From the NCBI GenBank assembly GCA_020849475.1, contig JADLGE010000057.1, forward strand, positions 1 to 64,000: a stretch of DNA of 64,000 nt, given 5' to 3'. The stretch comes from Gammaproteobacteria bacterium. Its GTDB lineage: Bacteria > Pseudomonadota > Gammaproteobacteria > Ga0077536. The position numbers and the translations under genes are program-made. Positions 1 to 64,000 of this stretch are shown here, piece after piece. The notes under the pieces were generated by a model, which saw only the letters and a program-made list of their open reading frames with translations, did no database searches and was not told the origin of the DNA. The number at the start of each line of letters is the position of its first letter. The stretch's first letter is position 1.

Positions 1-168
1 CAGGCGTCCTGGTTGCAGGGCCTGCAAGTGGCGGGCGCCGCGCTCGCGTGGTCAGGACTCTATGTACTGCGCGCCTTGACTGAAGAAGATCATCTGCGCT
101 CAGTCGACGACGGCTACGCGAAATATTGCGACACAGTTCGCTTTCGCTTTGTACCGGGCTTGATCTGA
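1..168 (+). CDS. isoprenylcysteine carboxyl methyltransferase-like protein, C-terminal fragment
   Basis: Frame 1 is open from the window edge to a TGA at 166-168, giving the last 55 residues of a protein. The end pattern (L-x-x-E-x-x-L, then Y-x-x-Y, then VRFRFVPGL) resembles the C-terminus of ICMT/phospholipid-methyltransferase-type membrane proteins, where the ER/EE-x-x-L, Y-x-x-Y and R-x-R-x-x-P-G residues close the SAM pocket. The start and membrane segments lie outside the window, so the assignment rests on this tail alone. Nearest alternative: another small membrane methyltransferase of the same fold. Confidence 0.5.
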   Translation, partial: QASWLQGLQVAGAALAWSGLYVLRALTEEDHLRSVDDGYAKYCDTVRFRFVPGLI

Positions 169-383
169 TTTGACGTGAATTGACAATGCGCGCGGGGGGA
201 ATGTGCGCGTCTATCGAAGCGACCCGCGGTCATTCTTGTGACGAGAGTCCGCATTGCGGCGCCGCTTGGCCGCGATTGTCGTGACGGCCATCTCAAGTCA
301 ACCAACATTGCAAAATTTTGTGTACAGCCAGCGCACCGCGAGCCGCTAGCGCTCGCACTGTGTCTCATTAAAAGGTGTTCAGC

Positions 384-2144
384 ATGGCTTTCAGAATCTC
401 ACACGCGCAGCAATGGATGGCGATAAGTGCGTTTGCATTGGTTGTCAATTCATCTGTGCAGGCTGCGCCGCCGCCGTTCGCGGCCGGCCGGATTCTGGTG
501 AAGCCCGCAGCCGGTTTGAGTGACGCGCGCTTCGCGGACATCCTGCAGCGGGCCAACGGCCACGGCCCGAGCAAACTGCGCGGTCTCGATGTCGCCCTTG
601 TGCAGGTGACCAAGGGCAATGAAAAGGCCGCCGTCGCCGCGCTGAAGAACAATCCCAATATCGCGTTTGCGGAACTCGACGCCCTGGTCGCGCCTGACGC
701 CACCGCCAACGATCCCTTGCTGGCATCGCAGTGGCACCTCGCCAAGATCGGCGCGACGTCCGCGTGGGACGTCACGCAAGGCACCGGTGTCACCGTCGCC
801 GTGCTCGACTCCGGCGTCTACGCGGAGCACCCCGATCTGCAGGGCAAAATCGTGGTCGGTCGCAATGTGGTGGCCGGCACCGTCAATCCGCTCGATACCA
901 GCGACGTGGTCGGCCACGGCACCTGGGTGACGGGCGTCATCACTGAAACGGTCAACAACGGCATCGGTGGCGCGTCGACCGCGCCGGGCACGCAGGTCAT
1001 GCCCATCCGCATCACCGACCGCAGCGACGGCTATGCCTATTTCAGCGACATGGCGAGTGGCATCACCTGGGCCGCCGATCATGGCGCGCGGGTCGCGAAC
1101 CTGAGTTACAGCGGCGCCGCCGGCTCGGCGGCGGTGGCCAGCGCCGCCAGCTACATGATGAGCAAGCAAGGCGTGGTGGTGGTGGCAGCCGGCAACGACA
1201 ACATCGATTACGGCTATACCAACAGCAGCTATCTCTACGTCGCCGCGGCCACCGACGCCAACGACGCCAAGGCGAGTTTTTCGAGCTTCGGCAGTTTCGT
1301 CGACATCGCCGCGCCCGGCACCTACATCTACACCACCAATCGCAGCGGCACCTACAGCACCGTGCAAGGCACTTCGTTCGCAACACCGAACGTGGCCGGC
1401 GTCGCGGCCATGGTGATGTCCGCCAATCCCTTGCTGAAGGCCACCGACGTGTTGTCGGTGATCTCGAGCACCGCGGTCGATCTCGGCACAGCCGGTTGGG
1501 ATGCGAACTTCGGCAACGGGCGAGTAAATGAACTCGCCGCCGTGCAGAAGGCCGTGACCTACCAGGTAATGGACAGCACAGCGCCCATTACCAGCATCGT
1601 GTCGCCGCTCGGCGGCAGCAAGCTCAGCGGTCTCGCGACGGTCAGCGTCAGCGCGTCGGACGCTTCGGGCGTGAAAGCAGTGACACTGCTCGTCAACGGC
1701 GCGCCGCTGGCGTCGTCAACGACCGCCATCAATAACGTCTATACCTTCTCGTGGGATACCAGCAAGGTCGTGGACGGCGGCTATAAGCTGACGGCCTCCG
1801 CCGTCGATAACGTCGGCAACAGTGTCACCACCGCGGCGACCTCGGTGCAGGTCAGCAACGCGCCGCCGGACACCACCGCACCGACGGTCACCATCAGCAC
1901 GCCGACGCTCGGCCAGAAGATCAGCACCACCGCGAGTATTGCGGCCTCGGCCAAGGACAACGTCGCGGTCAAGCAGATCAGCGTGCAGGGCGACGGCAAG
2001 CTGCTGTGCACCGGCACCGCCAGCGTGTCGTGCTCGTGGAACCTGCGCAAGGCCGCCAGTGGCAGCACCCACACTGTCAAGGTCACGGCGCTGGATACGG
2101 CGGGCAACAGCACCAGCGCCTCGGTCAGCATCATCAAGCAGTAA
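384..2144 (+). CDS. secreted subtilisin-like (S8) serine protease with Ig-like C-terminal domains
   Basis: An exported S8 peptidase of 586 residues. From the ATG at 384 it has a signal peptide (hydrophobic stretch ending SSVQA about residue 27), an I9-like propeptide (about 35-105) and the peptidase domain. Asp142 (VAVLDSG), His178 (GHGTWVTG) and Ser331 (GTSFATPNVAG) form the triad, with the oxyanion Asn in AAGND. After about residue 395 come two beta-sandwich repeats starting 'DSTAPITSI' and 'DTTAPTVTI', typical of Ig-like modules in secreted proteases. A GTG at 375 is also in frame, but AAAAGG at 370-375 is well spaced for the ATG at 384. It is transcribed alone and followed by a hairpin terminator. 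Substrate unknown. Confidence 0.93.
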   Translation: MAFRISHAQQWMAISAFALVVNSSVQAAPPPFAAGRILVKPAAGLSDARFADILQRANGHGPSKLRGLDVALVQVTKGNEKAAVAALKNNPNIAFAELDALVAPDATANDPLLASQWHLAKIGATSAWDVTQGTGVTVAVLDSGVYAEHPDLQGKIVVGRNVVAGTVNPLDTSDVVGHGTWVTGVITETVNNGIGGASTAPGTQVMPIRITDRSDGYAYFSDMASGITWAADHGARVANLSYSGAAGSAAVASAASYMMSKQGVVVVAAGNDNIDYGYTNSSYLYVAAATDANDAKASFSSFGSFVDIAAPGTYIYTTNRSGTYSTVQGTSFATPNVAGVAAMVMSANPLLKATDVLSVISSTAVDLGTAGWDANFGNGRVNELAAVQKAVTYQVMDSTAPITSIVSPLGGSKLSGLATVSVSASDASGVKAVTLLVNGAPLASSTTAINNVYTFSWDTSKVVDGGYKLTASAVDNVGNSVTTAATSVQVSNAPPDTTAPTVTISTPTLGQKISTTASIAASAKDNVAVKQISVQGDGKLLCTGTASVSCSWNLRKAASGSTHTVKVTALDTAGNSTSASVSIIKQ

Positions 2145-2151
2145 CAGCGCG

Positions 2152-2196
2152 AGCCGGCTGTCGCGCGCAAGGCGCGGCAGCCGGCTTTCTTCTCTT
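2152..2196 (+). terminator. intrinsic terminator of the protease gene
   Basis: AGCCGGCTGTCGCGC and GGCGCGGCAGCCGGCT pair almost perfectly around a short loop, 8 bases after the protease stop codon, and are followed by a pyrimidine-rich TTTCTTCTCTTC tract. Confidence 0.75.
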
Positions 2197-2210
2197 CGAA
2201 TGCGCGCCTG

Positions 2211-2369
2211 GCAGCCTGTCGGACTTAGGACGAATCGGCTGCGGTGATGGGATAGCGGTCCATATGTGCGCGCCTTCTCGTTTGAGCCCCACTATTCGCC
2301 TCGAATGCGCACACATCTGTCCTCGCTTTCCCACCACCTCGCGACGATTCCCTAAGTCCGACAGGCTGC
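2211..2369. mobile_element. MITE-like element with 19-bp perfect terminal inverted repeats
   Basis: GCAGCCTGTCGGACTTAGG at 2211-2229 recurs as its exact reverse complement at 2351-2369, so a 159-bp segment has transposon-like ends and no convincing ORF inside. The sequence just inside each arm is also related (ACGAATCG against GAATCGTCGC). The right end covers the first base of the convergent CoA-transferase stop codon (TAG, 2369-2371). No target-site duplication is evident by eye and no transposase is nearby. It could instead be a long-stem intergenic repeat. Confidence 0.5.
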
Positions 2370-3550
2370 TAGCGCACTACGCCACTCTCGATCAAAGCAG
2401 CAATGCTGTCGGCCGCGTGCCCGAAGCGCGCCAGCACGGCCTCACTGTGTTCACCGATACGCGGCGGCGCACTGCGCACCGCGCCCGGCGTGCGACTCAA
2501 CTTGATGGCGATGCCCGGGCCGCGATAACCCTCGAACTCCACGCACATCTCGCGCTCGCGGGTGTGATCGAGCGCCAGCGCCTGTTCGACCGTCAGCACC
2601 GGCGCGCACGGCACACCGATACTCATCAGCCGCTCGAACAACTGCATGCCGTCGCGCGTTGCGAGCAGTTCAATCAGGCGCGGCCGCAGGCTGTCGCGAT
2701 GAGTCACGCGGTCGCGGTTCTTTCGGTAGCGCGGGTCGTCACACAGTGCCGGCTCGCCGAGTTCCGCGCACAGTGTGCCGAACTGGCGATCATTGCCGAC
2801 CGCGAGGAACAGCGGCACGGTGCCGGTCGGAAACAAGTCATAGGGCACGATGTTGGGATGACCATTGCCGGTGCGCGGCGCTTGACCGCCGTGCATGACA
2901 TTCGATACATGCGGATGCAATAACGCGATGGCAGTGTCGTAGAGCGTCGCTTCCAGGCGTTGGCCCTTGCCCGAGCGCTGGCGTTCGAGCAGCGCCAGCG
3001 TAATGCCGAGCGCGGCGTACATGCCGGTGGCGGTGTCGACCAGCGGCATGCCGACACGCGTCGCGCCACCGGCAGGTTCACCGTTGACACTCATGATGCC
3101 GGACATCGCCTGCAGCGCCGCGTCATAGCCCGGCAGGCCGCCGAACTCGCCGCTTTCGCCAAAGCCCGAGATGCGACAGTGCACGAGGCGCGGAAAGCGC
3201 TGCGCCATTTCATCGAAATCATTGATGCCCCACTTGCGCCAGGTACTCATCTTGAAGTTCTCGATGAACACATCCGCGTGTTCGAGCAACGAGAACAACA
3301 CCGCGATGCCTTCGGCGCGCGACAGGTCCAGCGCCAGATCCTGCTTGTTGCGATTCAGGCCGAGAAAATACGGCGCCACACCATCGATGAACGGTGGCCC
3401 GTAACCACGCGTGTCGTCGCCTTCAAAGGATTCGACCTTGATGACCTCAGCGCCATGATCGCCGAGCAATTGGCCGGAAAAAGGCCCGGCCAGCACCCGC
3501 GACGCGTCGATGACGACCGTGCCGGAAAGACATCCAGGGGAGAGTTTCAT
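2369..3550 (-). CDS. CaiB/BaiF family (class III) CoA-transferase
   Basis: Class III CoA-transferases move CoA between carboxylic acids in the cytosol, often activating a catabolic substrate. The protein (393 residues from the Met at 3550; an upstream Met at 3574 adds 8) shows the family signature early: DASRVLAGPFSGQLLGDHGAEVIKVE, then GDDTRGYGPPF, LNRNKQDLALDL and the FIENFKMSTW block. An Asp in 'GLPGYDAALQAMSGIM' matches the catalytic Asp region. Length is normal. The 3550 start fits the family N-terminus best, though no strong ribosome site is visible. It is divergent from the epoxide hydrolase gene. The substrate cannot be read from the sequence. Confidence 0.9.
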   Translation of the reverse strand: MKLSPGCLSGTVVIDASRVLAGPFSGQLLGDHGAEVIKVESFEGDDTRGYGPPFIDGVAPYFLGLNRNKQDLALDLSRAEGIAVLFSLLEHADVFIENFKMSTWRKWGINDFDEMAQRFPRLVHCRISGFGESGEFGGLPGYDAALQAMSGIMSVNGEPAGGATRVGMPLVDTATGMYAALGITLALLERQRSGKGQRLEATLYDTAIALLHPHVSNVMHGGQAPRTGNGHPNIVPYDLFPTGTVPLFLAVGNDRQFGTLCAELGEPALCDDPRYRKNRDRVTHRDSLRPRLIELLATRDGMQLFERLMSIGVPCAPVLTVEQALALDHTREREMCVEFEGYRGPGIAIKLSRTPGAVRSAPPRIGEHSEAVLARFGHAADSIAALIESGVVR

Positions 3551-3672
3551 GGGGGACACCGTGTCGTGAATCATCGGTCGTAGTGTGCCAAATTTCGCCG
3601 CCCAGGAAACCTTGCGCGCAGCCTGTCAGGCATGTCACCTTGACGACCGCAGCCTTGTTTCCGGAGCGCCCC

Positions 3673-4842
3673 ATGAGCAACATCACGCCTTTCCGTGTCG
3701 AGGTATCCGACGCAGAACTCGACGACCTGCGCGCACGCCTGCGGCGCACGCGCCTCGCGCCGGAGTTCGCTAACGACGACTGGCGTTATGGCACCCACGG
3801 CCCCTACCTGAAGGAATTTCTGCACTACTGGGAACACGACTACGACTGGCGCAAGCATGAGGCTGCCATCAATGCCCAGCCGCAGTTCATGACGCGCATC
3901 GATAACATCCCCATTCACTTCATCCACGCCAAGGGCAAGGGCCCCAGGCCAATACCCCTGATCCTGAGCCACGGCTGGCCGTGGACGTTCTGGGACTGGC
4001 ACAAGCTCATCGGCCCGCTCACCGACCCGGCCGCCCATGGCGGCGATGCCGCCGACGCTTTCGATGTGGTCGTGCCGTCTTTGCCGGGCTTCGCCTATTC
4101 CACTCCGCTCACCACCACCGGCATCAATTTCTGGCGCACCGCCGACCTGTGGGTCACGCTCATGCGCGAGGTGCTCGGCTACGACAAATTCGCCGCCGGC
4201 GGTGGCGACTGGGGCGCTCTCCTGACGACACAACTCGGCCATCGCCATGCCGAGCACCTGATCGGCATCTACCTGCACTTGATGGCGCCACTCGACATCT
4301 TCAATGCGCCATTTCCCGGTGCGGAGTTGTTCACGCCCGAAGAAGCCGAATGGCAACAGCGCAACGAGAAATTCTTCACGCGTGAATCGGGCTACTCGGC
4401 CATCCAGTCGACCAAGCCCCAGACCGTGGCGTTTGCACTCAACGATTCACCGGCCGGCCTCGCCGCGTGGATCATCGAGAAACGCCGCACCTGGAGCGAC
4501 TGCGGTGGCGATGTCGAGCGCCGCTTCAGCAAGGACGACCTCGCCACCACGCTCACCATCTATTGGATGACCCAGTGCTATGGCAGCTCGGCGCGCTACT
4601 ACTACGAGTGCGTGAACAATCCGTGGCGGCCGAGTCATGATCGTAAGCCAGTGGTGGAAGCACCTACCGGCGTCGGCGTGTTCCCGCGCGAAGTGGTGAT
4701 GCTGCCGCGCCGCTGGGCCGAGCAGTACTACAACTTGCAGCACTGGACGCAAATGAAATCCGGCGGTCATTTCGCGCCGATGGAAGAACCGCAGGCGCTC
4801 ATCGACGACCTCCGCGCGTTTTATCGGGGTCTGCGCAGATGA
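3673..4842 (+). CDS. epoxide hydrolase (EHN-type alpha/beta hydrolase)
   Basis: Soluble alpha/beta hydrolase of 389 residues with the N-terminal EHN domain (ITPFRVEVSDAELDDLRARL) typical of microsomal/juvenile-hormone-type epoxide hydrolases, which hydrolyse epoxides to diols. Visible elements: SHGWPWTFWDW (oxyanion HGWP motif), the nucleophile Asp179 in GGGDWGA, and His in the C-terminal SGGHFAPMEEP motif. The Met at 3673 has GGAG at 3663-3666 upstream; the frame is open further upstream but without family similarity. It is followed by a palindromic repeat and then the linalool dehydratase-like gene on the same strand, so a role in terpenoid or alicyclic epoxide metabolism is plausible but inferred. 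Confidence 0.9.
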   Translation: MSNITPFRVEVSDAELDDLRARLRRTRLAPEFANDDWRYGTHGPYLKEFLHYWEHDYDWRKHEAAINAQPQFMTRIDNIPIHFIHAKGKGPRPIPLILSHGWPWTFWDWHKLIGPLTDPAAHGGDAADAFDVVVPSLPGFAYSTPLTTTGINFWRTADLWVTLMREVLGYDKFAAGGGDWGALLTTQLGHRHAEHLIGIYLHLMAPLDIFNAPFPGAELFTPEEAEWQQRNEKFFTRESGYSAIQSTKPQTVAFALNDSPAGLAAWIIEKRRTWSDCGGDVERRFSKDDLATTLTIYWMTQCYGSSARYYYECVNNPWRPSHDRKPVVEAPTGVGVFPREVVMLPRRWAEQYYNLQHWTQMKSGGHFAPMEEPQALIDDLRAFYRGLRR

Positions 4843-4856
4843 TGCGTAATGATTTC

Positions 4857-4882
4857 GTAGGTGCGAATGAATTCGCACCTAC
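4857..4882. repeat. short palindromic repeat, family A (GTAGGTGCGAAT arms)
   Basis: A perfect 26-bp palindrome: GTAGGTGCGAAT, then GA, then ATTCGCACCTAC. It lies 14 bases after the epoxide hydrolase stop. Related copies occur at 19290, 24431, 33763 and 43812. It could act as a transcript-end hairpin. Confidence 0.8.
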
Positions 4883-4980
4883 CGTTCACGACCATGCGCC
4901 GACTCAGGAGATGACCCACCCCTGCCCGCTGGTCTAGACTCCGGTCAAACAACAAAGCCAGCAATCCACAGGGGGAGCCG

Positions 4981-6924
4981 ATGTCGACGCTCGATCATGA
5001 AGTCCTTGGCGAAACGAAACTGTTTCGCCCGGCCAACCAAGGCCCGGTGACGGCCGCGCGCCATCGTCGCAATCTCATGTGCTATGCACTGGTGTGCGCC
5101 CTGGGCCTGCTGCCGACCCTGCTCGGCGCCAGCGCCGGCTGGCGTGCGTTTGGCCTCGGTCTCATGGTGCCGGGCGGCGGCTTCGTTGCGGCGCTCGGCA
5201 TCGGCGGCGTGCTGGCCCTGGGCGCGACGCTCGCCCTGTTGTACCTGTCGCTCGTGACGTGGTTCTGGAACGGCATGATAGTCGCGCCCGTCGCCGTGTG
5301 GCTGGGCTCGGCCTGGATGGCCGGCGCCATGGCTGGCGAGTCGAGCTCCATGCTCGGCCTGCCGGCGACCGTGGCCACCATCGCCGCGATTTATTACTTT
5401 CGCCAACGCTCCCTCACGCGCCAACGCGCGGCCGATGAAGCACGTCTCATCGCACGCCAGGCATTCTTTGGCGATTCCCTCGCCGAAGTCACGGTCAGCG
5501 CCGCGGCCGAGCCCGTGACCGGCACACGCGAACTCTCGCCGCGCGATCTCGAAGCGCTGCGCTATGCCTTCGATCGTGCGCTGCAGCCAGTCGGTGAATT
5601 CAAGGGCTACACCATCATCGACCAATTCCAGCCGGCGGCGCTGCGTTATCAAATAAATCATCTCGGCTATGCGCTCGGCATGATGCAATGCCATTACACG
5701 CCGAGCTTTCACGGCTATCTCTCCCAGGCGCAGCGCAATCTCATCGACACTTACCGCGTCAAGCGGGTGTGGGATTACTGGGTGCTGGAGTCGATGTGGG
5801 GGCATCTCAATTTCAGCAATTTCGATCCAGCCGCCAAGGACAACATCATGTTGACCGGCTACTACGGCATGCAGGTCAATCAATACATGCTGGCGAGCGG
5901 CGACCGTCGCTATGCCGGGCCCGGCAGCCTGACCTTTCGTCTGAACGAGCAAACCGCGTATGCGCACGACGCGCACACCTTGGTCGATTCCATCCGCATG
6001 AATCACGCGCGTTCGGATTTCTGCCTGTTTGCCTGCGAGCCGAACTGGGTCTACCCGGTGTGCAATATGTACGGCATGTCGGCGCTCGCGAGTCACGACC
6101 GCCTGTTCGGCACCAATTACTGCGCCAGCATCCTGCCGCGCTGGATGGACGCGCTGCGCAGCGAATTCACCGACGCCAAGGGCACCATCATCGGCCTGCG
6201 CTCTTATCTCACCGGTCATGAGCTGCCGTTGTTCGCCGGCGAAGCGGGCGTCGCGCATTTCGCCAACATCTTTTCGACCACCCTCGGTCGACGGCTGTGG
6301 GCGGTGGGACGCAAGGAATTGTCGTTCTGCCTCGCGCCCGACGGTGAAGGCGGTCAGCGCCTCACCATTCCGCGCGAAGCCTTGAGCTTCATCGACACCA
6401 TCGACGTCGGCAATTACCGGCGCGGCATGTTGTTCGCGTACGCGGCCGTTGCCATGGCCAGTCGCGAGTTCGGTGACAACGAACTGGCCGAAGCCGCCAT
6501 CCGCTCGATGGAACTCGACTGCGGTCCGGCGCTGGACAACGGCGCCTTGTATTACGAACGCGGCTCAGGACTCGCCACGCTGTGGGCACTGGAAGCGCGC
6601 ATCATGCGCACCGGCGACTTCCACAACAGTTTCGTGGTGGGACCGCCGGCCAGCGTGTTCACGGGCCCGCTACTGGCCGACGCGCGTTATCCCGAAGTAC
6701 TGGTGGCAAAAGCCTTCAGCCATGGCGAGGATCTCGAACTGGTGCTGTATCCGGGCAAGCAGAGCGGTGTGCAGAATCTGGGCTTCGAGCGCCTGCGCCC
6801 GGGTCAGCGTTACGCGGTGGAAGGCATCGAGAACACCAGCGTGACCGCCGATGCGCAAGGCCGCGCGTCGCTGGCGGTGAACCTCTCCGGCCGCACCGCC
6901 CTGCGCCTGACGCCCAGTCACTGA
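4981..6924 (+). CDS. membrane-anchored linalool dehydratase/isomerase-like protein
   Basis: 647 residues behind a GGGGGAG ribosome site. Residues about 30-145 hold three or four hydrophobic segments. The region from about 200 to 560 resembles the linalool dehydratase/isomerase fold of Castellaniella defragrans, which interconverts linalool, geraniol and myrcene. Alignable blocks are [33 protein letters not shown], and DRLFGTNY followed by the WMDAL block. The two active-site cysteines keep their exact spacing (Cys352 and Cys361; C-E-P-x6-C). Where the known enzyme has a catalytic His in a KGH block, this protein has Tyr294. The C-terminal 80 residues look like a beta extension. The characterised enzyme is periplasmic and has no membrane anchor. 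Substrate and reaction here are open. The gene follows an epoxide hydrolase gene. Confidence 0.75.
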
Positions 6925-6934
6925 CAGGCAATGC

Positions 6935-6970
6935 AGACATCGAGCGCCGCCAGGGCGGCGCTCGATGTCT
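6935..6970. terminator. bidirectional hairpin terminator
   Basis: AGACATCGAGCGCCGCC and its exact complement GGCGGCGCTCGATGTCT form a 17-bp stem with a minimal loop, 10 bases after the stop of the linalool dehydratase-like gene and between two convergent genes. No T-tract follows on the plus strand. Confidence 0.7.
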
Positions 6971-6987
6971 GGCACTCATTACATCCC

Positions 6988-7437
6988 TTAAGACGTTGCC
7001 TGCTGGGCGTCGTACAAAGCGGCGAAATCTTCGAAGCCTATCTTGCCGACGATTGCCCCGGTCTCGTCCAGCACGTCGAACATGTCGTCACTGCCATTGC
7101 CGCGAATGTTGTAAGTGACGATGCAATCGACATCACCGGCGCCTTCGCTGTGCACGCCGCCCGGCGCGCCGATGGTATAGCTGCCGGTCTTGCGCACTTC
7201 TTTCAGGCTGCCGTCGAGTTCATAAATGCGGTGCTCACCCTGCACGACGAAGATGCGGGTCTCGGCCAGGTGACGATGATTGAAAATCACGCCCTTGGCG
7301 TGAAACTTCACCATGAAGTCGACAATCTTGTTCGGCCGGTCGATGGCCAGCATGGCGAGTTCCAGATGTTTGAAGTCGCCGAGCGGAAACCAGCGGATAT
7401 TGCTTTGATCAAACGCGTATTGAGGAGCAGCGGGCAT
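6988..7437 (-). CDS. cupin-domain protein (ChrR/dihydroxyacetophenone dioxygenase-like)
   Basis: A small cytosolic single-cupin protein of 149 residues. The first cupin motif is clear (FNHRHLAETRIFVVQGEHR: H-x-H, then E, then G), which would bind a divalent metal. The second half (APGGVHSEGAGD) supplies another His. The closest remembered families are the ChrR-like cupins and 2,4'-dihydroxyacetophenone/acetylacetone dioxygenases, which cleave C-C bonds with Fe(II). The Met at 7437 has GGAG upstream; the open frame extends another 26 codons without cupin character. It converges with the linalool dehydratase-like gene. Enzyme or sensor cannot be decided from the sequence. Confidence 0.75.
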   Translation of the reverse strand: MPAAPQYAFDQSNIRWFPLGDFKHLELAMLAIDRPNKIVDFMVKFHAKGVIFNHRHLAETRIFVVQGEHRIYELDGSLKEVRKTGSYTIGAPGGVHSEGAGDVDCIVTYNIRGNGSDDMFDVLDETGAIVGKIGFEDFAALYDAQQATS

Positions 7438-7599
7438 GGAAGACTCCGTATCAGAAGGATGGGCTGGCGCCGTGACGGGCGCACCGAGCGCGCGCAACGC
7501 AGGTGGCATCACCACGCGGCCGCCCGCTCAATATAGCCGCTCGCGCGGCCAGCATGCTTTCGGCGCGTTCCAGCACGAAGTAGCGGAACGCCTCGACCA

Positions 7600-7954
7600 C
7601 CGGCCGCGACGCACGTTGACCGCTACCGGGCTCGGCGAAGCCTTCGAGCGCCTGACAGGCGGCGACAGTCTGCCGAGGAAAAAACCCGATGGCGCGGTAT
7701 TGACGCAACTGCTTGCCGAATTCGGCGTGGTCGCGCAGCATGCGGCCCATGTTGGTGATTCGCTCACCGACATGGAAGCGGCGCACAATGCCGGTGTCAG
7801 CGCGTGGGCGGTGCCCTGGGGCTACAACGCCGGACGCCCGATAGCCGACGCGCATCCCGTGAAAATCTTCCAACACTTGTCTGATATCGCCGATCACGTG
7901 CCGGCACTGCGCGCGCTCGGACTACATCGGGCGCGAAGCGCCACGAGGGAGTAA
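7600..7954 (+). pseudogene. phosphoglycolate phosphatase-like (HAD) gene, 5' half missing
   Basis: From about 7610 the reading frame encodes the C-terminal half of a Gph-type phosphatase: FERLTGGDSLPRKKPDG (conserved Lys of motif III), GVVAQHAAHVGDSLTDMEAA (motif IV, GDS-x-x-D), then AGVSAWAVPWGYNAGRPI. The N-terminal half with the nucleophile DxD and the cap domain is absent: upstream in frame the sequence loses all similarity and soon meets the divergent cupin gene at 7437. The remnant therefore cannot dephosphorylate. It ends 4 bases before the aldolase ATG, whose ribosome site lies within it. Confidence 0.75.
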
Positions 7955-7958
7955 CACC

Positions 7959-8999
7959 ATGGCCTTGACGGCACTGCGCCAGATTCTCGATCACGCCGCC
8001 GAACACAATTACGGCGTGCCGGCTTTCAACGTAAACAATCTCGAACAGATTCAAGCGATCATGGAAGCGGCGCATGCCACCCAGTCGCCCGTGATTCTGC
8101 AGGCCTCGGCCGGCGCGCGCAGCTATGCCGGTGAAGCTTTTCTGCGCCACATGGTGCTGGCGGCGGTCGAGACCTACCCCGACATTCCCATCGTGCTGCA
8201 CCAGGATCACGGCGCCTCGCCGGCCGTGTGTGTGCAGGCCATTCGCTCGGGCTTCACCAGCGTGATGATGGATGGCTCACTGCGTGAGGACGCCAAGACG
8301 CCCGCCAGCTACGAATACAACCTCGATGTCACGGCGCGGGTATGCGCCATGGCCCATGCCATCGGCGTATCGGTGGAAGGCGAACTCGGCTGCCTCGGTT
8401 CCCTGGAAAGCGGCCTTGCCGGTGAAGAAGACGGCGTCGGTGCTGACGGGCAATTGAGTCACGATCAACTCTTGACCGATCCCGCGCAGGCGCGTGATTT
8501 CGTCGCCCGCACCGGCGTCGATGCACTGGCCATCGCCATCGGCACCAGCCACGGCGCCTACAAGTTCAGCCGCGCGCCCACCGGCGATATCCTCGCCATT
8601 GCGCGTATCGCCGAGATTCACGCCGCCCTTCCCGACACCCACCTGGTCATGCACGGTTCGTCGAGCGTGCCGCAGGAGTGGCTGGAGATCATTCGTCGCT
8701 ACGGCGGCGACATCAAGGAAACCTATGGCGTGCCGGTGGAGGAGATCCAGCGCGGCATTGCCCACGGCGTGCGCAAGATAAACATCGATACCGACATCCG
8801 TCTCGCCATGACCGGCGCCATGCGCCAGTTATTCGCCGAGCAGCGCTCGGAATTCGATCCGCGCAAGGCGCTGACGGCGGCGCGCAAGGCCGCGCGCGGC
8901 ATTTGCGAGGCGCGCTTCGAAGCGTTCGGGTGCGCCGGCCACGCGGCACGCATCAAGCCTGCGCCTCTGGAGCAGATGGCGCGTCGCTACGCGGGATGA
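7959..8999 (+). CDS. fba: class II fructose-1,6-bisphosphate aldolase
   Basis: Zn-dependent aldolase of glycolysis, gluconeogenesis and the Calvin cycle (fructose-1,6-bisphosphate to DHAP plus glyceraldehyde-3-phosphate); 346 residues, cytosolic. Class II signatures are present: [21 protein letters not shown], the zinc His in [39 protein letters not shown] (His ligand), [10 protein letters not shown] and [10 protein letters not shown] (phosphate and catalytic loop). A GAGGGAG ribosome site precedes the ATG. The length and the [14 protein letters not shown] segment match the CbbA-like subtype of proteobacteria. It follows the phosphatase remnant directly. Confidence 0.96.
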
Positions 9000-9043
9000 T
9001 CAAGGCGCACAAGAACGCTGATTAAGCGCGTCTCGTTGCAGGT

Positions 9044-9160
9044 GGCGCGGTGCAGTTGCGCGCGGGCGTGCGCGAACTCATGGCGGACTGTGAAGCGGCC
9101 GGCGTGACCCTGGCCCATGCCGCCGGCGTGCAGGTGGTGGCGGCCGGCCGTCGCAGGTAG
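9044..9160 (+). pseudogene. possible HAD-hydrolase (CbbY-like) fragment
   Basis: A 38-codon stretch reads VQLRAGVRELMADCEAAGV followed by TLAHAAG, reminiscent of the cap-to-core segment of CbbY/Gph phosphatases (LRPGV-x-x-L then AAG-x-x-LAIAT), before a TAG at 9158. No start codon or remaining domain accompanies it. The match is short and made by eye. The rest of the 9000-9300 interval has no recognisable gene. Confidence 0.3.
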
Positions 9161-9311
9161 CCGCCTGACGCTGGCGCAGCTCGAGCACTGGCAACAGGAC
9201 ACTTCGACGATGGCTTTGCGCACACCCCGAGGGCAAGCAGCCGTGATTTAATCTCCGTTGTCCTCGCACCGTGCGCAGGCGTCCGGAATTCAGACCAGTA
9301 GGGAGATGGAC

Positions 9312-10412
9312 ATGCAATGGCTGAACGCGGCACTCGCCTTTTCCATCACCATGCTGATCCTGTCGATGGTGGTATCGACGCTGGTTGAAACCCTGCATCG
9401 CCTGCTGCGTCTGCGCGCGGACGGGCTTGAAACCATGCTCAGGCAATTGTTCAAGGAGGTGATTGCGCCCCATCTCGATACCGCCAACACCCATCTCGGC
9501 CAGGCCTGCGATGAGTTCATCGCCGACATGATGCGCAATCGCGCCGAACCGCAGACGCGCGTCGCGCGCCTCCTTCATTCCCAATGCCTGCAGAAGCTCG
9601 ACGTCGAAAAATTCATGTCACGCCTCGGCGCCAGTGCCCACGGCGACGCGCTGCGCGCCGCCATGCAGCGCGTTGAAGGCAGCGTTGCGGACGATGTGCT
9701 GCATGATGTCGCCCAGCAGTTCGAGGCGTTTGGTCAGGAGGCCAGTGAACACTTTCAGCGCCGCGCGCGCCTGGTTTCCGTGATCGTCGCATTGGCCCTG
9801 GCCTGGTACGCGAACGTCAATCCCTACGTGCTGCTGAAAACCTATCTCACCGATGAGAAAACCACCGAGCACATCATTGCGCTCGAGAAAACTGTCGAGC
9901 AGCGCTACCTGCAACTGACGAGTCAGGTCACGGACACGCCCGGCACGGATGGCAGCGCGGCACCGACGCCAAGTGCGCAGACAACGCCCGCCGCTCTCAA
10001 AGCGAATCTCGATGCCGCCAGCCAGGACATTCGGCAATTACGCGACCTCGGCGCGCCCTTGGGATGGACCGCGGCGCGTCTGCAAGAAGCGGACTTCGGC
10101 ACCTCCCGTTTTCTGAACCTGCCGCTGCCGGGCAAGATCAGCCCGGCAGCGCTCAGCACCGTCGCATGGCTGCTGGTTGGCGGCCTCCTCATCGGGCTGG
10201 GCGGTCCGTTCTGGTTCGACGCGGTGCGCTCATTCTCCAGCCTGCGCGGCGCGGCCGGCGGCAAGCTGGCCAGCAGCGAAGGCGACGCCGGCGAACTGGA
10301 GAAGCCGACGGCCATTGCCGTGGCGAAGTTCAAGACCGCTGCCAACGGCCGCGATGCGCGTATCGGACAAGGGGTGTTTGCCGCGGACGGAGATGACGTG
10401 GCGGTGGGCTGA
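9312..10412 (+). CDS. membrane protein of unknown function, first gene of the lipase operon
   Basis: 367 residues, not recognised. Hydrophobic segments at about 5-23 (AALAFSITMLILSMVVSTLVE), about 155-177 (VSVIVALALAWYANV) and about 275-297 (TVAWLLVGGLLIGLGGPFWF) make a three-pass protein. A charged helical region lies between the first two, and a Thr/Pro/Ala-rich linker with predicted coiled coil between the last two. The ATG at 9312 has GGGAG seven bases upstream; an ATG at 9306 is the alternative. It is followed after 29 bases by a small frameshifted gene, then a class 3 lipase and a patatin-like phospholipase on the same strand, so a role in lipid or envelope processing is an inference from context. 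Confidence 0.75.
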   Translation: MQWLNAALAFSITMLILSMVVSTLVETLHRLLRLRADGLETMLRQLFKEVIAPHLDTANTHLGQACDEFIADMMRNRAEPQTRVARLLHSQCLQKLDVEKFMSRLGASAHGDALRAAMQRVEGSVADDVLHDVAQQFEAFGQEASEHFQRRARLVSVIVALALAWYANVNPYVLLKTYLTDEKTTEHIIALEKTVEQRYLQLTSQVTDTPGTDGSAAPTPSAQTTPAALKANLDAASQDIRQLRDLGAPLGWTAARLQEADFGTSRFLNLPLPGKISPAALSTVAWLLVGGLLIGLGGPFWFDAVRSFSSLRGAAGGKLASSEGDAGELEKPTAIAVAKFKTAANGRDARIGQGVFAADGDDVAVG

Positions 10413-10441
10413 GCGCAGGACCAGCAAAAGGGAGCAGGACA

Positions 10442-10740
10442 ATGTCTGATGTTCGCGTGACTGCGGCCAAACTCAATCCGCGCGGGACGCCGCGGCAAGG
10501 CGACATCGGCCGCATCAATGGAGGCGAAAACGGCCTCGTTGAGCGCCAGACCTATTACCGACGCGCGCGCGATGTGGGGCGGATGGTCCACGACACCCAG
10601 GATTGTTTGAAACGCGCGTGCAAGATGCGAATGCCCTGGCGCACGCCGTCATACTTTTTGCCGACCTGCCTGGCGATGGCGACTGGCAGCGCGAAAGCGG
10701 TTTTTCGTTCGCCGCGTCGAAGCCGAAATTCCGACGCTAG
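10442..10740 (+). pseudogene. small operon gene with an apparent frameshift
   Basis: A strong ribosome site (GGGAGCAGG) precedes ATG 10442. The first about 52 codons (MSDVRVTAAKLNPRGTPRQ onward, to GRMVHDTQD) have coding-like composition. After about 10600 that frame becomes rich in Cys/Arg with poor third-position GC, while the +2 frame becomes protein-like (LFETRVQDANALAHAVILFA ... FAASKPKFRR) and ends at TAG 10738-10740. One indel near CAGGATTGTTT would join the two into a protein of about 99 residues. Either the gene is broken or the assembly has a one-base error. Function unknown; it sits between the membrane protein and the lipase. Confidence 0.55.
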
Positions 10741-10817
10741 ACTATGCTGAGCCACGGCCAGCGTCGCTGTGCGGCGCCGGCGGAATAAAATCATTCCTCT
10801 TTGCACAGGCACGCCCC

Positions 10818-11627
10818 ATGCGGATAGACAACATCGAGTTCACACCCCACACCGCCCACTTCAATGCCGGCAATGCCTATGTGCTGGGCAAGCTCGCCGC
10901 ACTCAGTTACGAAAAGAACGATGCCACCGTCGCCACAACTTTGAACGCCTGGGGATTGCCCCGCAGCCAGTGCATTGGTGTGCGCGATACCCAGGCGATC
11001 GTGGCGGGCAATGATGAGGTGGTGATAGTCGCCTATCGCGGCACCGAACCCGACAATCTGCGCGACTGGGTGACCGATGCCCAATCGGCGTTGACCAGCG
11101 GCCCGGCCGGTCGCGTGCATGGCGGCTTCATGCGCGCGCTGCTGGACGCCTGGCGCGAGGTGCGCAGCGCGGTCGCCAGCATGCAGGACCATGGCCAGTC
11201 ACTGTGGGTCACCGGCCACAGCCTCGGCGCGGCGCTTGCCACGCTCGCGGTCGCCCGCTGGCGCCTGGAAGCCGACAAGCCGGTGCATGGCCTTTACACC
11301 TTCGGTCAGCCGCGCGTGGGCGACCGCGAATTCGAGATGCGCTTCAATCTCGACTTCAAAAGCCAGTGCTTCCGCTTCGTCAACAACAACGACATCGTCA
11401 CGCGCGTACCGCTGCGCCTGATGGGCTACAGCCATGTCGGCGCCTTCCTTTACTTCGACAGCCACGGAAATATCTCCGCTGATCGCGGACATTGGTTTCG
11501 CTTCCTGGACGGCGTGGAAGGCCGGATTGCCGACATCGGCCGCCTCGGTCCGGATGACGCCAAGGACCACAGCATGGAACATGGCTATCTTCCCAATCTG
11601 AAGAAGCTCAAGACACCGTTTCGTTGA
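10818..11627 (+). CDS. class 3 lipase family protein
   Basis: Alpha/beta hydrolase of the fungal-type lipase class 3 family, 269 residues, no signal peptide. The oxyanion region VVIVAYRGTEPDNLRDWVTD and the lipase motif VTGHSLGAALATLA (nucleophile Ser135) are clear. FGQPRVGDREF and RFVNNNDIVTRVP supply the catalytic Asp region, and a His in YSHVGAFLYF or the C-terminal DHSMEHGYL is the likely third triad member. It would hydrolyse acylglycerols or phospholipids. The next gene, a patatin-like phospholipase, begins 45 bases after its stop, so two different lipid hydrolases share one operon. Confidence 0.9.
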   Translation: MRIDNIEFTPHTAHFNAGNAYVLGKLAALSYEKNDATVATTLNAWGLPRSQCIGVRDTQAIVAGNDEVVIVAYRGTEPDNLRDWVTDAQSALTSGPAGRVHGGFMRALLDAWREVRSAVASMQDHGQSLWVTGHSLGAALATLAVARWRLEADKPVHGLYTFGQPRVGDREFEMRFNLDFKSQCFRFVNNNDIVTRVPLRLMGYSHVGAFLYFDSHGNISADRGHWFRFLDGVEGRIADIGRLGPDDAKDHSMEHGYLPNLKKLKTPFR

Positions 11628-11671
11628 CAGACACGGTACCCGCGCAAGCCAGGCTGAACCAGGAGCACGGC

Positions 11672-14593
11672 ATGACAACGACTCCCAAGGACGCGGATGA
11701 CACGGTGCTCAAGGATTTTGCGCCGGTGCTGGACGCGGAACTCGACAGCATCAACGACGCCCGCGCACGACAGAGCGCGACCGCCGCACATGTCGGCGCC
11801 ACCGTCGGCGAAACGCCCTATCAACGCGCACAGCGCATGCAACTGGCCGGACTCGCATTTTCCGGCGGTGGCATTCGCAGCGCGACTTTCAACCTTGGCA
11901 TCATTCAAGCGCTGTGCACGCGCGGGTGCATAGGACGCTTTGACTATCTTTCCACTGTCTCGGGGGGCGGCTACATCGGCAGCTGGCTGTCGGCCTTGAT
12001 CCATGCCCGCGCCAAGGTCACGCGCACCGCCGCGGAATTGCAGGATGAGCTCGGCACCCATGGCGGCGACGGCAAACCCGTCGAGGATCGCTCAATCGGC
12101 TTTTTGCGCGCTTACAGCAACTATCTGACGCCCCGACTTGGATTGCTCAGCACCGACACCTTGGCCGGCGTGTCGGCCTATCTGCGCAACCTCATTCTGG
12201 TGCAGACCACCATCATTGCGCTGCTGGTGCTGCTGTTGATGCTGCCGCGCTGGCTCTACGCCGTGTTCTGGAGCGGCCTCGGCGGATTCGATTCCATCAA
12301 CCTCGGCGGCGTCAGTGCCCGCACGTTCGCGCTGGGCGCGACCGCGATGTGGTCTCTAAGCGTGCTCGGCATCGCCGCCAATATGCATGGCAAGGCGCCG
12401 CGATTGATACGCGGCGCGGGCTTCGTGTGGACGGCGATTCTGATCCCGGGCGTGATCGGCGCGTTGCTGTGGTCGCACGCGCTCATGGCCAACACTGGGG
12501 TCTGGACTGACCATGGCCCCTCGCCCGCGCCGCTCAACTGGGTCCAGTGGCTGGCGATATTTGGCGCGGTGGCCAATGGGATGTCCGCGCTCGGCTTTCG
12601 GCATGATGTGCCGACCCGCATCCTGCATGCACTGGTGATGGTGGTGTGCGGCGCGATTGGCGGCGCGGTCGGCGGCGCAGGATTCGAATTGCTGCAGCAA
12701 GGCATGCTGGCCTATGGCGGCAGCATTGACGATGCCAGCGCGCGCTGGCTGGCCTTGTCCATCGGACCGATAGCGGTGTTGCAATGCATGTCTTTTGGCG
12801 TGGTGTTCTATCTTGGCCTGCTGGGCCGCTTGCTCGACCACGAAACCCACGAATGGTGGGCACGCTACGGCGCTTACATCCTTGGCCTGAGTGTCGGCAT
12901 CGGTGCAGTGTTCGCGATCAGCGTGTATGGCCCGGTGCTGGTGGAGCACGGCCGTGCCTGGGTGGTGTACGGCGGCGGGCCATTGTGGTTGCTGACCTCG
13001 GCCTGGGGTTTGTACAAAGGCGCTTCCGCCGGCAGCAAGGGCGAAACGGCGACCTGGACCGAGCGCGCTTTGAGTATCGCGCCCTACGTCTTCATTTTCG
13101 GTCTGACGGTGGCGCTGTCATGGGCGACCTATGCGTTCACGCAAGCCTCAATGCCCGCTGCAGGTGACACCCCGGCGCGCGCGGCGCCCTACGCCCATCA
13201 ACACTGCGAGGAAAACTTACCTGCCTGTCAGCCTGGCACCGACAGTCATGCCGACAAACGCTGCGAAAAGCGCGCGACACCCTGTCTGGCGGAGACGCTC
13301 GAGCGCGTGTCGCACATCATGGGTTCGAGCGATGCAAACCCGGTTATGCTGCTGTTGCTGTCCGGCAGTGCGGCGCTGTGGCTGGCCCTGGCGTGGCGCG
13401 TCGATATCAACCTGTTCTCGTTCCACAACTTCTATCGCAATCGACTGACACGCTGCTATCTCGGCGGTGCCCGCATGGATGCGCAACCGCCACGCCGGCC
13501 GCATCCATTCACCGGCTTCGATGCAGACGACGACTTAAGCTTGCACGCCCTCGCCGATGTCGATGGCGACGGCCGCGTATGCAGACCTTTTCATCTGCTC
13601 AATACCGCGCTGAACATGAGCACCGGCAACGAGCTCGCATGGCAACAGCGCAAGGCCGGCTCATTTTTCTTTTCACCCTTGCATTGCGGCTATGCATTGC
13701 CAGCCACTGCGGAACATCGGCACCTCGCCGGCGGCTTCGCACCGACCGCGCACTACATGTGGACGGCGCAAGCGCTCGCAGCGCGCGAGGCACGCGCGGC
13801 GGCTGCGCAGTCATCAGCACCAGCAACGCCCGAGGGCAACAAGGCAGCCCCAGTCAACGGCGGCGCCATGCTGGGCAGCGTGATGGCGGTATCCGGGGCG
13901 GCAGCGAGCCCCAACTGGGGCTTTCACACCGCGCCAGGGGTCGCCTTCGTGCTGACCATGTTCAACATCCGGCTGGGACGCTGGTGCCCGAACCCCGGCC
14001 ATCCGCACATGCCGAAGCGGCCGAGTCCGCTCATGGGTGGCTGGCAGTTGCTGAATGAATTGTTCGGCGCCACCAGCGCCAGTGCCAAATACGTCTATCT
14101 GTCCGACGGCGGACACTTCGACAATCTCGGCGTCTACGAACTGGTGCGACGCCGTGTGTCGACCATCGTGGTGTGCGATTGTGGTCAGGACGCCAACATG
14201 CAATTCGACGATCTCGCCGATACCATCCGCAAGTGCTACACCGACTTCGGTGTCGACATCGATATCGATGTCGAGGCGTTGACGGGTGTCGGCGACGCGG
14301 ACGCGCTCAAATTGAGCAAGCTTCATTGCGCCAAAGGTAAGGTGCACTTCCCGCCGCTGGCGGATGGCACGCCAGCGTTTTCCGGTGAGCTATGGCTGGT
14401 GAAACCCGGCTTGAGCGCGGCCATCTGCGCAACCGCGCCTGACCTGCGCAACTACGCGCTCGCCAACCCCGAGTTTCCGCAACAGTCCACAGCCGACCAG
14501 TGGTTCGACGAAGCGCAGTTCGAGAGCTACCGCAAGCTTGGCTACCTGGTCGGCATGTCGGTGTTTGAGAACTTCGACAAGAATCTGCCGTGA
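11672..14593 (+). CDS. large membrane-embedded patatin-like phospholipase
   Basis: 973 residues with an AGGAG ribosome site before ATG 11672. The patatin core is split: the N-terminal part has the oxyanion loop LAFSGGGIRS (65-70) and the nucleophile Ser97 in LSTVSGGGYIGSWL, while the catalytic Asp lies far downstream at Asp812 (YLSDGGHFDNLGVYELVRRR). Between them are roughly ten hydrophobic segments (about 170-500, with another near 565), so the catalytic halves flank a membrane domain. A Cys-rich soluble loop (HCEENLPACQPG ... RCEKRATPC) sits near 505-545. The dyad suggests acyl-ester hydrolysis of membrane lipids. It is the last gene of the operon with the class 3 lipase. No phage or cyclic-nucleotide genes are nearby, so a defence role is not supported. 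Confidence 0.85.
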   Translation: MTTTPKDADDTVLKDFAPVLDAELDSINDARARQSATAAHVGATVGETPYQRAQRMQLAGLAFSGGGIRSATFNLGIIQALCTRGCIGRFDYLSTVSGGGYIGSWLSALIHARAKVTRTAAELQDELGTHGGDGKPVEDRSIGFLRAYSNYLTPRLGLLSTDTLAGVSAYLRNLILVQTTIIALLVLLLMLPRWLYAVFWSGLGGFDSINLGGVSARTFALGATAMWSLSVLGIAANMHGKAPRLIRGAGFVWTAILIPGVIGALLWSHALMANTGVWTDHGPSPAPLNWVQWLAIFGAVANGMSALGFRHDVPTRILHALVMVVCGAIGGAVGGAGFELLQQGMLAYGGSIDDASARWLALSIGPIAVLQCMSFGVVFYLGLLGRLLDHETHEWWARYGAYILGLSVGIGAVFAISVYGPVLVEHGRAWVVYGGGPLWLLTSAWGLYKGASAGSKGETATWTERALSIAPYVFIFGLTVALSWATYAFTQASMPAAGDTPARAAPYAHQHCEENLPACQPGTDSHADKRCEKRATPCLAETLERVSHIMGSSDANPVMLLLLSGSAALWLALAWRVDINLFSFHNFYRNRLTRCYLGGARMDAQPPRRPHPFTGFDADDDLSLHALADVDGDGRVCRPFHLLNTALNMSTGNELAWQQRKAGSFFFSPLHCGYALPATAEHRHLAGGFAPTAHYMWTAQALAAREARAAAAQSSAPATPEGNKAAPVNGGAMLGSVMAVSGAAASPNWGFHTAPGVAFVLTMFNIRLGRWCPNPGHPHMPKRPSPLMGGWQLLNELFGATSASAKYVYLSDGGHFDNLGVYELVRRRVSTIVVCDCGQDANMQFDDLADTIRKCYTDFGVDIDIDVEALTGVGDADALKLSKLHCAKGKVHFPPLADGTPAFSGELWLVKPGLSAAICATAPDLRNYALANPEFPQQSTADQWFDEAQFESYRKLGYLVGMSVFENFDKNLP

Positions 14594-14666
14594 GCGCGGC
14601 GACGACGGCCGGCAATGCCATCGGGCGCACCTGCGGCGCGCCTGCTACTTAAGCTTTCCGCCTGAT

Positions 14667-16517
14667 TCAACGCGCACCGTCGCGCTGTAGACGCAGCCCC
14701 AGCAATTCGCGCTTGAGATCGAGCTGCTTGGGCACGGCACTGCCCATGCTCGCGAACCAATCGGCGTGTTGCTGCAACTCCGTATGCCAGGCGGCGACGT
14801 CGACCGCGGTCAGCGGTTCGTAGTCGGCGCGCGTGACATCGCTGCCCGACCAGTCGATGTCGTCGTATTCTGGAATCCAGCCGAGATCGGTTTCCTTGGC
14901 GCCGGCGCGGCCACGCACGCGTTCGACCATCCATTTCAGCACGCGCATGTTTTCGCCGAAGCCCGGCCACATGAATTCGCCGCGCTCGTTCATGCGGAAC
15001 CAGTTGACGCAGAAGATGCGCGGCTTGGCGGCAATCGCGCGGCCCATCTTCAACCAGTGATTGAAGTAGTCGCCGATGTGATAGCCGCAGAACGGCAGCA
15101 TGGCGAACGGATCGCGGCGCACGATGCCCTGCTCGCCGACCGCCGCGGCGGTGGTCTCTGAACCGAGGGTCGCAGCCATGTACACACCGGAATTCCAGTT
15201 GAAGGCTTCGTACACCAGCGGCACGGTGGTGGCGCGACGTCCGCCGAAAATAAAGGCGGAAATCGGCACGCCTGCCGGGTTTTCCCAATCGGGGTCGATG
15301 GACGGGCACTGACGCGCCGGCGCGGTGAAACGGGAATTGGGATGGGCGGCCTTGCGGCCGGTGGCCTTGGCGATGTCGGGCGTCCAGTCCTGGCCGGTCC
15401 AGTCGATGAGATGGGCCGGCGGTTCCTTGGTCATGCCTTCCCACCACACGTCGCCGTCGTCGGTCAGCGCGACGTTGGTGAAGATGACGTTTTCTTTCAA
15501 GGTCGCGAGCGCGTTGAAGTTGGTCTTCTCGGAGGTGCCGGGCGCGACGCCAAAGAAACCTGCTTCGGGATTGATGGCATAGAGGCGCCCGTCCTTGCCC
15601 GGTTTGATCCAGGCGATGTCGTCACCGACCGTCGAGATCTTCCAGCCGTCAAAAGAGCGCGGCGGAATGAGCATGGCGAACTTGGTCTTGCCGCAGGCCG
15701 ACGGGAACGCCGCCGCCACGTAGGTCTTTTCACCTTCAGGACTCTCGACGCCGAGGATCAACATGTGCTCGGCCAACCAGCCTTCGTCGCGCGCCATGTT
15801 GGAAGCGATGCGCAGCGCGAAGCACTTCTTGCCGAGCAGCGCATTGCCGCCATAGCCCGAACCGTAGGACCAGATCTCGCGGGTCTCGGGGAAATGCACG
15901 ATGTACTTGGTGCTGCGATTGCAGGGCCAGCGGCTGTCCTTCTCGCCTTCCGCCAAAGGCGCGCCGACCGAATGCACGCAGGGCACGAAATGTCCGTCGC
16001 TGCCGAGCACGTCCAGCGCCGCGCTGCCCATGCGCGTCATGGTGCGCATGTTGACCACCACGTAGGGGCTGTCGGAAAGCTCGACGCCGATGTGCGCTAT
16101 CGGGCTGCCCAGCGGCCCCATCGAAAACGGGATGACATACAGGGTGCGGCCCGCCATGCAGCCTTTGAACAAGCCGCGCAGCGTGGCGGTCATCTCGGCC
16201 GGGTCTTGCCAGTTATTGGTCGGGCCGGCGTCTTCGCGGCGCTTCGAGCAGATGAAGGTGCGGTCTTCGACGCGTGCGACGTCGGTCGGGTCGGAACAGG
16301 CCAGGTAAGAATTCGGGCGCAGCGCGGGATTCAGTTTGATGAACATGCCGCTGTCGACCATTTCGCCGCACAGGCGGTCGTACTCCGCCTCGGAACCATC
16401 GGCCCAATGGATGGCCGCGGGCTGGGTCAAGGTCGCGATCTCGGCCACCCAGCGCATGAGCCCTGCGTGCTTGAGGCTGGCGGGGGCGTTGATGGTGGCG
16501 GCAGTAAACGTCTTCAT
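14667..16517 (-). CDS. pckG: phosphoenolpyruvate carboxykinase (GTP)
   Basis: Cytosolic gluconeogenic enzyme converting oxaloacetate plus GTP to PEP, GDP and CO2; 616 residues from the Met at 16517, which has GAAGGA upstream (the longer frame adds 16 non-family residues). Hallmarks of the GTP type: the P-loop with reactive Cys in [21 protein letters not shown] (metal Asp), [26 protein letters not shown] (guanine side) and the C-terminal [20 protein letters not shown]. The stop-to-start distance from the upstream ribbon-helix-helix gene is 57 bases on the same strand, so the two are probably co-transcribed. Confidence 0.97.
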
Positions 16518-16574
16518 GGGTCCTTCAATCTCCTTGGAAATTCGTCGCGAGGGCGCGCGCGGCAAGGCCGTCGC

Positions 16575-16778
16575 TCAATTCGCGGTGGATGTGGGCGTCG
16601 ACTCGGCGGACTCCGGCGCCCACGGTGAGCCGGTGCGCTCCTCGATGTAGGTACGCAGCAGGCGCCGCACCAATTGCGAGGGCGTGGTGTCCTCTTCCGC
16701 ACACAGGCGTTCGAGCAGCGCCTTCTTGCGCGGATCGATCAGGACCGTCAGACGCGCGGTTCTTTCTTCAAGAGCCAT
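16575..16778 (-). CDS. ribbon-helix-helix (CopG/Arc-like) small DNA-binding protein
   Basis: 67 residues from the Met at 16778. Residues about 6-46 have the RHH layout: a beta strand ARLTVLID, helix 1 PRKKALLERLCAEEDTT, the turn and helix 2 PSQLVRRLLRTYIEERTG. The tail is acidic and Ser/Thr-rich. Such proteins act as dimeric repressors or antitoxins; no toxin gene is adjacent. Position directly upstream of pckG on the same strand suggests autoregulation of this two-gene operon or control of pckG, which is inference. An upstream Met at 16799 is in frame. Confidence 0.7.
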   Translation of the reverse strand: MALEERTARLTVLIDPRKKALLERLCAEEDTTPSQLVRRLLRTYIEERTGSPWAPESAESTPTSTAN

Positions 16779-16799
16779 GGGGCGGAATATCCGTTGCAA

Positions 16800-16860
16800 G
16801 TCAAATGTTAATCACATGATAATACCATGCATATGACAGTGCAATTCAAAGCGTGCCAGC
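16800..16860. promoter_or_regulatory. AT-rich divergent promoter region with inverted repeat TCAyATG
   Basis: Between the RHH/pckG operon and the spermidine-synthase-like gene is an AT-rich island unlike its surroundings. It holds an imperfect inverted repeat, TCACATG (16812-16818) and CATATGA (16830-16836), and a minus-strand TATTAT that could be a -10 box. It is a candidate operator for the RHH protein. Confidence 0.4.
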
Positions 16861-16898
16861 GCCCTGCCTTCGCAATCAAGGATTTCTGAGAAAACACC

Positions 16899-17648
16899 AT
16901 GGCCGATGCTCCTCCGCCCCGTCATGCGCGCCCGTTCGTGTCGATGACGGCCAAGACCAAGGAACTGCATTTCGTCGCCGACGAAGTGCAGAGCAGCATG
17001 GATCTGCGCGACCCCTGCGCCCTCAATCTCGAATACACCCGCGCCATGATGGGCTTCCTGTTGTTCGACGCGGCGCCAGCCTCCATCGGCATGATTGGTC
17101 TCGGCGGCGGTTCGATGGCCAAGTTCTGCTTCCGCCATCTGCCCGCTGCGAAAATCCGCGTGGCCGAAATCAATCCCTATGTGATTGCGCTGCGCGATGA
17201 ATTCGACGTGCCGGACGACGACGAGCGCTTTTCCATCATCGAAGCGGACGGCGCCGATTTCGTGCGCAATTCACCGGCAGCGTTCAACGTGCTGCTGGTC
17301 GACGGCTACGATGCACGCGGCCTGCCGAAAGCGCTGAGTTCGCAGCGCTTCTACGAGGACTGCCACGCGGCGTTGGCCATGAACGGCCTCGCGGTCGTCA
17401 ACCTGCACGCCGACCATCGTGACTATCGCCAGCAAGTCGATCGCATACGCAACGCTTTTCACGACGCCATCCTGCTGGTCGAAGACAAACGTGAAGGCAA
17501 CAGCATCGTGTTCGCGCAGCAGGGCAATCCCCTGCAGATGTTGTCCATCGGGCCACTGCGCCGGCCAGCGTCGTTTGACGAAAAGACCTGGAAGTCTTTT
17601 CAGAATGCTTTCTCGCGCATCCTCGCCGCGCTCAAGGACGACCGTTAG
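16899..17648 (+). CDS. spermidine synthase-like methyltransferase-fold protein
   Basis: 249 residues with the SpeE-like Rossmann core: MIGLGGGSMAKFCFRHLP (nucleotide loop), VAEINPYVIAL (acidic end of strand 2), the FSIIEADGADFV block and VLLVDGYDARGLPKAL. True aminopropyltransferases carry a D-S-S/T-D-P motif at the last site; here it is DGYDA, and the N-terminal beta domain is short. The amine acceptor, or whether it makes polyamines at all, is therefore doubtful. Its TAG stop overlaps the GTG start of the SulP gene (TAGTG), implying translational coupling. Confidence 0.75.
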   Translation: MADAPPPRHARPFVSMTAKTKELHFVADEVQSSMDLRDPCALNLEYTRAMMGFLLFDAAPASIGMIGLGGGSMAKFCFRHLPAAKIRVAEINPYVIALRDEFDVPDDDERFSIIEADGADFVRNSPAAFNVLLVDGYDARGLPKALSSQRFYEDCHAALAMNGLAVVNLHADHRDYRQQVDRIRNAFHDAILLVEDKREGNSIVFAQQGNPLQMLSIGPLRRPASFDEKTWKSFQNAFSRILAALKDDR

Positions 17649-19279
17649 TGATAGCGCTCCTCGAAGCCCATCGCGCCGGGTTGTATCGGCGCGCGCAGTG
17701 GCTGCCGAACATCGTCGCCGGCGTGATCGTCGGCGTGGTGGCATTGCCCTTGGCCATGGCCTTCGCCATCGCGTCCGGCGCGCGCCCGGAACAGGGTTTG
17801 TATACCGCCATCATCGGCGGCGGCCTGGTGTCGGTGCTGGGCGGCAGCCGCCTGCAGATTGCGGGCCCGACCGGCGCCTTCATCGCCATCCTGTCGGGCA
17901 TCACCGCCAAGTACGGCATCGGCGGGCTGCAAATCGCGACGCTCATGGCCGGCGTGATGCTGACGCTCATGGGCATTGCGCGCATGGGCGGCGTCATCAA
18001 ATTCATTCCGGCGCCGGTCATCGTCGGCTTCACGGCCGGCATCGGCGTCATCATTTTCGTTGGCCAGTGGCGCGACTTCCTTGGTTTGCCCAAGGTCGAT
18101 GGTGAGCATTTTCACGAGAAGCTCTGGCACCTCATCCAGGTTTTGCCGCAGGTTCACCTGCCGACCCTGGCGCTGGCGCTGATGAGCCTCGCGCTGGTGC
18201 TGCTCGCACCGAAGGTAAAAGCGCTGGCACGGGTGCCCGGCCCCTTGATTGCCATGCTGGCGGCGACGCTCGCCCAGCACTATCTGCAACTGCCCGGCGT
18301 CGCCACCATCGGCAGTGCGTTTGGCGGCATACCGCAGGGCCTGCCGAGCTTCGCCTTACCGGATTTGTCGGTGTCGGAAATGCTGACCTTGATCGGCCCG
18401 GCCTTCACCATCGCCATGCTCGGCGCCATCGAGTCCTTGCTGTCCGCGGTGGTCGCGGACGGCATGGCCGGCACGCGTCACGATTCCAACCAGGAATTGA
18501 TCGGCCAAGGCATCGCCAACATCGTCGCGCCGATGTTTGGCGGCTTTGCCGCAACCGGCGCGATTGCGCGCACCGCCACCAATATCCGCAACGGCGCGAC
18601 CAGCCCGCTGGCCGGCGTGGTGCATGCCGCCACCTTGATTGCGGTGCTGCTGTTCTTAGCGCCACTCGCCGCCAGCATTCCGCTGGCCGCTCTCGCCGCG
18701 ATTCTGTTCGTGGTGGCGTGGAACATGAGCGAGCTGAAACATGTGGCTTTCATCCTGCGCAAGGCGCCGACCGCCGACCGCATGATTCTCATCATCACGT
18801 TTGCGCTGACGGTATTCGTTGACCTCGTGGTGGCGGTCAATGTCGGCGTGATCCTCGCGGTGCTGCACTTCCTGCGGCGCATGTCGGAGGTGGTCGACAC
18901 CCAGCCGATGGATGCGGAAGAACTGCAGGAAGAACTCGAGGATCACGGCCTCGCCGCGTTACCGGCCGGGGTGATGGTCTACGAAATCGACGGACCGATG
19001 TTCTTTGGCGCCGTCGAGAATTTTGAACGCGCACTGTTGCAGACCCATACCGACCCGGAAGTCCTGCTGATACGCCTGCGCCGCGTGCCGTTCATGGACA
19101 TCACCGGCATCCAGACGCTGGAAGAAGCGGTGGACGAACTCACGGGCCGCAAAGTGCGCGTGGTGCTGTGCGAAGCGAACGAACGGGTGCTGGCCAAGCT
19201 GGCCAAGGCCGGCGTGCTGGAGAAACTCGGCGAGACGGGCTACCAGCAGGAATTTGCTGGGGCCGTGGCGCGCCTGTGA
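17648..19279 (+). CDS. SulP family anion transporter with STAS domain
   Basis: Inner-membrane SLC26/SulP transporter, 543 residues, GTG start overlapping the upstream stop. About twelve hydrophobic segments span 15-410, with the family signature near TM1-3 (GVVALPLAMAFAIASG, GLYTAIIGGGLVSVLGGSR, IAGPTGAFI). A cytoplasmic STAS domain (about 430-535) contains MVYEIDGPMFFGAVENF and RRVPFMDITGIQTLEE (conserved DxTG). Substrates in the family include sulfate, bicarbonate, fumarate and other anions; none can be assigned here. Confidence 0.93.
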   Translation: MIALLEAHRAGLYRRAQWLPNIVAGVIVGVVALPLAMAFAIASGARPEQGLYTAIIGGGLVSVLGGSRLQIAGPTGAFIAILSGITAKYGIGGLQIATLMAGVMLTLMGIARMGGVIKFIPAPVIVGFTAGIGVIIFVGQWRDFLGLPKVDGEHFHEKLWHLIQVLPQVHLPTLALALMSLALVLLAPKVKALARVPGPLIAMLAATLAQHYLQLPGVATIGSAFGGIPQGLPSFALPDLSVSEMLTLIGPAFTIAMLGAIESLLSAVVADGMAGTRHDSNQELIGQGIANIVAPMFGGFAATGAIARTATNIRNGATSPLAGVVHAATLIAVLLFLAPLAASIPLAALAAILFVVAWNMSELKHVAFILRKAPTADRMILIITFALTVFVDLVVAVNVGVILAVLHFLRRMSEVVDTQPMDAEELQEELEDHGLAALPAGVMVYEIDGPMFFGAVENFERALLQTHTDPEVLLIRLRRVPFMDITGIQTLEEAVDELTGRKVRVVLCEANERVLAKLAKAGVLEKLGETGYQQEFAGAVARL

Positions 19280-19289
19280 ATGTGTGAAT

Positions 19290-19311
19290 GTGCGATTGAA
19301 ATCGCACCTAC
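19290..19311. repeat. short palindromic repeat, family A, overlapping kdpE stop
   Basis: GTGCGATT-GA-AATCGCAC followed by CTAC, a variant of the GTAGGTGCGAAT palindrome. It fills the 28-bp gap between the convergent SulP and kdpE genes and overlaps the kdpE stop codon (19308-19310). Confidence 0.6.
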
Positions 19312-20018
19312 CAGGGTTCGATGCAGAAGCGGTAGCCGACGCCCGCTTCGGTGATGAAATGACGCGGACGCGTCGGGTCGACTTCCAGCTTGCGGCGCAA
19401 GGCCGTCATGTAGACGCGCAGGTAGTGATGGTCGCTGGCATGGGACGGCCCCCACACCTCGCGCAGCAAATGCCGATGGGTCATCACGCGGCCAGCGTTG
19501 CTTATCAGCACGCTGAGCAATCGATACTCGATGGGTGTCAGGTGCACGACCGCGTCGTCGCGTCGGACCACGCGCGATGCCATGTCGATCACGACCGTGC
19601 CGAAGCTCAGCTGCTGCTGCTGGACAGTGCCGCTGCGGGTGCGACGTAGCAAGGCACGCACGCGCGCCATGAGTTCGCTGACGCCGAAAGGCTTGGTCAG
19701 AAAATCGTCGGCGCCGGCATCCAGCGCGGCGACGCGATCCTGCTCATGGGGGCGCGCCGACAGGATCAAGACCGGCACACTCGACCAGCCGCGAATGTCC
19801 CGCACCACATCGATGCCATCGCCATCGGGCAGACCAAGATCGAGAATCACCAAGTCCGGGCGGCGCGTGCCGACCTCGCTCAGGCCCTGGCGCGCGGTAT
19901 CCGCTTCAAACACCTGCCAACGCTCGGCGGCGAGGGCCATGCCGACGAAGCGTCGAATCTGCTTCTCGTCCTCGATGAGCACGACGCGCATCGACGGCGC
20001 TTCATCGACGCTGTTCAT
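19308..20018 (-). CDS. kdpE: KdpE-type response regulator
   Basis: OmpR/PhoB-class response regulator of 236 residues. Receiver (about 10-122): acidic pair IEDEKQIRRF, phospho-acceptor Asp60 in VILDLGLPDGDG, LSARPHEQDRVAALDAGADDFLTKPF. The winged-helix domain (about 145-232) includes LTPIEYRLLSVLISNAGRVMTH, LLREVWGPSHASDHHYLRVY and the C-terminal ITEAGVGYRF. The LTPIEYRLL and THRHLLREVWGP blocks match KdpE specifically, the regulator of K+ uptake. It overlaps the upstream kinase stop by four bases (ATGA). No kdpFABC is in the window; the nearest K+ transporter gene is kup. Confidence 0.9.
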   Translation of the reverse strand: MNSVDEAPSMRVVLIEDEKQIRRFVGMALAAERWQVFEADTARQGLSEVGTRRPDLVILDLGLPDGDGIDVVRDIRGWSSVPVLILSARPHEQDRVAALDAGADDFLTKPFGVSELMARVRALLRRTRSGTVQQQQLSFGTVVIDMASRVVRRDDAVVHLTPIEYRLLSVLISNAGRVMTHRHLLREVWGPSHASDHHYLRVYMTALRRKLEVDPTRPRHFITEAGVGYRFCIEPW

Positions 20019-21571
20019 GGCTCCTCCAGTGGCGTGTCAGGCGGCGTGCCGGCAGGCAGGCGCAGGGTGATGCATGCGCCGCCGGTGGCGCGATTCTCAG
20101 CCTTGACGTTGCCGTTGTGTGCCTCGACCACGGCACGCACGATGGACAAACCCAAGCCGACACCGCCGCTCGAACTTTCCCCTTGGCCGCGGGTGAATTT
20201 TTCGAACAACTGGTTTTCATTGCCGGCCGGCAAGCCTGGACCATCGTCAGCGATGGAGATTTCTATCCACGGCCCCAGGCTGCGCGCGGCAATTTCTATG
20301 GTGCTGCCCGTGGGGGTGTACTTGGCGGCGTTTTCCAGCAGGTTGCACAAGGCGCGCTCCATCAACAGCGTGTCGAATTCCACCAGCGGCAACGTCGCCG
20401 GCAAATCAACCCGCACAGTGTGCGCGGCCAGCATCGCCGCGCGCGCCTGCAAGGCCACGCCCACCACCTCTTCCAGCGGCTGCCACTCGCGATTCAAGCG
20501 CACATTGCCCGCCTGCAGGCGCGCCATCTCCAACAGGTTCATGACCAGGGTGCTGGTGCGCAGTGCTTCCTCGCGTATCGATTCGGCGATGTCAGCCTGG
20601 GCGGGCGCCAAGGGTGGGCCGGCCAGGTTGAGTGAATCGGCGAGCCCGGCCAACACCGTGAGCGGCGTCTTGAGATCATGGGAAAGCGCCGCCAGCAGCG
20701 AATTGCGCAGGCGCTCCGACTCCATATGCACCACTGCATCCTGCGCAATGGTGATGAAATGAATGCGTTCGAGTGCAATCGCGATCAGCGCGGCGGTGGT
20801 ATCGAGCAGGCGGCGTTGCTCAGGGTTCAGCCGCCACGTTTCGGAACGCGGCACGAGCACCAGCACGCCGCGCGTGCGCATTGGCGCCTTGAGCGGCACG
20901 TAGAGCGCCGGCGCGGAAGGCTGCGTATCGGTGCCGATGCCGGCGCCTGCATTGTGCTCAAGCGACCAGCGCGCAATGCCCACATCCGCCTGCGCTGGCA
21001 AGCTGCAACCCGGCGCACCGACCAGTCCGTCGGCGTTATCCAGCAGCAACAAGCCAGGCTCGACGTCGAACAGCCGCGCCAGGTAGCGATTGCTGATATC
21101 GGCGGTCTGTTCGAGCGTCAACACCGAAGACAAATCGCGCGACATTTCAAACAGCGCGCGCATGCGTCGTTCGCGCTCGTGCGCGACCATCGCCTGAAAG
21201 CGCAGGCGCGCGGTCAATTGGCCGACCAGCACCGCCACCCCCAGCATCACCACGAAGGTCACGGTGAAATCGAGATCGTGGACGGACAAGGATCCGCGCG
21301 GCGGCACGTAAAAAAAATCGAAGCACACGACCGACAGCACGGCCGCTACCAAGCCCGGCCCCGGCCCGAAGCGATAGGCAGCCAGCACCGCGGACAACAG
21401 CAGCAGCATGACCGAATTGGTGCGACCGAGAGTGTCTTGCCATGGCGCGGTGGCGAGCGTGGCGAGGATGACGCAAGCGCTCGCGCCCAGGGTGGCGCGC
21501 CATGGCTTGCGCTCAGGGTCGCTGCCTGCCGGCTGGGTGCCGGGCCCAGGATTTGCCGAAGGCGTGGTCAC
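20015..21571 (-). CDS. shortened KdpD-like sensor histidine kinase
   Basis: 518 residues against about 900 in classical KdpD. The N-terminal KdpD and universal-stress domains are missing: the protein starts directly with the DUF4118 four-helix membrane module (about 28-120, including CFDFFYVPPRGSLSV). A GAF-like domain (about 140-270), the HisKA domain with His298 in LAALSHDLKTPLT, and the HATPase domain (ENAAKYTP, DDGPGLP, GGVGLGLSIVRAVVEAHNG) follow. It should phosphorylate the KdpE product, with which it overlaps by 4 bases. Loss of the cytoplasmic N-terminal half implies different signal input. Confidence 0.92.
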   Translation of the reverse strand: MTTPSANPGPGTQPAGSDPERKPWRATLGASACVILATLATAPWQDTLGRTNSVMLLLLSAVLAAYRFGPGPGLVAAVLSVVCFDFFYVPPRGSLSVHDLDFTVTFVVMLGVAVLVGQLTARLRFQAMVAHERERRMRALFEMSRDLSSVLTLEQTADISNRYLARLFDVEPGLLLLDNADGLVGAPGCSLPAQADVGIARWSLEHNAGAGIGTDTQPSAPALYVPLKAPMRTRGVLVLVPRSETWRLNPEQRRLLDTTAALIAIALERIHFITIAQDAVVHMESERLRNSLLAALSHDLKTPLTVLAGLADSLNLAGPPLAPAQADIAESIREEALRTSTLVMNLLEMARLQAGNVRLNREWQPLEEVVGVALQARAAMLAAHTVRVDLPATLPLVEFDTLLMERALCNLLENAAKYTPTGSTIEIAARSLGPWIEISIADDGPGLPAGNENQLFEKFTRGQGESSSGGVGLGLSIVRAVVEAHNGNVKAENRATGGACITLRLPAGTPPDTPLEEP

Positions 21572-21637
21572 GAACGAGCGATGGAATCCATATGGGTTTC
21601 GAAATCGAGTGGCTTCGCTGGCCGCGAAGCGCGGATT

Positions 21638-21654
21638 TTTACAGCATCTTTATA
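21638..21654. promoter_or_regulatory. candidate KdpE-binding site
   Basis: TTTACA-GCATC-TTTATA lies in the 105-bp divergent gap between the KdpD-like kinase gene and the DUF4118-GAF/kup genes. Two hexamers of this type separated by 5 bp match the arrangement I recall for the Escherichia coli kdp operator (TTTATA and TTTACA half-sites), and a CCGCCCC run follows as it does there. Read on the minus strand, TATAAA could also be the -10 of the kinase operon. Recognised by eye. Confidence 0.45.
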
Positions 21655-21676
21655 CCGCCCCGACCACACTGCACCC

Positions 21677-22516
21677 ATGGAAGGGCTATTCGCAAGCGCC
21701 TCGTACCCGCATCAAGACCGCGGCGCGCGGGGCTATGTCGCGGCGCTCGCGCTCGCTGCCTTGACCACGCTGCTCGCCACTCCGCTGCTTGGCCACATCA
21801 GCCTGTTGAACATCATGCCCTTGTTCTTCATCGGCGTGGTGGTGACCAGCATCGCCTGGGGTCGCGGGCCCGGCATCGTGGCCGCGCTTGCTTCAGTGCT
21901 GTGCTTCGATTTCTTCTTCGTGCCACCTCGTTTTTCGCTCAGCGTCGCTGCTAGTGAATCACTGGTGAGCTTCGCGGTCATGCTCGGCATCTCGCTGGTG
22001 CTCGGCCATCTCACCGCGGCGCTGCGCGAGCAGGTACTGGAGGCGGAGCTGCGCGCCGATGAAGCGGTGCTGCTGCACCAGCTCGCGCGAGATCTCGGCG
22101 GCGCCGTCGACTTTGTCGATCTCGAACAACGCTTGAACGCGGTTCTCGAACGTAGCCTGGGCATCAATGCGCAGCTGCTGTTGCCGGACAGTCATCACGA
22201 TTTGCATACCTTGACGGACAATCGCGAGGCGCTCGGCATGCTGGAGCGACTGATAGCCCAAGGTGTGTGGGCGAGCGGCCATGCCCTGCATGCCAATCCC
22301 GATCTACGCGACGACATGCTGACACTGTTGTTGCCGCTTGCCGGTCGCGGCGGGTCGCGCGGCGTATTGGCCCTGCATGAGCCGAAGGCAATGCCGGCGC
22401 GCGAACTGCCCGAAGGACTGTGCGACGCCATCACCGCGCTGGTCGGCGCCGCGCTCGCACGCATCGATGCCGAACTGCCGCGCGCCGCGCATCCTCACCG
22501 TCACGCGCAGCACTGA
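21677..22516 (+). CDS. DUF4118-GAF membrane protein, KdpD sensor half without kinase
   Basis: 279 residues. Four hydrophobic helices (about 18-115) carry the KdpD-type DUF4118 signature, including AWGRGPGIVAALASVLCFD and FFFVPPRFSLSV. They are followed by a coiled stretch (LREQVLEAELRADEAVLLHQ) and a GAF-like domain (about 125-265). There is no H-box, N-box or G-box, so it cannot autophosphorylate. It is divergent from the kinase that has the same two modules plus HisKA/HATPase, and lies 31 bases upstream of kup. It may act as a sensor partner. The Met at 21677 lacks an obvious ribosome site. Confidence 0.75.
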   Translation: MEGLFASASYPHQDRGARGYVAALALAALTTLLATPLLGHISLLNIMPLFFIGVVVTSIAWGRGPGIVAALASVLCFDFFFVPPRFSLSVAASESLVSFAVMLGISLVLGHLTAALREQVLEAELRADEAVLLHQLARDLGGAVDFVDLEQRLNAVLERSLGINAQLLLPDSHHDLHTLTDNREALGMLERLIAQGVWASGHALHANPDLRDDMLTLLLPLAGRGGSRGVLALHEPKAMPARELPEGLCDAITALVGAALARIDAELPRAAHPHRHAQH

Positions 22517-22547
22517 AAATCACCACCCGCCTGGAGTCGACCATCCG

Positions 22548-24425
22548 ATGACCGCATCTGCGCCTGCCCACGGCACGGCAACCCCTAAGTTGGCACTCGC
22601 CGCGCTCGGCGTGGTGTTCGGCGATATCGGCACCAGCCCGCTGTATGCCTTCAGGGAAGCGTTTGCCGGCGCCCATGGGCTGGCCGTCGACGAGGCCAGC
22701 GTCCTGGCGGTGCTGTCGGCACTGTTCTGGGCCGTGACGCTGGTCATTTCCATCAAGTATGTCGCCATCGTCTTGCGCTTCGACAACCAAGGTGAAGGCG
22801 GCGTGCTGGCCTTGACCGCGCTCGCCCACCGCCTCGCCACCGGCAGCGGACGCGCCTCGGGCGTGGTCATCATCGGCGGCGTGTTCGCCGCCGCCTTGTT
22901 CTATGGCGACGCCATCATCACGCCGGCCATCTCGGTGCTGTCGGCCATTGAAGGCACGCTGACGGTCGCGCCCAATGCCACGCACCTGGTGGTGCCGGTG
23001 ACGGTGGTCATTCTCATCCTGCTGTTCGTGTTTCAAAGCCAGGGCACCGACAGAGTCGGGCGCCTGTTCGGGCCCATCACCCTGCTGTGGTTCACGAGTC
23101 TCGCGCTGCTCGGCGCGAGCAGCATCATCGAAACGCCCGCAGTGCTCGCCGCGCTCCATCCCGGCCATGCGCTGCGCTTCATCGCCGGTGAGCCGCACAA
23201 GGCGGTGGTATTGCTGTCCGCGGTGTTTCTCGCGCTCACCGGCGGCGAAGCGCTGTATGCCGACATGGGACATTTCGGCGCGCGGCCGGTGCGCCTGGCC
23301 TGGTATGGCCTGGTGTGTCCGGCCTTGCTCATCAATTATTTTGGCCAGGGGGCGCTGGTCTTGCGCGATGCCGCGGCGGTCGCCAATCCCTTCTATCGAC
23401 TGGCGCCAGAAGCCGCCGTACTGCCCATGGTGCTGCTCGCCACCGCCGCCACCGTCATCGCGTCGCAAGCCACCATCACCGGCGCCTATTCCATGACCTT
23501 GCAGGCGACGCGCCTGGGCTTCCTGCCTCGCGTGCGCATACTGCATACCTCCGATACCGAGCGCGGCCAGATTTATGTGCCGGCGGTGAACTGGCTGATG
23601 CTGCTGGCGGTGGTGTGGCTGGTATTCGCATTCAAATCATCGGGCGCACTGGCGGCGGCCTATGGCATCGCGGTATCGGGCACCATGATCATCACCACGG
23701 TGCTAGCGTTCTATGTGCGACGCATCACCGGCGGCCGCTCACGCGCGCTGTTGCTGTGCCTGCTGGTGATGTTTGCACTGCTTGAGACCCTGTTCCTCGG
23801 CGCCAATCTGCTGAAGATAGGCGATGGCGGCTGGTTGCCTTTGGCGCTCGGCGCCCTGCTGTTCCTGCTGCTTACCACCTGGAAGGAAGGCAGTTCACGC
23901 GTCAGCGCACAACGCCGACGCATCGACATTCCGATGCAGGATTTTCTGCGTGATGCGGCGCCCGATGTGCCGACGGTGGCGGGCACTGCGGTGTATCTGA
24001 CCTCCGACCCGCAGCTCGTGCCCAGCGCCCTGTTTCACAACTTGAAGCACTTCAAGGTCATGCATGAGCGCACGGTGTTTCTCAACGTCGTCAACGAAGA
24101 GATCCCGTGGATGAGCAACGCGCAACGCGTGCAGGTGGTGCAACTGAAAGACAATGTGTACGCGGTCGCCGCGCGCTTCGGCTTTCGTGAAGAGCCCGAT
24201 GTCCCATCGGCGCTAAGCCTGGCTGCCGCGCAAGGCCTCGTCACCGAGCCCATGGACACCACCTATTTCATCGCGCGCTCTTTGATTGTCGATGGCCCCG
24301 GCGAATTGCCGCGCTGGCGCTGCGCGCTGTTCTCGTGGATGACGCGCCAATCGGAAAGCGCCGCGAGTTATTTTCGACTACCCGCCAATCGCGTCGTGGA
24401 ACTCGGCACCCAGGTGATGCTGTAA
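22548..24425 (+). CDS. kup: Kup-type low-affinity potassium uptake protein
   Basis: Inner-membrane K+/H+ symporter of 625 residues, the usual Kup length. The start ATG 22548 gives the canonical N-terminus LALAALGVVFGDIGTSPLYAFREAF, with GGAG twelve bases upstream. About twelve membrane segments follow with family blocks GEGGVLALTAL, FYGDAIITPAISVLSAIEG, GGEALYADMGHFGARPVRLAW and IASQATITGAYSM. A soluble C-terminal domain (about 460-625) begins near GTAVYLTSDP. It is downstream of the KdpD-like sensor half on the same strand, which suggests K+ or turgor-linked control. Confidence 0.96.
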   Translation: MTASAPAHGTATPKLALAALGVVFGDIGTSPLYAFREAFAGAHGLAVDEASVLAVLSALFWAVTLVISIKYVAIVLRFDNQGEGGVLALTALAHRLATGSGRASGVVIIGGVFAAALFYGDAIITPAISVLSAIEGTLTVAPNATHLVVPVTVVILILLFVFQSQGTDRVGRLFGPITLLWFTSLALLGASSIIETPAVLAALHPGHALRFIAGEPHKAVVLLSAVFLALTGGEALYADMGHFGARPVRLAWYGLVCPALLINYFGQGALVLRDAAAVANPFYRLAPEAAVLPMVLLATAATVIASQATITGAYSMTLQATRLGFLPRVRILHTSDTERGQIYVPAVNWLMLLAVVWLVFAFKSSGALAAAYGIAVSGTMIITTVLAFYVRRITGGRSRALLLCLLVMFALLETLFLGANLLKIGDGGWLPLALGALLFLLLTTWKEGSSRVSAQRRRIDIPMQDFLRDAAPDVPTVAGTAVYLTSDPQLVPSALFHNLKHFKVMHERTVFLNVVNEEIPWMSNAQRVQVVQLKDNVYAVAARFGFREEPDVPSALSLAAAQGLVTEPMDTTYFIARSLIVDGPGELPRWRCALFSWMTRQSESAASYFRLPANRVVELGTQVML

Positions 24426-24430
24426 GTTAG

Positions 24431-24474
24431 AATTCATTCGCACCTGCAAGTGTCAGATTGAAGTCTGACCCACA
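24431..24474. repeat. palindromic repeats, families A (half) and B
   Basis: AATTCATTCGCACCTGC (24431-24447) is a half copy of family A. TGTCAGATTGAAGTCTGACC (starting 24451) plus CACA is a family B copy. Both sit just after the kup stop. Confidence 0.65.
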
Positions 24475-24484
24475 AAAACAGGAG

Positions 24485-24534
24485 CGCCCGCCGTCTGAAT
24501 GTCAGACTTCGGTCTGATATTCAGACGGCGGGCG
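24485..24534. terminator. nested perfect hairpin between convergent kup and alcohol dehydrogenase genes
   Basis: CGCCCGCCGTCTGAAT (24485-24500) is exactly complementary to ATTCAGACGGCGGGCG (24519-24534). The interval is itself a family B repeat, GTCAGAC-TTCG-GTCTGAT, with a UUCG tetraloop. The whole folds into one stem of about 23 bp, suited to terminating both convergent transcripts. Confidence 0.75.
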
Positions 24535-24574
24535 GAGTCTTGAACCTGCCTTTGCGCTGCGCTTGAAATCGCAG

Positions 24575-26647
24575 CTATTTCTTCGCCAACGACGCCCGCG
24601 CCTGCTTGCGGATGTAATGCATGAGGCCGTCGAGCTGCGCATCGCTCAGTTCCCGGTACTGCGGCATGCCGTTGGCGAGACGCGCGCCGCCGACCACCAC
24701 GGACTTGAAAGCCTCGAGGCTGGTCGGAATCGGCGATTCACGTAAATCAGGCGCCGTGCCACCGGACACCACGCCGCTGCCATGGCATTGCACGCAGGTA
24801 CTGGTGTAGAGCGCCTGGCCGGCAGCCGCGAGTTGGTCATCGACTTTGAACGTCGGCGGATCGATGGGCTGCGCGAAGGCCGGCGGCGGTGACGGTGGCA
24901 TGGGCAGCTTGCCGTCGAGACTGAAGGTGATGAGCCGCCTGGGATGGACCTTGTATTTCCAGCCGTGCTGGCCGGCCAGCGTGCCGGTGAGCAGTGCCGC
25001 GCCGCCCCAACCCACCATCAAGGCCACTTGCTGCTTGCCATCGACGCTGTAGGTGATGGGCGCGGCGGTGATGCCGGAACCGACATTGATCTTCCACAGT
25101 TCATCACCGGTGGTGGCGTTGTAGGCGACGAACACACCGTCGGCGCGGCCTTCAAAGACCAGGTTGCCGGCGGTGGTCATGGTGCCGGGGTTCCAGTTGG
25201 GCGGCAGGGTCTTCTCCCATACTTTCTTCTGATTGACCGGGTCCCAGGCGATGAGCGCGGCTTTACTCCAGTTGCCGGGCACGTCGTCGGTGCCGAAATG
25301 CACACCAGGATCGATGCTGAAATGGGGTGACTGCCATTTCACCGGGTCGATGCCCTTGTCATTGAACACACCGGCCATCTCGATGGTCGGGATGTACACG
25401 AGACCGGTGTTGGGGTTGTAGGACATCGGGTGCCAGCTATGGGCGCCGATGGGGCTCGGCCACACCAGCGCCTCGCCGCTTTCATAGCGTGCGCCCTTCA
25501 CTTCCACCGGCCTGCCGGTTTTCAGATCGACCTTTTCCGCCCACGTCACCTTGCCGAATTTCTCGGCTGACAAGAGCTCGCCGTTGGCGCGGTTGATGAT
25601 GTAGAAGAAACCGTTCTTGGGCGCGTGCAGGAGTGCCTTGATCGGCTGGCCGCCGTATTTGATGTCGGCCAGGATGATGTCCATGCTGGAGTTGTAGTCC
25701 CAGGTTTCACCGGGCGTGGTCTGGTAGTGCCATTTGTATTCACCGCTGTCGGCGTCGAGCGCAACGATGGAACACAGGAACAGGTTGTCGCCGCCGCCGG
25801 GGCTGCGGATTTTCTGGTTCCACGGCGAGCCGTTGCCGGTGCCGATCAACACCTGGTTGAACTCGGCATCGTAGGTGATGCCGTTCCACACGTTGCCACC
25901 GCCACCGTGCTTCCACCATTCACCGGTCCAGGTCTTGGCCGCCATTTCCTGGGCCTTGTCTTCGAAGCCGTCGGCGGGATTGCCCGGCACCACGTAGAAG
26001 CGCCACGCCTGCTTGCCGGTATTGACGTCGTAGGCCGTCACATAGCCACGCGCCGCTTCGTGCTCGGTGCCACCGTTGCCGATGATCACTTTGTCGCGAA
26101 ACACCTTGGGCGCGCCGGTGATGTAATAGGCGCGCCGCGGATCGATGGTCATGGTTTCCCACAGCATCTTGCCGTTCTTCGCATCGAGCGCGATCAGACG
26201 CCCATCGACGGTCGTGATGATGAGCTTGCCCTTGTAGTAGGCCGGCCCACGATTGGTTTCCCACATGATGCGCAGGCGATCGCCGGCGTGCTCGATGGTC
26301 TTGGGGTCGTATTCCCACAGCACCTTGCCGCTGCGCGCATCGACCGCGCGGGTGCGGCTGTAGGTGCCGGTGAAATAGATCACACCATCGACCGCCAGCG
26401 GCGTACCGATCAGCGCGCGCTCACCGGGCAAGTCCAGCGCCCAATTGACGCCGAGCCTGGCGACGTTATCGGTATTGATCTGCGCGAGCGGGCTATAGCG
26501 CTGCTCGCCGCTGTCACGGCCGTGGCCGGGCCAGTTGCTGCCGTCGCCGGGATTGCGCAGATACGGGTCATCGACCACGGTCTCGGCGGCTTGCGTGAAT
26601 GCCGCGCTGGCCAGCAGCGCCGCGCCGAGCAGAATTCCGAATTTCAT
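24575..26647 (-). CDS. PQQ-dependent alcohol dehydrogenase with C-terminal cytochrome c domain
   Basis: Periplasmic quinohaemoprotein, 690 residues: signal peptide (about 1-20, ending FTQAA), eight-bladed propeller with W-motifs such as GKVLWEYD and GDELWKINVGSG, and a fused cytochrome c domain (haem CVQCH at 618-622, axial Met probably in NGMPQYRELSD). The catalytic Asp is Asp317 in ETWDYNSS; the residue two places on is Asn, not the Asp of lanthanide-type enzymes, so Ca2+ is expected. The vicinal Cys-Cys pair usual in this family is absent; the corresponding stretch reads RIMWETNRG. A GGGGAG ribosome site precedes the ATG. It follows DUF427 and acyl-CoA dehydrogenase genes on the same strand. 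Confidence 0.93.
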   Translation of the reverse strand: MKFGILLGAALLASAAFTQAAETVVDDPYLRNPGDGSNWPGHGRDSGEQRYSPLAQINTDNVARLGVNWALDLPGERALIGTPLAVDGVIYFTGTYSRTRAVDARSGKVLWEYDPKTIEHAGDRLRIMWETNRGPAYYKGKLIITTVDGRLIALDAKNGKMLWETMTIDPRRAYYITGAPKVFRDKVIIGNGGTEHEAARGYVTAYDVNTGKQAWRFYVVPGNPADGFEDKAQEMAAKTWTGEWWKHGGGGNVWNGITYDAEFNQVLIGTGNGSPWNQKIRSPGGGDNLFLCSIVALDADSGEYKWHYQTTPGETWDYNSSMDIILADIKYGGQPIKALLHAPKNGFFYIINRANGELLSAEKFGKVTWAEKVDLKTGRPVEVKGARYESGEALVWPSPIGAHSWHPMSYNPNTGLVYIPTIEMAGVFNDKGIDPVKWQSPHFSIDPGVHFGTDDVPGNWSKAALIAWDPVNQKKVWEKTLPPNWNPGTMTTAGNLVFEGRADGVFVAYNATTGDELWKINVGSGITAAPITYSVDGKQQVALMVGWGGAALLTGTLAGQHGWKYKVHPRRLITFSLDGKLPMPPSPPPAFAQPIDPPTFKVDDQLAAAGQALYTSTCVQCHGSGVVSGGTAPDLRESPIPTSLEAFKSVVVGGARLANGMPQYRELSDAQLDGLMHYIRKQARASLAKK

Positions 26648-26689
26648 ACTCCCCTGTCCTCTGTCCTTGTTATTGCCGGAAGCGCTCGC

Positions 26690-26974
26690 TCAGCGCGTCA
26701 CCACCACGCCTTTCCAGAACGCGATGTGATCGGTGATGTTGGCCGCTGCGTCTTTCGGTGTCGGGTAATACCAGGCCGCGTCGGCCAGACGTTGTCCGTC
26801 GACCACCACGTCGTAGTAGCTGGCGGTGCCTTTCCAGCCACACACGGTGTGGGTGGCGCTGTCGGCGAGATGGGAAGGGTTGACGCTCGCGCGTGGAAAA
26901 TAAACATTGCCTTCCACCACTTCGAAGGTGTCGGATTGCGCGATGACCGCGCCCTGCCATTCAGCCTTGGCCAT
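26690..26974 (-). CDS. DUF427 family protein
   Basis: 94 residues from the Met at 26974, with GAGGAG upstream. The family pattern is recognisable: VVEGNVYFPRASVN, a Cys-Gly-Trp-Lys-Gly turn (TVCGWKGTASYYDV), AAWYYPTPKDAA and IAFWKGVVV near the end. DUF427 proteins are small beta folds of unproven function, often beside oxidoreductase genes. The gene sits 42 bases upstream of the quinoprotein dehydrogenase and 44 bases after the acyl-CoA dehydrogenase stop, so the three form an operon. Confidence 0.85.
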   Translation of the reverse strand: MAKAEWQGAVIAQSDTFEVVEGNVYFPRASVNPSHLADSATHTVCGWKGTASYYDVVVDGQRLADAAWYYPTPKDAAANITDHIAFWKGVVVTR

Positions 26975-27018
26975 GTCGGTGTCTCCTCTCAAGATTCATG
27001 CATGTTTGAATGCGCCGC

Positions 27019-28200
27019 TCAGCGGCGCCGTGACACGATGCGCCGCCCGAGCGCATGACGATGCACTTCCGACGGGCCATCGTAAATACGGAAGCAGCGG
27101 ATATCGCGATAGCAGCGCTCGATGACGGTGTCGCTGGTGATGCCGATGGCGCCCAGAATCTGCATGCAGCGGTCAACCACGCGGCCCAGGGCCTCGGAAC
27201 AGAACACCTTGGCCATGCTGGTTTCATCGCGCGCCTGCTGATGCTGATCGAGCAGCCACGCGCAGTGCCAGATGGCGAGACGGCACATGTGCAGGTCGAT
27301 TTCATTGTCGGCCAGCATGAAGCTCACGCCCTGGTGTTCGCCCAGGGTCTTGCCGAAGGAATGGCGCTTGCCGGCATGCTCGACGGCAATCGCATGGCAA
27401 CGCTTGGCGAGGCCCAGCCAGCGCATGCAGTGGGTCAGGCGCGCCGGCGCGAGACGAATCTGCGCCTGCGCAAAGCCACGGCCGATGTCACCCAGCACCG
27501 CATCGGGCGCCACCCGCACCTGGTCGAACGACACCTCCCAGTGTCCGCCCGGCATATTGGAATCCAGGGTTTCGAGTTCGCGATCGAGCTTGAAGCCAGG
27601 CGCATCCATTTCGACGAAGAACATCGAGGCGCCAAGATCCTGGCCCAGGATGTCGAGCGTGCGCGCCATGACGATATTGATGCCGGCGCCTTCCACGCCC
27701 GAGATCATGTATTTGCTGCCACTGATGAGATAGCCGTCGCGGTCCTGCTGGGCGATGGTCTTGAGCAAGGTCGGATCGGCGCCAGCGCCATCGGTGGCGG
27801 TCTCGGTCATGGTGAACACGGTGCGCAGTTCACCGCTCACCAGCGGCGGCAGGAAGCGCGCCTTCTGCGCCGGCGAGGCGACCTGGTTCAAGAGATTGAC
27901 GTTGCCTTCATCGGGCGCCTGGATGTTCAGGGCGAGATGTCCGAGCGGGCTCCAGGTCGCTGCTTCGAACACCACCGCCATGCCGCGATGATCGAGCCCC
28001 ATGCCGCCGTATTCCTTGGGCGCGTGGGGTGACAGCAGCCCGGCGTCGCGGCCCAGTGCCACCAGTTCGCGGCGCAGGGATTCGTGGATGTGCGGGCGCT
28101 GGCGCGGGTCGTGTTCCAGCGGCACCACCTTGTCCTTAATGAAGGACTCCACGCGCAGGCGCAGTTGGTCCAATTCGGCGGGCAGTTCAAAATCGATCAT
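27019..28200 (-). CDS. acyl-CoA dehydrogenase family protein
   Basis: FAD-dependent alpha,beta-dehydrogenation of an acyl-CoA; 393 residues from the Met at 28200, preceded by AGGGGA (the frame extends 43 codons further without similarity). N-terminal helical domain with APKEYGGMGLDHRGMAVVFE, the flavin-facing TMTETATDGAGADPTLL and ISGSKYMISG in the beta domain, and the C-terminal RHSFGKTLGEHQGVSFMLAD, QILGAIGITSDTVIERCYRD and YDGPSEVHRHALGRRI. The type resembles ACAD10/11-like and FadE-type proteins used for bulky or hydroxylated substrates. First gene of the operon with DUF427 and the PQQ dehydrogenase. Confidence 0.92.
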   Translation of the reverse strand: MIDFELPAELDQLRLRVESFIKDKVVPLEHDPRQRPHIHESLRRELVALGRDAGLLSPHAPKEYGGMGLDHRGMAVVFEAATWSPLGHLALNIQAPDEGNVNLLNQVASPAQKARFLPPLVSGELRTVFTMTETATDGAGADPTLLKTIAQQDRDGYLISGSKYMISGVEGAGINIVMARTLDILGQDLGASMFFVEMDAPGFKLDRELETLDSNMPGGHWEVSFDQVRVAPDAVLGDIGRGFAQAQIRLAPARLTHCMRWLGLAKRCHAIAVEHAGKRHSFGKTLGEHQGVSFMLADNEIDLHMCRLAIWHCAWLLDQHQQARDETSMAKVFCSEALGRVVDRCMQILGAIGITSDTVIERCYRDIRCFRIYDGPSEVHRHALGRRIVSRRR

Positions 28201-28390
28201 CGAGGCATCCCCTGTGCAAGCGGCAAGCGCGCGGTCAAACAGTGAGAATATCTCCCTCGCGCCGTCACGCGCCATGCTTGCGTGGCGCACCATCGATGCG
28301 CGGCGCCGGTGTCTCGATTTCAACGACAAGGCCGGTTATCTTCGCTGCTCGCCGCAGTTCAACACCAGTCGTCCCGCCGAGGAGCCAAGC

Positions 28391-29686
28391 ATGCGTGGTG
28401 CCCGTCTACCTGTGGTCGCCACCATCTGGGCCGGCTCGTTCTTCCTGGCCTTCGATCGCGTCAATATTTCGCTGGCGGCGCCCGGCATCATGCATGACAT
28501 CGTGCTCGACGGCGCGCAGATGGGCCTCGTGCTCTCGATGTATTACTGGGGCTATACCTTCGGCAATTTTGCCGGCGGCCTGGTCAGCCCCAACCTGCGC
28601 CTGCGCGGCCTGACTTCACTGCTGATTCTCGTGTGGGCGGCGCTGACCGCGGTCACCGGCCTGTGCGATGTGCTGTGGCAGTTCTGCGTGGTGCGCGTGT
28701 TGTTCGGTCTTGCTGAAGGCGCGACCGCCAATCTCATGCATCGCCTGCAGAACAACTGGCTGTTGCCGAGTGAGCGCGGGCGCGGCTACGGCATCTTCAT
28801 CGGCTTCGTGTATCTCGGCATCGCACTCGGCATGCCGCTGGTCGGCGCGCTCATCAAGCTGTGGGACTGGCGCGTGATGTTCTATCTCTCGGCGCTGCTG
28901 ACCCTCATGCTGGTGATCTTGTTCTGGACCATGGTGCGCGATCATCCCTGGCAGCACCCGCGCGTGCCGGCGGCGGAGGGCCGCGACTTCGAAGACATCA
29001 TCACGCGCGACCGCGCGAGTCTCGCGGCAAGCGACGTCGAACTTAAACTCGCGCAACGCCTGCCGGCGCTGTTTGCCATCCCGTCATTCGCGTGGCTGTG
29101 CGTGGCGTCGTTCTTCGTCATCGGTGTGTACTTCACCAACATGAGCTGGCTGCCGGGTTATCTCGTCAAAGAGCGCGGCTACACGGTGCTGTCCAGCGGC
29201 ATCTACCTCACCATTCCCTATCTGTCGGCGTTCGCCGGCATGTGGTCGGCGGGCGGCATCGGCGACCGCTTCGGCAATCGCGCAAGAGTGGCGATGGTGA
29301 TGGCGCTCATGACCTGCCCGGCCGTCCTGCTGCTCACCGCCAGCGAGAATGTGAACGCCACCATCGCGCTCATGAGCCTCATGCTGTTCTGCAACTCGGC
29401 GGCCCTGAACGGCATCATGGTGCTGTTGTTCGATCTCGTGCCGGCGTCGCTGTTCGGCACCGGCGTCGGCATGGTCGGTGGCCTGTCGGGCGGTCTCTCT
29501 GGCATCATCGGTCCGTGGCTCATGGGCTATCTTTATGACCTCACGGGCTCGTTCTTCGGCGGCTTCATGACGCTCGCCGGCGGCACCTTGCTCGGCGCCG
29601 CGGCGCTGTGGCCGGTGGCGGTCTACGAGAAGCAAATCCGCGACGACAAGCTGCGCCGTCTTGCAGCGGCCGCCGGCGCGGCCTGA
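28391..29686 (+). CDS. MFS transporter, anion:cation symporter type
   Basis: Twelve-helix inner-membrane carrier of 431 residues; ATG 28391 follows GAGGAG. The early helix FLAFDRVNISLAAPGIMHDI, the loop after TM2 (YYWGYTFGNFAGGLVSPNLRLRG), GLAEGATANLMHRL and the repeat region WSAGGIGDRFGNRARV fit the ACS family, which imports organic acids such as hexuronates, phthalate or tartrate. It is divergent from the acyl-CoA dehydrogenase operon and 27 bases upstream of a class II aldolase-like gene, its probable metabolic partner. Confidence 0.88.
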   Translation: MRGARLPVVATIWAGSFFLAFDRVNISLAAPGIMHDIVLDGAQMGLVLSMYYWGYTFGNFAGGLVSPNLRLRGLTSLLILVWAALTAVTGLCDVLWQFCVVRVLFGLAEGATANLMHRLQNNWLLPSERGRGYGIFIGFVYLGIALGMPLVGALIKLWDWRVMFYLSALLTLMLVILFWTMVRDHPWQHPRVPAAEGRDFEDIITRDRASLAASDVELKLAQRLPALFAIPSFAWLCVASFFVIGVYFTNMSWLPGYLVKERGYTVLSSGIYLTIPYLSAFAGMWSAGGIGDRFGNRARVAMVMALMTCPAVLLLTASENVNATIALMSLMLFCNSAALNGIMVLLFDLVPASLFGTGVGMVGGLSGGLSGIIGPWLMGYLYDLTGSFFGGFMTLAGGTLLGAAALWPVAVYEKQIRDDKLRRLAAAAGAA

Positions 29687-29713
29687 GCGCTATCACTCAA
29701 CAGGAGACACTCG

Positions 29714-30493
29714 ATGGCAACGGTACTGCACGCAATGAACAAGGCCGATGTGCGCGCCAAGGTCAGCGCCGAGGAATGGCAGGTGCGGGTCGATCTCGCC
29801 GCCGCCTATCGGCTGGTCGCGCACTATCGCTGGACCGACATGATCTTCACCCATCTGTCGGCACGCGTGCCGGGGCCGGAACATCATTTCCTCATCAATC
29901 CCTACGGCATGCTGTTCGACGAGGTCACGGCTTCGAACCTGGTGAAGGTCGATCTCGATGGCAACATCGTCATGGACAGCGACTACGAAGTGAACCCGGC
30001 GGGCTTCTGCATCCACAGCGCCATACACATGGCGCGTGACGATGCGCAGGCCGTCATGCACGTGCACACCCCCGACGGCGTGGCGGTGGCGACCATGGCC
30101 TGTGGCCTCCTGCCCGTCACTCAGACTTCGATGATCATCCACGAGCACATCGCCTATCACGAATACGAAGGCGTGGCGCTGGACTTGAGTGAACGCGAAC
30201 GGCTGGTGACGGATTTCGGCGACAAGAATCTGCTCATCCTGCGCAACCACGGCACCCTGGCGGTCGGCCGCACGGTGTCTGAATGCTTCCTGTGGCTGTA
30301 CAACCTCGAGCGCGCCTGCAGCATGCAGGTGCGGGCCATGGCCGGCGGTGCGCTCTACCCGCCGAGTGATGCCGCGCTGGCGACCACCCGTCGCCAAGGG
30401 CAATCACTGATGATGGACGGCGGGCTCGATCGCCTCGCGTGGCCGGCGCTGCTGCGCATGCTGGATCGCGTCGACACCAGTTATCGCGATTGA
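29714..30493 (+). CDS. class II aldolase/adducin family protein
   Basis: Zn-dependent aldolase fold, 259 residues, AGGAG ribosome site. Zinc ligands are visible as the HVH pair in AVMHVHTPDG and a later His in LLILRNHGTLAVG; the N-terminal IFTHLSARVPG and FLINPYGMLFDEV segments bind the substrate phosphate or carboxylate in relatives such as fuculose-phosphate aldolase. Many members of this size act as decarboxylases or epimerases instead. Follows the MFS carrier in one transcription unit. Confidence 0.9.
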   Translation: MATVLHAMNKADVRAKVSAEEWQVRVDLAAAYRLVAHYRWTDMIFTHLSARVPGPEHHFLINPYGMLFDEVTASNLVKVDLDGNIVMDSDYEVNPAGFCIHSAIHMARDDAQAVMHVHTPDGVAVATMACGLLPVTQTSMIIHEHIAYHEYEGVALDLSERERLVTDFGDKNLLILRNHGTLAVGRTVSECFLWLYNLERACSMQVRAMAGGALYPPSDAALATTRRQGQSLMMDGGLDRLAWPALLRMLDRVDTSYRD

Positions 30494-30513
30494 GCGGCAG
30501 GCCCTGCGTGACG

Positions 30514-31818
30514 TTACGACCCGCGCCGCAAGCGCATCGGCAACTCCGCATACCCAATCACATGACTTTGCACCAAGCGCCTCGGTGTGCCACATAGTTC
30601 GAGGCGCGACAGATGCGGCAACAAGGCTTCGAGGCTCGCCGCCAGTTCCGCCCGCGCGAGATTGGTGCCAAGGCAGAAATGCGCACCAAAGCCGAAAGTG
30701 AGATGGGGATTGCTGGTGCGCGTGATGTCGAAGCGATAGGGGTCTTCGAACACCGCTTCATCGCGATTCGCCGACGGATAGAACAGGCCGACCGTATCGC
30801 CGGCCGCGATGGCGGTGCCGGCGAGTTCGAAATCCTGCGCGGCGGTGCGCAGAAAGCTGCCGACAGGTGACGTCCAGCGCAGGATTTCTTCGACCGCCTG
30901 CGGCATGAGCTCGGGCTCTTCACACAGGCGTTGGCACTGCGCGGGATGCTGCAGCAGCGCTTCCACGCCGCCCGAGAACGCATTACGCGTGGTGTCGTTG
31001 CCGGCGCCGATCAAAGTCAGGATGTAACCATTCAACTGCTGATTGGTCAGCAGCTGGCCTTGCACCGGCGTATGCACCATGCGATCGATGAGGCCACCGC
31101 GTTCGCGTCCGTTCAGCCGCGCCTCTTCGATGAGGTCTTCGAGATAGCTGCGGAATTCGACCATGTTCCGATAGTAGGCGCGGCCGCGACTCTCGCCCGG
31201 CAGGCGATTCGACTCGCGAATCTCGCCGACCACCGCTTCCGACCAGACGAGGATCTGTTTCCAGTCGTCGGGCGCGAGCCCCATGATCTCGCCGACCGCC
31301 GCGAGCGGCAGCTTGGCGGCGAGGCCGTGCACGAAATCCACGGTATCACCGCGCGCCGATGCCTGTTCGAGTTCCTCGATGAACTCGGCGGTGAAGGCCT
31401 CGGCCAGCGCGCGAAAATGCGGGCGCATGCTGCGCATCGCACCCTGCGTATAGGCCCAACTGCTTTGTCGCCGCACGAGGCGATGGCGCGGGTTGTCCAT
31501 GAAGACCAGGTCCGGCGGTTCATCCGCATCCCAGCCGCGCTCGGTGCCGAAAGTGTCGAGCCCGCCGCGCATTGGTTCCACTTCGTGTTTCAGGCACAGG
31601 CGCAGACGCGGGCCACCATTGATGAACACTTCAGGATGATTGGAGACGGTGAGGATGTCAGCGTGACGGGTGACCGCCCAGAACGGTTCGATGTCATGCC
31701 GTTCATACCAGTACACCGGCGCCTCACGGCGCAACCGATCCCAGGCCTGCCACGGGTGGCCATCACGTGCGTAATCGTCCGCACGATGAATATTCAGGCT
31801 CTCGAGTGCGCTGCCCAT
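30514..31818 (-). CDS. cytochrome P450
   Basis: Soluble bacterial P450 of 434 residues; the Met at 31818 has GGAG upstream. I-helix acid/Thr pair in LIGAGNDTTRNAFSGG, K-helix EEILRW, and the haem loop HLTFGFGAHFCLGTNLARAEL with the thiolate Cys. Substrate contacts cannot be read. Members with this GAHFCLG loop hydroxylate terpenoids, steroids or fatty acids. It needs a ferredoxin and reductase, which are not in the window. It is convergent with the class II aldolase gene, and a parvulin gene lies just upstream. Confidence 0.93.
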   Translation of the reverse strand: MGSALESLNIHRADDYARDGHPWQAWDRLRREAPVYWYERHDIEPFWAVTRHADILTVSNHPEVFINGGPRLRLCLKHEVEPMRGGLDTFGTERGWDADEPPDLVFMDNPRHRLVRRQSSWAYTQGAMRSMRPHFRALAEAFTAEFIEELEQASARGDTVDFVHGLAAKLPLAAVGEIMGLAPDDWKQILVWSEAVVGEIRESNRLPGESRGRAYYRNMVEFRSYLEDLIEEARLNGRERGGLIDRMVHTPVQGQLLTNQQLNGYILTLIGAGNDTTRNAFSGGVEALLQHPAQCQRLCEEPELMPQAVEEILRWTSPVGSFLRTAAQDFELAGTAIAAGDTVGLFYPSANRDEAVFEDPYRFDITRTSNPHLTFGFGAHFCLGTNLARAELAASLEALLPHLSRLELCGTPRRLVQSHVIGYAELPMRLRRGS

Positions 31819-31883
31819 CGCCGGCTCCGTAGTCTCCCCCCGCAGTCGCGTCATTCGCTCGGCACGACTGCAGGGCGCATCAC

Positions 31884-32162
31884 TCAGCTGCGGCTGGTGA
31901 CCTCTAACAGGTGATAGCCGAACTGGGTCTTGACCGGGCCATGCACCACGCCGACGGCTTCGTTGAACACCACGCGGTCGAACTCCGGCACCATCATGCC
32001 CGGACCAAACGAACCGAGATCGCCGCCCTGGGCCTTGGACGGGCAGCTCGAATGGGCGCGTGCCACGTCGCCGAAATCGGCGCCGTCCGCGATCTGCTGC
32101 TTGAGTTCATTACATTGTGCTTCGGTGGCGACGAGGATGTGTCGCGCGCTTGCTTGTGCCAT
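31884..32162 (-). CDS. single-domain parvulin peptidyl-prolyl isomerase
   Basis: 92 residues with no signal peptide, so cytosolic. The whole protein is one rotamase domain: ASARHILVATEAQCNELKQQI, ADFGDVARAHSSCPSKAQGGDLGSF, MVPEFDRVVF, TQFGYHLLEV, as in PpiC. The ATG at 32162 has AAGGA upstream; a TTG six bases earlier is possible. It lies alone between the P450 gene and a transporter gene on the same strand. Confidence 0.92.
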   Translation of the reverse strand: MAQASARHILVATEAQCNELKQQIADGADFGDVARAHSSCPSKAQGGDLGSFGPGMMVPEFDRVVFNEAVGVVHGPVKTQFGYHLLEVTSRS

Positions 32163-32234
32163 TTCCAATTCCTTGCTGATGAGCCGACCTGAGTGTCGGC
32201 GAGGACCGGAACCTTACCGCACCTGCCGGGATTT

Positions 32235-33635
32235 CTAAACGTCACCGCGCCGCCAGCGGCGGTGTGTGAGCACGAAGAACAACAGCACCAGCGCCGCCGC
32301 CGACAGCAACACACGGTCAAAGGCCTGCACGAAGGCGTGCCCGGCAGCGAGGCCGGCGGCGACCCCCGTACTTTCGAGTGCCTGCAAAAGACCTATCCAG
32401 GCCGATGCGCCGAGCACGATGCCGACCGTGCGCGTGACCATGGTCAGACTGCCGGCCACGCCGCGTGAGGATGGTGGCAAGGCCGCCACCACCAAGTCGC
32501 TGTAGGCAACCTGGAACAGGCCGATGCCGACGCCGTGACACAGCAGGCAGGCGACGATGAAAGGGTAATGGGTGGCGTCGGGCCACAGCGCCATGCCGAT
32601 GAGCCCCACCAGCACGACCAGCGCCGACACAAACGCCGACGAGCGCGCGCCGCGCGCGCTGACCATGCGCGTCGCGAGACTTGCGCCGAGCATCGCGCCG
32701 ATGGCCCACACCGCCAGCAGCACGCCGACCGCGAACGGCCCGCAGCCGACGATGCGGGTGAGATAGAACGGCACGATGAGAGGCACGGTGAAGCTCGCGA
32801 ACTGCATCACCACACTGCTCAGGTTGGCGATGATGAAACCTCCATCACGCACCACCGCGTGCGGCAGGAAGGGCGCGTCGCTGGCGCGCTGTCGTTGCAC
32901 GAACAGGAACATCAACACACCGCCCGCCAGCGCCACCGGCGCCGCCACCCACGCGCCGCTGTCTGGACGCAGCAAGGCTGGCAACAACAGGAACATCGCC
33001 ACGCCCGCCGACAACAGCACCGAGCCGGTGAGATCGAAAGGCTGGCGCGCGGCGCGGCTGATGCGCCCGATGCTGGGCCCGAGCAGGGGCAAACAGGCCA
33101 GCGCCAGCAGCACGATGGGCACCCGAAACCAGTACACGCCCGGCCATCCCAGCCACGCCATGCTGGCACCGCCCAGCAGCGGCGCGACCACCGCCGCCAA
33201 CGACGCGATGCTGGCATAGCCCGACAGCGCACGGGTGCGCATGCGTTCATCGAACAGCGCAATCGCGAGCGCCGGCCCGCAGGACAAGGTCAGCGCCACA
33301 GCCACGCCCTGCAAGGCGCGCGTCGCCAACAGCCATGGATAACTCGGCGCCAGCGCGCAGCACACATAGGCAACAAGACTCAGCACCAGCCCGAGTCGGA
33401 ACACGCGCAGGTGGCCGATGCGATCACCGAGCGCGCCGAACGCGAGCATGAGGCTGCCGTAGCTGACGACATACCACACCGCCACCCAGCGGATGTCGCT
33501 GGTCGCCAGCGCAAATGCCTTGGTGATGGCGGGGAATGCCACCGTCACGGCGAAGTCGAGCGGGCCAATGGCGGCGCCGAGGCCGACGATGGCGAGGCCT
33601 ACGGCCGGTGAGCGGGAATGGTCGGAATCGTTCAT
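32235..33635 (-). CDS. MFS transporter, DHA2/drug-export type
   Basis: 466 residues with about fourteen hydrophobic segments. N-terminal helix AAIGPLDFAVTVAFPAITKAF and the motif A-like loop (GALGDRIGHLRVFRLGL), plus motif C-like ATRALQGVAVALTLSCGPALAIALF, place it among EmrB/QacA-like exporters. The Met at 33635 gives the shortest full domain; its ribosome site is weak. Function as an antiporter for drugs or toxic intermediates is inferred from family only. Confidence 0.85.
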   Translation of the reverse strand: MNDSDHSRSPAVGLAIVGLGAAIGPLDFAVTVAFPAITKAFALATSDIRWVAVWYVVSYGSLMLAFGALGDRIGHLRVFRLGLVLSLVAYVCCALAPSYPWLLATRALQGVAVALTLSCGPALAIALFDERMRTRALSGYASIASLAAVVAPLLGGASMAWLGWPGVYWFRVPIVLLALACLPLLGPSIGRISRAARQPFDLTGSVLLSAGVAMFLLLPALLRPDSGAWVAAPVALAGGVLMFLFVQRQRASDAPFLPHAVVRDGGFIIANLSSVVMQFASFTVPLIVPFYLTRIVGCGPFAVGVLLAVWAIGAMLGASLATRMVSARGARSSAFVSALVVLVGLIGMALWPDATHYPFIVACLLCHGVGIGLFQVAYSDLVVAALPPSSRGVAGSLTMVTRTVGIVLGASAWIGLLQALESTGVAAGLAAGHAFVQAFDRVLLSAAALVLLFFVLTHRRWRRGDV

Positions 33636-33762
33636 GCATGCCAGGGCCAGCGCGGCCATCTATCGAGAGGAGAAAAAACTTGCCGTCGCCGCCGTGCGCG
33701 GGCGCCGCCCGGCGGCATTATCCTACGGTTCGGCAGCCGCGCGCGCTGGTCTTGAGACTGCC

Positions 33763-33784
33763 TGCGAATTCATTCGACACCTAC
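33763..33784. repeat. degenerate palindromic repeat, family A
   Basis: TGCGAATTCATTCGACACCTAC is a decayed copy of the GTAGGTGCGAAT palindrome with one mispaired position, ending at the stop codon of the next minus-strand gene. Confidence 0.5.
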
Positions 33785-34779
33785 AGAAGCGCCCGCACCT
33801 CGGGAATCACCTCCCCGATTAACCGCTCAAGGCTGCGGTTCATCGCCTCGGGATGCAGGCCCGGTGGTGCACCCCAGGTAACGATGTCGGTGATGCCGTA
33901 TTCGCGTACGAACGCCACCAGCTGTTCGACACAGCTCGCCACCGGCCCGACTATCCAGCCCTGGGGAATGCGCGCGTGATTGCCAAAGCCTTCGCCGCTT
34001 TCATCGAAGAAGCGCTGGTAGAGCTGCATGCGATAGCGCTCGGACTGCCGCACCACCGGCCAGTCGCGCTCCGGCTCGTCGGTGACCAGCACGCTGCGGA
34101 TGATGCCAACCCGTTGTGCACCCGGGTCGCGGCCCACGCCTTCAAGAGTGTCGCGCCATACGTCGAGGGTCTCGGTGCGGTCGCCCTGCGGCAACAGGTG
34201 ACAGCCGAAGCGCGCGGCGCGCTCGGCGCCGGCGCGTGACATGGCCGCCACCCACAGCGGCGGCCCACCGGCCTGCACATAGCCGGGCGTTATCAGCACG
34301 TCGTTGAATTCGTAGCGCCGGCCCTTGAAGCTGAAGCGCTCGCCGCTGAAACAACGCCGCAAGACCTCCAGGCCTTCGTCGGTGCGCGACACGCGCTCGG
34401 CCACCCGCATGCCGAAGCCGCGGAATTCGTGCGGTGCATAGCCCAAGCCCACGCCGATTTCGACGCGGCCGTTGGAAAGGTTATCGAGCACCGCGAGATC
34501 CTCGGCGAGGCGCACCGGATTGTTGAACGGCAACAGGCACACATCGCAGGAAAAGCGCACGCGCCGGGTGCGCGCGGCGGCGGCCGCCGCCACCGGAATC
34601 CAGCTCGGCAGATAGCCATCCTCGACGAAGTGATGCTCGGTGAACCACACGAGATCGAAGCCGGCCTCGTCGGCCCACGCGATCTGATCGAGCACCTCAC
34701 TGTACAGGCGCGGCATGGCGATGCCGGATTCGGGCGGATTACGAAAGTCGTAGCACACACCGACACGCAGCTCAGGCAT
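33781..34779 (-). CDS. LLM class flavin-dependent oxidoreductase
   Basis: Luciferase-like monooxygenase fold (FMN or F420), 332 residues from the Met at 34779, which has AGAGGAAG upstream; the frame runs far beyond without similarity. Visible: MPELRVGVCYDFRNPP, WADEAGFDLVWFTEHHF, SNGRVEIGVGLGYAPHEFRGFG and YVQAGGPPLWVAAMSRAGAERA. The C-terminal ITDIVTWGAPPGL fits the closing barrel strand. It is divergent from the second P450. Such proteins often oxidise alicyclic ketones or steroids. Confidence 0.9.
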   Translation of the reverse strand: MPELRVGVCYDFRNPPESGIAMPRLYSEVLDQIAWADEAGFDLVWFTEHHFVEDGYLPSWIPVAAAAAARTRRVRFSCDVCLLPFNNPVRLAEDLAVLDNLSNGRVEIGVGLGYAPHEFRGFGMRVAERVSRTDEGLEVLRRCFSGERFSFKGRRYEFNDVLITPGYVQAGGPPLWVAAMSRAGAERAARFGCHLLPQGDRTETLDVWRDTLEGVGRDPGAQRVGIIRSVLVTDEPERDWPVVRQSERYRMQLYQRFFDESGEGFGNHARIPQGWIVGPVASCVEQLVAFVREYGITDIVTWGAPPGLHPEAMNRSLERLIGEVIPEVRALL

Positions 34780-34897
34780 CAGGGCTTCCTCTGTCATCAA
34801 CACTTGCGGCCAGCGCCGCGCGCGCCGCGGCGCGGCGTCGTCGAAGCTTCCTGCACTCTCGACCGCGAGCGCAATACCCCGCAAAGTATGGGCACAC

Positions 34898-36193
34898 ATG
34901 CCGAAGGAGCTCCGCGTGAACATCATTCCCAGTGACCTCATCGCCCCCTTGTTCAACCCCGCCACGTTTGCCGAACGCGGCAAGGTCGACGAGCTGCTGG
35001 CGGCGGTGCGGCGCGACTATCCGCTGGTGCGCGCCGAGGTGCCGGGCTACGACCCGCACTGGATAGTCTGCCGCCATGCCGACATCCAGGAAGTGTCACG
35101 GCAGAACGAACTGTTCCATAACGCGGATCGTTCGGCGACCGTGATTCCGCAGATGGGCGAAGCGCTGGTGAGAGAATTCACCGGCGGCGACTACAACCTG
35201 TTCCGCTCGCTGGTGCAGCTGGATGGAGAAGATCACAAGCAGCACCGGCGGGTGCTGTTCCAGGCGCTGGGTTCACAAAGCGTGGCGCGCCTTGCTGACA
35301 GCGTGCGCGCCACCGCGAGCGCGCAACTCGACACGCTGCGCGCCGCCGGCGGCGAGCTCGATTGGGCCAAGGCGGTGGCGGCGCCCTATCCGCTGCGCGT
35401 GGTGCTGGATGTGATCGGCGTGCCGCGCGCCGACCATGCGCGCATGCTGGAACTGACCCAGTGGCTGTTCAGCTGGGCCGACCCGGACTTATGCCGGCCC
35501 GGCACCGATCCGTCCCATCCCGAGCAACAGCCGCGCACCTGGAAAATCGTCTTCGATGAATTCGACGAATATTTTTCCGCGTTGATTGCGGCGCGGCGGC
35601 GCGAGCCGCGCGACGACCTCGCCACTTTGCTCGCCAATGCCGAAGTCAATGGCGCAGCGATGGAGCACAGTCGCGCGATTTCCTATTTCGCCATCCTGGC
35701 GACCGCCGGCCATGACTCCACCGCCCACACCACCGCCACGGCGATGTGGACGCTCGCCGAACAGCCGGCCTTGCTGGCACAACTCAAGGCCGAGCCGACG
35801 CTGGTGCCGAAATTCGTCGAAGAAGCGATTCGCTGGACCACACCGGTCAAGCATTTCGTGCGTCACGCCACCGTCGACTGCACGCTGGCCGGCGAAAAGA
35901 TTGCGCGCGGTGATCGCCTGTATCTGTCCTATCCTTCAGGCAATCGTGATGAAGCGGAATTCGAACAGCCGTTCACGTTCCGGCTCGACCGCCAGCGCAA
36001 CCGTCATGTCGGTTTTGGTTATGGTGGTCATGTGTGCCTGGGCCAGCATCTCGCGCGCCTCGAAATGTGCGCACTGTGGGAGACACTGCTGCCGGCGCTG
36101 AGCGCGGTGGAGATGAGCGGCCCCGGGCAATTGATTGCGTCGGAGTTCGTGTCGGGGCCGAAGTCGGTGCCGATACGTTATCGACTCACTTAA
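34898..36193 (+). CDS. cytochrome P450
   Basis: 431 residues. I-helix ILATAGHDSTAHTTATAMW, K-helix EEAIRWTTPVKHFVRHA, and haem loop HVGFGYGGHVCLGQHLARLEM (Cys380). It is only distantly similar to the P450 at 30514 and shows the DRLYLSYPSGNRDEAEF block common in CYPs of steroid and terpenoid degraders. No redox partner is adjacent. The 3' end overlaps the convergent TetR gene by 8 bases. Confidence 0.93.
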   Translation: MPKELRVNIIPSDLIAPLFNPATFAERGKVDELLAAVRRDYPLVRAEVPGYDPHWIVCRHADIQEVSRQNELFHNADRSATVIPQMGEALVREFTGGDYNLFRSLVQLDGEDHKQHRRVLFQALGSQSVARLADSVRATASAQLDTLRAAGGELDWAKAVAAPYPLRVVLDVIGVPRADHARMLELTQWLFSWADPDLCRPGTDPSHPEQQPRTWKIVFDEFDEYFSALIAARRREPRDDLATLLANAEVNGAAMEHSRAISYFAILATAGHDSTAHTTATAMWTLAEQPALLAQLKAEPTLVPKFVEEAIRWTTPVKHFVRHATVDCTLAGEKIARGDRLYLSYPSGNRDEAEFEQPFTFRLDRQRNRHVGFGYGGHVCLGQHLARLEMCALWETLLPALSAVEMSGPGQLIASEFVSGPKSVPIRYRLT

Positions 36194-36863
36194 GTCGACG
36201 ACGGGCCGCGCCACCGGATTTGCCCGCCGTCGCGCCGAGCAGCGCGATGGCGTCGGCGAGCTGCTTGAAGAGCATGTCGAACGACAGCGCCGGATCTGCT
36301 TCGCGCGCGAGCACCGCGCCATCCACCACGGCCAGGGCAAAGCTCGCCCACTGCTCCGACACGCGCAACGCCTGCGCCGCTGTCATGGCTTCGCCTTCGG
36401 TCAGGAATGCCAGTTCAATCTGACGGCGCACACTGTCCCGACCCAGGGCACGCACGCGCTGCACCACCGCATTGGTCTCACTGTCGCCCTGAGTCACCAC
36501 CAGTGTGATGAGAATGCGTAGAAATTCGCGGTGCAGCGCGACTGTCTCGCCGGTGCGCGCCAGCACCCAGCGCAGGCGGGCCTGCGCCGAGCGATGGCGC
36601 GGCGCCTTGGCCAGCACCGCCTCGTGATGGTCGAAAAAGCGTTGTGCACCGCGCTCCATGAGCGCCGCCAACAGGCCGGCCTTGGAGCCGAAATGCCAGT
36701 AAATGGAGCTGACGTTGAGACCGGTAGCGTGGCTCAGGGCCGCGATACTGGTGCCGTCGTAGCCCTGGTTGGACATGATCTGGCCGGCGACGTCGAGGAT
36801 GTCATCGCGCGAACTCTGGCCGCGCGCGGTGCGCCAGCTCACTTTGCGTTGTTTATCGGACAT
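36186..36863 (-). CDS. TetR family transcriptional regulator
   Basis: 225 residues. The N-terminal HTH (about 17-65) reads SRDDILDVAGQIMSNQGYDG, then TSIAALSHATGLNVSSIYWHF with GSKAGLLAALME; the ligand domain is helical with no family-specific motif. It is divergent from the extradiol dioxygenase operon across a 153-bp gap that contains a 16-bp palindrome, so it is the likely repressor of that operon, with a pathway metabolite as ligand (inference). Confidence 0.92.
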   Translation of the reverse strand: MSDKQRKVSWRTARGQSSRDDILDVAGQIMSNQGYDGTSIAALSHATGLNVSSIYWHFGSKAGLLAALMERGAQRFFDHHEAVLAKAPRHRSAQARLRWVLARTGETVALHREFLRILITLVVTQGDSETNAVVQRVRALGRDSVRRQIELAFLTEGEAMTAAQALRVSEQWASFALAVVDGAVLAREADPALSFDMLFKQLADAIALLGATAGKSGGAARRRLK

Positions 36864-36911
36864 CGCGGCGAGTCTACGGCCGCCCGCGCCACCGTCAAGC
36901 GCCGCCGAGGG

Positions 36912-36970
36912 TTGACAGCCCGGGCCGCCCTCTCGATATCATGCGCTGACTTTCTGAAACGATCGCTTCA
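36912..36970 (+). promoter_or_regulatory. promoter and palindromic operator upstream of the ring-cleavage operon
   Basis: TTGACA at 36912 and TATCAT at 36937 (19 bp apart; GATATC gives 17) resemble -35 and -10 boxes. Downstream lies TGAAACGATCGCTTCA (36955-36970), a 16-bp palindrome with a single mismatched pair. A site over the start region is where a TetR repressor would block transcription of the dioxygenase operon. Confidence 0.5.
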
Positions 36971-37016
36971 TTTTTGAAGTCGACCGTCACGCTCATACAA
37001 GCCGGGGGAGGCAGCC

Positions 37017-37901
37017 ATGCACAGCGTCAAAGAACTGGGGTATATCGTCATCGAGGCGTCGAATCTCGATGCCTGGAAGACCTTCGCGGTGGACCTGCTG
37101 GGGCTCATGCCCGGCGAGCAGACCACGCACGGCCTCGCGCTGCGCTTCGATGAACGCGCGCACCGCATGCTCATCGAAGCCGGTCCGGCCGACGACATGG
37201 CGGCCATCGGCTATGACTGCGGTGACGATGCGAATCTCGACGCCATCACCGCGCAGTTGCGCGGCCACGGCTTCGCGGTCGAAGAAGGCGGCGCGGAACT
37301 CACGGCGCGGCGCAAGGTGCGACGCCTGCTGGTAAGCCGCGACCCCGATGGCAACCGCGTCGAGCTGTATGTCGACCTCGCGCGGGCCGCCACGCCGTTT
37401 CATTCCAGCCTGATACCGTCAGGCTTCGTGACCGGCAGCGGCGGTGCGGGTCATGCCTTTCTGCCCACGCCCGCGCGCCAGCCCATGCTCGATTTCTACG
37501 CGCTGCTCGGCTTTCGCCTCTCGGACTACATTCAACAGGAAATCGCGCCCGGCATGCTGGTCGACGCGGCGTTCACCCATTGCAATCCGCGTCATCACAC
37601 GCTGGCCTTCGCGGCGCTGCCATCACCGAAGAAAATGCATCACTTCATGATTGAAGCGAGCGCGCGCGTCGATGTCGGCCGCGCCTATGATCGCGTGCAG
37701 AACGCCAAGGCGCCGCTGGCGATGAGCATAGGCATGCATCCCAACGACCTCATGTTTTCGTTCTACGTCACCACACCGTCGGGTTTCGCCATCGAACTTG
37801 GCGCCGATGGCCGCCAGATTCTCGATGAGGACAGCTGGCAGGTGGTGACCTATGACTGTCTGAGCACCTGGGGCCACCGTCCCATGGCGCCAGGCGCCTG
37901 A
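37017..37901 (+). CDS. extradiol (meta-cleavage) dioxygenase, BphC/HsaC type
   Basis: Fe(II) type I extradiol dioxygenase, two VOC modules in 294 residues, GGGGGAGG ribosome site. The metal ligands are visible at the spacing of 2,3-dihydroxybiphenyl dioxygenases: His146 (GGAGHAFLP), His209 (KMHHFMIE) and Glu260 (GFAIELGA), with a Tyr near VVTYD. N-terminal module: ELGYIVIEASNLDAWKTFAVDLLGL. It opens a catechol ring next to the hydroxyls; the product would go to the hydrolase encoded next. HsaC of steroid degradation is one possible counterpart; biphenyl-like or other bicyclic catechols are equally consistent. Confidence 0.9.
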   Translation: MHSVKELGYIVIEASNLDAWKTFAVDLLGLMPGEQTTHGLALRFDERAHRMLIEAGPADDMAAIGYDCGDDANLDAITAQLRGHGFAVEEGGAELTARRKVRRLLVSRDPDGNRVELYVDLARAATPFHSSLIPSGFVTGSGGAGHAFLPTPARQPMLDFYALLGFRLSDYIQQEIAPGMLVDAAFTHCNPRHHTLAFAALPSPKKMHHFMIEASARVDVGRAYDRVQNAKAPLAMSIGMHPNDLMFSFYVTTPSGFAIELGADGRQILDEDSWQVVTYDCLSTWGHRPMAPGA

Positions 37902-37951
37902 GTAGTTGCATCTCACGTCCAACGCCGACTGACATTGAAGGAACAACGCCC

Positions 37952-38794
37952 ATGAGCATCACCCGCGATTCCACCAGCCGCACCGTCAAGACCGCCGACT
38001 GGAACATCCACTATCACGAAGCCGGCAGCGGCCATCCGATCATCCTGCTGCACGGCTCGGGCCCGGGCGCGACCGGCTGGAGCAACTTCTCCAACAACGT
38101 ACCGGGACTCGCCGAACGCTTCCGCGTGCTGGCGGTGGACATGCCGGGCTGGGGCGCCTCCGATCCCTGCCCCGTCGAACGCATGAACCATGTCGACGCC
38201 ACGTTGCAGTTCATGGATGCACTCGGCATCGAGAAGGCCGCCGTGATCGGCAACTCCATGGGCGGCGTCAACGCGCTGCGCCTGGCGGTGACGAATCCCG
38301 AACGCGTTTCGCATCTCATCACCATGGGCGCGCCGGCCAATCGTAATCCCAAGCTGTTCGGCGCCGGCGATGGCCCGAGCGAGGGCCTGAAGATACTGAT
38401 CGAGGCCTATCGCACGCCGACCGCCGAGGCCATGCGTCGACTGGTGGAGATCATGTGTTTCGACAAGCGCTTCGCCAATGAAGACCTGTGTCGCGCACGC
38501 TCGGAAGCGGCCAGCGCCCAGCCCGAGCACCTGAAGAATTTTCTCGCCGGTCTGCCCAAGGGTTCGCCGGTGCCGCAGATGGCAACGCTCGAACAAATGA
38601 TGGGCATCAGCGCGCCGACCATGCTGATTCATGGCCGCGATGATCGCGTGGTTCATTACGAGCACTCCCTGCACCTGGTCGCGCACATTCCCAATGCGCG
38701 CCTGGTGCTGATCAACCGCTGCGGCCATTGGGCGATGATCGAACACGCCGCGGAATTCAATCGTCTGGTCAGCGACTTCGTGGCCAACAACTGA
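37952..38794 (+). CDS. meta-cleavage product hydrolase (BphD/HsaD type)
   Basis: C-C bond alpha/beta hydrolase of 280 residues. Triad: Ser102 (VIGNSMGG), Asp230 (LIHGRDDRVV) and His259 (NRCGHWAMIE). The family loop LLHGSGPGATGWSNF and VDMPGWGASD match the MCP hydrolases, which split the ring-opened product of the preceding dioxygenase to a dienoate and an acid. It follows the dioxygenase after 50 bases and precedes an HsaA-like flavoprotein gene. Confidence 0.93.
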   Translation: MSITRDSTSRTVKTADWNIHYHEAGSGHPIILLHGSGPGATGWSNFSNNVPGLAERFRVLAVDMPGWGASDPCPVERMNHVDATLQFMDALGIEKAAVIGNSMGGVNALRLAVTNPERVSHLITMGAPANRNPKLFGAGDGPSEGLKILIEAYRTPTAEAMRRLVEIMCFDKRFANEDLCRARSEAASAQPEHLKNFLAGLPKGSPVPQMATLEQMMGISAPTMLIHGRDDRVVHYEHSLHLVAHIPNARLVLINRCGHWAMIEHAAEFNRLVSDFVANN

Positions 38795-38804
38795 GAGCGC
38801 CGCC

Positions 38805-39974
38805 ATGCACGATGCCGTCAAACACATTCATGATTCAGGCGCGCTGCTGCGCGCCGAGCACCGCGCCTGCGATGCGGCCGGCAAGCTCACCGACAAGACC
38901 GTCGAGGTGCTCAGGCAATCGCAGGGCATGAAGCTCCTGCAGGCGCGCAGCCACGGCGGCCTCGAGGCCGACATTCGCGACTTCTTTGCATGGGTGCGCG
39001 CGGTCGCGCAGTACAACCCCTCGGCGGGCTGGGTGGCGGGCGTGGTCGGCGTGCATCCGTGGGAGATTGCGCTGTGCGACGGCAAGCTGCAGGACGAAAT
39101 CTACGGGCGCGACGCCAGCACCTGGGTGGCCTCGCCCTATGCGCCTTTTGGTCGCGCGCGGCGCGTGGAAGGCGGCTTCATCCTGAATGGTGAATGGCCC
39201 TACTCGACCGGCACCGATCATTGCACCTGGATAGTGCTCGGCGGCATGGTGATGGACGCCGACGGCAATGTACCGATGCCGCCCGATGTGCGGCATTTCT
39301 TTTTGCCGCGCAGCGATTATCAGATCATCGAAGACACCTGGCAGGTGATGGGCCTGGTCGGCACCGGCAGCAAGAACGTGCGGGTGGTCGACGCCTTCGT
39401 GCCCGATCATCGCATCGTCGGCCACGTGGCCTTGAGCGAAGGCGAATACAGGGGTCGGCGCGCCGACACGCCGCTCTATCACCTGCCGTTTGGCTGTGTG
39501 TTCTCGGCGGCGATTTCATCGGGCACCTTCGGCATCGCGCGTGGCACCATCGATGCCTACCGCGAACAGTTGCAGAGCCGCGTGTCGGTGTCGGGCGTGG
39601 TCGGCAAGAGCGACCCGTTTCAGCAGGAGGCGCTCGCTGAAGCGGAAGCGGACCTCGATGCCGGCATCGCCCATGTCGATGTCATGACCATGGATCTGCT
39701 CGCGCGCATTGCCGCGGGCCAGCCCATGAGCGCCGCCGTACGCCTCGACTACCGCCGCAACCAGGTGCGCGCCGTGCAGCGCGTGCTGGCGTCGGTCGAC
39801 AAGCTGCTGGCACGCGCCGGATCACCGTCGGTATGGACCACCCGCGCACTGGAGCACTACTGGCGCGATCTGCGCACCGCCGGCACCCATATCTGCAACG
39901 TCACGGATTCCATCTACCCGGCGTGGGCGGCGCAGGCCTTGAACACCGGCGCACTGGTGAACGCGTTTTATTGA
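38805..39974 (+). CDS. flavin-dependent hydroxylase, acyl-CoA dehydrogenase fold (HsaA-like)
   Basis: 389 residues. The fold is that of acyl-CoA dehydrogenase with the C-terminal type-2 domain found in two-component hydroxylases such as HsaA or p-hydroxyphenylacetate monooxygenase: NPSAGWVAGVVGVHPWEIALC, GGFILNGEWPYSTGTDHCTWIVLGG, TWQVMGLVGTGSKNVRVVDAFVPDHR and YRRNQVRAVQRV. With the dioxygenase and hydrolase upstream it would ortho-hydroxylate a phenol to the catechol to be cleaved. It needs a flavin reductase, none of which is in the operon. Confidence 0.85.
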   Translation: MHDAVKHIHDSGALLRAEHRACDAAGKLTDKTVEVLRQSQGMKLLQARSHGGLEADIRDFFAWVRAVAQYNPSAGWVAGVVGVHPWEIALCDGKLQDEIYGRDASTWVASPYAPFGRARRVEGGFILNGEWPYSTGTDHCTWIVLGGMVMDADGNVPMPPDVRHFFLPRSDYQIIEDTWQVMGLVGTGSKNVRVVDAFVPDHRIVGHVALSEGEYRGRRADTPLYHLPFGCVFSAAISSGTFGIARGTIDAYREQLQSRVSVSGVVGKSDPFQQEALAEAEADLDAGIAHVDVMTMDLLARIAAGQPMSAAVRLDYRRNQVRAVQRVLASVDKLLARAGSPSVWTTRALEHYWRDLRTAGTHICNVTDSIYPAWAAQALNTGALVNAFY

Positions 39975-40000
39975 TCGGCAGGATTTTGCACCCGCCCCTG

Positions 40001-40086
40001 TTGTGGGTCAGACTTCAGTCTGACACTCGTATCGATCGCGGTTCGCGTGCATACGATTGAATGTCAGACTGAAGTCTGACCCACAA
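40001..40086. repeat. inverted pair of family B palindromic repeats
   Basis: A 24-bp unit (TGTGGGTCAGACTTCAGTCT with GACA) at 40002-40025 recurs in exact inverted orientation at 40062-40085, 36 bp apart. Each unit is itself a palindrome around TTCAG. The pair resembles a REP doublet. It follows the HsaA-like gene and abuts the start of the MFS transporter gene. Confidence 0.85.
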
Positions 40087-40098
40087 TGGATCCATTTC

Positions 40099-41394
40099 GT
40101 GCACCCCGCGCGCCGCCTCAAGAACATCCTCGGTGCTTCGGCCGGCAACTTCGTCGAATGGTTCGACTGGTTCGCTTACGCGTCCTTCGCGCTGTACTTC
40201 TCGCGCGCCTTCTTCCCTGCCGGTGACGAGACCGCGCAGCTGCTCAACAGCGCGTTCGTCTTTGCCGGCGGCTTCATCGCGCGGCCTATTGGCGCGTTGC
40301 TGTTCGGCCGCTATGGCGACCGCGTCGGACGGCGCGCGGCCCTGACCCTGTCGGTCACCATGATGTGCGGCGGCTCGCTGTTGATTGCCATCACGCCTAC
40401 CGGCATGGGCGCGCTGTCGCCGCTGTTGCTGATCATCGCGCGACTGATACAAGGCCTCGCGGTGGGCGGCGAATACGGCGCCTCGGCGACCTATGTGTCG
40501 GAGATGGCGAGCAGCCGGCATCGCGGCTTCTGGTCGGGTTTTCTCTATGTCACCTTGATTGGCGGCCAGCTCGCGGCCATGAGCCTGCAGGTGCTGTTGC
40601 AGTCGCTGCTCAGCGAAGAACAGCTCTATGCCTGGGGCTGGCGCCTGCCGTTCGTGGTCGGCGCGCTGCTGGCGGTGGTGGTGTTCTGGATTCGGCGCGG
40701 CATCGAAGAAACTTCATCTTTCACGCAGGCCAAGGTCGCGCTCAGCGAACGCGGCCGGCCAGGCGCGCTGCTCAAGGAATACGGCCGCGAAACCGCCATC
40801 GTGCTGGCGCTGACGGCGGCCGGCGCGATTGGCTTTTATACCTACGCGGTCTACATGCAGAAGCTGTTGGTCAACAGCGCCGGCTTCGACAAGGCCGTGG
40901 CGGCCAGGATCATGACCTGGGTGCTGGCGACCCTGGTGTTCTTGCCACCGCTGGTCGGCTGGATAGCCGATCATATCGGGCGCAAACGCACGCTCCTGGT
41001 GTCTTTCGGCGCCAGCACGCTGCTGGCGGTGCCGATGTTGAACGCGCTGGCCCACGCCAACGCCGAGCGCCCGTTCACGGTCTATCTGCTGTGCCTTGTG
41101 CCGCTGTTCTTCCTGTCGGGATACTACGCCTTGAGTGCCATCATCAAGGCCGAGCTCTACCCGGCGCACGTGCGCGCGCTGGGGGTGTCCCTGCCCTACG
41201 CGGTGGCGCTCGCGATCTTCGGCGGCAATGCCGAAACCATGGCGCTTTATTTCAAGAGCATCGGCATGGAAAGTGGCTATTACTGGCTGGTGGCCGCGGT
41301 GTGCGCGGTCGGCTTCCTCGCCGCCACGCAATTGCCGGACGAGCGCCGTGGCACGCAGTTGGGTGACGATGGGCAGACCGGGACGGAGGCGTAA
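40099..41394 (+). CDS. MFS transporter, metabolite:H+ symporter (MHS) type
   Basis: 431 residues with twelve membrane segments. N-terminal NILGASAGNFVEWFDWFAYASFALYFSRAFFP is the MHS signature, followed by RPIGALLFGRYGDRVGRRAALTLS and RLIQGLAVGGEYGASATYVSEMA. Relatives import ketoglutarate, shikimate, citrate or aromatic acids. No ATG is in frame before the first helix: the GTG at 40099 is the best start, and the codons upstream are translated repeat sequence, so the 5' end may have been altered by the repeat. Probably carries a substrate of the upstream ring-cleavage operon. Confidence 0.85.
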   Translation: MHPARRLKNILGASAGNFVEWFDWFAYASFALYFSRAFFPAGDETAQLLNSAFVFAGGFIARPIGALLFGRYGDRVGRRAALTLSVTMMCGGSLLIAITPTGMGALSPLLLIIARLIQGLAVGGEYGASATYVSEMASSRHRGFWSGFLYVTLIGGQLAAMSLQVLLQSLLSEEQLYAWGWRLPFVVGALLAVVVFWIRRGIEETSSFTQAKVALSERGRPGALLKEYGRETAIVLALTAAGAIGFYTYAVYMQKLLVNSAGFDKAVAARIMTWVLATLVFLPPLVGWIADHIGRKRTLLVSFGASTLLAVPMLNALAHANAERPFTVYLLCLVPLFFLSGYYALSAIIKAELYPAHVRALGVSLPYAVALAIFGGNAETMALYFKSIGMESGYYWLVAAVCAVGFLAATQLPDERRGTQLGDDGQTGTEA

Positions 41395-41399
41395 ATGAC

Positions 41400-42539
41400 A
41401 TGAACGATGACGCCGACAAAAAATCAGGGTGGCTGGCCAGCACCGCGATCGCGTTGCTGACCACCGTTGCCGCTTATCTTCTATGCGAAGGCATCGTTGC
41501 CGTGCGGGCCTGGGACCAGTCCGACGGCAGCCTCGGCTATCGCTTGTATGCGATGGTGCGCGAACGCCTCGCCACGGCACGTGTGGAACGCGAACAGCCG
41601 GTGCTGCCAGTCGCGACGGTCAAGGACTTCGAAGCCCTGCTGCCGGATATGCGGGCCGCCGCGGTCGGCATCGGCGACAGCCCGTTCTCTGAACTCATCA
41701 CCGACCGCGCCGCCGTCAATCAGAAGAGCGCGGCGGGCTGCCTGCGGCAGAAACCCAATCTCGACAAGATGGTGACAGCCCTGCGCAGCAATGCCTTCAA
41801 TCCCTTCGAGCCACCGTCGTTCTTCGTCGACGCCGGCAAGCCGTTATCGCCGGCCCTGCAGGAATTTCTCAAACGCTACGCGGTGCGCGCCCTCCATCAT
41901 CGCAGCAATGGCTTTGGCGAGCGCGTGACGCTGCCGGCGACCACGCGGCCACGCAAAGTGCTGATAGCCGGCGACTCGGTCGCCAACGGGCTCATGGTCG
42001 ACGACGGCGAAACGCTGGCCTCGCAGTTGCAGGGCACGGATAGCGAACGGCAATACGTCAATCTCGGCGTGGCCGGCGCCGATGCCCCCGACATCCTGTG
42101 CGCCCTGAAAGAAGCCGCCCAACGCTATGCCGGCGCCATCGATGAACTCATCTATATCTATTGCGAAAACGATCTGCAGCCGGGCACGCCGCTAGGCACA
42201 CCCGCGGCGGTGATGAGCGAACTCGAAGCGCTCGTACGCCGGGAAAAGATAGGCAAGGTCACCGTGGTCTACGCGCCCTACATTTACAACGTGATGCCGG
42301 CGCTGACGCGCTTCAAGGGACATCGCGGCTACCGTCGCCCCTATCACAGCGCCGAGCGCGCGGCGTTGGCGGCACTGGTAGAGAAAGCGGGCTTTCGCCA
42401 TATCGACATCGGCGCGCTGGCGCTGGCGGAGAACCAGCGCCTAGGCAGTGATTTCAGCGCCTTCGCGCTGTACGTGGATCAGGTGCACATGTCGCCGCAG
42501 GGCACGGCGCTGCTGGCGGCGCAGCTGCGCGGGCCGTAA
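41400..42539 (+). CDS. membrane-anchored SGNH-like hydrolase
   Basis: 379 residues. One N-terminal membrane helix (about 13-33, ASTAIALLTTVAAYLLCEGI) would anchor it facing the periplasm. The catalytic domain shows block I VLIAGDSVANGLMV (nucleophile Ser), the Gly block VNLGVAGADAPDI, Asn in IYIYCENDLQPG and a Asp-x-x-His end VDQVHMSPQGTALLA, the GDSL/SGNH order. Substrate esters unknown. It starts 5 bases after the MHS transporter stop. Confidence 0.75.
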   Translation: MNDDADKKSGWLASTAIALLTTVAAYLLCEGIVAVRAWDQSDGSLGYRLYAMVRERLATARVEREQPVLPVATVKDFEALLPDMRAAAVGIGDSPFSELITDRAAVNQKSAAGCLRQKPNLDKMVTALRSNAFNPFEPPSFFVDAGKPLSPALQEFLKRYAVRALHHRSNGFGERVTLPATTRPRKVLIAGDSVANGLMVDDGETLASQLQGTDSERQYVNLGVAGADAPDILCALKEAAQRYAGAIDELIYIYCENDLQPGTPLGTPAAVMSELEALVRREKIGKVTVVYAPYIYNVMPALTRFKGHRGYRRPYHSAERAALAALVEKAGFRHIDIGALALAENQRLGSDFSAFALYVDQVHMSPQGTALLAAQLRGP

Positions 42540-42568
42540 CGCACGGCCGCGCAGCGCCACTGATCAGC

Positions 42569-43774
42569 TTAGCGATACTTCTTCAATTCCATCTTCGCCA
42601 ACTGCTGGCGATGTACTTCATCGGGGCCGTCCGCCAGGCGCAACACGCGCGACATCGCATAGGCCGCGGCGAGGCCGAAGTCGTTGTTGGTGCCGCCACC
42701 GCCATGAGCCTGGATGGCCCAGTCGATGACCTTGCCGGTCATGTTCGGCACCGCCACCTTGATCATGGCGATCTCGGCCTTGGCAACCTTGTTGCCGACG
42801 GTGTCCATGCGATGCGCGGTGTGCAGGGTCAACAGACGCGCCTGCTCAATCATGATGCGCGATTCGGCGATGCGCTCCAGCGTCACGCCGTTTTCCGAAA
42901 TCGGCTTGCCGAAAGCGACGCGGTTCATGGTGCGCTTGCACATCAATTCCAGCGCGCGCTCGGCGCGGCCAATCTCACGCATGCAATGGTGGATGCGGCC
43001 CGGCCCGAGTCGGCCCTGGGCGATTTCGAAGCCGCGGCCCTCGCCGAGCAGGATGTTCGACACCGGCACGCGCACGTTGCGGAACATGACTTCCGAAGCG
43101 CGGTCCGGCATGCCGTAGAAGCCGAACACCGGCAGCGAACGCACGACTTCAATGCCGGGAGTATCCATCGGCACCAGCACCATCGACTGCTGCATGTGGC
43201 GATTGGGATTGTCGGGGTCGGTCTTGCCCATGAAGATGCAGATCTTGCAGCGCGGATCGGTGGCATTGGTGGTGTACCACTTGTGGCCATTGATCACATA
43301 CTCATCGCCGTCGCGCACGATGGACGACTGGATGTTGGTCGCGTCGCTGGACGCCACATCGGGCTCGGTCATGGCGAAGCAGGAACGGATCTCGCCGTCG
43401 AGCAGGGGCTTGAGCCACAGCTTCTGATGCTCCGGCGTGCCGTAGCGCGCCAGCACCTCCATGTTGCCGGTATCGGGCGCCGAGCAGTTGAATACTTCCG
43501 GCGCCAGCAACGAGCGGCCCATGATTTCGCACAGCGGTGCGTATTCGAGATTGGTCAGTCCCGCGCCGTGTTCAGACTCCGGCAGGAACAGATTCCACAG
43601 CCCCTGCTCGCGGGCGATGGGCTTTAATTCGTCGATCAGCGGCAGCACACCCCACGGCCCGATCTTCTCCGCTTCCTCGACATGGCGCTTTTCGTTCGGA
43701 TAGATGTATTCGTCCATGAACGCAGTGAGACGCGCTTGCAGTTCCTGGACTTTGGGAGACGGATCGTAGGACAT
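42569..43774 (-). CDS. acyl-CoA dehydrogenase family protein
   Basis: 401 residues from the Met at 43774, which has AAGGAAG upstream. FADH motifs [17 protein letters not shown] and [14 protein letters not shown], the C-terminal [23 protein letters not shown] and [12 protein letters not shown], and the catalytic loop [21 protein letters not shown]. The type is close to ACAD10/11-like enzymes. It is a different subfamily from the protein at 27019. Two palindromic repeats separate it from the LLM oxidoreductase upstream. Confidence 0.93.
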
Positions 43775-43811
43775 GGAATCTTCCTTTCTGGGGTCATGCT
43801 TAGCGCGCATT

Positions 43812-43872
43812 GTAGGTGCGAATTTATTCGCACACTAATGGCGAGTCAGGAATGTCAGACTTCAGCCTGACA
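43812..43872. repeat. palindromic repeats, families A and B
   Basis: GTAGGTGCGAATTTATTCGC plus ACACTA (43812-43837) is a family A copy. TGTCAGACTTCAGCCTGACA (43853-43872) is a family B copy with one mismatch. They lie between the acyl-CoA dehydrogenase start and the end of the next minus-strand gene. Confidence 0.75.
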
Positions 43873-43892
43873 CTCGCCTCGCATCGCAGGCC

Positions 43893-45101
43893 TCACGCAA
43901 AGTCCGGCAATATCTCCGTCGCAAACGCCTCCAGTTGCCGCAGGACTTCGCCCTGGTCCATGAGCCCCTGGTCGAGATACCAGCCGAACCAGTCAGGGTT
44001 CGATGCCTCGCACAGTTCGGCAATCTGGCGTTTCACCTGGTCGACAGTGCCGACTAACGCGAACTTGGCGTCGACCATGCGCTGGAAGGTGATCGGCACC
44101 GGGCCGGTTTCGCCGGGCTGGCGGAAGCCTTCGAAGAAACCGAAGCCGGAGAAGTAACGCACGAAGGCGTCGCCCAGGGCCGCGGCGCCAAGGGCGAAGG
44201 CTTTTTCGTAGGTGTCGGCGATGTACACCATGCGGAAGGTGCCGATGTTCTGGCCAAGCGCGAGTTCGCGACCGCTCCGCGCGGCCGCTTTGCGATAGCG
44301 CTGACAAAGGTCCAGGAAAGTGCTGGGCTCGCCGAGACTCCAGCACACGATATTCTCGCGCGCGCACCAGTCGATGGTGTCGGGGTTGCCGGAGAACGCC
44401 TGCCACAGCTGCGGGTAGGGCTCGGTATAGGGCTTGGGCACCACCGAGATGCGCTGAATGTCACCCGCCGCGTCGACTTCGCCCGGTGCGCCGTAGCGCG
44501 CGGTCCAGGTCTTGGCCACCGGCCAGCGCGGACGCCCGGCAACGCTGTCGGCCGGCACCCGGTAATGTCTGCCTTTGAAACGGATGGAGTCTTCTGTCCA
44601 GGCCATCTTCATGACCTCGTACAGTTCTTCGAACACTTCGCGGTTGTGGCGGTCTGGCTCGGAACCGTCGGACGTCGCGCCGGCCACACCATATTGCTGA
44701 CCGAGCACGTTCAGCCACCGGTCCTGATAACCGCGGCCGATGCCGGGGATGAAGCGGCCCTGGGTGAGATGATCGAGCAGCGCGATTTCTTCGGCGAGCC
44801 GGATGGGGTCGCGGCCAGTGAGCGGCATGACCAGAGTCGCAAGCTTGATACGTCGGGTGCGGGCCGCCAGATCCGCCAGGAAAGTGATGGGCGAGACCGA
44901 CATTTCCAGGCCTTCGGAATGGAAATGGTGCTCGGTCAGGGCCAGCGCGTCGAAGCCGGCCTGGTCGGCGACGGTCGCTATCTCGCGCACCTCGGCAATC
45001 ATGCGCTGGGTGCGTTCGTTGTTGCGCCCGATGGGGCGCAGCCGTTCGCGCTCCTCGTAGGTGGCGGGAATGGTGGGCAGCATGAACAGCATCGATTTCA
45101 T
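43893..45101 (-). CDS. LLM class flavin-dependent oxidoreductase
   Basis: 402 residues from the Met at 45101, with GGGAG upstream. Barrel strand 1 MKSMLFMLPTIPATYEE, VADQAGFDALALTEHHF, TRRIKLATLVMPLTGRDPIRLAEEIALLDHLTQGRFIPGIGRGY, and the late VDQVKRQIAEL block. An insert around SDGSEPDRHNREVFEELYEV is typical of the bacterial luciferase-type subgroup. It is divergent from the AraC regulator. Likely oxidises a cyclic or long-chain substrate with reduced FMN. Confidence 0.9.
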   Translation of the reverse strand: MKSMLFMLPTIPATYEERERLRPIGRNNERTQRMIAEVREIATVADQAGFDALALTEHHFHSEGLEMSVSPITFLADLAARTRRIKLATLVMPLTGRDPIRLAEEIALLDHLTQGRFIPGIGRGYQDRWLNVLGQQYGVAGATSDGSEPDRHNREVFEELYEVMKMAWTEDSIRFKGRHYRVPADSVAGRPRWPVAKTWTARYGAPGEVDAAGDIQRISVVPKPYTEPYPQLWQAFSGNPDTIDWCARENIVCWSLGEPSTFLDLCQRYRKAAARSGRELALGQNIGTFRMVYIADTYEKAFALGAAALGDAFVRYFSGFGFFEGFRQPGETGPVPITFQRMVDAKFALVGTVDQVKRQIAELCEASNPDWFGWYLDQGLMDQGEVLRQLEAFATEILPDFA

Positions 45102-45213
45102 GGCGACGGGACTCCCATGACGGCGTTGAGCAGTGGTGCAGACCAATGGACGCCGCACGCGGCGTGAGGCGCACTGGGCGGCACGGCGCCAAGCATTTAT
45201 GCTCAGCGTGGTC

Positions 45214-45229
45214 GATCCTACGCAGGATC
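45214..45229. promoter_or_regulatory. inverted repeat GATCCT-ACGC-AGGATC in divergent promoter
   Basis: A perfect 6-bp inverted repeat with 4-bp loop lies between the LLM gene and the AraC-type regulator gene, 55 bases upstream of the latter's ATG. It could be an operator or leader hairpin; no other copy was noticed. Confidence 0.3.
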
Positions 45230-45283
45230 AGACCGTGTGGTATTTCCAATCCTGACAACTTCAAGTTGATTGGTGACAGCGCA

Positions 45284-46309
45284 ATGCACGACAACCCGAT
45301 ACACGAGACGCTGATGCCCGCTGTCTATGTGTGTCACATGTTGCGCGAATTCGACCAGCCGGCCGCCATTCTCGACGGCAGCAACCTGGCGCTTTCCGAG
45401 CTGGCACGGCCCGGTCACTACATCACCGTCGAGCAGAATCTGCGCTGCGTGGCCAATGCCATGAAGCTTGCCTCGTCACCGGCCTGGTATCTGCCCTGGG
45501 GCCTGCGTATTGCCGAATACATCCATGGACCGCTGACGCCAGCCATGCTGACGGCGCCGACGCTCGGCGCCGGGCTCGATGCCTTCCTGCAGTATTTCGG
45601 TCAGCGCATTCCCTACATGGAGATTCGCGCACAGCGCGGCGCCACCCAGCTTGAAATCGAATTGATGCCGCGTCTCGATGTCGGCGAGCTGTTGCCGCCC
45701 CTCATCGAGATCCCGTTTCTGATCCTGCAGCACTACATCGGCACGGTGCGCGCCCTACCGATGGACGGCGCGCGCATGGAATTCAGCTACGCGGCGCGCG
45801 GCACGCAGCGCGACTACCGCAAATGGTTTGAATGCGACATGCGGTTTCAGGCGCCGCGCAATGTGCTGCGCATTCCGAGCGCGTGGCGCACCACGCCCAA
45901 CCTCGGCTACGACGAAGCCCTGTGGCACGCGGCCCTCGGCAAATGCGCGGAACTCACACCGCCGCAGGGCGCCACGGCGGCGCTGTATGCATTGCGCGGG
46001 CAATTGCAGCGCCTGTTCAACCGTCATGACCACAGCGCCACGCCACCGACCTTGTTTGAAGTGGCGCGCCACATGAATACCTCGCCGCGCACGCTGATTC
46101 GCCGCCTGCGCGCCGCCGGCACCACCTATCAACTGGAACTCGACAACCTGCGGCGCCTGCGCGCGACCGAAATGTTGCGTCGACTCGGTCTGCCGATAAG
46201 CGTGATAGCCGAAGCGCTGGGCTTTGCCGACGCGGCCGGCTTTGCCAAGGCCTTCAAACGCTGGACCGGGATGTCGCCGAGCGCCTGGCGCAAATCCGGG
46301 AAGCTCTGA
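45284..46309 (+). CDS. AraC family transcriptional regulator
   Basis: 341 residues from ATG 45284. An N-terminal effector domain of the OruR/Arabinose_bd type (MPAVYVCHMLREF ... FGQRIPYMEIRAQRG) is followed by two HTH motifs (about 255-335): TLFEVARHMNTSPRTLIRRL and LGLPISVIAEALGFADAAGF, then FKRWTGMSPSAWRK. It is 126 bases upstream of the Baeyer-Villiger monooxygenase on the same strand and divergent from the LLM gene, so one or both are likely targets. Confidence 0.92.
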   Translation: MHDNPIHETLMPAVYVCHMLREFDQPAAILDGSNLALSELARPGHYITVEQNLRCVANAMKLASSPAWYLPWGLRIAEYIHGPLTPAMLTAPTLGAGLDAFLQYFGQRIPYMEIRAQRGATQLEIELMPRLDVGELLPPLIEIPFLILQHYIGTVRALPMDGARMEFSYAARGTQRDYRKWFECDMRFQAPRNVLRIPSAWRTTPNLGYDEALWHAALGKCAELTPPQGATAALYALRGQLQRLFNRHDHSATPPTLFEVARHMNTSPRTLIRRLRAAGTTYQLELDNLRRLRATEMLRRLGLPISVIAEALGFADAAGFAKAFKRWTGMSPSAWRKSGKL

Positions 46310-46435
46310 TTACGGGACGAAGCTGCTCGGGCGCGGTGGCGGGATTTGACCACTGTCTGTCACCTGTGTGCCTGTTCGGCGGCGCAGCGCTTGGCCAGTA
46401 TCGTAGCGCGCCATCCGCGCCCGAGGGTTTGAATC

Positions 46436-48061
46436 ATGTCCGCCAGTGCCGCTCCCGAACAACTCGACGCGCTGATAGTCGGCGCCGGCTTTTCCGGCCT
46501 GTACCAGCTCTATCGCCTGCGGCAGCGCGGCTTCAAAGTGAAAATCTACGAGGCCGCGCCGGCGCTAGGCGGCGTGTGGTACTGGAACTGCTATCCCGGC
46601 GCGCGCTGCGATACCTACGGGCCGCTCTATCAGTTCTCCATCGAAGAAGTATGGAAGGACTGGGACTTCGATGAGCTCTATCCATCGTGGGAAAAAATCC
46701 GCCAATACTTCGAACACGCCGACCACAAGCTCAAGCTCAGCCAGGACATCCGCTACAACACCCGCGTAAACAACGCCCGCTTCGATGAAGCGAGCTGCCG
46801 TTGGCAGGTCGAGACCGAGAACGGCCACAGCGCTTCGGCGCAGTTCCTGGTGTTGTGCACCGGCATCGGCTCGAAGCCACATACGCCGGACATCGCCGGC
46901 CTCGACACCTTTGGCGGACGCTGCCTGCATACCGCGCGCTGGCCGCAGGAAGGCGTGGACCTCAAGGGTCAGCGCATCGGCGTGCTCGGCACCGGCGCCA
47001 CCGGCGTGCAGGTCATCCAGGAAGCAGGCCCCGTTGCGGCGCATATCACGGTCTTTCAGCGCACACCGAACATGGCGCTGCCCATGCGTCAGCGCCAGCT
47101 CGACGAGGCCGGCAAGCGCGCCTTGAAGGTCGACATCAAGGACAAATACGCCAAGCGCGCGCGCACCCGTGCCGGCTATGACTTCGATTACCTCGATTAC
47201 GCCGGCCCGACCTGTGCGGGCATGAGCGACGCCGAGATCCGCGCGCGGTGGGAAAGCCACTGGCAGGAAGGCGGCTTCGTACCGTGGCTCGGCAACTTCC
47301 CCGAGATCTACGTCGATGAACGCATCAACCTCATGGCCTACGAGTTCTGGCGTGACAAGGTGCGTCAGCGCATCACCGATCCGCTCATGGCGGAAAAGCT
47401 CGCGCCGACCCAAGCACCGCACCCCTACGGCGTGAAGCGCATTTCGCTCGAACAACGCTTTTACGAAGTGTTCAATCAGCCCAACGTGACGCTGGTCGAT
47501 TTGAATGAAACACCGCTCGTGCGCGTGACCCACGCCGGTGTGGAAACCGTCGGCGGCCGTGTGCATGAACTCGACTTGTTGGTGCTCGCCACCGGCTTCG
47601 ACATGGTGACTGGCGGTCTCACGGCGATGAATATAACCAGCGCCGACGGCATCACGCTGCGCCAGCAATGGCAGCACGGTGTCAGCGCCTACATGGGCAC
47701 CATGACCCATGGCTTTCCCAACATGCTGTTCGTGTATGGGCCACAGGCGCCGTCAGGCTTGAGCAACGGCCCCAGCTGCTCGGAATTGCAAGGCGATGAA
47801 ATCGTCGGACTGCTGGCATGGATGCGTGAACGCGGCATGCGGCGCATCGAATCCAGCGCCGAGGCTGATAGCGCCTGGCGCAAGCGCATCGACGACTTCG
47901 CGGCCGGCACGCTGTTCGGTCGCGCGCAGTCCTGGTACATGGCCAACAGCATTCCTGGCAAGACCGCGCAGATGATCAACTATCCCATCGGCATGCCCGA
48001 CTATCTCGAGCAATGGCGTGAGGTGAAGGCGGCTGATTATCGGGGCTTTGATCTGCGTTGA
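46436..48061 (+). CDS. Baeyer-Villiger-type flavin monooxygenase
   Basis: NADPH/FAD monooxygenase of 541 residues. First Rossmann GAGFSG (16-21), the type I Baeyer-Villiger fingerprint FGGRCLHTARWP (159-170; F-x-G-x3-H-x3-W-P) intact, and second Rossmann GVLGTGATG. C-terminal ATGFDMVTGG and the flavin-contact region are present. It would convert a cyclic ketone to a lactone (cyclohexanone, terpenoid or steroid ketones). It is followed after 21 bases by an acetamidase/formamidase family gene. Confidence 0.93.
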   Translation: MSASAAPEQLDALIVGAGFSGLYQLYRLRQRGFKVKIYEAAPALGGVWYWNCYPGARCDTYGPLYQFSIEEVWKDWDFDELYPSWEKIRQYFEHADHKLKLSQDIRYNTRVNNARFDEASCRWQVETENGHSASAQFLVLCTGIGSKPHTPDIAGLDTFGGRCLHTARWPQEGVDLKGQRIGVLGTGATGVQVIQEAGPVAAHITVFQRTPNMALPMRQRQLDEAGKRALKVDIKDKYAKRARTRAGYDFDYLDYAGPTCAGMSDAEIRARWESHWQEGGFVPWLGNFPEIYVDERINLMAYEFWRDKVRQRITDPLMAEKLAPTQAPHPYGVKRISLEQRFYEVFNQPNVTLVDLNETPLVRVTHAGVETVGGRVHELDLLVLATGFDMVTGGLTAMNITSADGITLRQQWQHGVSAYMGTMTHGFPNMLFVYGPQAPSGLSNGPSCSELQGDEIVGLLAWMRERGMRRIESSAEADSAWRKRIDDFAAGTLFGRAQSWYMANSIPGKTAQMINYPIGMPDYLEQWREVKAADYRGFDLR

Positions 48062-48082
48062 CAGTGACCGGGCGGCGAGCGC

Positions 48083-49033
48083 ATGTTGGCCGCCATGAAA
48101 TGCCAACACACCCTGCACCATGCCCAAGGCCATCGCGGCTGGGACAACACCAACGCGCCGCGGCTCTCCATCGCACCCGGCGAGTCGATTGAGTTCCAGG
48201 CGCTCGATGCGTCGGACGGACAGCTCAATCCACAGTCAGTCGCCGACGACCTCTCGCGCCTCGACTTCGCACGCGTCAACCCGGTGGTCGGGCCGGTGTA
48301 TATCGATGGCGCCGCGCCAGGCGATGTCATCAAGGTCACGCTGCTCGACTTCACGCCCTCGGGCTGGGGCTGGACTGGCAACATCCCGGGCTTCGGCCTG
48401 CTCGCCGAGGAGTTTCCCGCGCCGCATCTGCATCACTGGCACTACGATGTGACATCGCGCACGCCGGCCCTCTATGGCCCCGGCGGACGCGTACCCTTGA
48501 AACCGATGTGCGGCACCATTGGTCTCGCGCCGGCGGAAGCCGGGCATCACTCCATCGTGCCCCCGCGTCGTGTCGGCGGCAACATGGACATCCGCGATCT
48601 CGCGGCCGGCACCGAGCTGTATCTGCCGGTGGAAGTGGCGGGTGGCCTGTTCAGCCTCGGCGATGCCCATGCCGCGCAGGGCGACGGTGAGATCTGCGGC
48701 ACGGCGATTGAAACCGCGTGTTCGATAGCCGCGAAGTTCGAACTCATCAAGAACACACCGCTCGCGACGCCGCGCTTCACGACGCCAGGCCCGGTGTCAC
48801 GGCATCTCGACGGCGCGGGTTACGAAGTGACCACCGGCATCGGGCCCGACCTCATGGTCGCGGCGCGCGATGCGCTGCGTAACATGATAGATGTGCTGTC
48901 GGCGCAGCACGGCATGGCGGCCATCGATGCCTACATGCTGTGTTCGGTGTGTGGCGATTTACGCATCAGTGAAATCGTCGACATGCCGAACTGGGTGGTG
49001 TCGTTTTATTTCCCGCGGGTAGTGTTCGGCTAG
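48083..49033 (+). CDS. acetamidase/formamidase family protein
   Basis: 316 residues. FmdA/AmdA fold segments: GPVYIDGAAPGDVIKVTLLDF, PGFGLLAEEF, LKPMCGTIGLAPAEAG, RRVGGNMDIRDLAAGTELYLPVEV, GLFSLGDAHAAQGDGEICGTAIE (metal-site Asp/His/Glu). Known members hydrolyse formamide or acetamide; many do not, so substrate is open. Starts at 48083 or at Met 48095. The link with the monooxygenase upstream is unusual and its meaning unknown. Confidence 0.88.
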   Translation: MLAAMKCQHTLHHAQGHRGWDNTNAPRLSIAPGESIEFQALDASDGQLNPQSVADDLSRLDFARVNPVVGPVYIDGAAPGDVIKVTLLDFTPSGWGWTGNIPGFGLLAEEFPAPHLHHWHYDVTSRTPALYGPGGRVPLKPMCGTIGLAPAEAGHHSIVPPRRVGGNMDIRDLAAGTELYLPVEVAGGLFSLGDAHAAQGDGEICGTAIETACSIAAKFELIKNTPLATPRFTTPGPVSRHLDGAGYEVTTGIGPDLMVAARDALRNMIDVLSAQHGMAAIDAYMLCSVCGDLRISEIVDMPNWVVSFYFPRVVFG

Positions 49034-49041
49034 AGCGGGTC

Positions 49042-49668
49042 TCAGCTTCGAGCGAGGCGTCTACGCCCGCGCGATGCCAGGGCGATGGTCGCGAGTCCCA
49101 GCAGCCAGGCCGACGGCGGCAGCGGCACGGCGGCGAACGATACATTGTCGATGATGGCATCGAGTCCGCCGTTGCCGACGATGTCACCGAAAGTGAGGGT
49201 GACATTGCCAGGCTCGCTGACCGTATAGCGTCGGGTCAGCGCGACATAGCCACCGCCCACCCGTCGCAATGTTTGCCCATCCTGCACCCGACCGCTCAGC
49301 GACCAGAAAAAATCCGCCAGCAGCGCGGGCGAATTCAACTCGTTTGAATAGTCGAAGCGGAAATCGTAAACGCCGGCCTTCGGCACGACGAAGGTCTGAA
49401 AGATGCGCCCGCCGTTCTCGACGTCGCGGCCGCTGGGGCCGAGATCCAGCGCCCATTCGCCCGACGAACGCGGCACCACGGCGGTCAGATGGAAGGCCCT
49501 GGGGGGCACGGGATTGCCACCGAGAACACTCCAGCCATCAGGCACGGTGCCAGGATTGGTGGTGTTCTCGAAATCGCCATTGACGACCAGTTGCGCGGCG
49601 GCCGGGACCGCCATGGATACGCCGACCAGGACGCAGAGCGAAAAGAAAGCTGTGGACGCGGTACGCAT
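49042..49668 (-). CDS. secreted protein with PEP-CTERM-type sorting signal
   Basis: 208 residues from the Met at 49668, preceded by GGGAGAAG. Signal peptide MRTASTAFFSLCVLVGVSMA ending near AAAQ, then a beta-rich jelly-roll-like domain (VVNGDFENTTNPGTVPDGWS, WALDLGPSGRD, YSNELNSPALLADFFW). The C-terminus VPLPPSAWLLGLATIALASR followed by basic GRRRLARS matches the VPLPA/PEP-CTERM exosortase signal: Pro-rich motif, hydrophobic helix, Arg cluster. It should be cleaved at the membrane and exported to the surface or matrix. The exosortase is not in the window. Confidence 0.85.
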   Translation of the reverse strand: MRTASTAFFSLCVLVGVSMAVPAAAQLVVNGDFENTTNPGTVPDGWSVLGGNPVPPRAFHLTAVVPRSSGEWALDLGPSGRDVENGGRIFQTFVVPKAGVYDFRFDYSNELNSPALLADFFWSLSGRVQDGQTLRRVGGGYVALTRRYTVSEPGNVTLTFGDIVGNGGLDAIIDNVSFAAVPLPPSAWLLGLATIALASRGRRRLARS

Positions 49669-49944
49669 GGTACTTCTCCCTGTAAGGCCCGGCGCCCACA
49701 AGAATTCGGGACGGCGAAAGCATTTTTTTATTTGTTCAAGTCGCGACACTGGGCGGCGGCGGGCCGCGCGTGCTTGGAACGGCACGACCGTTGGCCGTCG
49801 TGCCACTCATGCGCGTGCCGGATTCCAGTCCCGGCATCGGTGAATTGTGTCAAATTGTTTCCGTTGGCGGTGGCGCAGTAGTCGGACCTGAGTCACAAAT
49901 CCGCACCGCGGTCGCGTCATCGGAAGTCAGCGCACACCGTGGGC

Positions 49945-50952
49945 TTACAGACCACGCGTCCCTTGCGGTGAACTGCCCGACAGGGCCCATGATCGACAAG
50001 CGTCAAAATCCTGCTTGCTCCGCCATAGCTGCGGTTCCGGCGCGTGAACATGCTGGAACATGTCCGCCGCAAGGGTGATGTCACGCCCGGCACAGGCGAA
50101 GCGCGCGAAGGCGTTGTAGTTCCACTCATCCGGATAGCGCGCCAACACGTCGAAGACGCCGCGCCTGAAATCCGCCCAGTTGAGCCGCGGCCAGACCTCC
50201 GAGGCGTACCACGATTCGGTCGCCGCCCAATAAATCCGCGCATACAGCGCCATGCCCTCCTCATTGCGCGTGCGCTCGGTAATGAGCCGGATGTAGCGTT
50301 CCAAATCAGCCGCCTTGCGGCCCCATTTCGGAGAGAAGTAATCCACCGCCGCAAACAAGGTCTGGTAGTAACAGGGCTTCGATCGCATGGCCTCATCGAC
50401 GACCGCCATGACGCTGTCCTCATTCGCCTCGAGGCACGTCAGAATGCGCACCATGCTGGTGTACCAATGGGGATCCTCGGCGCCGACCGTCTTGTGTGCG
50501 AGCAGGAAGTCGCGCGCGACTTCCATCAACTGGCCAAAGACCTTCATGTCTTCTTCCGCAACACGTCCGCCGGGCCCGGTGCCGCGAAACGACCACGCGT
50601 GATTCTCGAGCACCATTGCACGCACCAGCACGGCAGTGGCGGACTGCGGATTGCTTGCCACCCACTGCTCGGTCTCCTCCTCCAGTTGCCGCCACGCCAG
50701 CGGGTCTTTCTGGTTCCAGGTCGCGCGGTCGCTCACGCCGAGATAGAAGAAACTCAGCTTCCACACGCCGCTTGGCAGGCGGGCGGCATTGCGACGATAG
50801 TCCTGCGCCGCGGCGTCCAATGACTTGAAGTCGGAATTGACGAAGGCCGTGAACGCCGCGGCGCGGATTTCCGCGCGCTCACTCACTTCATCGGCACGGG
50901 ACAGCCCCGGCGACATGCACAGGACAACAAGCGACAAGAAGATTTTGATCAT
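49945..50952 (-). CDS. secreted DUF4034-like protein
   Basis: 335 residues with a signal peptide (MIKIFLSLVVLCMSPGLSRA) and an AGGGAG ribosome site. The mature protein is helical, with the pattern LDAAAQDYRRNAARLPSGVWKL, WVASNPQSATAVLVRAMVLENHAW and YIRLITERT that fits DUF4034/TPR-like secreted proteins of unknown function. It lies alone, upstream of the PEP-CTERM-like gene on the same strand with a 276-bp gap holding no recognisable gene. Confidence 0.6.
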   Translation of the reverse strand: MIKIFLSLVVLCMSPGLSRADEVSERAEIRAAAFTAFVNSDFKSLDAAAQDYRRNAARLPSGVWKLSFFYLGVSDRATWNQKDPLAWRQLEEETEQWVASNPQSATAVLVRAMVLENHAWSFRGTGPGGRVAEEDMKVFGQLMEVARDFLLAHKTVGAEDPHWYTSMVRILTCLEANEDSVMAVVDEAMRSKPCYYQTLFAAVDYFSPKWGRKAADLERYIRLITERTRNEEGMALYARIYWAATESWYASEVWPRLNWADFRRGVFDVLARYPDEWNYNAFARFACAGRDITLAADMFQHVHAPEPQLWRSKQDFDACRSWALSGSSPQGTRGL

Positions 50953-51211
50953 TGTTGCAACTCCCTTGCTCGTAAGGTTTGCGCGTATCAGGCCGACAGG
51001 ACGATGCGCATCGCGCTTGCTTTGCGCATGTGAAGCCTAGCTTTCTCGCAAATCATTGGTATGGACGTCGAGCCTGAGCACGCGCGCGGACCCGACAGCC
51101 ACGGAAGTGGACTCAGAATCAAGCGAGCGCAGCACAATGCGTCCGCTGCTGGGCAAATCCGGGCATGGCAGGCAGAGTATACGGTGTCGAATCAGCAGGA
51201 TTGAGAGCGCT

Positions 51212-51688
51212 ATGTCCATCGAACACGAACAAGAAGTGCGCGGCGGTTGCTATTGCGGCGAAGTGCGATTCCTGGTGTCGGGCGGTGTGAGCCCGTTGGT
51301 ATCGGGCTACTGTCATTGCGCGAGCTGTCGACATGCCCACGCCGCGCCGCTTTACCAGGTCGCGTGGATATCGACCGAGGATTTCGAAATCACCCAGGGC
51401 AGCGAGTGCCTGAAGTGGTATACGCGCTCCGCCGTGACGCGCGAGCATCTGCGTAGATATTTCTGCGTCAACTGCGGCACCAAGGTTTTCAATGCCTACG
51501 AAGGCCCGTTTGGCGGGCAACAGGTTACGACGACCGGGCTCTTCCCGTCCCTCTTCGATGACCCGATCCTGGCGCGCAGCGAACACTGGGCGCCGCGCTT
51601 ACACATGCACTGTGAAGACAGCTTGATGGATGTCGCGCGGATCAACGATGGACTGCCAAAGCTTGCCAAGGGTGCCGATGGCGGCTGA
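51212..51688 (+). CDS. GFA-family (CENP-V/GFA) zinc protein
   Basis: 158 residues. The two zinc-binding sites of the family are complete: GGCYCGEVRF, then GYCHCASCRHAHAAP and FCVNCGTKVF. GFA-type proteins were described as glutathione-dependent formaldehyde-activating enzymes, but most have no proven activity. Start Met 51212. It is convergent with a second GFA gene whose stop is 24 bases away. The 258-bp gap upstream holds no recognisable gene. Confidence 0.9.
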   Translation: MSIEHEQEVRGGCYCGEVRFLVSGGVSPLVSGYCHCASCRHAHAAPLYQVAWISTEDFEITQGSECLKWYTRSAVTREHLRRYFCVNCGTKVFNAYEGPFGGQQVTTTGLFPSLFDDPILARSEHWAPRLHMHCEDSLMDVARINDGLPKLAKGADGG

Positions 51689-51711
51689 ATGATGGGCTGG
51701 CGGCCACACGT

Positions 51712-52119
51712 TCATTGCGGTGGGCCATCGAATTCCACGAGCCCGTGGGCGGGTTTCGCCCACGCGGGCCGCGAGCGCGTGAAGATGGCCGCTGTCGGTT
51801 CGAATGCATCGAGACGGTCCAGACTGCCGACATAGAGCGTGATGAGATCCGGCGCCACTGCCGGCGTGCCAAACAACAAGCTTCCACAGCTTGCGCAAAA
51901 ATGCCGGAGGGCAGCCTGACCGCTGCCGCCCACCGAAGTAGTCACCTTCGTTGCGCCGCTCACGGTGAACGACGACTTGCGCACGCCCATCACCGGCACC
52001 CCGAAAGACCCCGAAGCCCTCTGGCAATCGCGGCAATGGCAAATGACCGAGAACAGCACTTCGCCGCGCGCCTCGTATCGAACCTTGCCGCACAGGCAAG
52101 CTCCGGCATGCAATGTCAT
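51712..52119 (-). CDS. GFA-family zinc protein
   Basis: 135 residues, AAGGAG ribosome site. Zn ligands ACLCGKVRYEA, ICHCRDCQRASGSF and HFCASCGSLLF show the same four-block layout as the neighbouring convergent gene, but the sequences are not close duplicates. Role in formaldehyde or thiol metabolism is unproven. Confidence 0.9.
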   Translation of the reverse strand: MTLHAGACLCGKVRYEARGEVLFSVICHCRDCQRASGSFGVPVMGVRKSSFTVSGATKVTTSVGGSGQAALRHFCASCGSLLFGTPAVAPDLITLYVGSLDRLDAFEPTAAIFTRSRPAWAKPAHGLVEFDGPPQ

Positions 52120-52227
52120 AGGGATCTCCTTGGGATGGCGGCAAGCTCTGCTTAAGTGTCTGCATTACTCGGGCGCGCCATTGAACGGCAATCAGCGCAG
52201 CGCGGACGCGCCGGCGCCAACGACGAC

Positions 52228-52620
52228 TCAGGCCGCGCCGAACAACCACTCATGTATCAACCTGCCAGGCGCGAGCGTGAACGCCCCCGCTATCACGAGT
52301 CCACCGATGTACAGCTGGATCATGATGGCGCGATGACGCTGAATCTGCCCGCGTCGTGCTGCCACCAGCGCGGCCGGCACCGAGTAAAGCACCAGCAGGC
52401 ACAGCAGATGAATGACGCCGAAATGGTGGAGTACTTGCGGGCCCACTTTCGCGGGAAGGAATAGGGCAACGATGGCGGTCGAGAACATGAGTGCGAGATA
52501 GACCTTGCCGAATGATTTGTGAAGGTCTGTGCCTTTGTTCATGAACAGCAAGGTCGTGCCGAGGATGAATGCGGGGAGCACGGTCGCGACATGGAAGTAG
52601 ACGATGTGGCTGTAACTCAT
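52228..52620 (-). CDS. DUF2306 family membrane protein
   Basis: 130 residues with four hydrophobic segments (about 5-25, 38-57, 68-90, 102-120). The family spots are HKSFGKVYLALMFSTA (His at the start of TM2), HHFGVIHLLCLL, IQRHRAIMIQLYIGG and the C-terminal TLAPGRLIHEWLFG. Function unknown; some members are thought to bind haem or quinone through the His residues. It starts 10 bases before the LLM remnant stop on the same strand. Confidence 0.8.
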   Translation of the reverse strand: MSYSHIVYFHVATVLPAFILGTTLLFMNKGTDLHKSFGKVYLALMFSTAIVALFLPAKVGPQVLHHFGVIHLLCLLVLYSVPAALVAARRGQIQRHRAIMIQLYIGGLVIAGAFTLAPGRLIHEWLFGAA

Positions 52621-52629
52621 GTTTTCGCT

Positions 52630-53016
52630 TCAGGCTTTTGCAGCAGGATGCGTGCCGCCCGCATCCTGCCAGCGCTTCGCCCTCTCCACGACTTCATTCA
52701 CGCTGCGCGCCGCGTTGGTGATGAACTCGAGGCCGAAGCCGTCGAGCGATCGCCCTGCTTGCTGCAGATGATGCTTCACGCGCGCGAGATGCTTGAGTGG
52801 TTCGGCGCCGGCGAACATGATCAAGGGGTCGTGGAAAGGGTCCTTCTCGGTGTAGGGGCCCCACAGTTTCGGTTCGCGGTCGTGGCTGGCGCCGAGTACG
52901 TGGTCGTAGGCCAGCACGTGGTCGTAGCCCAAGGCTTCGGTGGCGAGCGCATAGCGGCGCACGGCGTCAGGGTCGCCGGCGAGTTCAATCGGCGGGTAGA
53001 CGGTGCCGATTTTCAT
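52630..53016 (-). pseudogene. LLM flavin oxidoreductase gene with its middle deleted
   Basis: The Met at 53016 has a good GAGGAG site and opens a normal LLM N-terminus (MKIGTVYPPIELAGDPDAVR, LGYDHVLAYDHVLGA, DPFHDPLIMFAG). The next residues are already C-terminal (RVKHHLQQAGRSLDGFGLEF, then the SVNEVVERAKRWQDAGGTH block). Roughly 150 residues are missing in frame, including the strands that build the flavin site. Total 128 residues against about 290 expected. The join lies near FAGAEPLKH, where short similar sequence (xFA) may have recombined. It is unlikely to be active. Confidence 0.7.
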
Positions 53017-53175
53017 GGGGCGCTCCTCGCGTGGTCGATACGCACGAGTGTACGCGGCGCTGCCGCGCCGGGCGATAACCCGATGGACCGGATGGTTAAA
53101 TCCGCCCTCGATGATTACACTCCCGGCGGCGCGCACCGCGCCCATTCCAACCGATACACCGGAGACCCCTGTCCC

Positions 53176-54249
53176 ATGTCCGACATGTTCGACTCGCTCG
53201 CCTTCGCGCGAGGCCCGGCCATGAAGAATCGCTTCATGCTCGCGCCCCTGACCAATTGCCAGAGCCACGCCGATGGCAGTCTGTCCGATGACGAATTCAA
53301 CTGGCTGCGCATGCGTGCCGTGGGTGGTTTCGGCCACACCATGACCTGCGCCGCCCACGTAATGAAAAGCGGCCAGGGCTTTCCCGGTCAGCTCGGTATT
53401 TTCGACGACGCCCTGCTGCCCGGTCTCACCCGTCTTGCCGATGCCATCCGCGCAGCGGGCAGCGTGTCCTCCGTGCAGCTCTATCACGGCGGCATGCGCT
53501 CGCCGGCCGACATCATCGGTCACCAGCCGTGGTGCCCGTCGAACAACGAAGAGTTCAAAGCCCGTGCGATGACGGTGTCGGAGATCGAGCAGTCGATTGA
53601 AGCCTTCATCAAGGCCGCTGAGCGCGCCGAAAAGGCCGGCTTCGACGGTGTGGAATTGCACGGCGCCCACGGTTACCTGCTGTGCCAGTTCCTGAGCGGT
53701 GAAACCAACCAGCGCAGCGACGGCTATGGCGGCTCGCTGGAGAATCGCTCGCGTCCGCTGTTCGAAGTCATCAAGGGCATACGTCAGCGTTGCGGCGCCA
53801 ACTTCCAGCTCGGCGTGCGCCTGTCACCGGAACGCTTCGGCATGAACATCGCCGATGCGCGCGCGGTGGCGCAACGTCTGATGGATGAAGATCAGACGGA
53901 TTACATCGACATGTCGCTGTGGGACGTGTTCGCCGAGCCGGAAGACGCGGCGCTCAAGGGCCGCAATCTCATGAGCTATTTCACCGAGTTGAAGCGCGGT
54001 CGCACGCGTCTCGGTGTGGCGGGCAAGATTCGTCGCCCGGAACACGTGAAAGCCGTGTTGGAATCAGACGTCGATTTCGCCTTGATTGGTCGCGCCGCCA
54101 TCCTCCATCACGACTTCCCCAAACTCGCCGCCAACCCCGATTTCCAACCGTTGGAATTGCCGGTGTCGCGCGCGCATCTGAAGTCGCAGTTCCTGGGGCA
54201 GGCCTTCATCAATTACATGGCCGGCTGGCCGCACTTCGTGTCTGACTGA
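53176..54249 (+). CDS. old yellow enzyme family NADH:flavin oxidoreductase
   Basis: FMN-dependent ene-reductase or related dehydrogenase, 357 residues from ATG 53176 with GGAG upstream. Barrel features: FMLAPLTNCQSHADG, VQLYHGGMRSPADIIG, FIKAAERAEKAGFDGVELHGAHGYLLCQFLS (HGAHGY), NQRSDGYGGSLENRSR, FQLGVRLSPERFG and a late LIGRAAILHHDFP. It lacks 4Fe-4S and NAD domains. Reduces activated C=C bonds in family precedents. It is flanked by the broken LLM gene. Confidence 0.92.
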   Translation: MSDMFDSLAFARGPAMKNRFMLAPLTNCQSHADGSLSDDEFNWLRMRAVGGFGHTMTCAAHVMKSGQGFPGQLGIFDDALLPGLTRLADAIRAAGSVSSVQLYHGGMRSPADIIGHQPWCPSNNEEFKARAMTVSEIEQSIEAFIKAAERAEKAGFDGVELHGAHGYLLCQFLSGETNQRSDGYGGSLENRSRPLFEVIKGIRQRCGANFQLGVRLSPERFGMNIADARAVAQRLMDEDQTDYIDMSLWDVFAEPEDAALKGRNLMSYFTELKRGRTRLGVAGKIRRPEHVKAVLESDVDFALIGRAAILHHDFPKLAANPDFQPLELPVSRAHLKSQFLGQAFINYMAGWPHFVSD

Positions 54250-54263
54250 GCCTTTCCTCCGCC

Positions 54264-54288
54264 GGCCGGCGTCGCGCTGACGCCGGCC
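54264..54288. terminator. hairpin between convergent oxidoreductase and DUF4399 genes
   Basis: GGCCGGCGTC-GCGCT-GACGCCGGCC, a perfect 10-bp stem with a 5-base loop, 15 bases after the ene-reductase stop and 13 bases before the DUF4399 stop. No long T-tract. Confidence 0.65.
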
Positions 54289-54300
54289 GCGCGTCTCAAA

Positions 54301-54702
54301 TCATTCCACCGTGACGGTGATTGGCTTCGACATCACCGGTGTCGCGTGCGGCACATGCGCAAAATCGCCGAGCAACAATTGCAGCGTGTGCTTGCCGGGC
54401 GGCAGGGTCAAAGTGGTTTCAGTCTGGCCCGCGCCAAAGTGGCGATGCTGATCGTCCTTGGCGATGGGCTTGGTCAGATCGGGCAGCGGCGTATCAATCA
54501 GCAGGTGATGATGGCCAGTGTTTTCCATCTTGGTGCCGGCCGGCGCCACACCCCAGGGATTGCGCAAGCCGAAGACCACCGTGAAAGGACTTTTGACCGT
54601 GGCGCCATCGGCGGGCGAGACGATGTAGGCAGCGGGCTCGTCGGCGTTCGCGACGGCAGCGAACAGCGCGAGGGCAAAGGCGAAAGGAATGCGCTTGAAC
54701 AT
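54301..54702 (-). CDS. secreted DUF4399 family protein
   Basis: 133 residues from the Met at 54702, with a signal peptide (FKRIPFAFALALFAAVANA). The family pattern is clear: YIVSPADGATVKSPFTVVFGL, GVAPAGTKMENTGHHHLLID (His cluster), QHRHFGAGQTETTLTLPPG and HTLQLLLGDFAHVPHATP. A periplasmic beta domain of unknown function; the three-His run suggests metal binding (inference). Upstream Mets at 54717 and 54732 are possible but lack the signal pattern. Confidence 0.85.
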   Translation of the reverse strand: MFKRIPFAFALALFAAVANADEPAAYIVSPADGATVKSPFTVVFGLRNPWGVAPAGTKMENTGHHHLLIDTPLPDLTKPIAKDDQHRHFGAGQTETTLTLPPGKHTLQLLLGDFAHVPHATPVMSKPITVTVE

Positions 54703-54778
54703 GTAAAGAGGCCTCATGGACGGGGGCCTCATGCTAGCAAACTGGCGCGCGGCTCGCGCCTTCAGTCTCGTATCGCTG

Positions 54779-55861
54779 TCACGGCATGATGGCGCGCGCG
54801 GCGAAACCCATGCCGGTGGAAAGCGCCGGAGAATTACGGAAAGACTGTGGGGGCATTTTCGGCCGTGCCTGCGGTGCAACCGTGGTCGCGGTGCTGGCCG
54901 GCGCGCTCGGCATTGGTTGACTCACGATCACTTCCGGACCGGCGGCGGGCCCAGGATTCGGCACACGGCGGCCGGCCTGCTCGAGCATGGCCTGTGAGTA
55001 GGCGATACCGTTAAGAATCTCCGGCAGGGCCGGGCTGCGCTGTCGTGCAACACTGAACAGTTGCAGGGAGCCAGCATAGTTGCCGGCCTCCTGCTCAACC
55101 ACCGCACGCGCAATCCAGGGTTCGGCCTTGTCGGCATCGAGCGAACAGGCGCGCGCCAGATAGGCGCGTGCGTTGTCTAGATTGAGCTGCATGAGTTCCG
55201 CCACGCCCGCCCAGTAAAACGGCAGCCAGTTGTCGTGGTCGATTTCCAGCAGCGGCGCGAGCGTCAGCAGGGCCGAACCGTAATCGCCATTGGCAATCTG
55301 CAGGCGCGCGGTGATCTGGCGCAGGTTCTGGTGATTGGGCAGGCGCGCGAGCGCAGTGCGTGCCGCCATGAGCGCGCCGCGGATGTCGCCGGATTTTTCA
55401 CGTTGCAGGATGCGCGGCACTTGGCGATCGAGATCGCTGCTGGCGGCGAGCTTGCCGTCCTTGCGCATGTGCGCGAAGCGTTCGGTGGCGGCCTTGTGAT
55501 CGTCCGTGCTGACTTTCTCTTCCGGGCCCAGCACCAGTTCACCGCCGTCTTCGAGCGGGATGCCGGCCACGGCTTTTTCAGACATCACGGCCGGGCCGCC
55601 TTCGTTGGGCGTGAGGCCCGCCTCGGGCACGACTGGCGGCAGCGGCGCGAGGCTTTCGGCAGATGCGGCGGACGGTGCGCTCGTCACTGCCGGCGCGGCG
55701 TTGGCGGCCGCATTGGCATTGACGCCCGCGGCCGGCGCGACGGCCATATTCTGATTGAGACCCGCGGCGGGCGGCGCCTGGGCATCCAGCGCCCACGCCT
55801 GCCCCGCGCCCATCACGGCGCACAGAGCCAAGCTCAAAGCGGTGTGCTTGTGCGACTTCAT
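54779..55861 (-). CDS. periplasmic TPR protein of the pilus operon (MshN-like)
   Basis: 360 residues: signal peptide (HTALSLALCAVMGAGQAWA), an Ala/Pro-rich linker (about 26-110), then TPR-type helices (about 140-300: RGALMAARTALARLPNHQNL, YGSALLTLAPLLEIDHDNWL, AYLARACSLDADKAEPWI) and a Pro-rich tail. MshN-like proteins help assemble MSHA pili. It is the last gene of the operon, 1 base after the secretin stop, and has no fixed enzymatic role. Confidence 0.7.
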   Translation of the reverse strand: MKSHKHTALSLALCAVMGAGQAWALDAQAPPAAGLNQNMAVAPAAGVNANAAANAAPAVTSAPSAASAESLAPLPPVVPEAGLTPNEGGPAVMSEKAVAGIPLEDGGELVLGPEEKVSTDDHKAATERFAHMRKDGKLAASSDLDRQVPRILQREKSGDIRGALMAARTALARLPNHQNLRQITARLQIANGDYGSALLTLAPLLEIDHDNWLPFYWAGVAELMQLNLDNARAYLARACSLDADKAEPWIARAVVEQEAGNYAGSLQLFSVARQRSPALPEILNGIAYSQAMLEQAGRRVPNPGPAAGPEVIVSQPMPSAPASTATTVAPQARPKMPPQSFRNSPALSTGMGFAARAIMP

Positions 55862-55862
55862 G

Positions 55863-57476
55863 TCAGTAGCCTCCCTGCGCGAGCGGCGTGCCTCGTGACA
55901 AGTTCGGCCCGACCAGCTTGGGCGTCATGAAGATCACGAGTTCCTGTTTGCTGTGCTGGTTGTAGCGGCCTTTGAACAGATTGCCGGCAACAGGAATATC
56001 GCTCAAACCCGGCACACCGCGCGTGGTGTCGCTGTTGGTATCGGAGATGAGTCCACCGATGACGACGGTCTCACCACTCTGCGCACGCACCAGTGACGTC
56101 GACTGGCGGATGTCGAGATTGGGCGCGGTGCTCTGCACCTGGCCATTGTCACCCACCACCTGCGTGACGCTCGAAACGCGCGTGATGACGGGATAAACAT
56201 CAATCATGATCATGCCGTCGTTGGAGATCTGCGGGGTCAGGCCGAGCACGATACCCTCGGTCACCACCTGCGGCACGTCGCTGGAGGCAGTGGTGGCGCC
56301 GGCCGCCGAAGTATCGGTCACCTGCTCACGACGGAAGAAGGTTCTGTCGGTGCCGACCTTGATCATGCCGGCCTGGTTATTGAGCGTGCGGATATGCGGC
56401 TGCGAAACCACGCGCACATCGCCCTGCTGCTTGAGCGCATCGATGACCGCCGACAGGCGAATCGCGCCGCTGGTCGCCACATCGAGCAATCCTAAGGAAA
56501 ACACGTTGGCCGCGGGCGTTACGCCGCCGGCCGGCTGTTTGACGATGCTCGAGGTATTGAAATCAATCTGCTTGCCGCTGTGAAACTGCGACATGGCGCG
56601 CTGCCAGTCGATGCCGAGCGCGAAGTCATCGTTCAAAGTGACTTCGACGATGCGCACTTCGATGTCGACCTGACGCTGCACGGCTTCGTTGACGTCACCT
56701 AGATAACGCCCGACTTCGCGCACACGCCGCATCTGGTCGGTGACCATGATGGTGCCGGCGGTGCGATTGACCACCAGCCGCGCATTGGGCGAGAGCATGG
56801 AACGCAGCTGGGCTTCGAGTTCATCCCAGAACGGCACACTGCCTTGCTGGCTGACCGACACGCTGCCGCCACCCTGCTCGCTGCCGCCGCCGCTATTGCC
56901 TGCCGCGCCGCCGCCGCTGCTGCCGGTGCCACCACTGCCGCCGCCACCGCTGCTGGAAGCGGCGCTGGTGGTGCTGGATGAGGTGGCGATGGCTTCGCCC
57001 TGACGCACCACGCGGATGTAGTCGACCGAGAACGTGCGCGTGGCGGTGGAGCGCACACGCACCAGGCCGCCATCACGTTCCCAGTGATAGCCGAGACTGC
57101 CGAGCATCGCTTCCATGGCCTGATCGAACGGCAGGTCGTGAAATTCAACGTTGATGCTGCCGGTCACATCCTTGTCGACCACGATATTGAGCTTGTAGGC
57201 GCGTGCGAACAGCGCCAGCACCTGGTCGATGGGAAAGTCCCGCGCGAAGAAGCTGTAAAGCTGTTCGGTGGTCTGGGTCGGCAGTTGATCGGTGTCGCTG
57301 GCCGGCATCACCAGTCGCGCCGCTATCGGTGGTGGCAATACGGCCGGCGCCGTGGGCAGCGGTGTGACGGTGGCCACGGGCGCCACGATTGGCGGCGTTT
57401 GGCGGACCGGCGCGCTGCCGCAGCCGCCGAGCATCAGCGCGGCCATGGCCCAGGCAAATCTGTGCGGAGAATTCAT
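55863..57476 (-). CDS. mshL: MSHA-type secretin (MshL-like outer-membrane pore)
   Basis: 537 residues. A lipoprotein signal ends MLGGCG (Cys19). An N-terminal STN-like domain (FFARDFPIDQVLALFARAYKLNIVVDKDV) and a secretin N1-type domain are separated by a long Ser/Gly-rich linker (about 165-205). The secretin core has the signature VVSQPHIRTLNNQAGMIKVGTD, GIVLGLTPQISNDGMIMIDVYP, TSLVRAQSGETVVIGGLISD and GVPGLSDIPVAGNLF, then LVIFMTPKLV. It forms the outer-membrane channel of the pilus. GAGGGATGA precedes the ATG. Confidence 0.93.
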   Translation of the reverse strand: MNSPHRFAWAMAALMLGGCGSAPVRQTPPIVAPVATVTPLPTAPAVLPPPIAARLVMPASDTDQLPTQTTEQLYSFFARDFPIDQVLALFARAYKLNIVVDKDVTGSINVEFHDLPFDQAMEAMLGSLGYHWERDGGLVRVRSTATRTFSVDYIRVVRQGEAIATSSSTTSAASSSGGGGSGGTGSSGGGAAGNSGGGSEQGGGSVSVSQQGSVPFWDELEAQLRSMLSPNARLVVNRTAGTIMVTDQMRRVREVGRYLGDVNEAVQRQVDIEVRIVEVTLNDDFALGIDWQRAMSQFHSGKQIDFNTSSIVKQPAGGVTPAANVFSLGLLDVATSGAIRLSAVIDALKQQGDVRVVSQPHIRTLNNQAGMIKVGTDRTFFRREQVTDTSAAGATTASSDVPQVVTEGIVLGLTPQISNDGMIMIDVYPVITRVSSVTQVVGDNGQVQSTAPNLDIRQSTSLVRAQSGETVVIGGLISDTNSDTTRGVPGLSDIPVAGNLFKGRYNQHSKQELVIFMTPKLVGPNLSRGTPLAQGGY

Positions 57477-57510
57477 CAGGTCATCCCTCTCGAAAAACGA
57501 GTCCCTCTAC

Positions 57511-57526
57511 CCGATAGCGCTATCGG
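57511..57526. repeat. 16-bp perfect palindrome in the pilus operon
   Basis: CCGATAGC-GCTATCGG lies in the 105-bp gap between the PilP/MshK-like gene and mshL. It may be an mRNA hairpin that adjusts secretin expression; no partner copies were seen. Confidence 0.4.
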
Positions 57527-57581
57527 CGCGCGGCGAGGGAAGCTTTAGGGCTGACTTTTGACGGAGGCGCCTAAGCGCCAT

Positions 57582-58148
57582 TCAACGGACGGGCAATCTC
57601 AGCAGCAAGGGTTCGGCGGCGTCTGCGCCACGGCCGAGCGCCACGGAGGTCGGAGCTATCTTCAGCACCGGGCGGCCGCTGACCTTGTCACCGACGCGCA
57701 CCATGTGACCGTCGATGACGGCAATCTGGGCGGACGGCGTGCTCAACACGGCTTCCAGCATCGGCACCGCCGGCAGGGTTTCGACCACAGGCGCCTCGAC
57801 CACCGGCACGGGTGCGTCGGGCACGCTCACCTGCGGCGCCGCGACGGCCGCCGGGCCGAAGGGGTCACGCACCGGCGAGTGATCCCAGCGCAACTGCGTG
57901 GGCGTGCGCGGCGTATCCGTGCTGGGTTCGATGATCAGGGTATCGCCGCTGGTGGCGTCGACCGCGGCGGGGTCAACACTCGCTGCGGCGTCTTGCGTCA
58001 CTTCACTCACGACTGCCACCGGCGCTGGCGGCTCGGCGCTGACGACGCCGCCGGGAAAGAATATCGAGCGCATTTGCACCCACCACAGCGCCGCCATGCC
58101 GAGCACGAGCCCGCCGACCACCCACGGATTACGCAGCAGCTTGTTCAT
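57582..58148 (-). CDS. MshK/PilP-like inner-membrane lipidless assembly protein
   Basis: 188 residues: one N-terminal membrane helix (NPWVVGGLVLGMAALWWVQM), a low-complexity Pro/Ala/Asp-rich linker (about 35-125) and a short C-terminal beta domain (LEAVLSTPSAQIAVIDGHMVRVGDKVSGRPVLKI) like the homology region of MshK/GspC/PilP. Start overlaps the upstream stop by 4 bases (ATGA). It would link the inner-membrane platform to the secretin. Confidence 0.7.
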   Translation of the reverse strand: MNKLLRNPWVVGGLVLGMAALWWVQMRSIFFPGGVVSAEPPAPVAVVSEVTQDAAASVDPAAVDATSGDTLIIEPSTDTPRTPTQLRWDHSPVRDPFGPAAVAAPQVSVPDAPVPVVEAPVVETLPAVPMLEAVLSTPSAQIAVIDGHMVRVGDKVSGRPVLKIAPTSVALGRGADAAEPLLLRLPVR

Positions 58149-58903
58149 GGTTGCCCGCCATCGACGCTGACCTGATTGCTGACCAGCGACGGCGGCGCGT
58201 CCTCGGCCGCGTCTTCGTCGGCGCCTGGTTCCTGCGTCGGCGCGCGGTCGAAGCCGTCACGCGTGCGCATCCACACCCGATATTCGAAGTTCATGCGGGT
58301 CATGCCTCGGCCTTCGCTCTCGCCATAGGCCGCCACCAGCTCACCCGCCCAGCGCGCTTCGCCGAGTTGGCGCAGCAAGGCCATGCCATCGGCAAATACC
58401 TGTGCGCGACTGCCTTCATGGGCCTGCACCGTCAGCAGTAGCGGCACCGCCAACAGGCCCGGGCGCGATTCCAGCCGCTGTTCTTCATTGACGGTATAAG
58501 TGAGATCGATGGCGCGCGCGGCGCCACTGGCCTGCAGTTCATGCAGCCAGGTAGCGAGCGAGCCGTAGTCCGGTATGAGCTTGCGCTCGGCTTCGTCTAT
58601 CTTGTCTTCGAGATGCTGGTATTGCAGGCGTAGCACCGTGGCCCGCAAGTCTTCCAGCGCCAGACGCAAACTCACTTCACGCTGGATGGCATCGTTGTAA
58701 TCGTTGGCGGTCTGCAACTGCACGACCATCGTCCAGCACGTGAGGGCGATGGCGGAGCTCAGCAATAGACCCAGCAAAGCCTTGGTGTAGAGATTGCGCC
58801 CGAACCAGTCCGCCGCTTCGCTGACGCGCTGCGCATTGCGGATACGCCAATTGGCGGTGGGGACGGCGCGGCCGTCGCGACGACGATCGGCGGCGGTCGT
58901 CAT
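58145..58903 (-). CDS. PilO/MshJ-like pilus assembly protein
   Basis: 252 residues from the Met at 58903, overlapping the upstream stop (ATGA). A single membrane helix (about 42-62, LLGLLLSSAIALTCWTMVVQ) is followed by a coiled coil (ALEDLRATVLRLQYQHLEDKIDEAERKLIP) and a ferredoxin-like domain (LHELQASGAARAIDLTYTV ... ALLRQLGEARW), the PilO layout. A C-terminal acidic tail (EPGADEDAAEDAP) is extra. Confidence 0.75.
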   Translation of the reverse strand: MTTAADRRRDGRAVPTANWRIRNAQRVSEAADWFGRNLYTKALLGLLLSSAIALTCWTMVVQLQTANDYNDAIQREVSLRLALEDLRATVLRLQYQHLEDKIDEAERKLIPDYGSLATWLHELQASGAARAIDLTYTVNEEQRLESRPGLLAVPLLLTVQAHEGSRAQVFADGMALLRQLGEARWAGELVAAYGESEGRGMTRMNFEYRVWMRTRDGFDRAPTQEPGADEDAAEDAPPSLVSNQVSVDGGQP

Positions 58904-60285
58904 TGCAGTTGGCCGCGCATGGCAAAGCGAATCGGGCCACTGGCGGCCGCGCCGCTGCGCAATTGCTGTAGCCAGGTCTGGCGCCAGCCGGGATTCACAT
59001 GCGCGTTCCACGGCGCGCGTTCCAAAGTCGCGCTCAGGCCTTCGAGGGTCGGCAAGGTCACTTCCAGACGTGTGTCGGCCATGCCTTCAAGACGGAAATC
59101 CCAGGCCTCGTCACCACGCCGGATGCTGGCCTGGGTGAGTGTCAATGTCGCGGGCAGGTCGTGCGCCAACTGGTGCATGAAGCTGGCCGGCAGAGGCGCA
59201 AGTCCTGGCGTCAACTGCCGCAGTCGATCGCGTTGCGCCATGAGCTTGGCGTAGTCGGTGTCGAGCTGCGCGCTTTCGGCTTCAAGGGCCGGCAGCGCCG
59301 CCAAGGCCAGGCCGCCGCGGTTTGCCACACGCGCATTGAACTGCGTGACCCACGCCACGCTGGCGAGCGCCACCACCCACATCACCGCGGTGGCCAGCAT
59401 CGCAGCGCGCGTCAGCGCGCGCTGCGACAGCGCCCGTTGGCGAAAGCGCGGCACGAGGTTGCCGAGCACACTCAAGTCGACCTTGGCGGCGCCACGTGCC
59501 CAGGTGAATTCCGAGTCGTCCACCGCCACTTCGCGCAGCGGCATTTCGAATGACGCACCGACGCGCGCCGGCATCTCGCCATCGAGCGCGAAAATGCAGG
59601 TCGCATCGATGGACTTGCCAATCTTCTGCTTGGCGAACAGCGCCGTGCGATTGGTTTCCAGCAACACGCGCTCATCGGGACTGTCGTGCTCGCCGATGGC
59701 CACCGTGCGTGCAAACACCACGCACGGGTCGGCACGCACCACGCACAGCATCGCGCGCTCACGCAGCACCACGGTCGCAAGCACCACGTCTTGCGGCGTG
59801 GTGCAGGCCGGCTGCGCCATGCGCGCCACCAGTTCGGCCAGCGGCACGATGGAGCGCACCTGCAGGAAATGCTCTTCGCAAATGCGAATCATGGCGTCGA
59901 CGAGGCGCTTGGGCGCCAGATGCAGCAGCACCGTGCGGCCGGTCTGCGCGCGCTCGTCGGCAATCGCTCGATAAGTCCACGCGGCCGGCTCGCTGAAGCT
60001 CTTGTCGGCCTCCACGCGGCGCGCCACCATGCGTTCAAGGTCGGCTGCCGAGGTAGGCGGCGCTTCGAAGGACAGATGACCGCTGTCGTCGTTGGCGAAA
60101 ACTATCGCTATCGGCCCCGACGGCAGGGCCAGCGCAGCGTGCGCGGTGCTGACCGCTTCGGCAAAGCCCGCCAGCGAATCAACCGTCTCGGCGGCGTGAT
60201 AAACCGCCACCACCTTGCCACGCTGCAAACGGACGGCGCGAAACTCGCCAAATACCCAGCTTATGACGCCGACCAGTTTGCTCAC
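58900..60285 (-). CDS. PilM-PilN-type fusion (MshI/GspL-like)
   Basis: 461 residues, GTG start at 60285 overlapping the prepilin stop (GTGA). Residues about 1-270 are an actin-like PilM domain (RAVRLQRGKVVAVYHAAE, PLAELVARMAQP, VLATVVLRERAMLCVV). A membrane helix (about 296-317, MLATAVMWVVALASVAWVTQF) and a periplasmic PilN-like part (SAQLDTDYAKLMAQRDRLRQL, TLTLTQASIRRG) follow. It would form the inner-membrane platform with the PilO-like protein in one chain, as in GspL/MshI. Confidence 0.75.
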   Translation of the reverse strand: MSKLVGVISWVFGEFRAVRLQRGKVVAVYHAAETVDSLAGFAEAVSTAHAALALPSGPIAIVFANDDSGHLSFEAPPTSAADLERMVARRVEADKSFSEPAAWTYRAIADERAQTGRTVLLHLAPKRLVDAMIRICEEHFLQVRSIVPLAELVARMAQPACTTPQDVVLATVVLRERAMLCVVRADPCVVFARTVAIGEHDSPDERVLLETNRTALFAKQKIGKSIDATCIFALDGEMPARVGASFEMPLREVAVDDSEFTWARGAAKVDLSVLGNLVPRFRQRALSQRALTRAAMLATAVMWVVALASVAWVTQFNARVANRGGLALAALPALEAESAQLDTDYAKLMAQRDRLRQLTPGLAPLPASFMHQLAHDLPATLTLTQASIRRGDEAWDFRLEGMADTRLEVTLPTLEGLSATLERAPWNAHVNPGWRQTWLQQLRSGAAASGPIRFAMRGQLQ

Positions 60286-61088
60286 GGCGCGCTCCACGAG
60301 AACACCGGCGTCGCGCCGCCAGAAGATACGTAACTGAGCTCACGCGGAGCCGTGACCAGCACCGCGCGCTCCAGCGCACCGGCAGGAAACGGCGGCTTGC
60401 GCAGCGACACCTTGCTGCCCTTCAAGAGGTAGCGCGTGATGCCCGTGCCGCCCCCGGCGCTGACCGCGGGCAGGGAAATCGCACCTCTCGCTTCTATGCT
60501 GTAACCGACCGCGCTGGTGAATTGATTGGTGAGCAGCACCGGCAGGAACCAGCTGCCGAGATGGATGCGTTGCACGCGCACGCGCGCGCCTTCCTTGACG
60601 GTCGCGGCGGCGGTCTGATCCCAGATGGCATTGAAGGCCGCGGCCGTGGTTGGCGCCGCCAGTGCATTGCGCGTGAGATCCGACACAATCATGATGCGCG
60701 GCGAGACCGGCGCCGTGGTGCGGCCGTTGGTCTGCGTGTATCCCGCGAACGCGGTGGCGGTGGTGGTGAAGAAACGCGGGTCGACGTAGTAGCCGCGTCT
60801 GAAGCCGCGCTCGTTGAGATTGACCTTGTTGCTGCTCATGCTGGTCACGCCGGCCAGCGCCGCCACCCAGCCAGCGGCATTGGGAATGCGCTTGTTGGCA
60901 GTGGTATAGGTATCGAGCGCGCCAGCCAGCGCCGTCAGATCCTTGCCTTCGGCCTCCATCACGGCTTCATCGACACCCTTCACCACGTTCGGCACCAGCA
61001 CCGCGGCCAGCGTCGAAATAATGGCCAGCACGCCGATCATTTCGATCAACGTGAAGCCGCGAGCGGTGCGTGTCGCGGTGCGGTTCAT
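60282..61088 (-). CDS. type IV prepilin-like protein
   Basis: 268 residues. An N-terminal prepilin signal with cleavage site RG|FTLIEMIGVLAIISTLAAVL, Glu at position 5 of the mature protein, and a hydrophobic helix. A large globular domain follows (KDLTALAGALDTYTTANKRI, GGGTGITRYLLKGSKVSL). Longer than typical pilins (about 150), so it may be a pseudopilin or a specialised subunit. Start overlaps the upstream GspF-like stop (ATGA). Confidence 0.85.
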   Translation of the reverse strand: MNRTATRTARGFTLIEMIGVLAIISTLAAVLVPNVVKGVDEAVMEAEGKDLTALAGALDTYTTANKRIPNAAGWVAALAGVTSMSSNKVNLNERGFRRGYYVDPRFFTTTATAFAGYTQTNGRTTAPVSPRIMIVSDLTRNALAAPTTAAAFNAIWDQTAAATVKEGARVRVQRIHLGSWFLPVLLTNQFTSAVGYSIEARGAISLPAVSAGGGTGITRYLLKGSKVSLRKPPFPAGALERAVLVTAPRELSYVSSGGATPVFSWSAP

Positions 61089-62287
61089 CGGCCCAACCCG
61101 CCTATCATACTCATCAAGGGCAGGAAGATGGCCATCGCAACGGTGCCGACCAGGCTGATCAGGGTCAGCATCACCAGCGGTTCGATGATGCCGAACAGCT
61201 TCTTGATACGTCGCGGTATGTCTTCGTCGAGATGATGGGACACATGACTGAGCGCGTGCTCCATGCGTCCGGTCTCTTCTCCGACGGCGATCATTCTTAC
61301 CAACATGCCGGGGATATCGGCCTGTTCGCGAAATGCCGTACTCAGCACGCCGCCCTGCAGTACCACGTTGAGCGCGGCGCCCACCAGTTCGCCGTAGACG
61401 CGATTACCGAGCGAGTGCTGACACAGGCCGAGCGCGTCGGTAATCGGCACACCGGATTTCAGCAGCAGGCCCAATTGATGGGTGAGCCGCGACAGGCAGA
61501 TCATCTGGTTCAACTTGCCGAACACCGGCAGGCGCAGCTTCAGCCGATCGAGGGCGAAGGCCAGCGGAGCGACGCGGCGCACGGCCACCTTGAAGCCCGC
61601 AACCGCGAGGCCCACGCCGGCCAGGGTGAAAAGTCCGTAATGCTGGGCGAAGCCGCCAATGCCAATCACTATCTTGGTGACCAAGGGCAATTCGAGGCCG
61701 AGCTCGGTCAGAATGGCGGCGAACTTCGGCACCACGAAGCCGAACAACAGCATCATGAACGCCATCAGCACACACAGCACCACGATGGGATAGGTGCTGG
61801 CCTGCTTCACATCGGCCACCAGGCGCCCCAGCCATTCCAGGTAGCGGGCGATTTCCCGCAGCGACTCACCGAGATTGCCGCCGTACTCGCCGGCCGCGAT
61901 GGTGTTGCGGATCTGCTCGTCAAAGATTTTCGGATGCCGGGCCAGCGCTTCACCGAGGCTGGTGCCGGTTTCGACATTGAGGCGCACGTCGGTCAGCACG
62001 CGCTTCAAGCCGTCTTCTTCGCTTTCGACTTCGAGCGTGCGCAAGGCCGAGACGATGCTCAAGCCGGCGTCGAGCAGCACCGCGAGATTGGAAAAAAGCT
62101 CGGCGAGATCGGCGCGTTTGACGCGCGACACCTCGCGCACTTCATCGGGCTTGCAGGTTTTCGCTTCGACCAGCCAGTAGCCGATGGTCTGGAGCTTTTC
62201 CGCCAGTGATTGCTCATCGACGGCGGCCAGCGTGCCGGCCACTCCGTTGCCGTCCCGATCAATGGCGCGATAGGCGTAGTTGAGCAT
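61085..62287 (-). CDS. GspF/PilC/MshG-type inner-membrane platform protein
   Basis: 400 residues, polytopic. Two GspF domains: first with DLAELFSNLAVLLDAGLSIV and GTSLGEALARHPKIFDEQIRNTIAAGEYGGNLGE, second with RLTHQLGLLLKSGVPITDAL and REQADIPGMLVRMIAVGEETGRMEHAL, each followed by membrane helices (YPIVVLCVLMAFMMLLFGFV, EPLVMLTLISLVGTVAMAI). It works with the ATPase encoded upstream. Confidence 0.95.
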   Translation of the reverse strand: MLNYAYRAIDRDGNGVAGTLAAVDEQSLAEKLQTIGYWLVEAKTCKPDEVREVSRVKRADLAELFSNLAVLLDAGLSIVSALRTLEVESEEDGLKRVLTDVRLNVETGTSLGEALARHPKIFDEQIRNTIAAGEYGGNLGESLREIARYLEWLGRLVADVKQASTYPIVVLCVLMAFMMLLFGFVVPKFAAILTELGLELPLVTKIVIGIGGFAQHYGLFTLAGVGLAVAGFKVAVRRVAPLAFALDRLKLRLPVFGKLNQMICLSRLTHQLGLLLKSGVPITDALGLCQHSLGNRVYGELVGAALNVVLQGGVLSTAFREQADIPGMLVRMIAVGEETGRMEHALSHVSHHLDEDIPRRIKKLFGIIEPLVMLTLISLVGTVAMAIFLPLMSMIGGLGR

Positions 62288-62304
62288 GGCGCGCGACTCG
62301 TCGG

Positions 62305-63999
62305 TCAGCGCACGACGCGAACCAGTTCATCGAGCGTGGTGAGGCCGGCGTGCGCCTTGGCGAGACCGTCTTCGAGCATGCTTTGCATGCCACTGGCGGC
62401 GGCCAATTGACGCAATTCGGACAACTCCGCGCCCTTCAGTATCGGCCCATGGAAACGCTCGTCGATGATCAACACTTCATAGATGGCCACGCGTCCGCGA
62501 TAGCCGCTGTTGCGACAGAGATTGCAGCCGGCGCCGACCCACAACGGTCCGACTTCCAGAGCGCCAAGCACATTCTTGAGGCGCTCGAATTCCTCGGCGG
62601 GATTTCCCACTTCGGTCTTGCAGCCGCTGCAGATGCGTCGCACCAGGCGTTGTCCGACCACCGCCGACAGGGCGGAGGTCAGCAGATGAGGTTCGATGCC
62701 CATGTCGACCAGGCGCGCAATGGCGCCGATGGCGTCATTGGTATGCAGGGTCGACAACACGAGATGGCCGGTGAGCGCCGCGCGCACGGCGAGCTGCGCG
62801 GTTTCAGCATCGCGAATTTCGCCGAGCAGAATGACATCGGGATCCTGGCGCAACAGAGCGCGCAGACCCGAGGCAAAGGTCAGACCGATATCGGGTTTGA
62901 CCTGGGTCTGACGAATGAGCGGCAGGCCGTATTCAATCGGGTCTTCGAGCGTGAACACCGATAGCTGCATGGCGTCGACCTGGCCGAGCACGGTGTACAA
63001 GGTGGTGGTCTTGCCGCTGCCGGTCGGGCCGGTGACCAGCACCATGCCGTGCGGACGTGCGACCGCTTCGAGCAGACGCTCGGCGCTTGCCGGCTGCAGG
63101 CCAAGCTGATCGAAATTGACGTGGATATTGCCCTTCTCGAGGATGCGCATGACGATGCTTTCGCCATACTGCGTGGGCAAGGTGGAGACGCGCAGATCGA
63201 CCTCGCGCCGTCCGAATTTGAAATTGATGCGGCCGTCCTGCGGCACACGCTTCTCAGACACGTTGAGACCGGCGATCACTTTCACGCGCGCCGCGAGCGC
63301 CGACCCGAGCGCGGATGGAATCAAGACTTCCTGACGCAGGATGCCATCGACGCGGATGCGCACCCGGATGATGCGCTCTTCCTGTTCGAGATGGATGTCA
63401 GTGGCGCGCGCCTTGACGCCGAGCGCGATGATCTCCTCGACCAGGCGAATCATGCCGCTGGCCTGCGCGTCGTCCTCGTCGCTGTCACCGACGATGCCTT
63501 CGCGCATGATGCCGTCGATGGTCTCTTCGATGGAGCTGCGTTGTGCGTAGTGACGCTCGATGGCGTCGACCAGATCGGCCTCGGGCGCGGTGGCGACATC
63601 GAGACGCAGGCCGGTGGCGCGTTCTAGCGCATCAATGGCGACCACGTTGAGCGCGTTGGACAGCACGACCGTCAGCGTATCGCCGTCGCGACGCAGCGGC
63701 AGCGCGCGATAACGCTTGGCGAGCTCGTGCGGCACCAGGGCCAGCACGGCGTCGTCGACCACCGCGCTGGCGACGTCGATGACTTCGGAATTGGCCTCGT
63801 CGGCCAGCGAACTGGTGAGGGTTTCGGCGGTGACGAAGCCGAGCGAGATCAGGCTTTCGCCCAACATCTTGCCCTGGCGCCGGCCTTCACGCAGCGCGAG
63901 ATCGAGTTGCGGCCGGGTGATGACGCCCGCGACCAGCAGGCGTTCGCCGAGCGGCCGCTTGCTGCCCGCGGCCGGCGCCGCGTTGAGAGGTCCGTTCAT
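62305..63999 (-). CDS. mshE: GspE/PilB/MshE-type secretion ATPase, reaching the window edge
   Basis: 564 residues as seen. An N-terminal GspE N1 domain (RPLGERLLVAGVITRPQLDLAL) and the ATPase core: Walker A GPTGSGKTTTLYTVL, Asp box SVFTLEDPIEY, Walker B-like LRQDPDVILLGEIRDAET, His box ALTGHLVLSTLHTNDA. Two CxxC pairs (CSGCKTEV, CNLCRNSG) form the tetracysteine zinc site. It powers pilus extension. The Met at 63999 looks natural, but the window ends one base later, so an earlier start cannot be excluded. Confidence 0.92.
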   Translation of the reverse strand: MNGPLNAAPAAGSKRPLGERLLVAGVITRPQLDLALREGRRQGKMLGESLISLGFVTAETLTSSLADEANSEVIDVASAVVDDAVLALVPHELAKRYRALPLRRDGDTLTVVLSNALNVVAIDALERATGLRLDVATAPEADLVDAIERHYAQRSSIEETIDGIMREGIVGDSDEDDAQASGMIRLVEEIIALGVKARATDIHLEQEERIIRVRIRVDGILRQEVLIPSALGSALAARVKVIAGLNVSEKRVPQDGRINFKFGRREVDLRVSTLPTQYGESIVMRILEKGNIHVNFDQLGLQPASAERLLEAVARPHGMVLVTGPTGSGKTTTLYTVLGQVDAMQLSVFTLEDPIEYGLPLIRQTQVKPDIGLTFASGLRALLRQDPDVILLGEIRDAETAQLAVRAALTGHLVLSTLHTNDAIGAIARLVDMGIEPHLLTSALSAVVGQRLVRRICSGCKTEVGNPAEEFERLKNVLGALEVGPLWVGAGCNLCRNSGYRGRVAIYEVLIIDERFHGPILKGAELSELRQLAAASGMQSMLEDGLAKAHAGLTTLDELVRVVR

Positions 64000-64000
64000 C

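Follow-up and report, generated by a model that had tools for sequence, protein, structure and literature searches.

Known enzymes of the LDI fold

To our knowledge, two enzymes of the linalool dehydratase/isomerase (LDI) fold have been characterized so far, namely LDI itself and the linalool isomerase Lis. LDI (LinD of Castellaniella defragrans 65Phen, PDB 5hlr and 5g1u) is a soluble periplasmic protein, whose own features are a signal peptide, the histidine of a KGH block, dehydratase activity and a capping disulphide. The Lis protein of Thauera linaloolentis 47Lol (ENO87364, 644 aa) has four predicted N-terminal helices and resembles LDI in its C-terminal part only (PMC4791888). Its activity, which depends on a reductant, was measured in the inner-membrane fraction, and an inner-membrane location with a cytoplasmic catalytic domain has been published for it (PMC4791888). 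The enzyme isomerizes geraniol and linalool without enantiomer specificity, both linalool enantiomers being formed from geraniol; as it was inactive after heterologous expression in E. coli, Lis was assigned on the basis of enrichment and mass spectrometry (PMC4791888).

While Thauera is a betaproteobacterium, the gene considered here comes from a member of the Gammaproteobacteria (contig JADLGE010000057.1); the window, i.e., the whole stretch of DNA analyzed, is 64,000 nucleotides long. The first-pass annotation of this DNA took the soluble periplasmic protein for the only characterized enzyme of the fold, which is wrong, Lis being bound to the inner membrane, and implied that the fusion of membrane helices to an LDI domain was new, although the T. 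linaloolentis enzyme with the same architecture had been characterized in 2016 (PMC4791888). The features discussed below are collected in Table 1.

Table 1. Features of the lis-type locus and of related loci in the same genome (positions refer to the window unless a locus is named).
Feature	Position	Strand	Basis
lis-type gene for a predicted membrane-anchored isomerase of the LDI family, 647 aa	4981..6924	+	ORF, PF18566, identity to Lis, clade support
Shine-Dalgarno-like GGGGGAG	4971..4977	+	sequence
Hydrophobic block at the N-terminus (residues about 32-142) with about four predicted membrane helices	5074..5406	+	hydropathy, low-confidence model, published Lis helices
Ldi catalytic domain, predicted to be of the (alpha/alpha)6 type, residues 222-529	5644..6567	+	Pfam, PDB profile, Foldseek
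C-terminal beta domain, residues about 558-647	6652..6921	+	models; extends past end of LDI match
Val260, aligned with the LDI cysteine of the KCKRVW motif (that Cys absent here)	5758..5760	+	alignment
Tyr294, site of the LDI KGH histidine (H129); Trp in Thauera Lis	5860..5862	+	alignment
Gln298, one helical turn past Tyr294; His in Thauera Lis	5872..5874	+	alignment
Cys352, aligns with LDI C171	6034..6036	+	alignment
Cys361, aligns with LDI C180	6061..6063	+	alignment
Epoxide hydrolase (EHN + Abhydrolase_1) upstream of lis	3583..4842	+	domain matches
26-bp palindrome GTAGGTGCGAATGAATTCGCACCTAC, REP-like dispersed repeat	4857..4882	.	between epoxide hydrolase and lis
Class III (CaiB-type) CoA-transferase	2369..3574	-	sequence matches
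Paralog in the same genome, full-length Lis type, Trp-His	G000:C10:60924-61847 (L001/L040)		61% identical to window protein
atuE-atuA-biotin carboxylase-carrier-carboxyltransferase cluster	L060, G000:C9:95000-114000		sequence matches

The gene and its product

The open reading frame runs uninterrupted from an ATG at 4981 through 647 codons to a stop codon ending at 6924. Met1 is invariant in an alignment of nine Lis sequences, and the relatives match both the start and the full length; an antisense frame overlapping the gene (4945-6258) is without support. The frame at 4981-6924 is real. The sole Pfam match of its product is Ldi (PF18566, E = 1.9e-86, residues 222-529), which scores 290.9 bits against a curated cut-off of 26.1 and covers 316 of the 318 profile positions. 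The LDI chains of the PDB were matched as well, with E = 2.6e-10 by the single sequence and E = 1.1e-31 by a family profile.

Our scan of genome contigs recovered the T. linaloolentis contig (L006, NZ_AMXE01000039.1). Between residues 19 and 647 of the window protein, 62% of the positions are identical to Lis, a similarity at the level of orthologs. Broken down by region, the identity is 44% (membrane block), 66% (catalytic domain) and 71% (tail). In the tree the two proteins fall into one clade (support 100/98), distant from LDI. They are alike in length (647 vs 644 aa), in the succession of membrane block, LDI domain and beta tail, in both cysteines and in a KGH position without histidine. 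With LDI the window protein shares both catalytic cysteines and, as predicted from homology, the fold of the catalytic domain; unlike LDI, it begins with a membrane block and has no periplasmic signal, and its similarity to LDI is much lower than that to Lis. Judged by its sequence, it is thus a close full-length relative of the known Lis and no new architecture.

The N-terminal part is distinctly hydrophobic (GRAVY +0.83 for residues 1-142 vs -0.17 for the remainder), and hydrophobic segments lie at about 32-50, 56-87, 84-102 and 99-117. An extra helix from about residue 126 was seen in a low-confidence model only, and four is the likely number of membrane helices, as published for Lis. Two AlphaFold predictions were made (full length and residues 178-647), both with nine close sequences as input and both with pLDDT 53, a low score that the small input probably explains. 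When the low-confidence model (pLDDT 53) was submitted to Foldseek, the first 27 matches were all LDI chains (E = 2e-8); the (alpha/alpha)6 fold of the catalytic domain is implied by the sequence homology to LDI. Only the tail (about 558-647), which is all beta, was modelled with confidence (pLDDT about 72-93); it is also found in Thauera Lis, to which residues 531-647 are 71% identical.

The anatomy given by the first-pass annotation is therefore correct in its parts. Membership in the LDI family follows from the PF18566 score far above the cut-off, the profile search that it had suggested as a check having returned a significant Ldi match. The N-terminal helices fused before the LDI domain are seen both in the hydropathy profile and in the end-to-end alignment with Lis, the beta-rich tail in the structure models, and the two cysteines, Tyr294 and the epoxide hydrolase gene ahead of lis (3583-4842, plus strand) are where it had placed them.

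Active-site residues

Cys352 and Cys361, whose spacing of nine is kept, align with C171 and C180 of LDI and are invariant in every member sampled, through to the C. defragrans enzyme (these two residues and H129 are numbered by counting along chain 5g1u_A). In LDI, the active sites are situated between subunits. The KGH position is occupied by Tyr294, and the reading of the first-pass annotation holds here as far as the alignment is concerned; the unusualness that it implied does not, since Lis itself has Trp. Among 25 sequences compared, the histidine is kept only in LDI and in one distant relative (L037), with Trp or Tyr elsewhere, so that in this alignment its loss is a trait of the entire Lis branch. 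As Lis has Trp at position 294, the missing histidine alone does not imply another substrate.

The same residue bears on the question of whether the protein could combine dehydratase and isomerase activities, as C. defragrans LDI does, and form or hydrate myrcene. Such an activity would agree with the family and with both catalytic cysteines; however, the KGH histidine that is absent here (H128 in crystal numbering) was counted among the key residues of LDI in recent modelling (PMC12455561), the protein groups with Lis, which is without (de)hydratase activity (PMC6013536), and it is membrane-anchored with no periplasmic signal. We regard this bifunctional activity as improbable. The absence of the histidine, considered together with the lack of dehydratase activity in Lis, leads us to predict an isomerase without dehydratase activity rather than a new reaction.

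A catalytically dead or repurposed paralog might be suspected from the second copy in the genome and from the absence of a histidine at position 294. Against this stand both cysteines and the motif CEPNW.YPVCN, which are intact, and the whole-length conservation in relatives from several genera, which make it hardly credible that the protein has lost its function or changed it in this way.

The LDI cysteine of the KCKRVW motif is replaced by Val260. We take this cysteine to be a partner in the disulphide capping the LDI channel; if it is, the valine fits a reducing cytoplasmic location. Asp38 and Tyr44 of LDI precede the alignable region, the profile match beginning at chain residue 60.

As to the significance of the Lis-type proteins, they are present in 16 of the 36 genomes analyzed from the organism's own family, and they show the KGH position to lack its histidine throughout the Lis branch; this set bears on the unsettled mechanism of LDI and offers candidates for biocatalysis. 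Besides them, there is a remote PF18566 group of about 550 aa (L003, L028, L034, L029, L030, L035, L036, L038, and L039), seemingly without a membrane block, whose aligned members have both cysteines and one member of which lies in the same genome (C104).

Proposed function

The relationship to Lis suggests that the window protein is probably an inner-membrane isomerase of tertiary and primary allylic terpenols (of the linalool/geraniol kind, EC 5.4.4.4), which would employ cysteine acid/base chemistry and pass its product to the acyclic terpene utilization (Atu) pathway. Its N-terminal helices, about four in number, would serve as an anchor in the inner membrane, where the hydrophobic alcohol partitions, with the (alpha/alpha)6 LDI domain and the beta domain facing the cytoplasm. 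The enzyme would interconvert a tertiary allylic terpene alcohol dissolved in the membrane, linalool being the likeliest, and its primary allylic isomer, geraniol. To this end, an active-site cysteine should protonate the leaving hydroxyl of the tertiary alcohol, an allylic cation or a thioether intermediate would follow, and water would then be re-added at the primary carbon, i.e., at the opposite end of the allyl unit. The reverse reaction should also run, and in vitro Lis favors this direction, from geraniol to linalool. The catalytic steps are borrowed from proposals made for LDI, in which a cysteine was proposed as the protonator of linalool (PMC6013536). In vivo, the primary alcohol would be oxidized and subsequently degraded via the Atu pathway.

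Core genes for such a route are present in the genome. The cluster on C9 is a probable acyclic terpene utilization operon: its AtuE homolog is 51% identical to AtuE of Thauera, the 45 other crotonases reaching at most 36%, and its AtuA was matched with E = 2e-146. With the atu core cluster in the same genome, geraniol produced by a Lis would have an onward route. Within the organism's own family, AtuA occurs in 11 of the 16 genomes that have a Lis-type gene vs 4 of the 20 that do not (the genomes are not independent).

Several points count against the proposed role, among them the inactivity of heterologously expressed Lis and the resulting basis of its assignment (see above). In Thauera, lis adjoins atuCFE, whereas here the atu cluster is on a separate contig and the window gene is not beside it. 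AtuA is absent in four of the five own-family genomes that have the type of the window protein (Tyr-Gln, see below) only. Finally, a paralog in the same genome, which has the Trp-His pair of Thauera Lis, could be the true linalool isomerase.

Trp-His and Tyr-Gln types

In contrast to Lis, where positions 294 and 298 are Trp and His, a pair that neither defines the family nor is known to be essential, the window protein has Tyr and Gln. Among the sampled members of the close Lis group, Trp-His and Tyr-Gln were found seven times each, with no mixtures, while the sister group at 40% identity has Trp-Gln. The Tyr-Gln members were not recovered as a single clade in the tree, so that these two residues may have been exchanged repeatedly. 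The genome itself contains one Tyr-Gln copy (in the window), one Trp-His copy (C10) and a distant third member on C104; a genome of the same genus, G002, likewise has one Tyr-Gln and one Trp-His copy.

It is conceivable, though rather unlikely, that the Tyr294-Gln298 enzymes perform the same chemistry on another tertiary allylic alcohol and feed a pathway other than Atu. Candidate substrates, to be taken as equally tentative, are nerolidol/farnesol, 2-methyl-3-buten-2-ol/prenol or an oxidized terpenol. The strict split of the pair in the close group points in this direction, as does the presence of one copy of each type in two genomes, which would be expected under divided labor. Within the own family, moreover, the 10 genomes with a copy of the Trp type all have AtuA vs one of the five with Tyr-Gln only, an association with Fisher p = 0.004 when counted by genome but p = 0.14, not significant, when counted by genus; as relatives are not independent, this evidence for another substrate is weak. 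The Tyr-Gln genes also sit among those of LLM flavoenzymes, FMO/BVMO-like enzymes and Rieske oxygenases; however, these neighbors have no fixed order, and no conserved synteny was found around the Tyr-Gln lis genes. Besides, the members were not recovered as one clade, and LDI accepts a broad range of alpha-methyl-allyl alcohols (PMC6013536, PMC12455561), so that two residue changes need not alter the substrate. On balance, we doubt that the Tyr-Gln enzymes are a functionally distinct sub-branch of Lis, with a substrate other than linalool and a non-Atu route, and that organisms with both types divide the substrates between them.

The first-pass annotation had suggested that the reaction or substrate may differ because of the missing histidine. 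The latter is no argument, Lis having Trp, but the distribution of AtuA over the two types lends the idea some weak support, and the substrate may be a longer terpenol or some other tertiary allylic alcohol. With Trp-His and Tyr-Gln copies paired in one genome, the determinants of the substrate can be tested in a simple way.

Genomic neighborhood

Unlike the window gene, the C10 paralog stands in an operon-like row, together with thiolases, a biotin-dependent carboxylase and a PPDK-like protein, which is common to G002. The row (L040:881-11601, also L048, G002:C189) is shared within the genus and begins with lis, followed by an SCPx-like thiolase, a short PPDK-like protein, a biotin carrier, biotin carboxylase, an OadA/PycB-like carboxyltransferase, a thiolase, and an SDR. 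In the genome studied here it is accompanied by divergent TetR, Rv3169-like and APH-like genes, and it is not the canonical Atu set.

No epoxide hydrolase was found beside the other Lis genes in any of the loci fetched. The palindrome GTAGGTGCGAATGAATTCGCACCTAC, which separates the epoxide hydrolase gene from lis, folds strongly (z = -5.8) and has about 100 sites in the genome, whereas a reversed control pattern has none. As the pairing occurs at no other Lis locus fetched and a dispersed 26-bp hairpin lies between the two genes, a functional link of the epoxide hydrolase to lis was rejected. As for the CaiB-type CoA-transferase, a 50% identical counterpart adjoins a Lis relative of 40% identity (L052) and a remoter one (32%) adjoins another Tyr-Gln gene; it may, as a guess, be a CoA-activation partner.

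A steroid side chain, also named in the first-pass annotation, was considered as a substrate, the enzyme then isomerizing a tertiary 25-OH to a primary 26-OH. An LDI-like enzyme was once proposed in cholesterol degradation by this very analogy (PMC3691188), and genes for P450s and for HsaA/C/D-like meta-cleavage enzymes lie at 30-40 kb of the window. However, 25-hydroxysterols have no allylic system, while the alpha-methylallyl motif is essential for LDI substrates (PMC6013536); lis is at least 24 kb away from these Hsa-like and P450 genes and shares no operon with them, and its product is 62% identical to a linalool enzyme. With neither an allylic system nor linkage, this very improbable function was rejected.

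Further catabolic genes lie elsewhere in the window. The meta-cleavage cluster (36189-39971) consists of TetR, extradiol dioxygenase, HsaD-like hydrolase and HsaA-like oxygenase genes. A broader catabolic region (24578-54246), recognized partly by eye, encodes a PQQ alcohol dehydrogenase, two P450s, LLM flavoenzymes, a BVMO/FMO-like enzyme, acyl-CoA dehydrogenase-like proteins and an old yellow enzyme. It is followed at 54782-63999 by a row resembling type II secretion or type IV pilus genes (GspD/E/F/G-like), recognized by eye from the translations.
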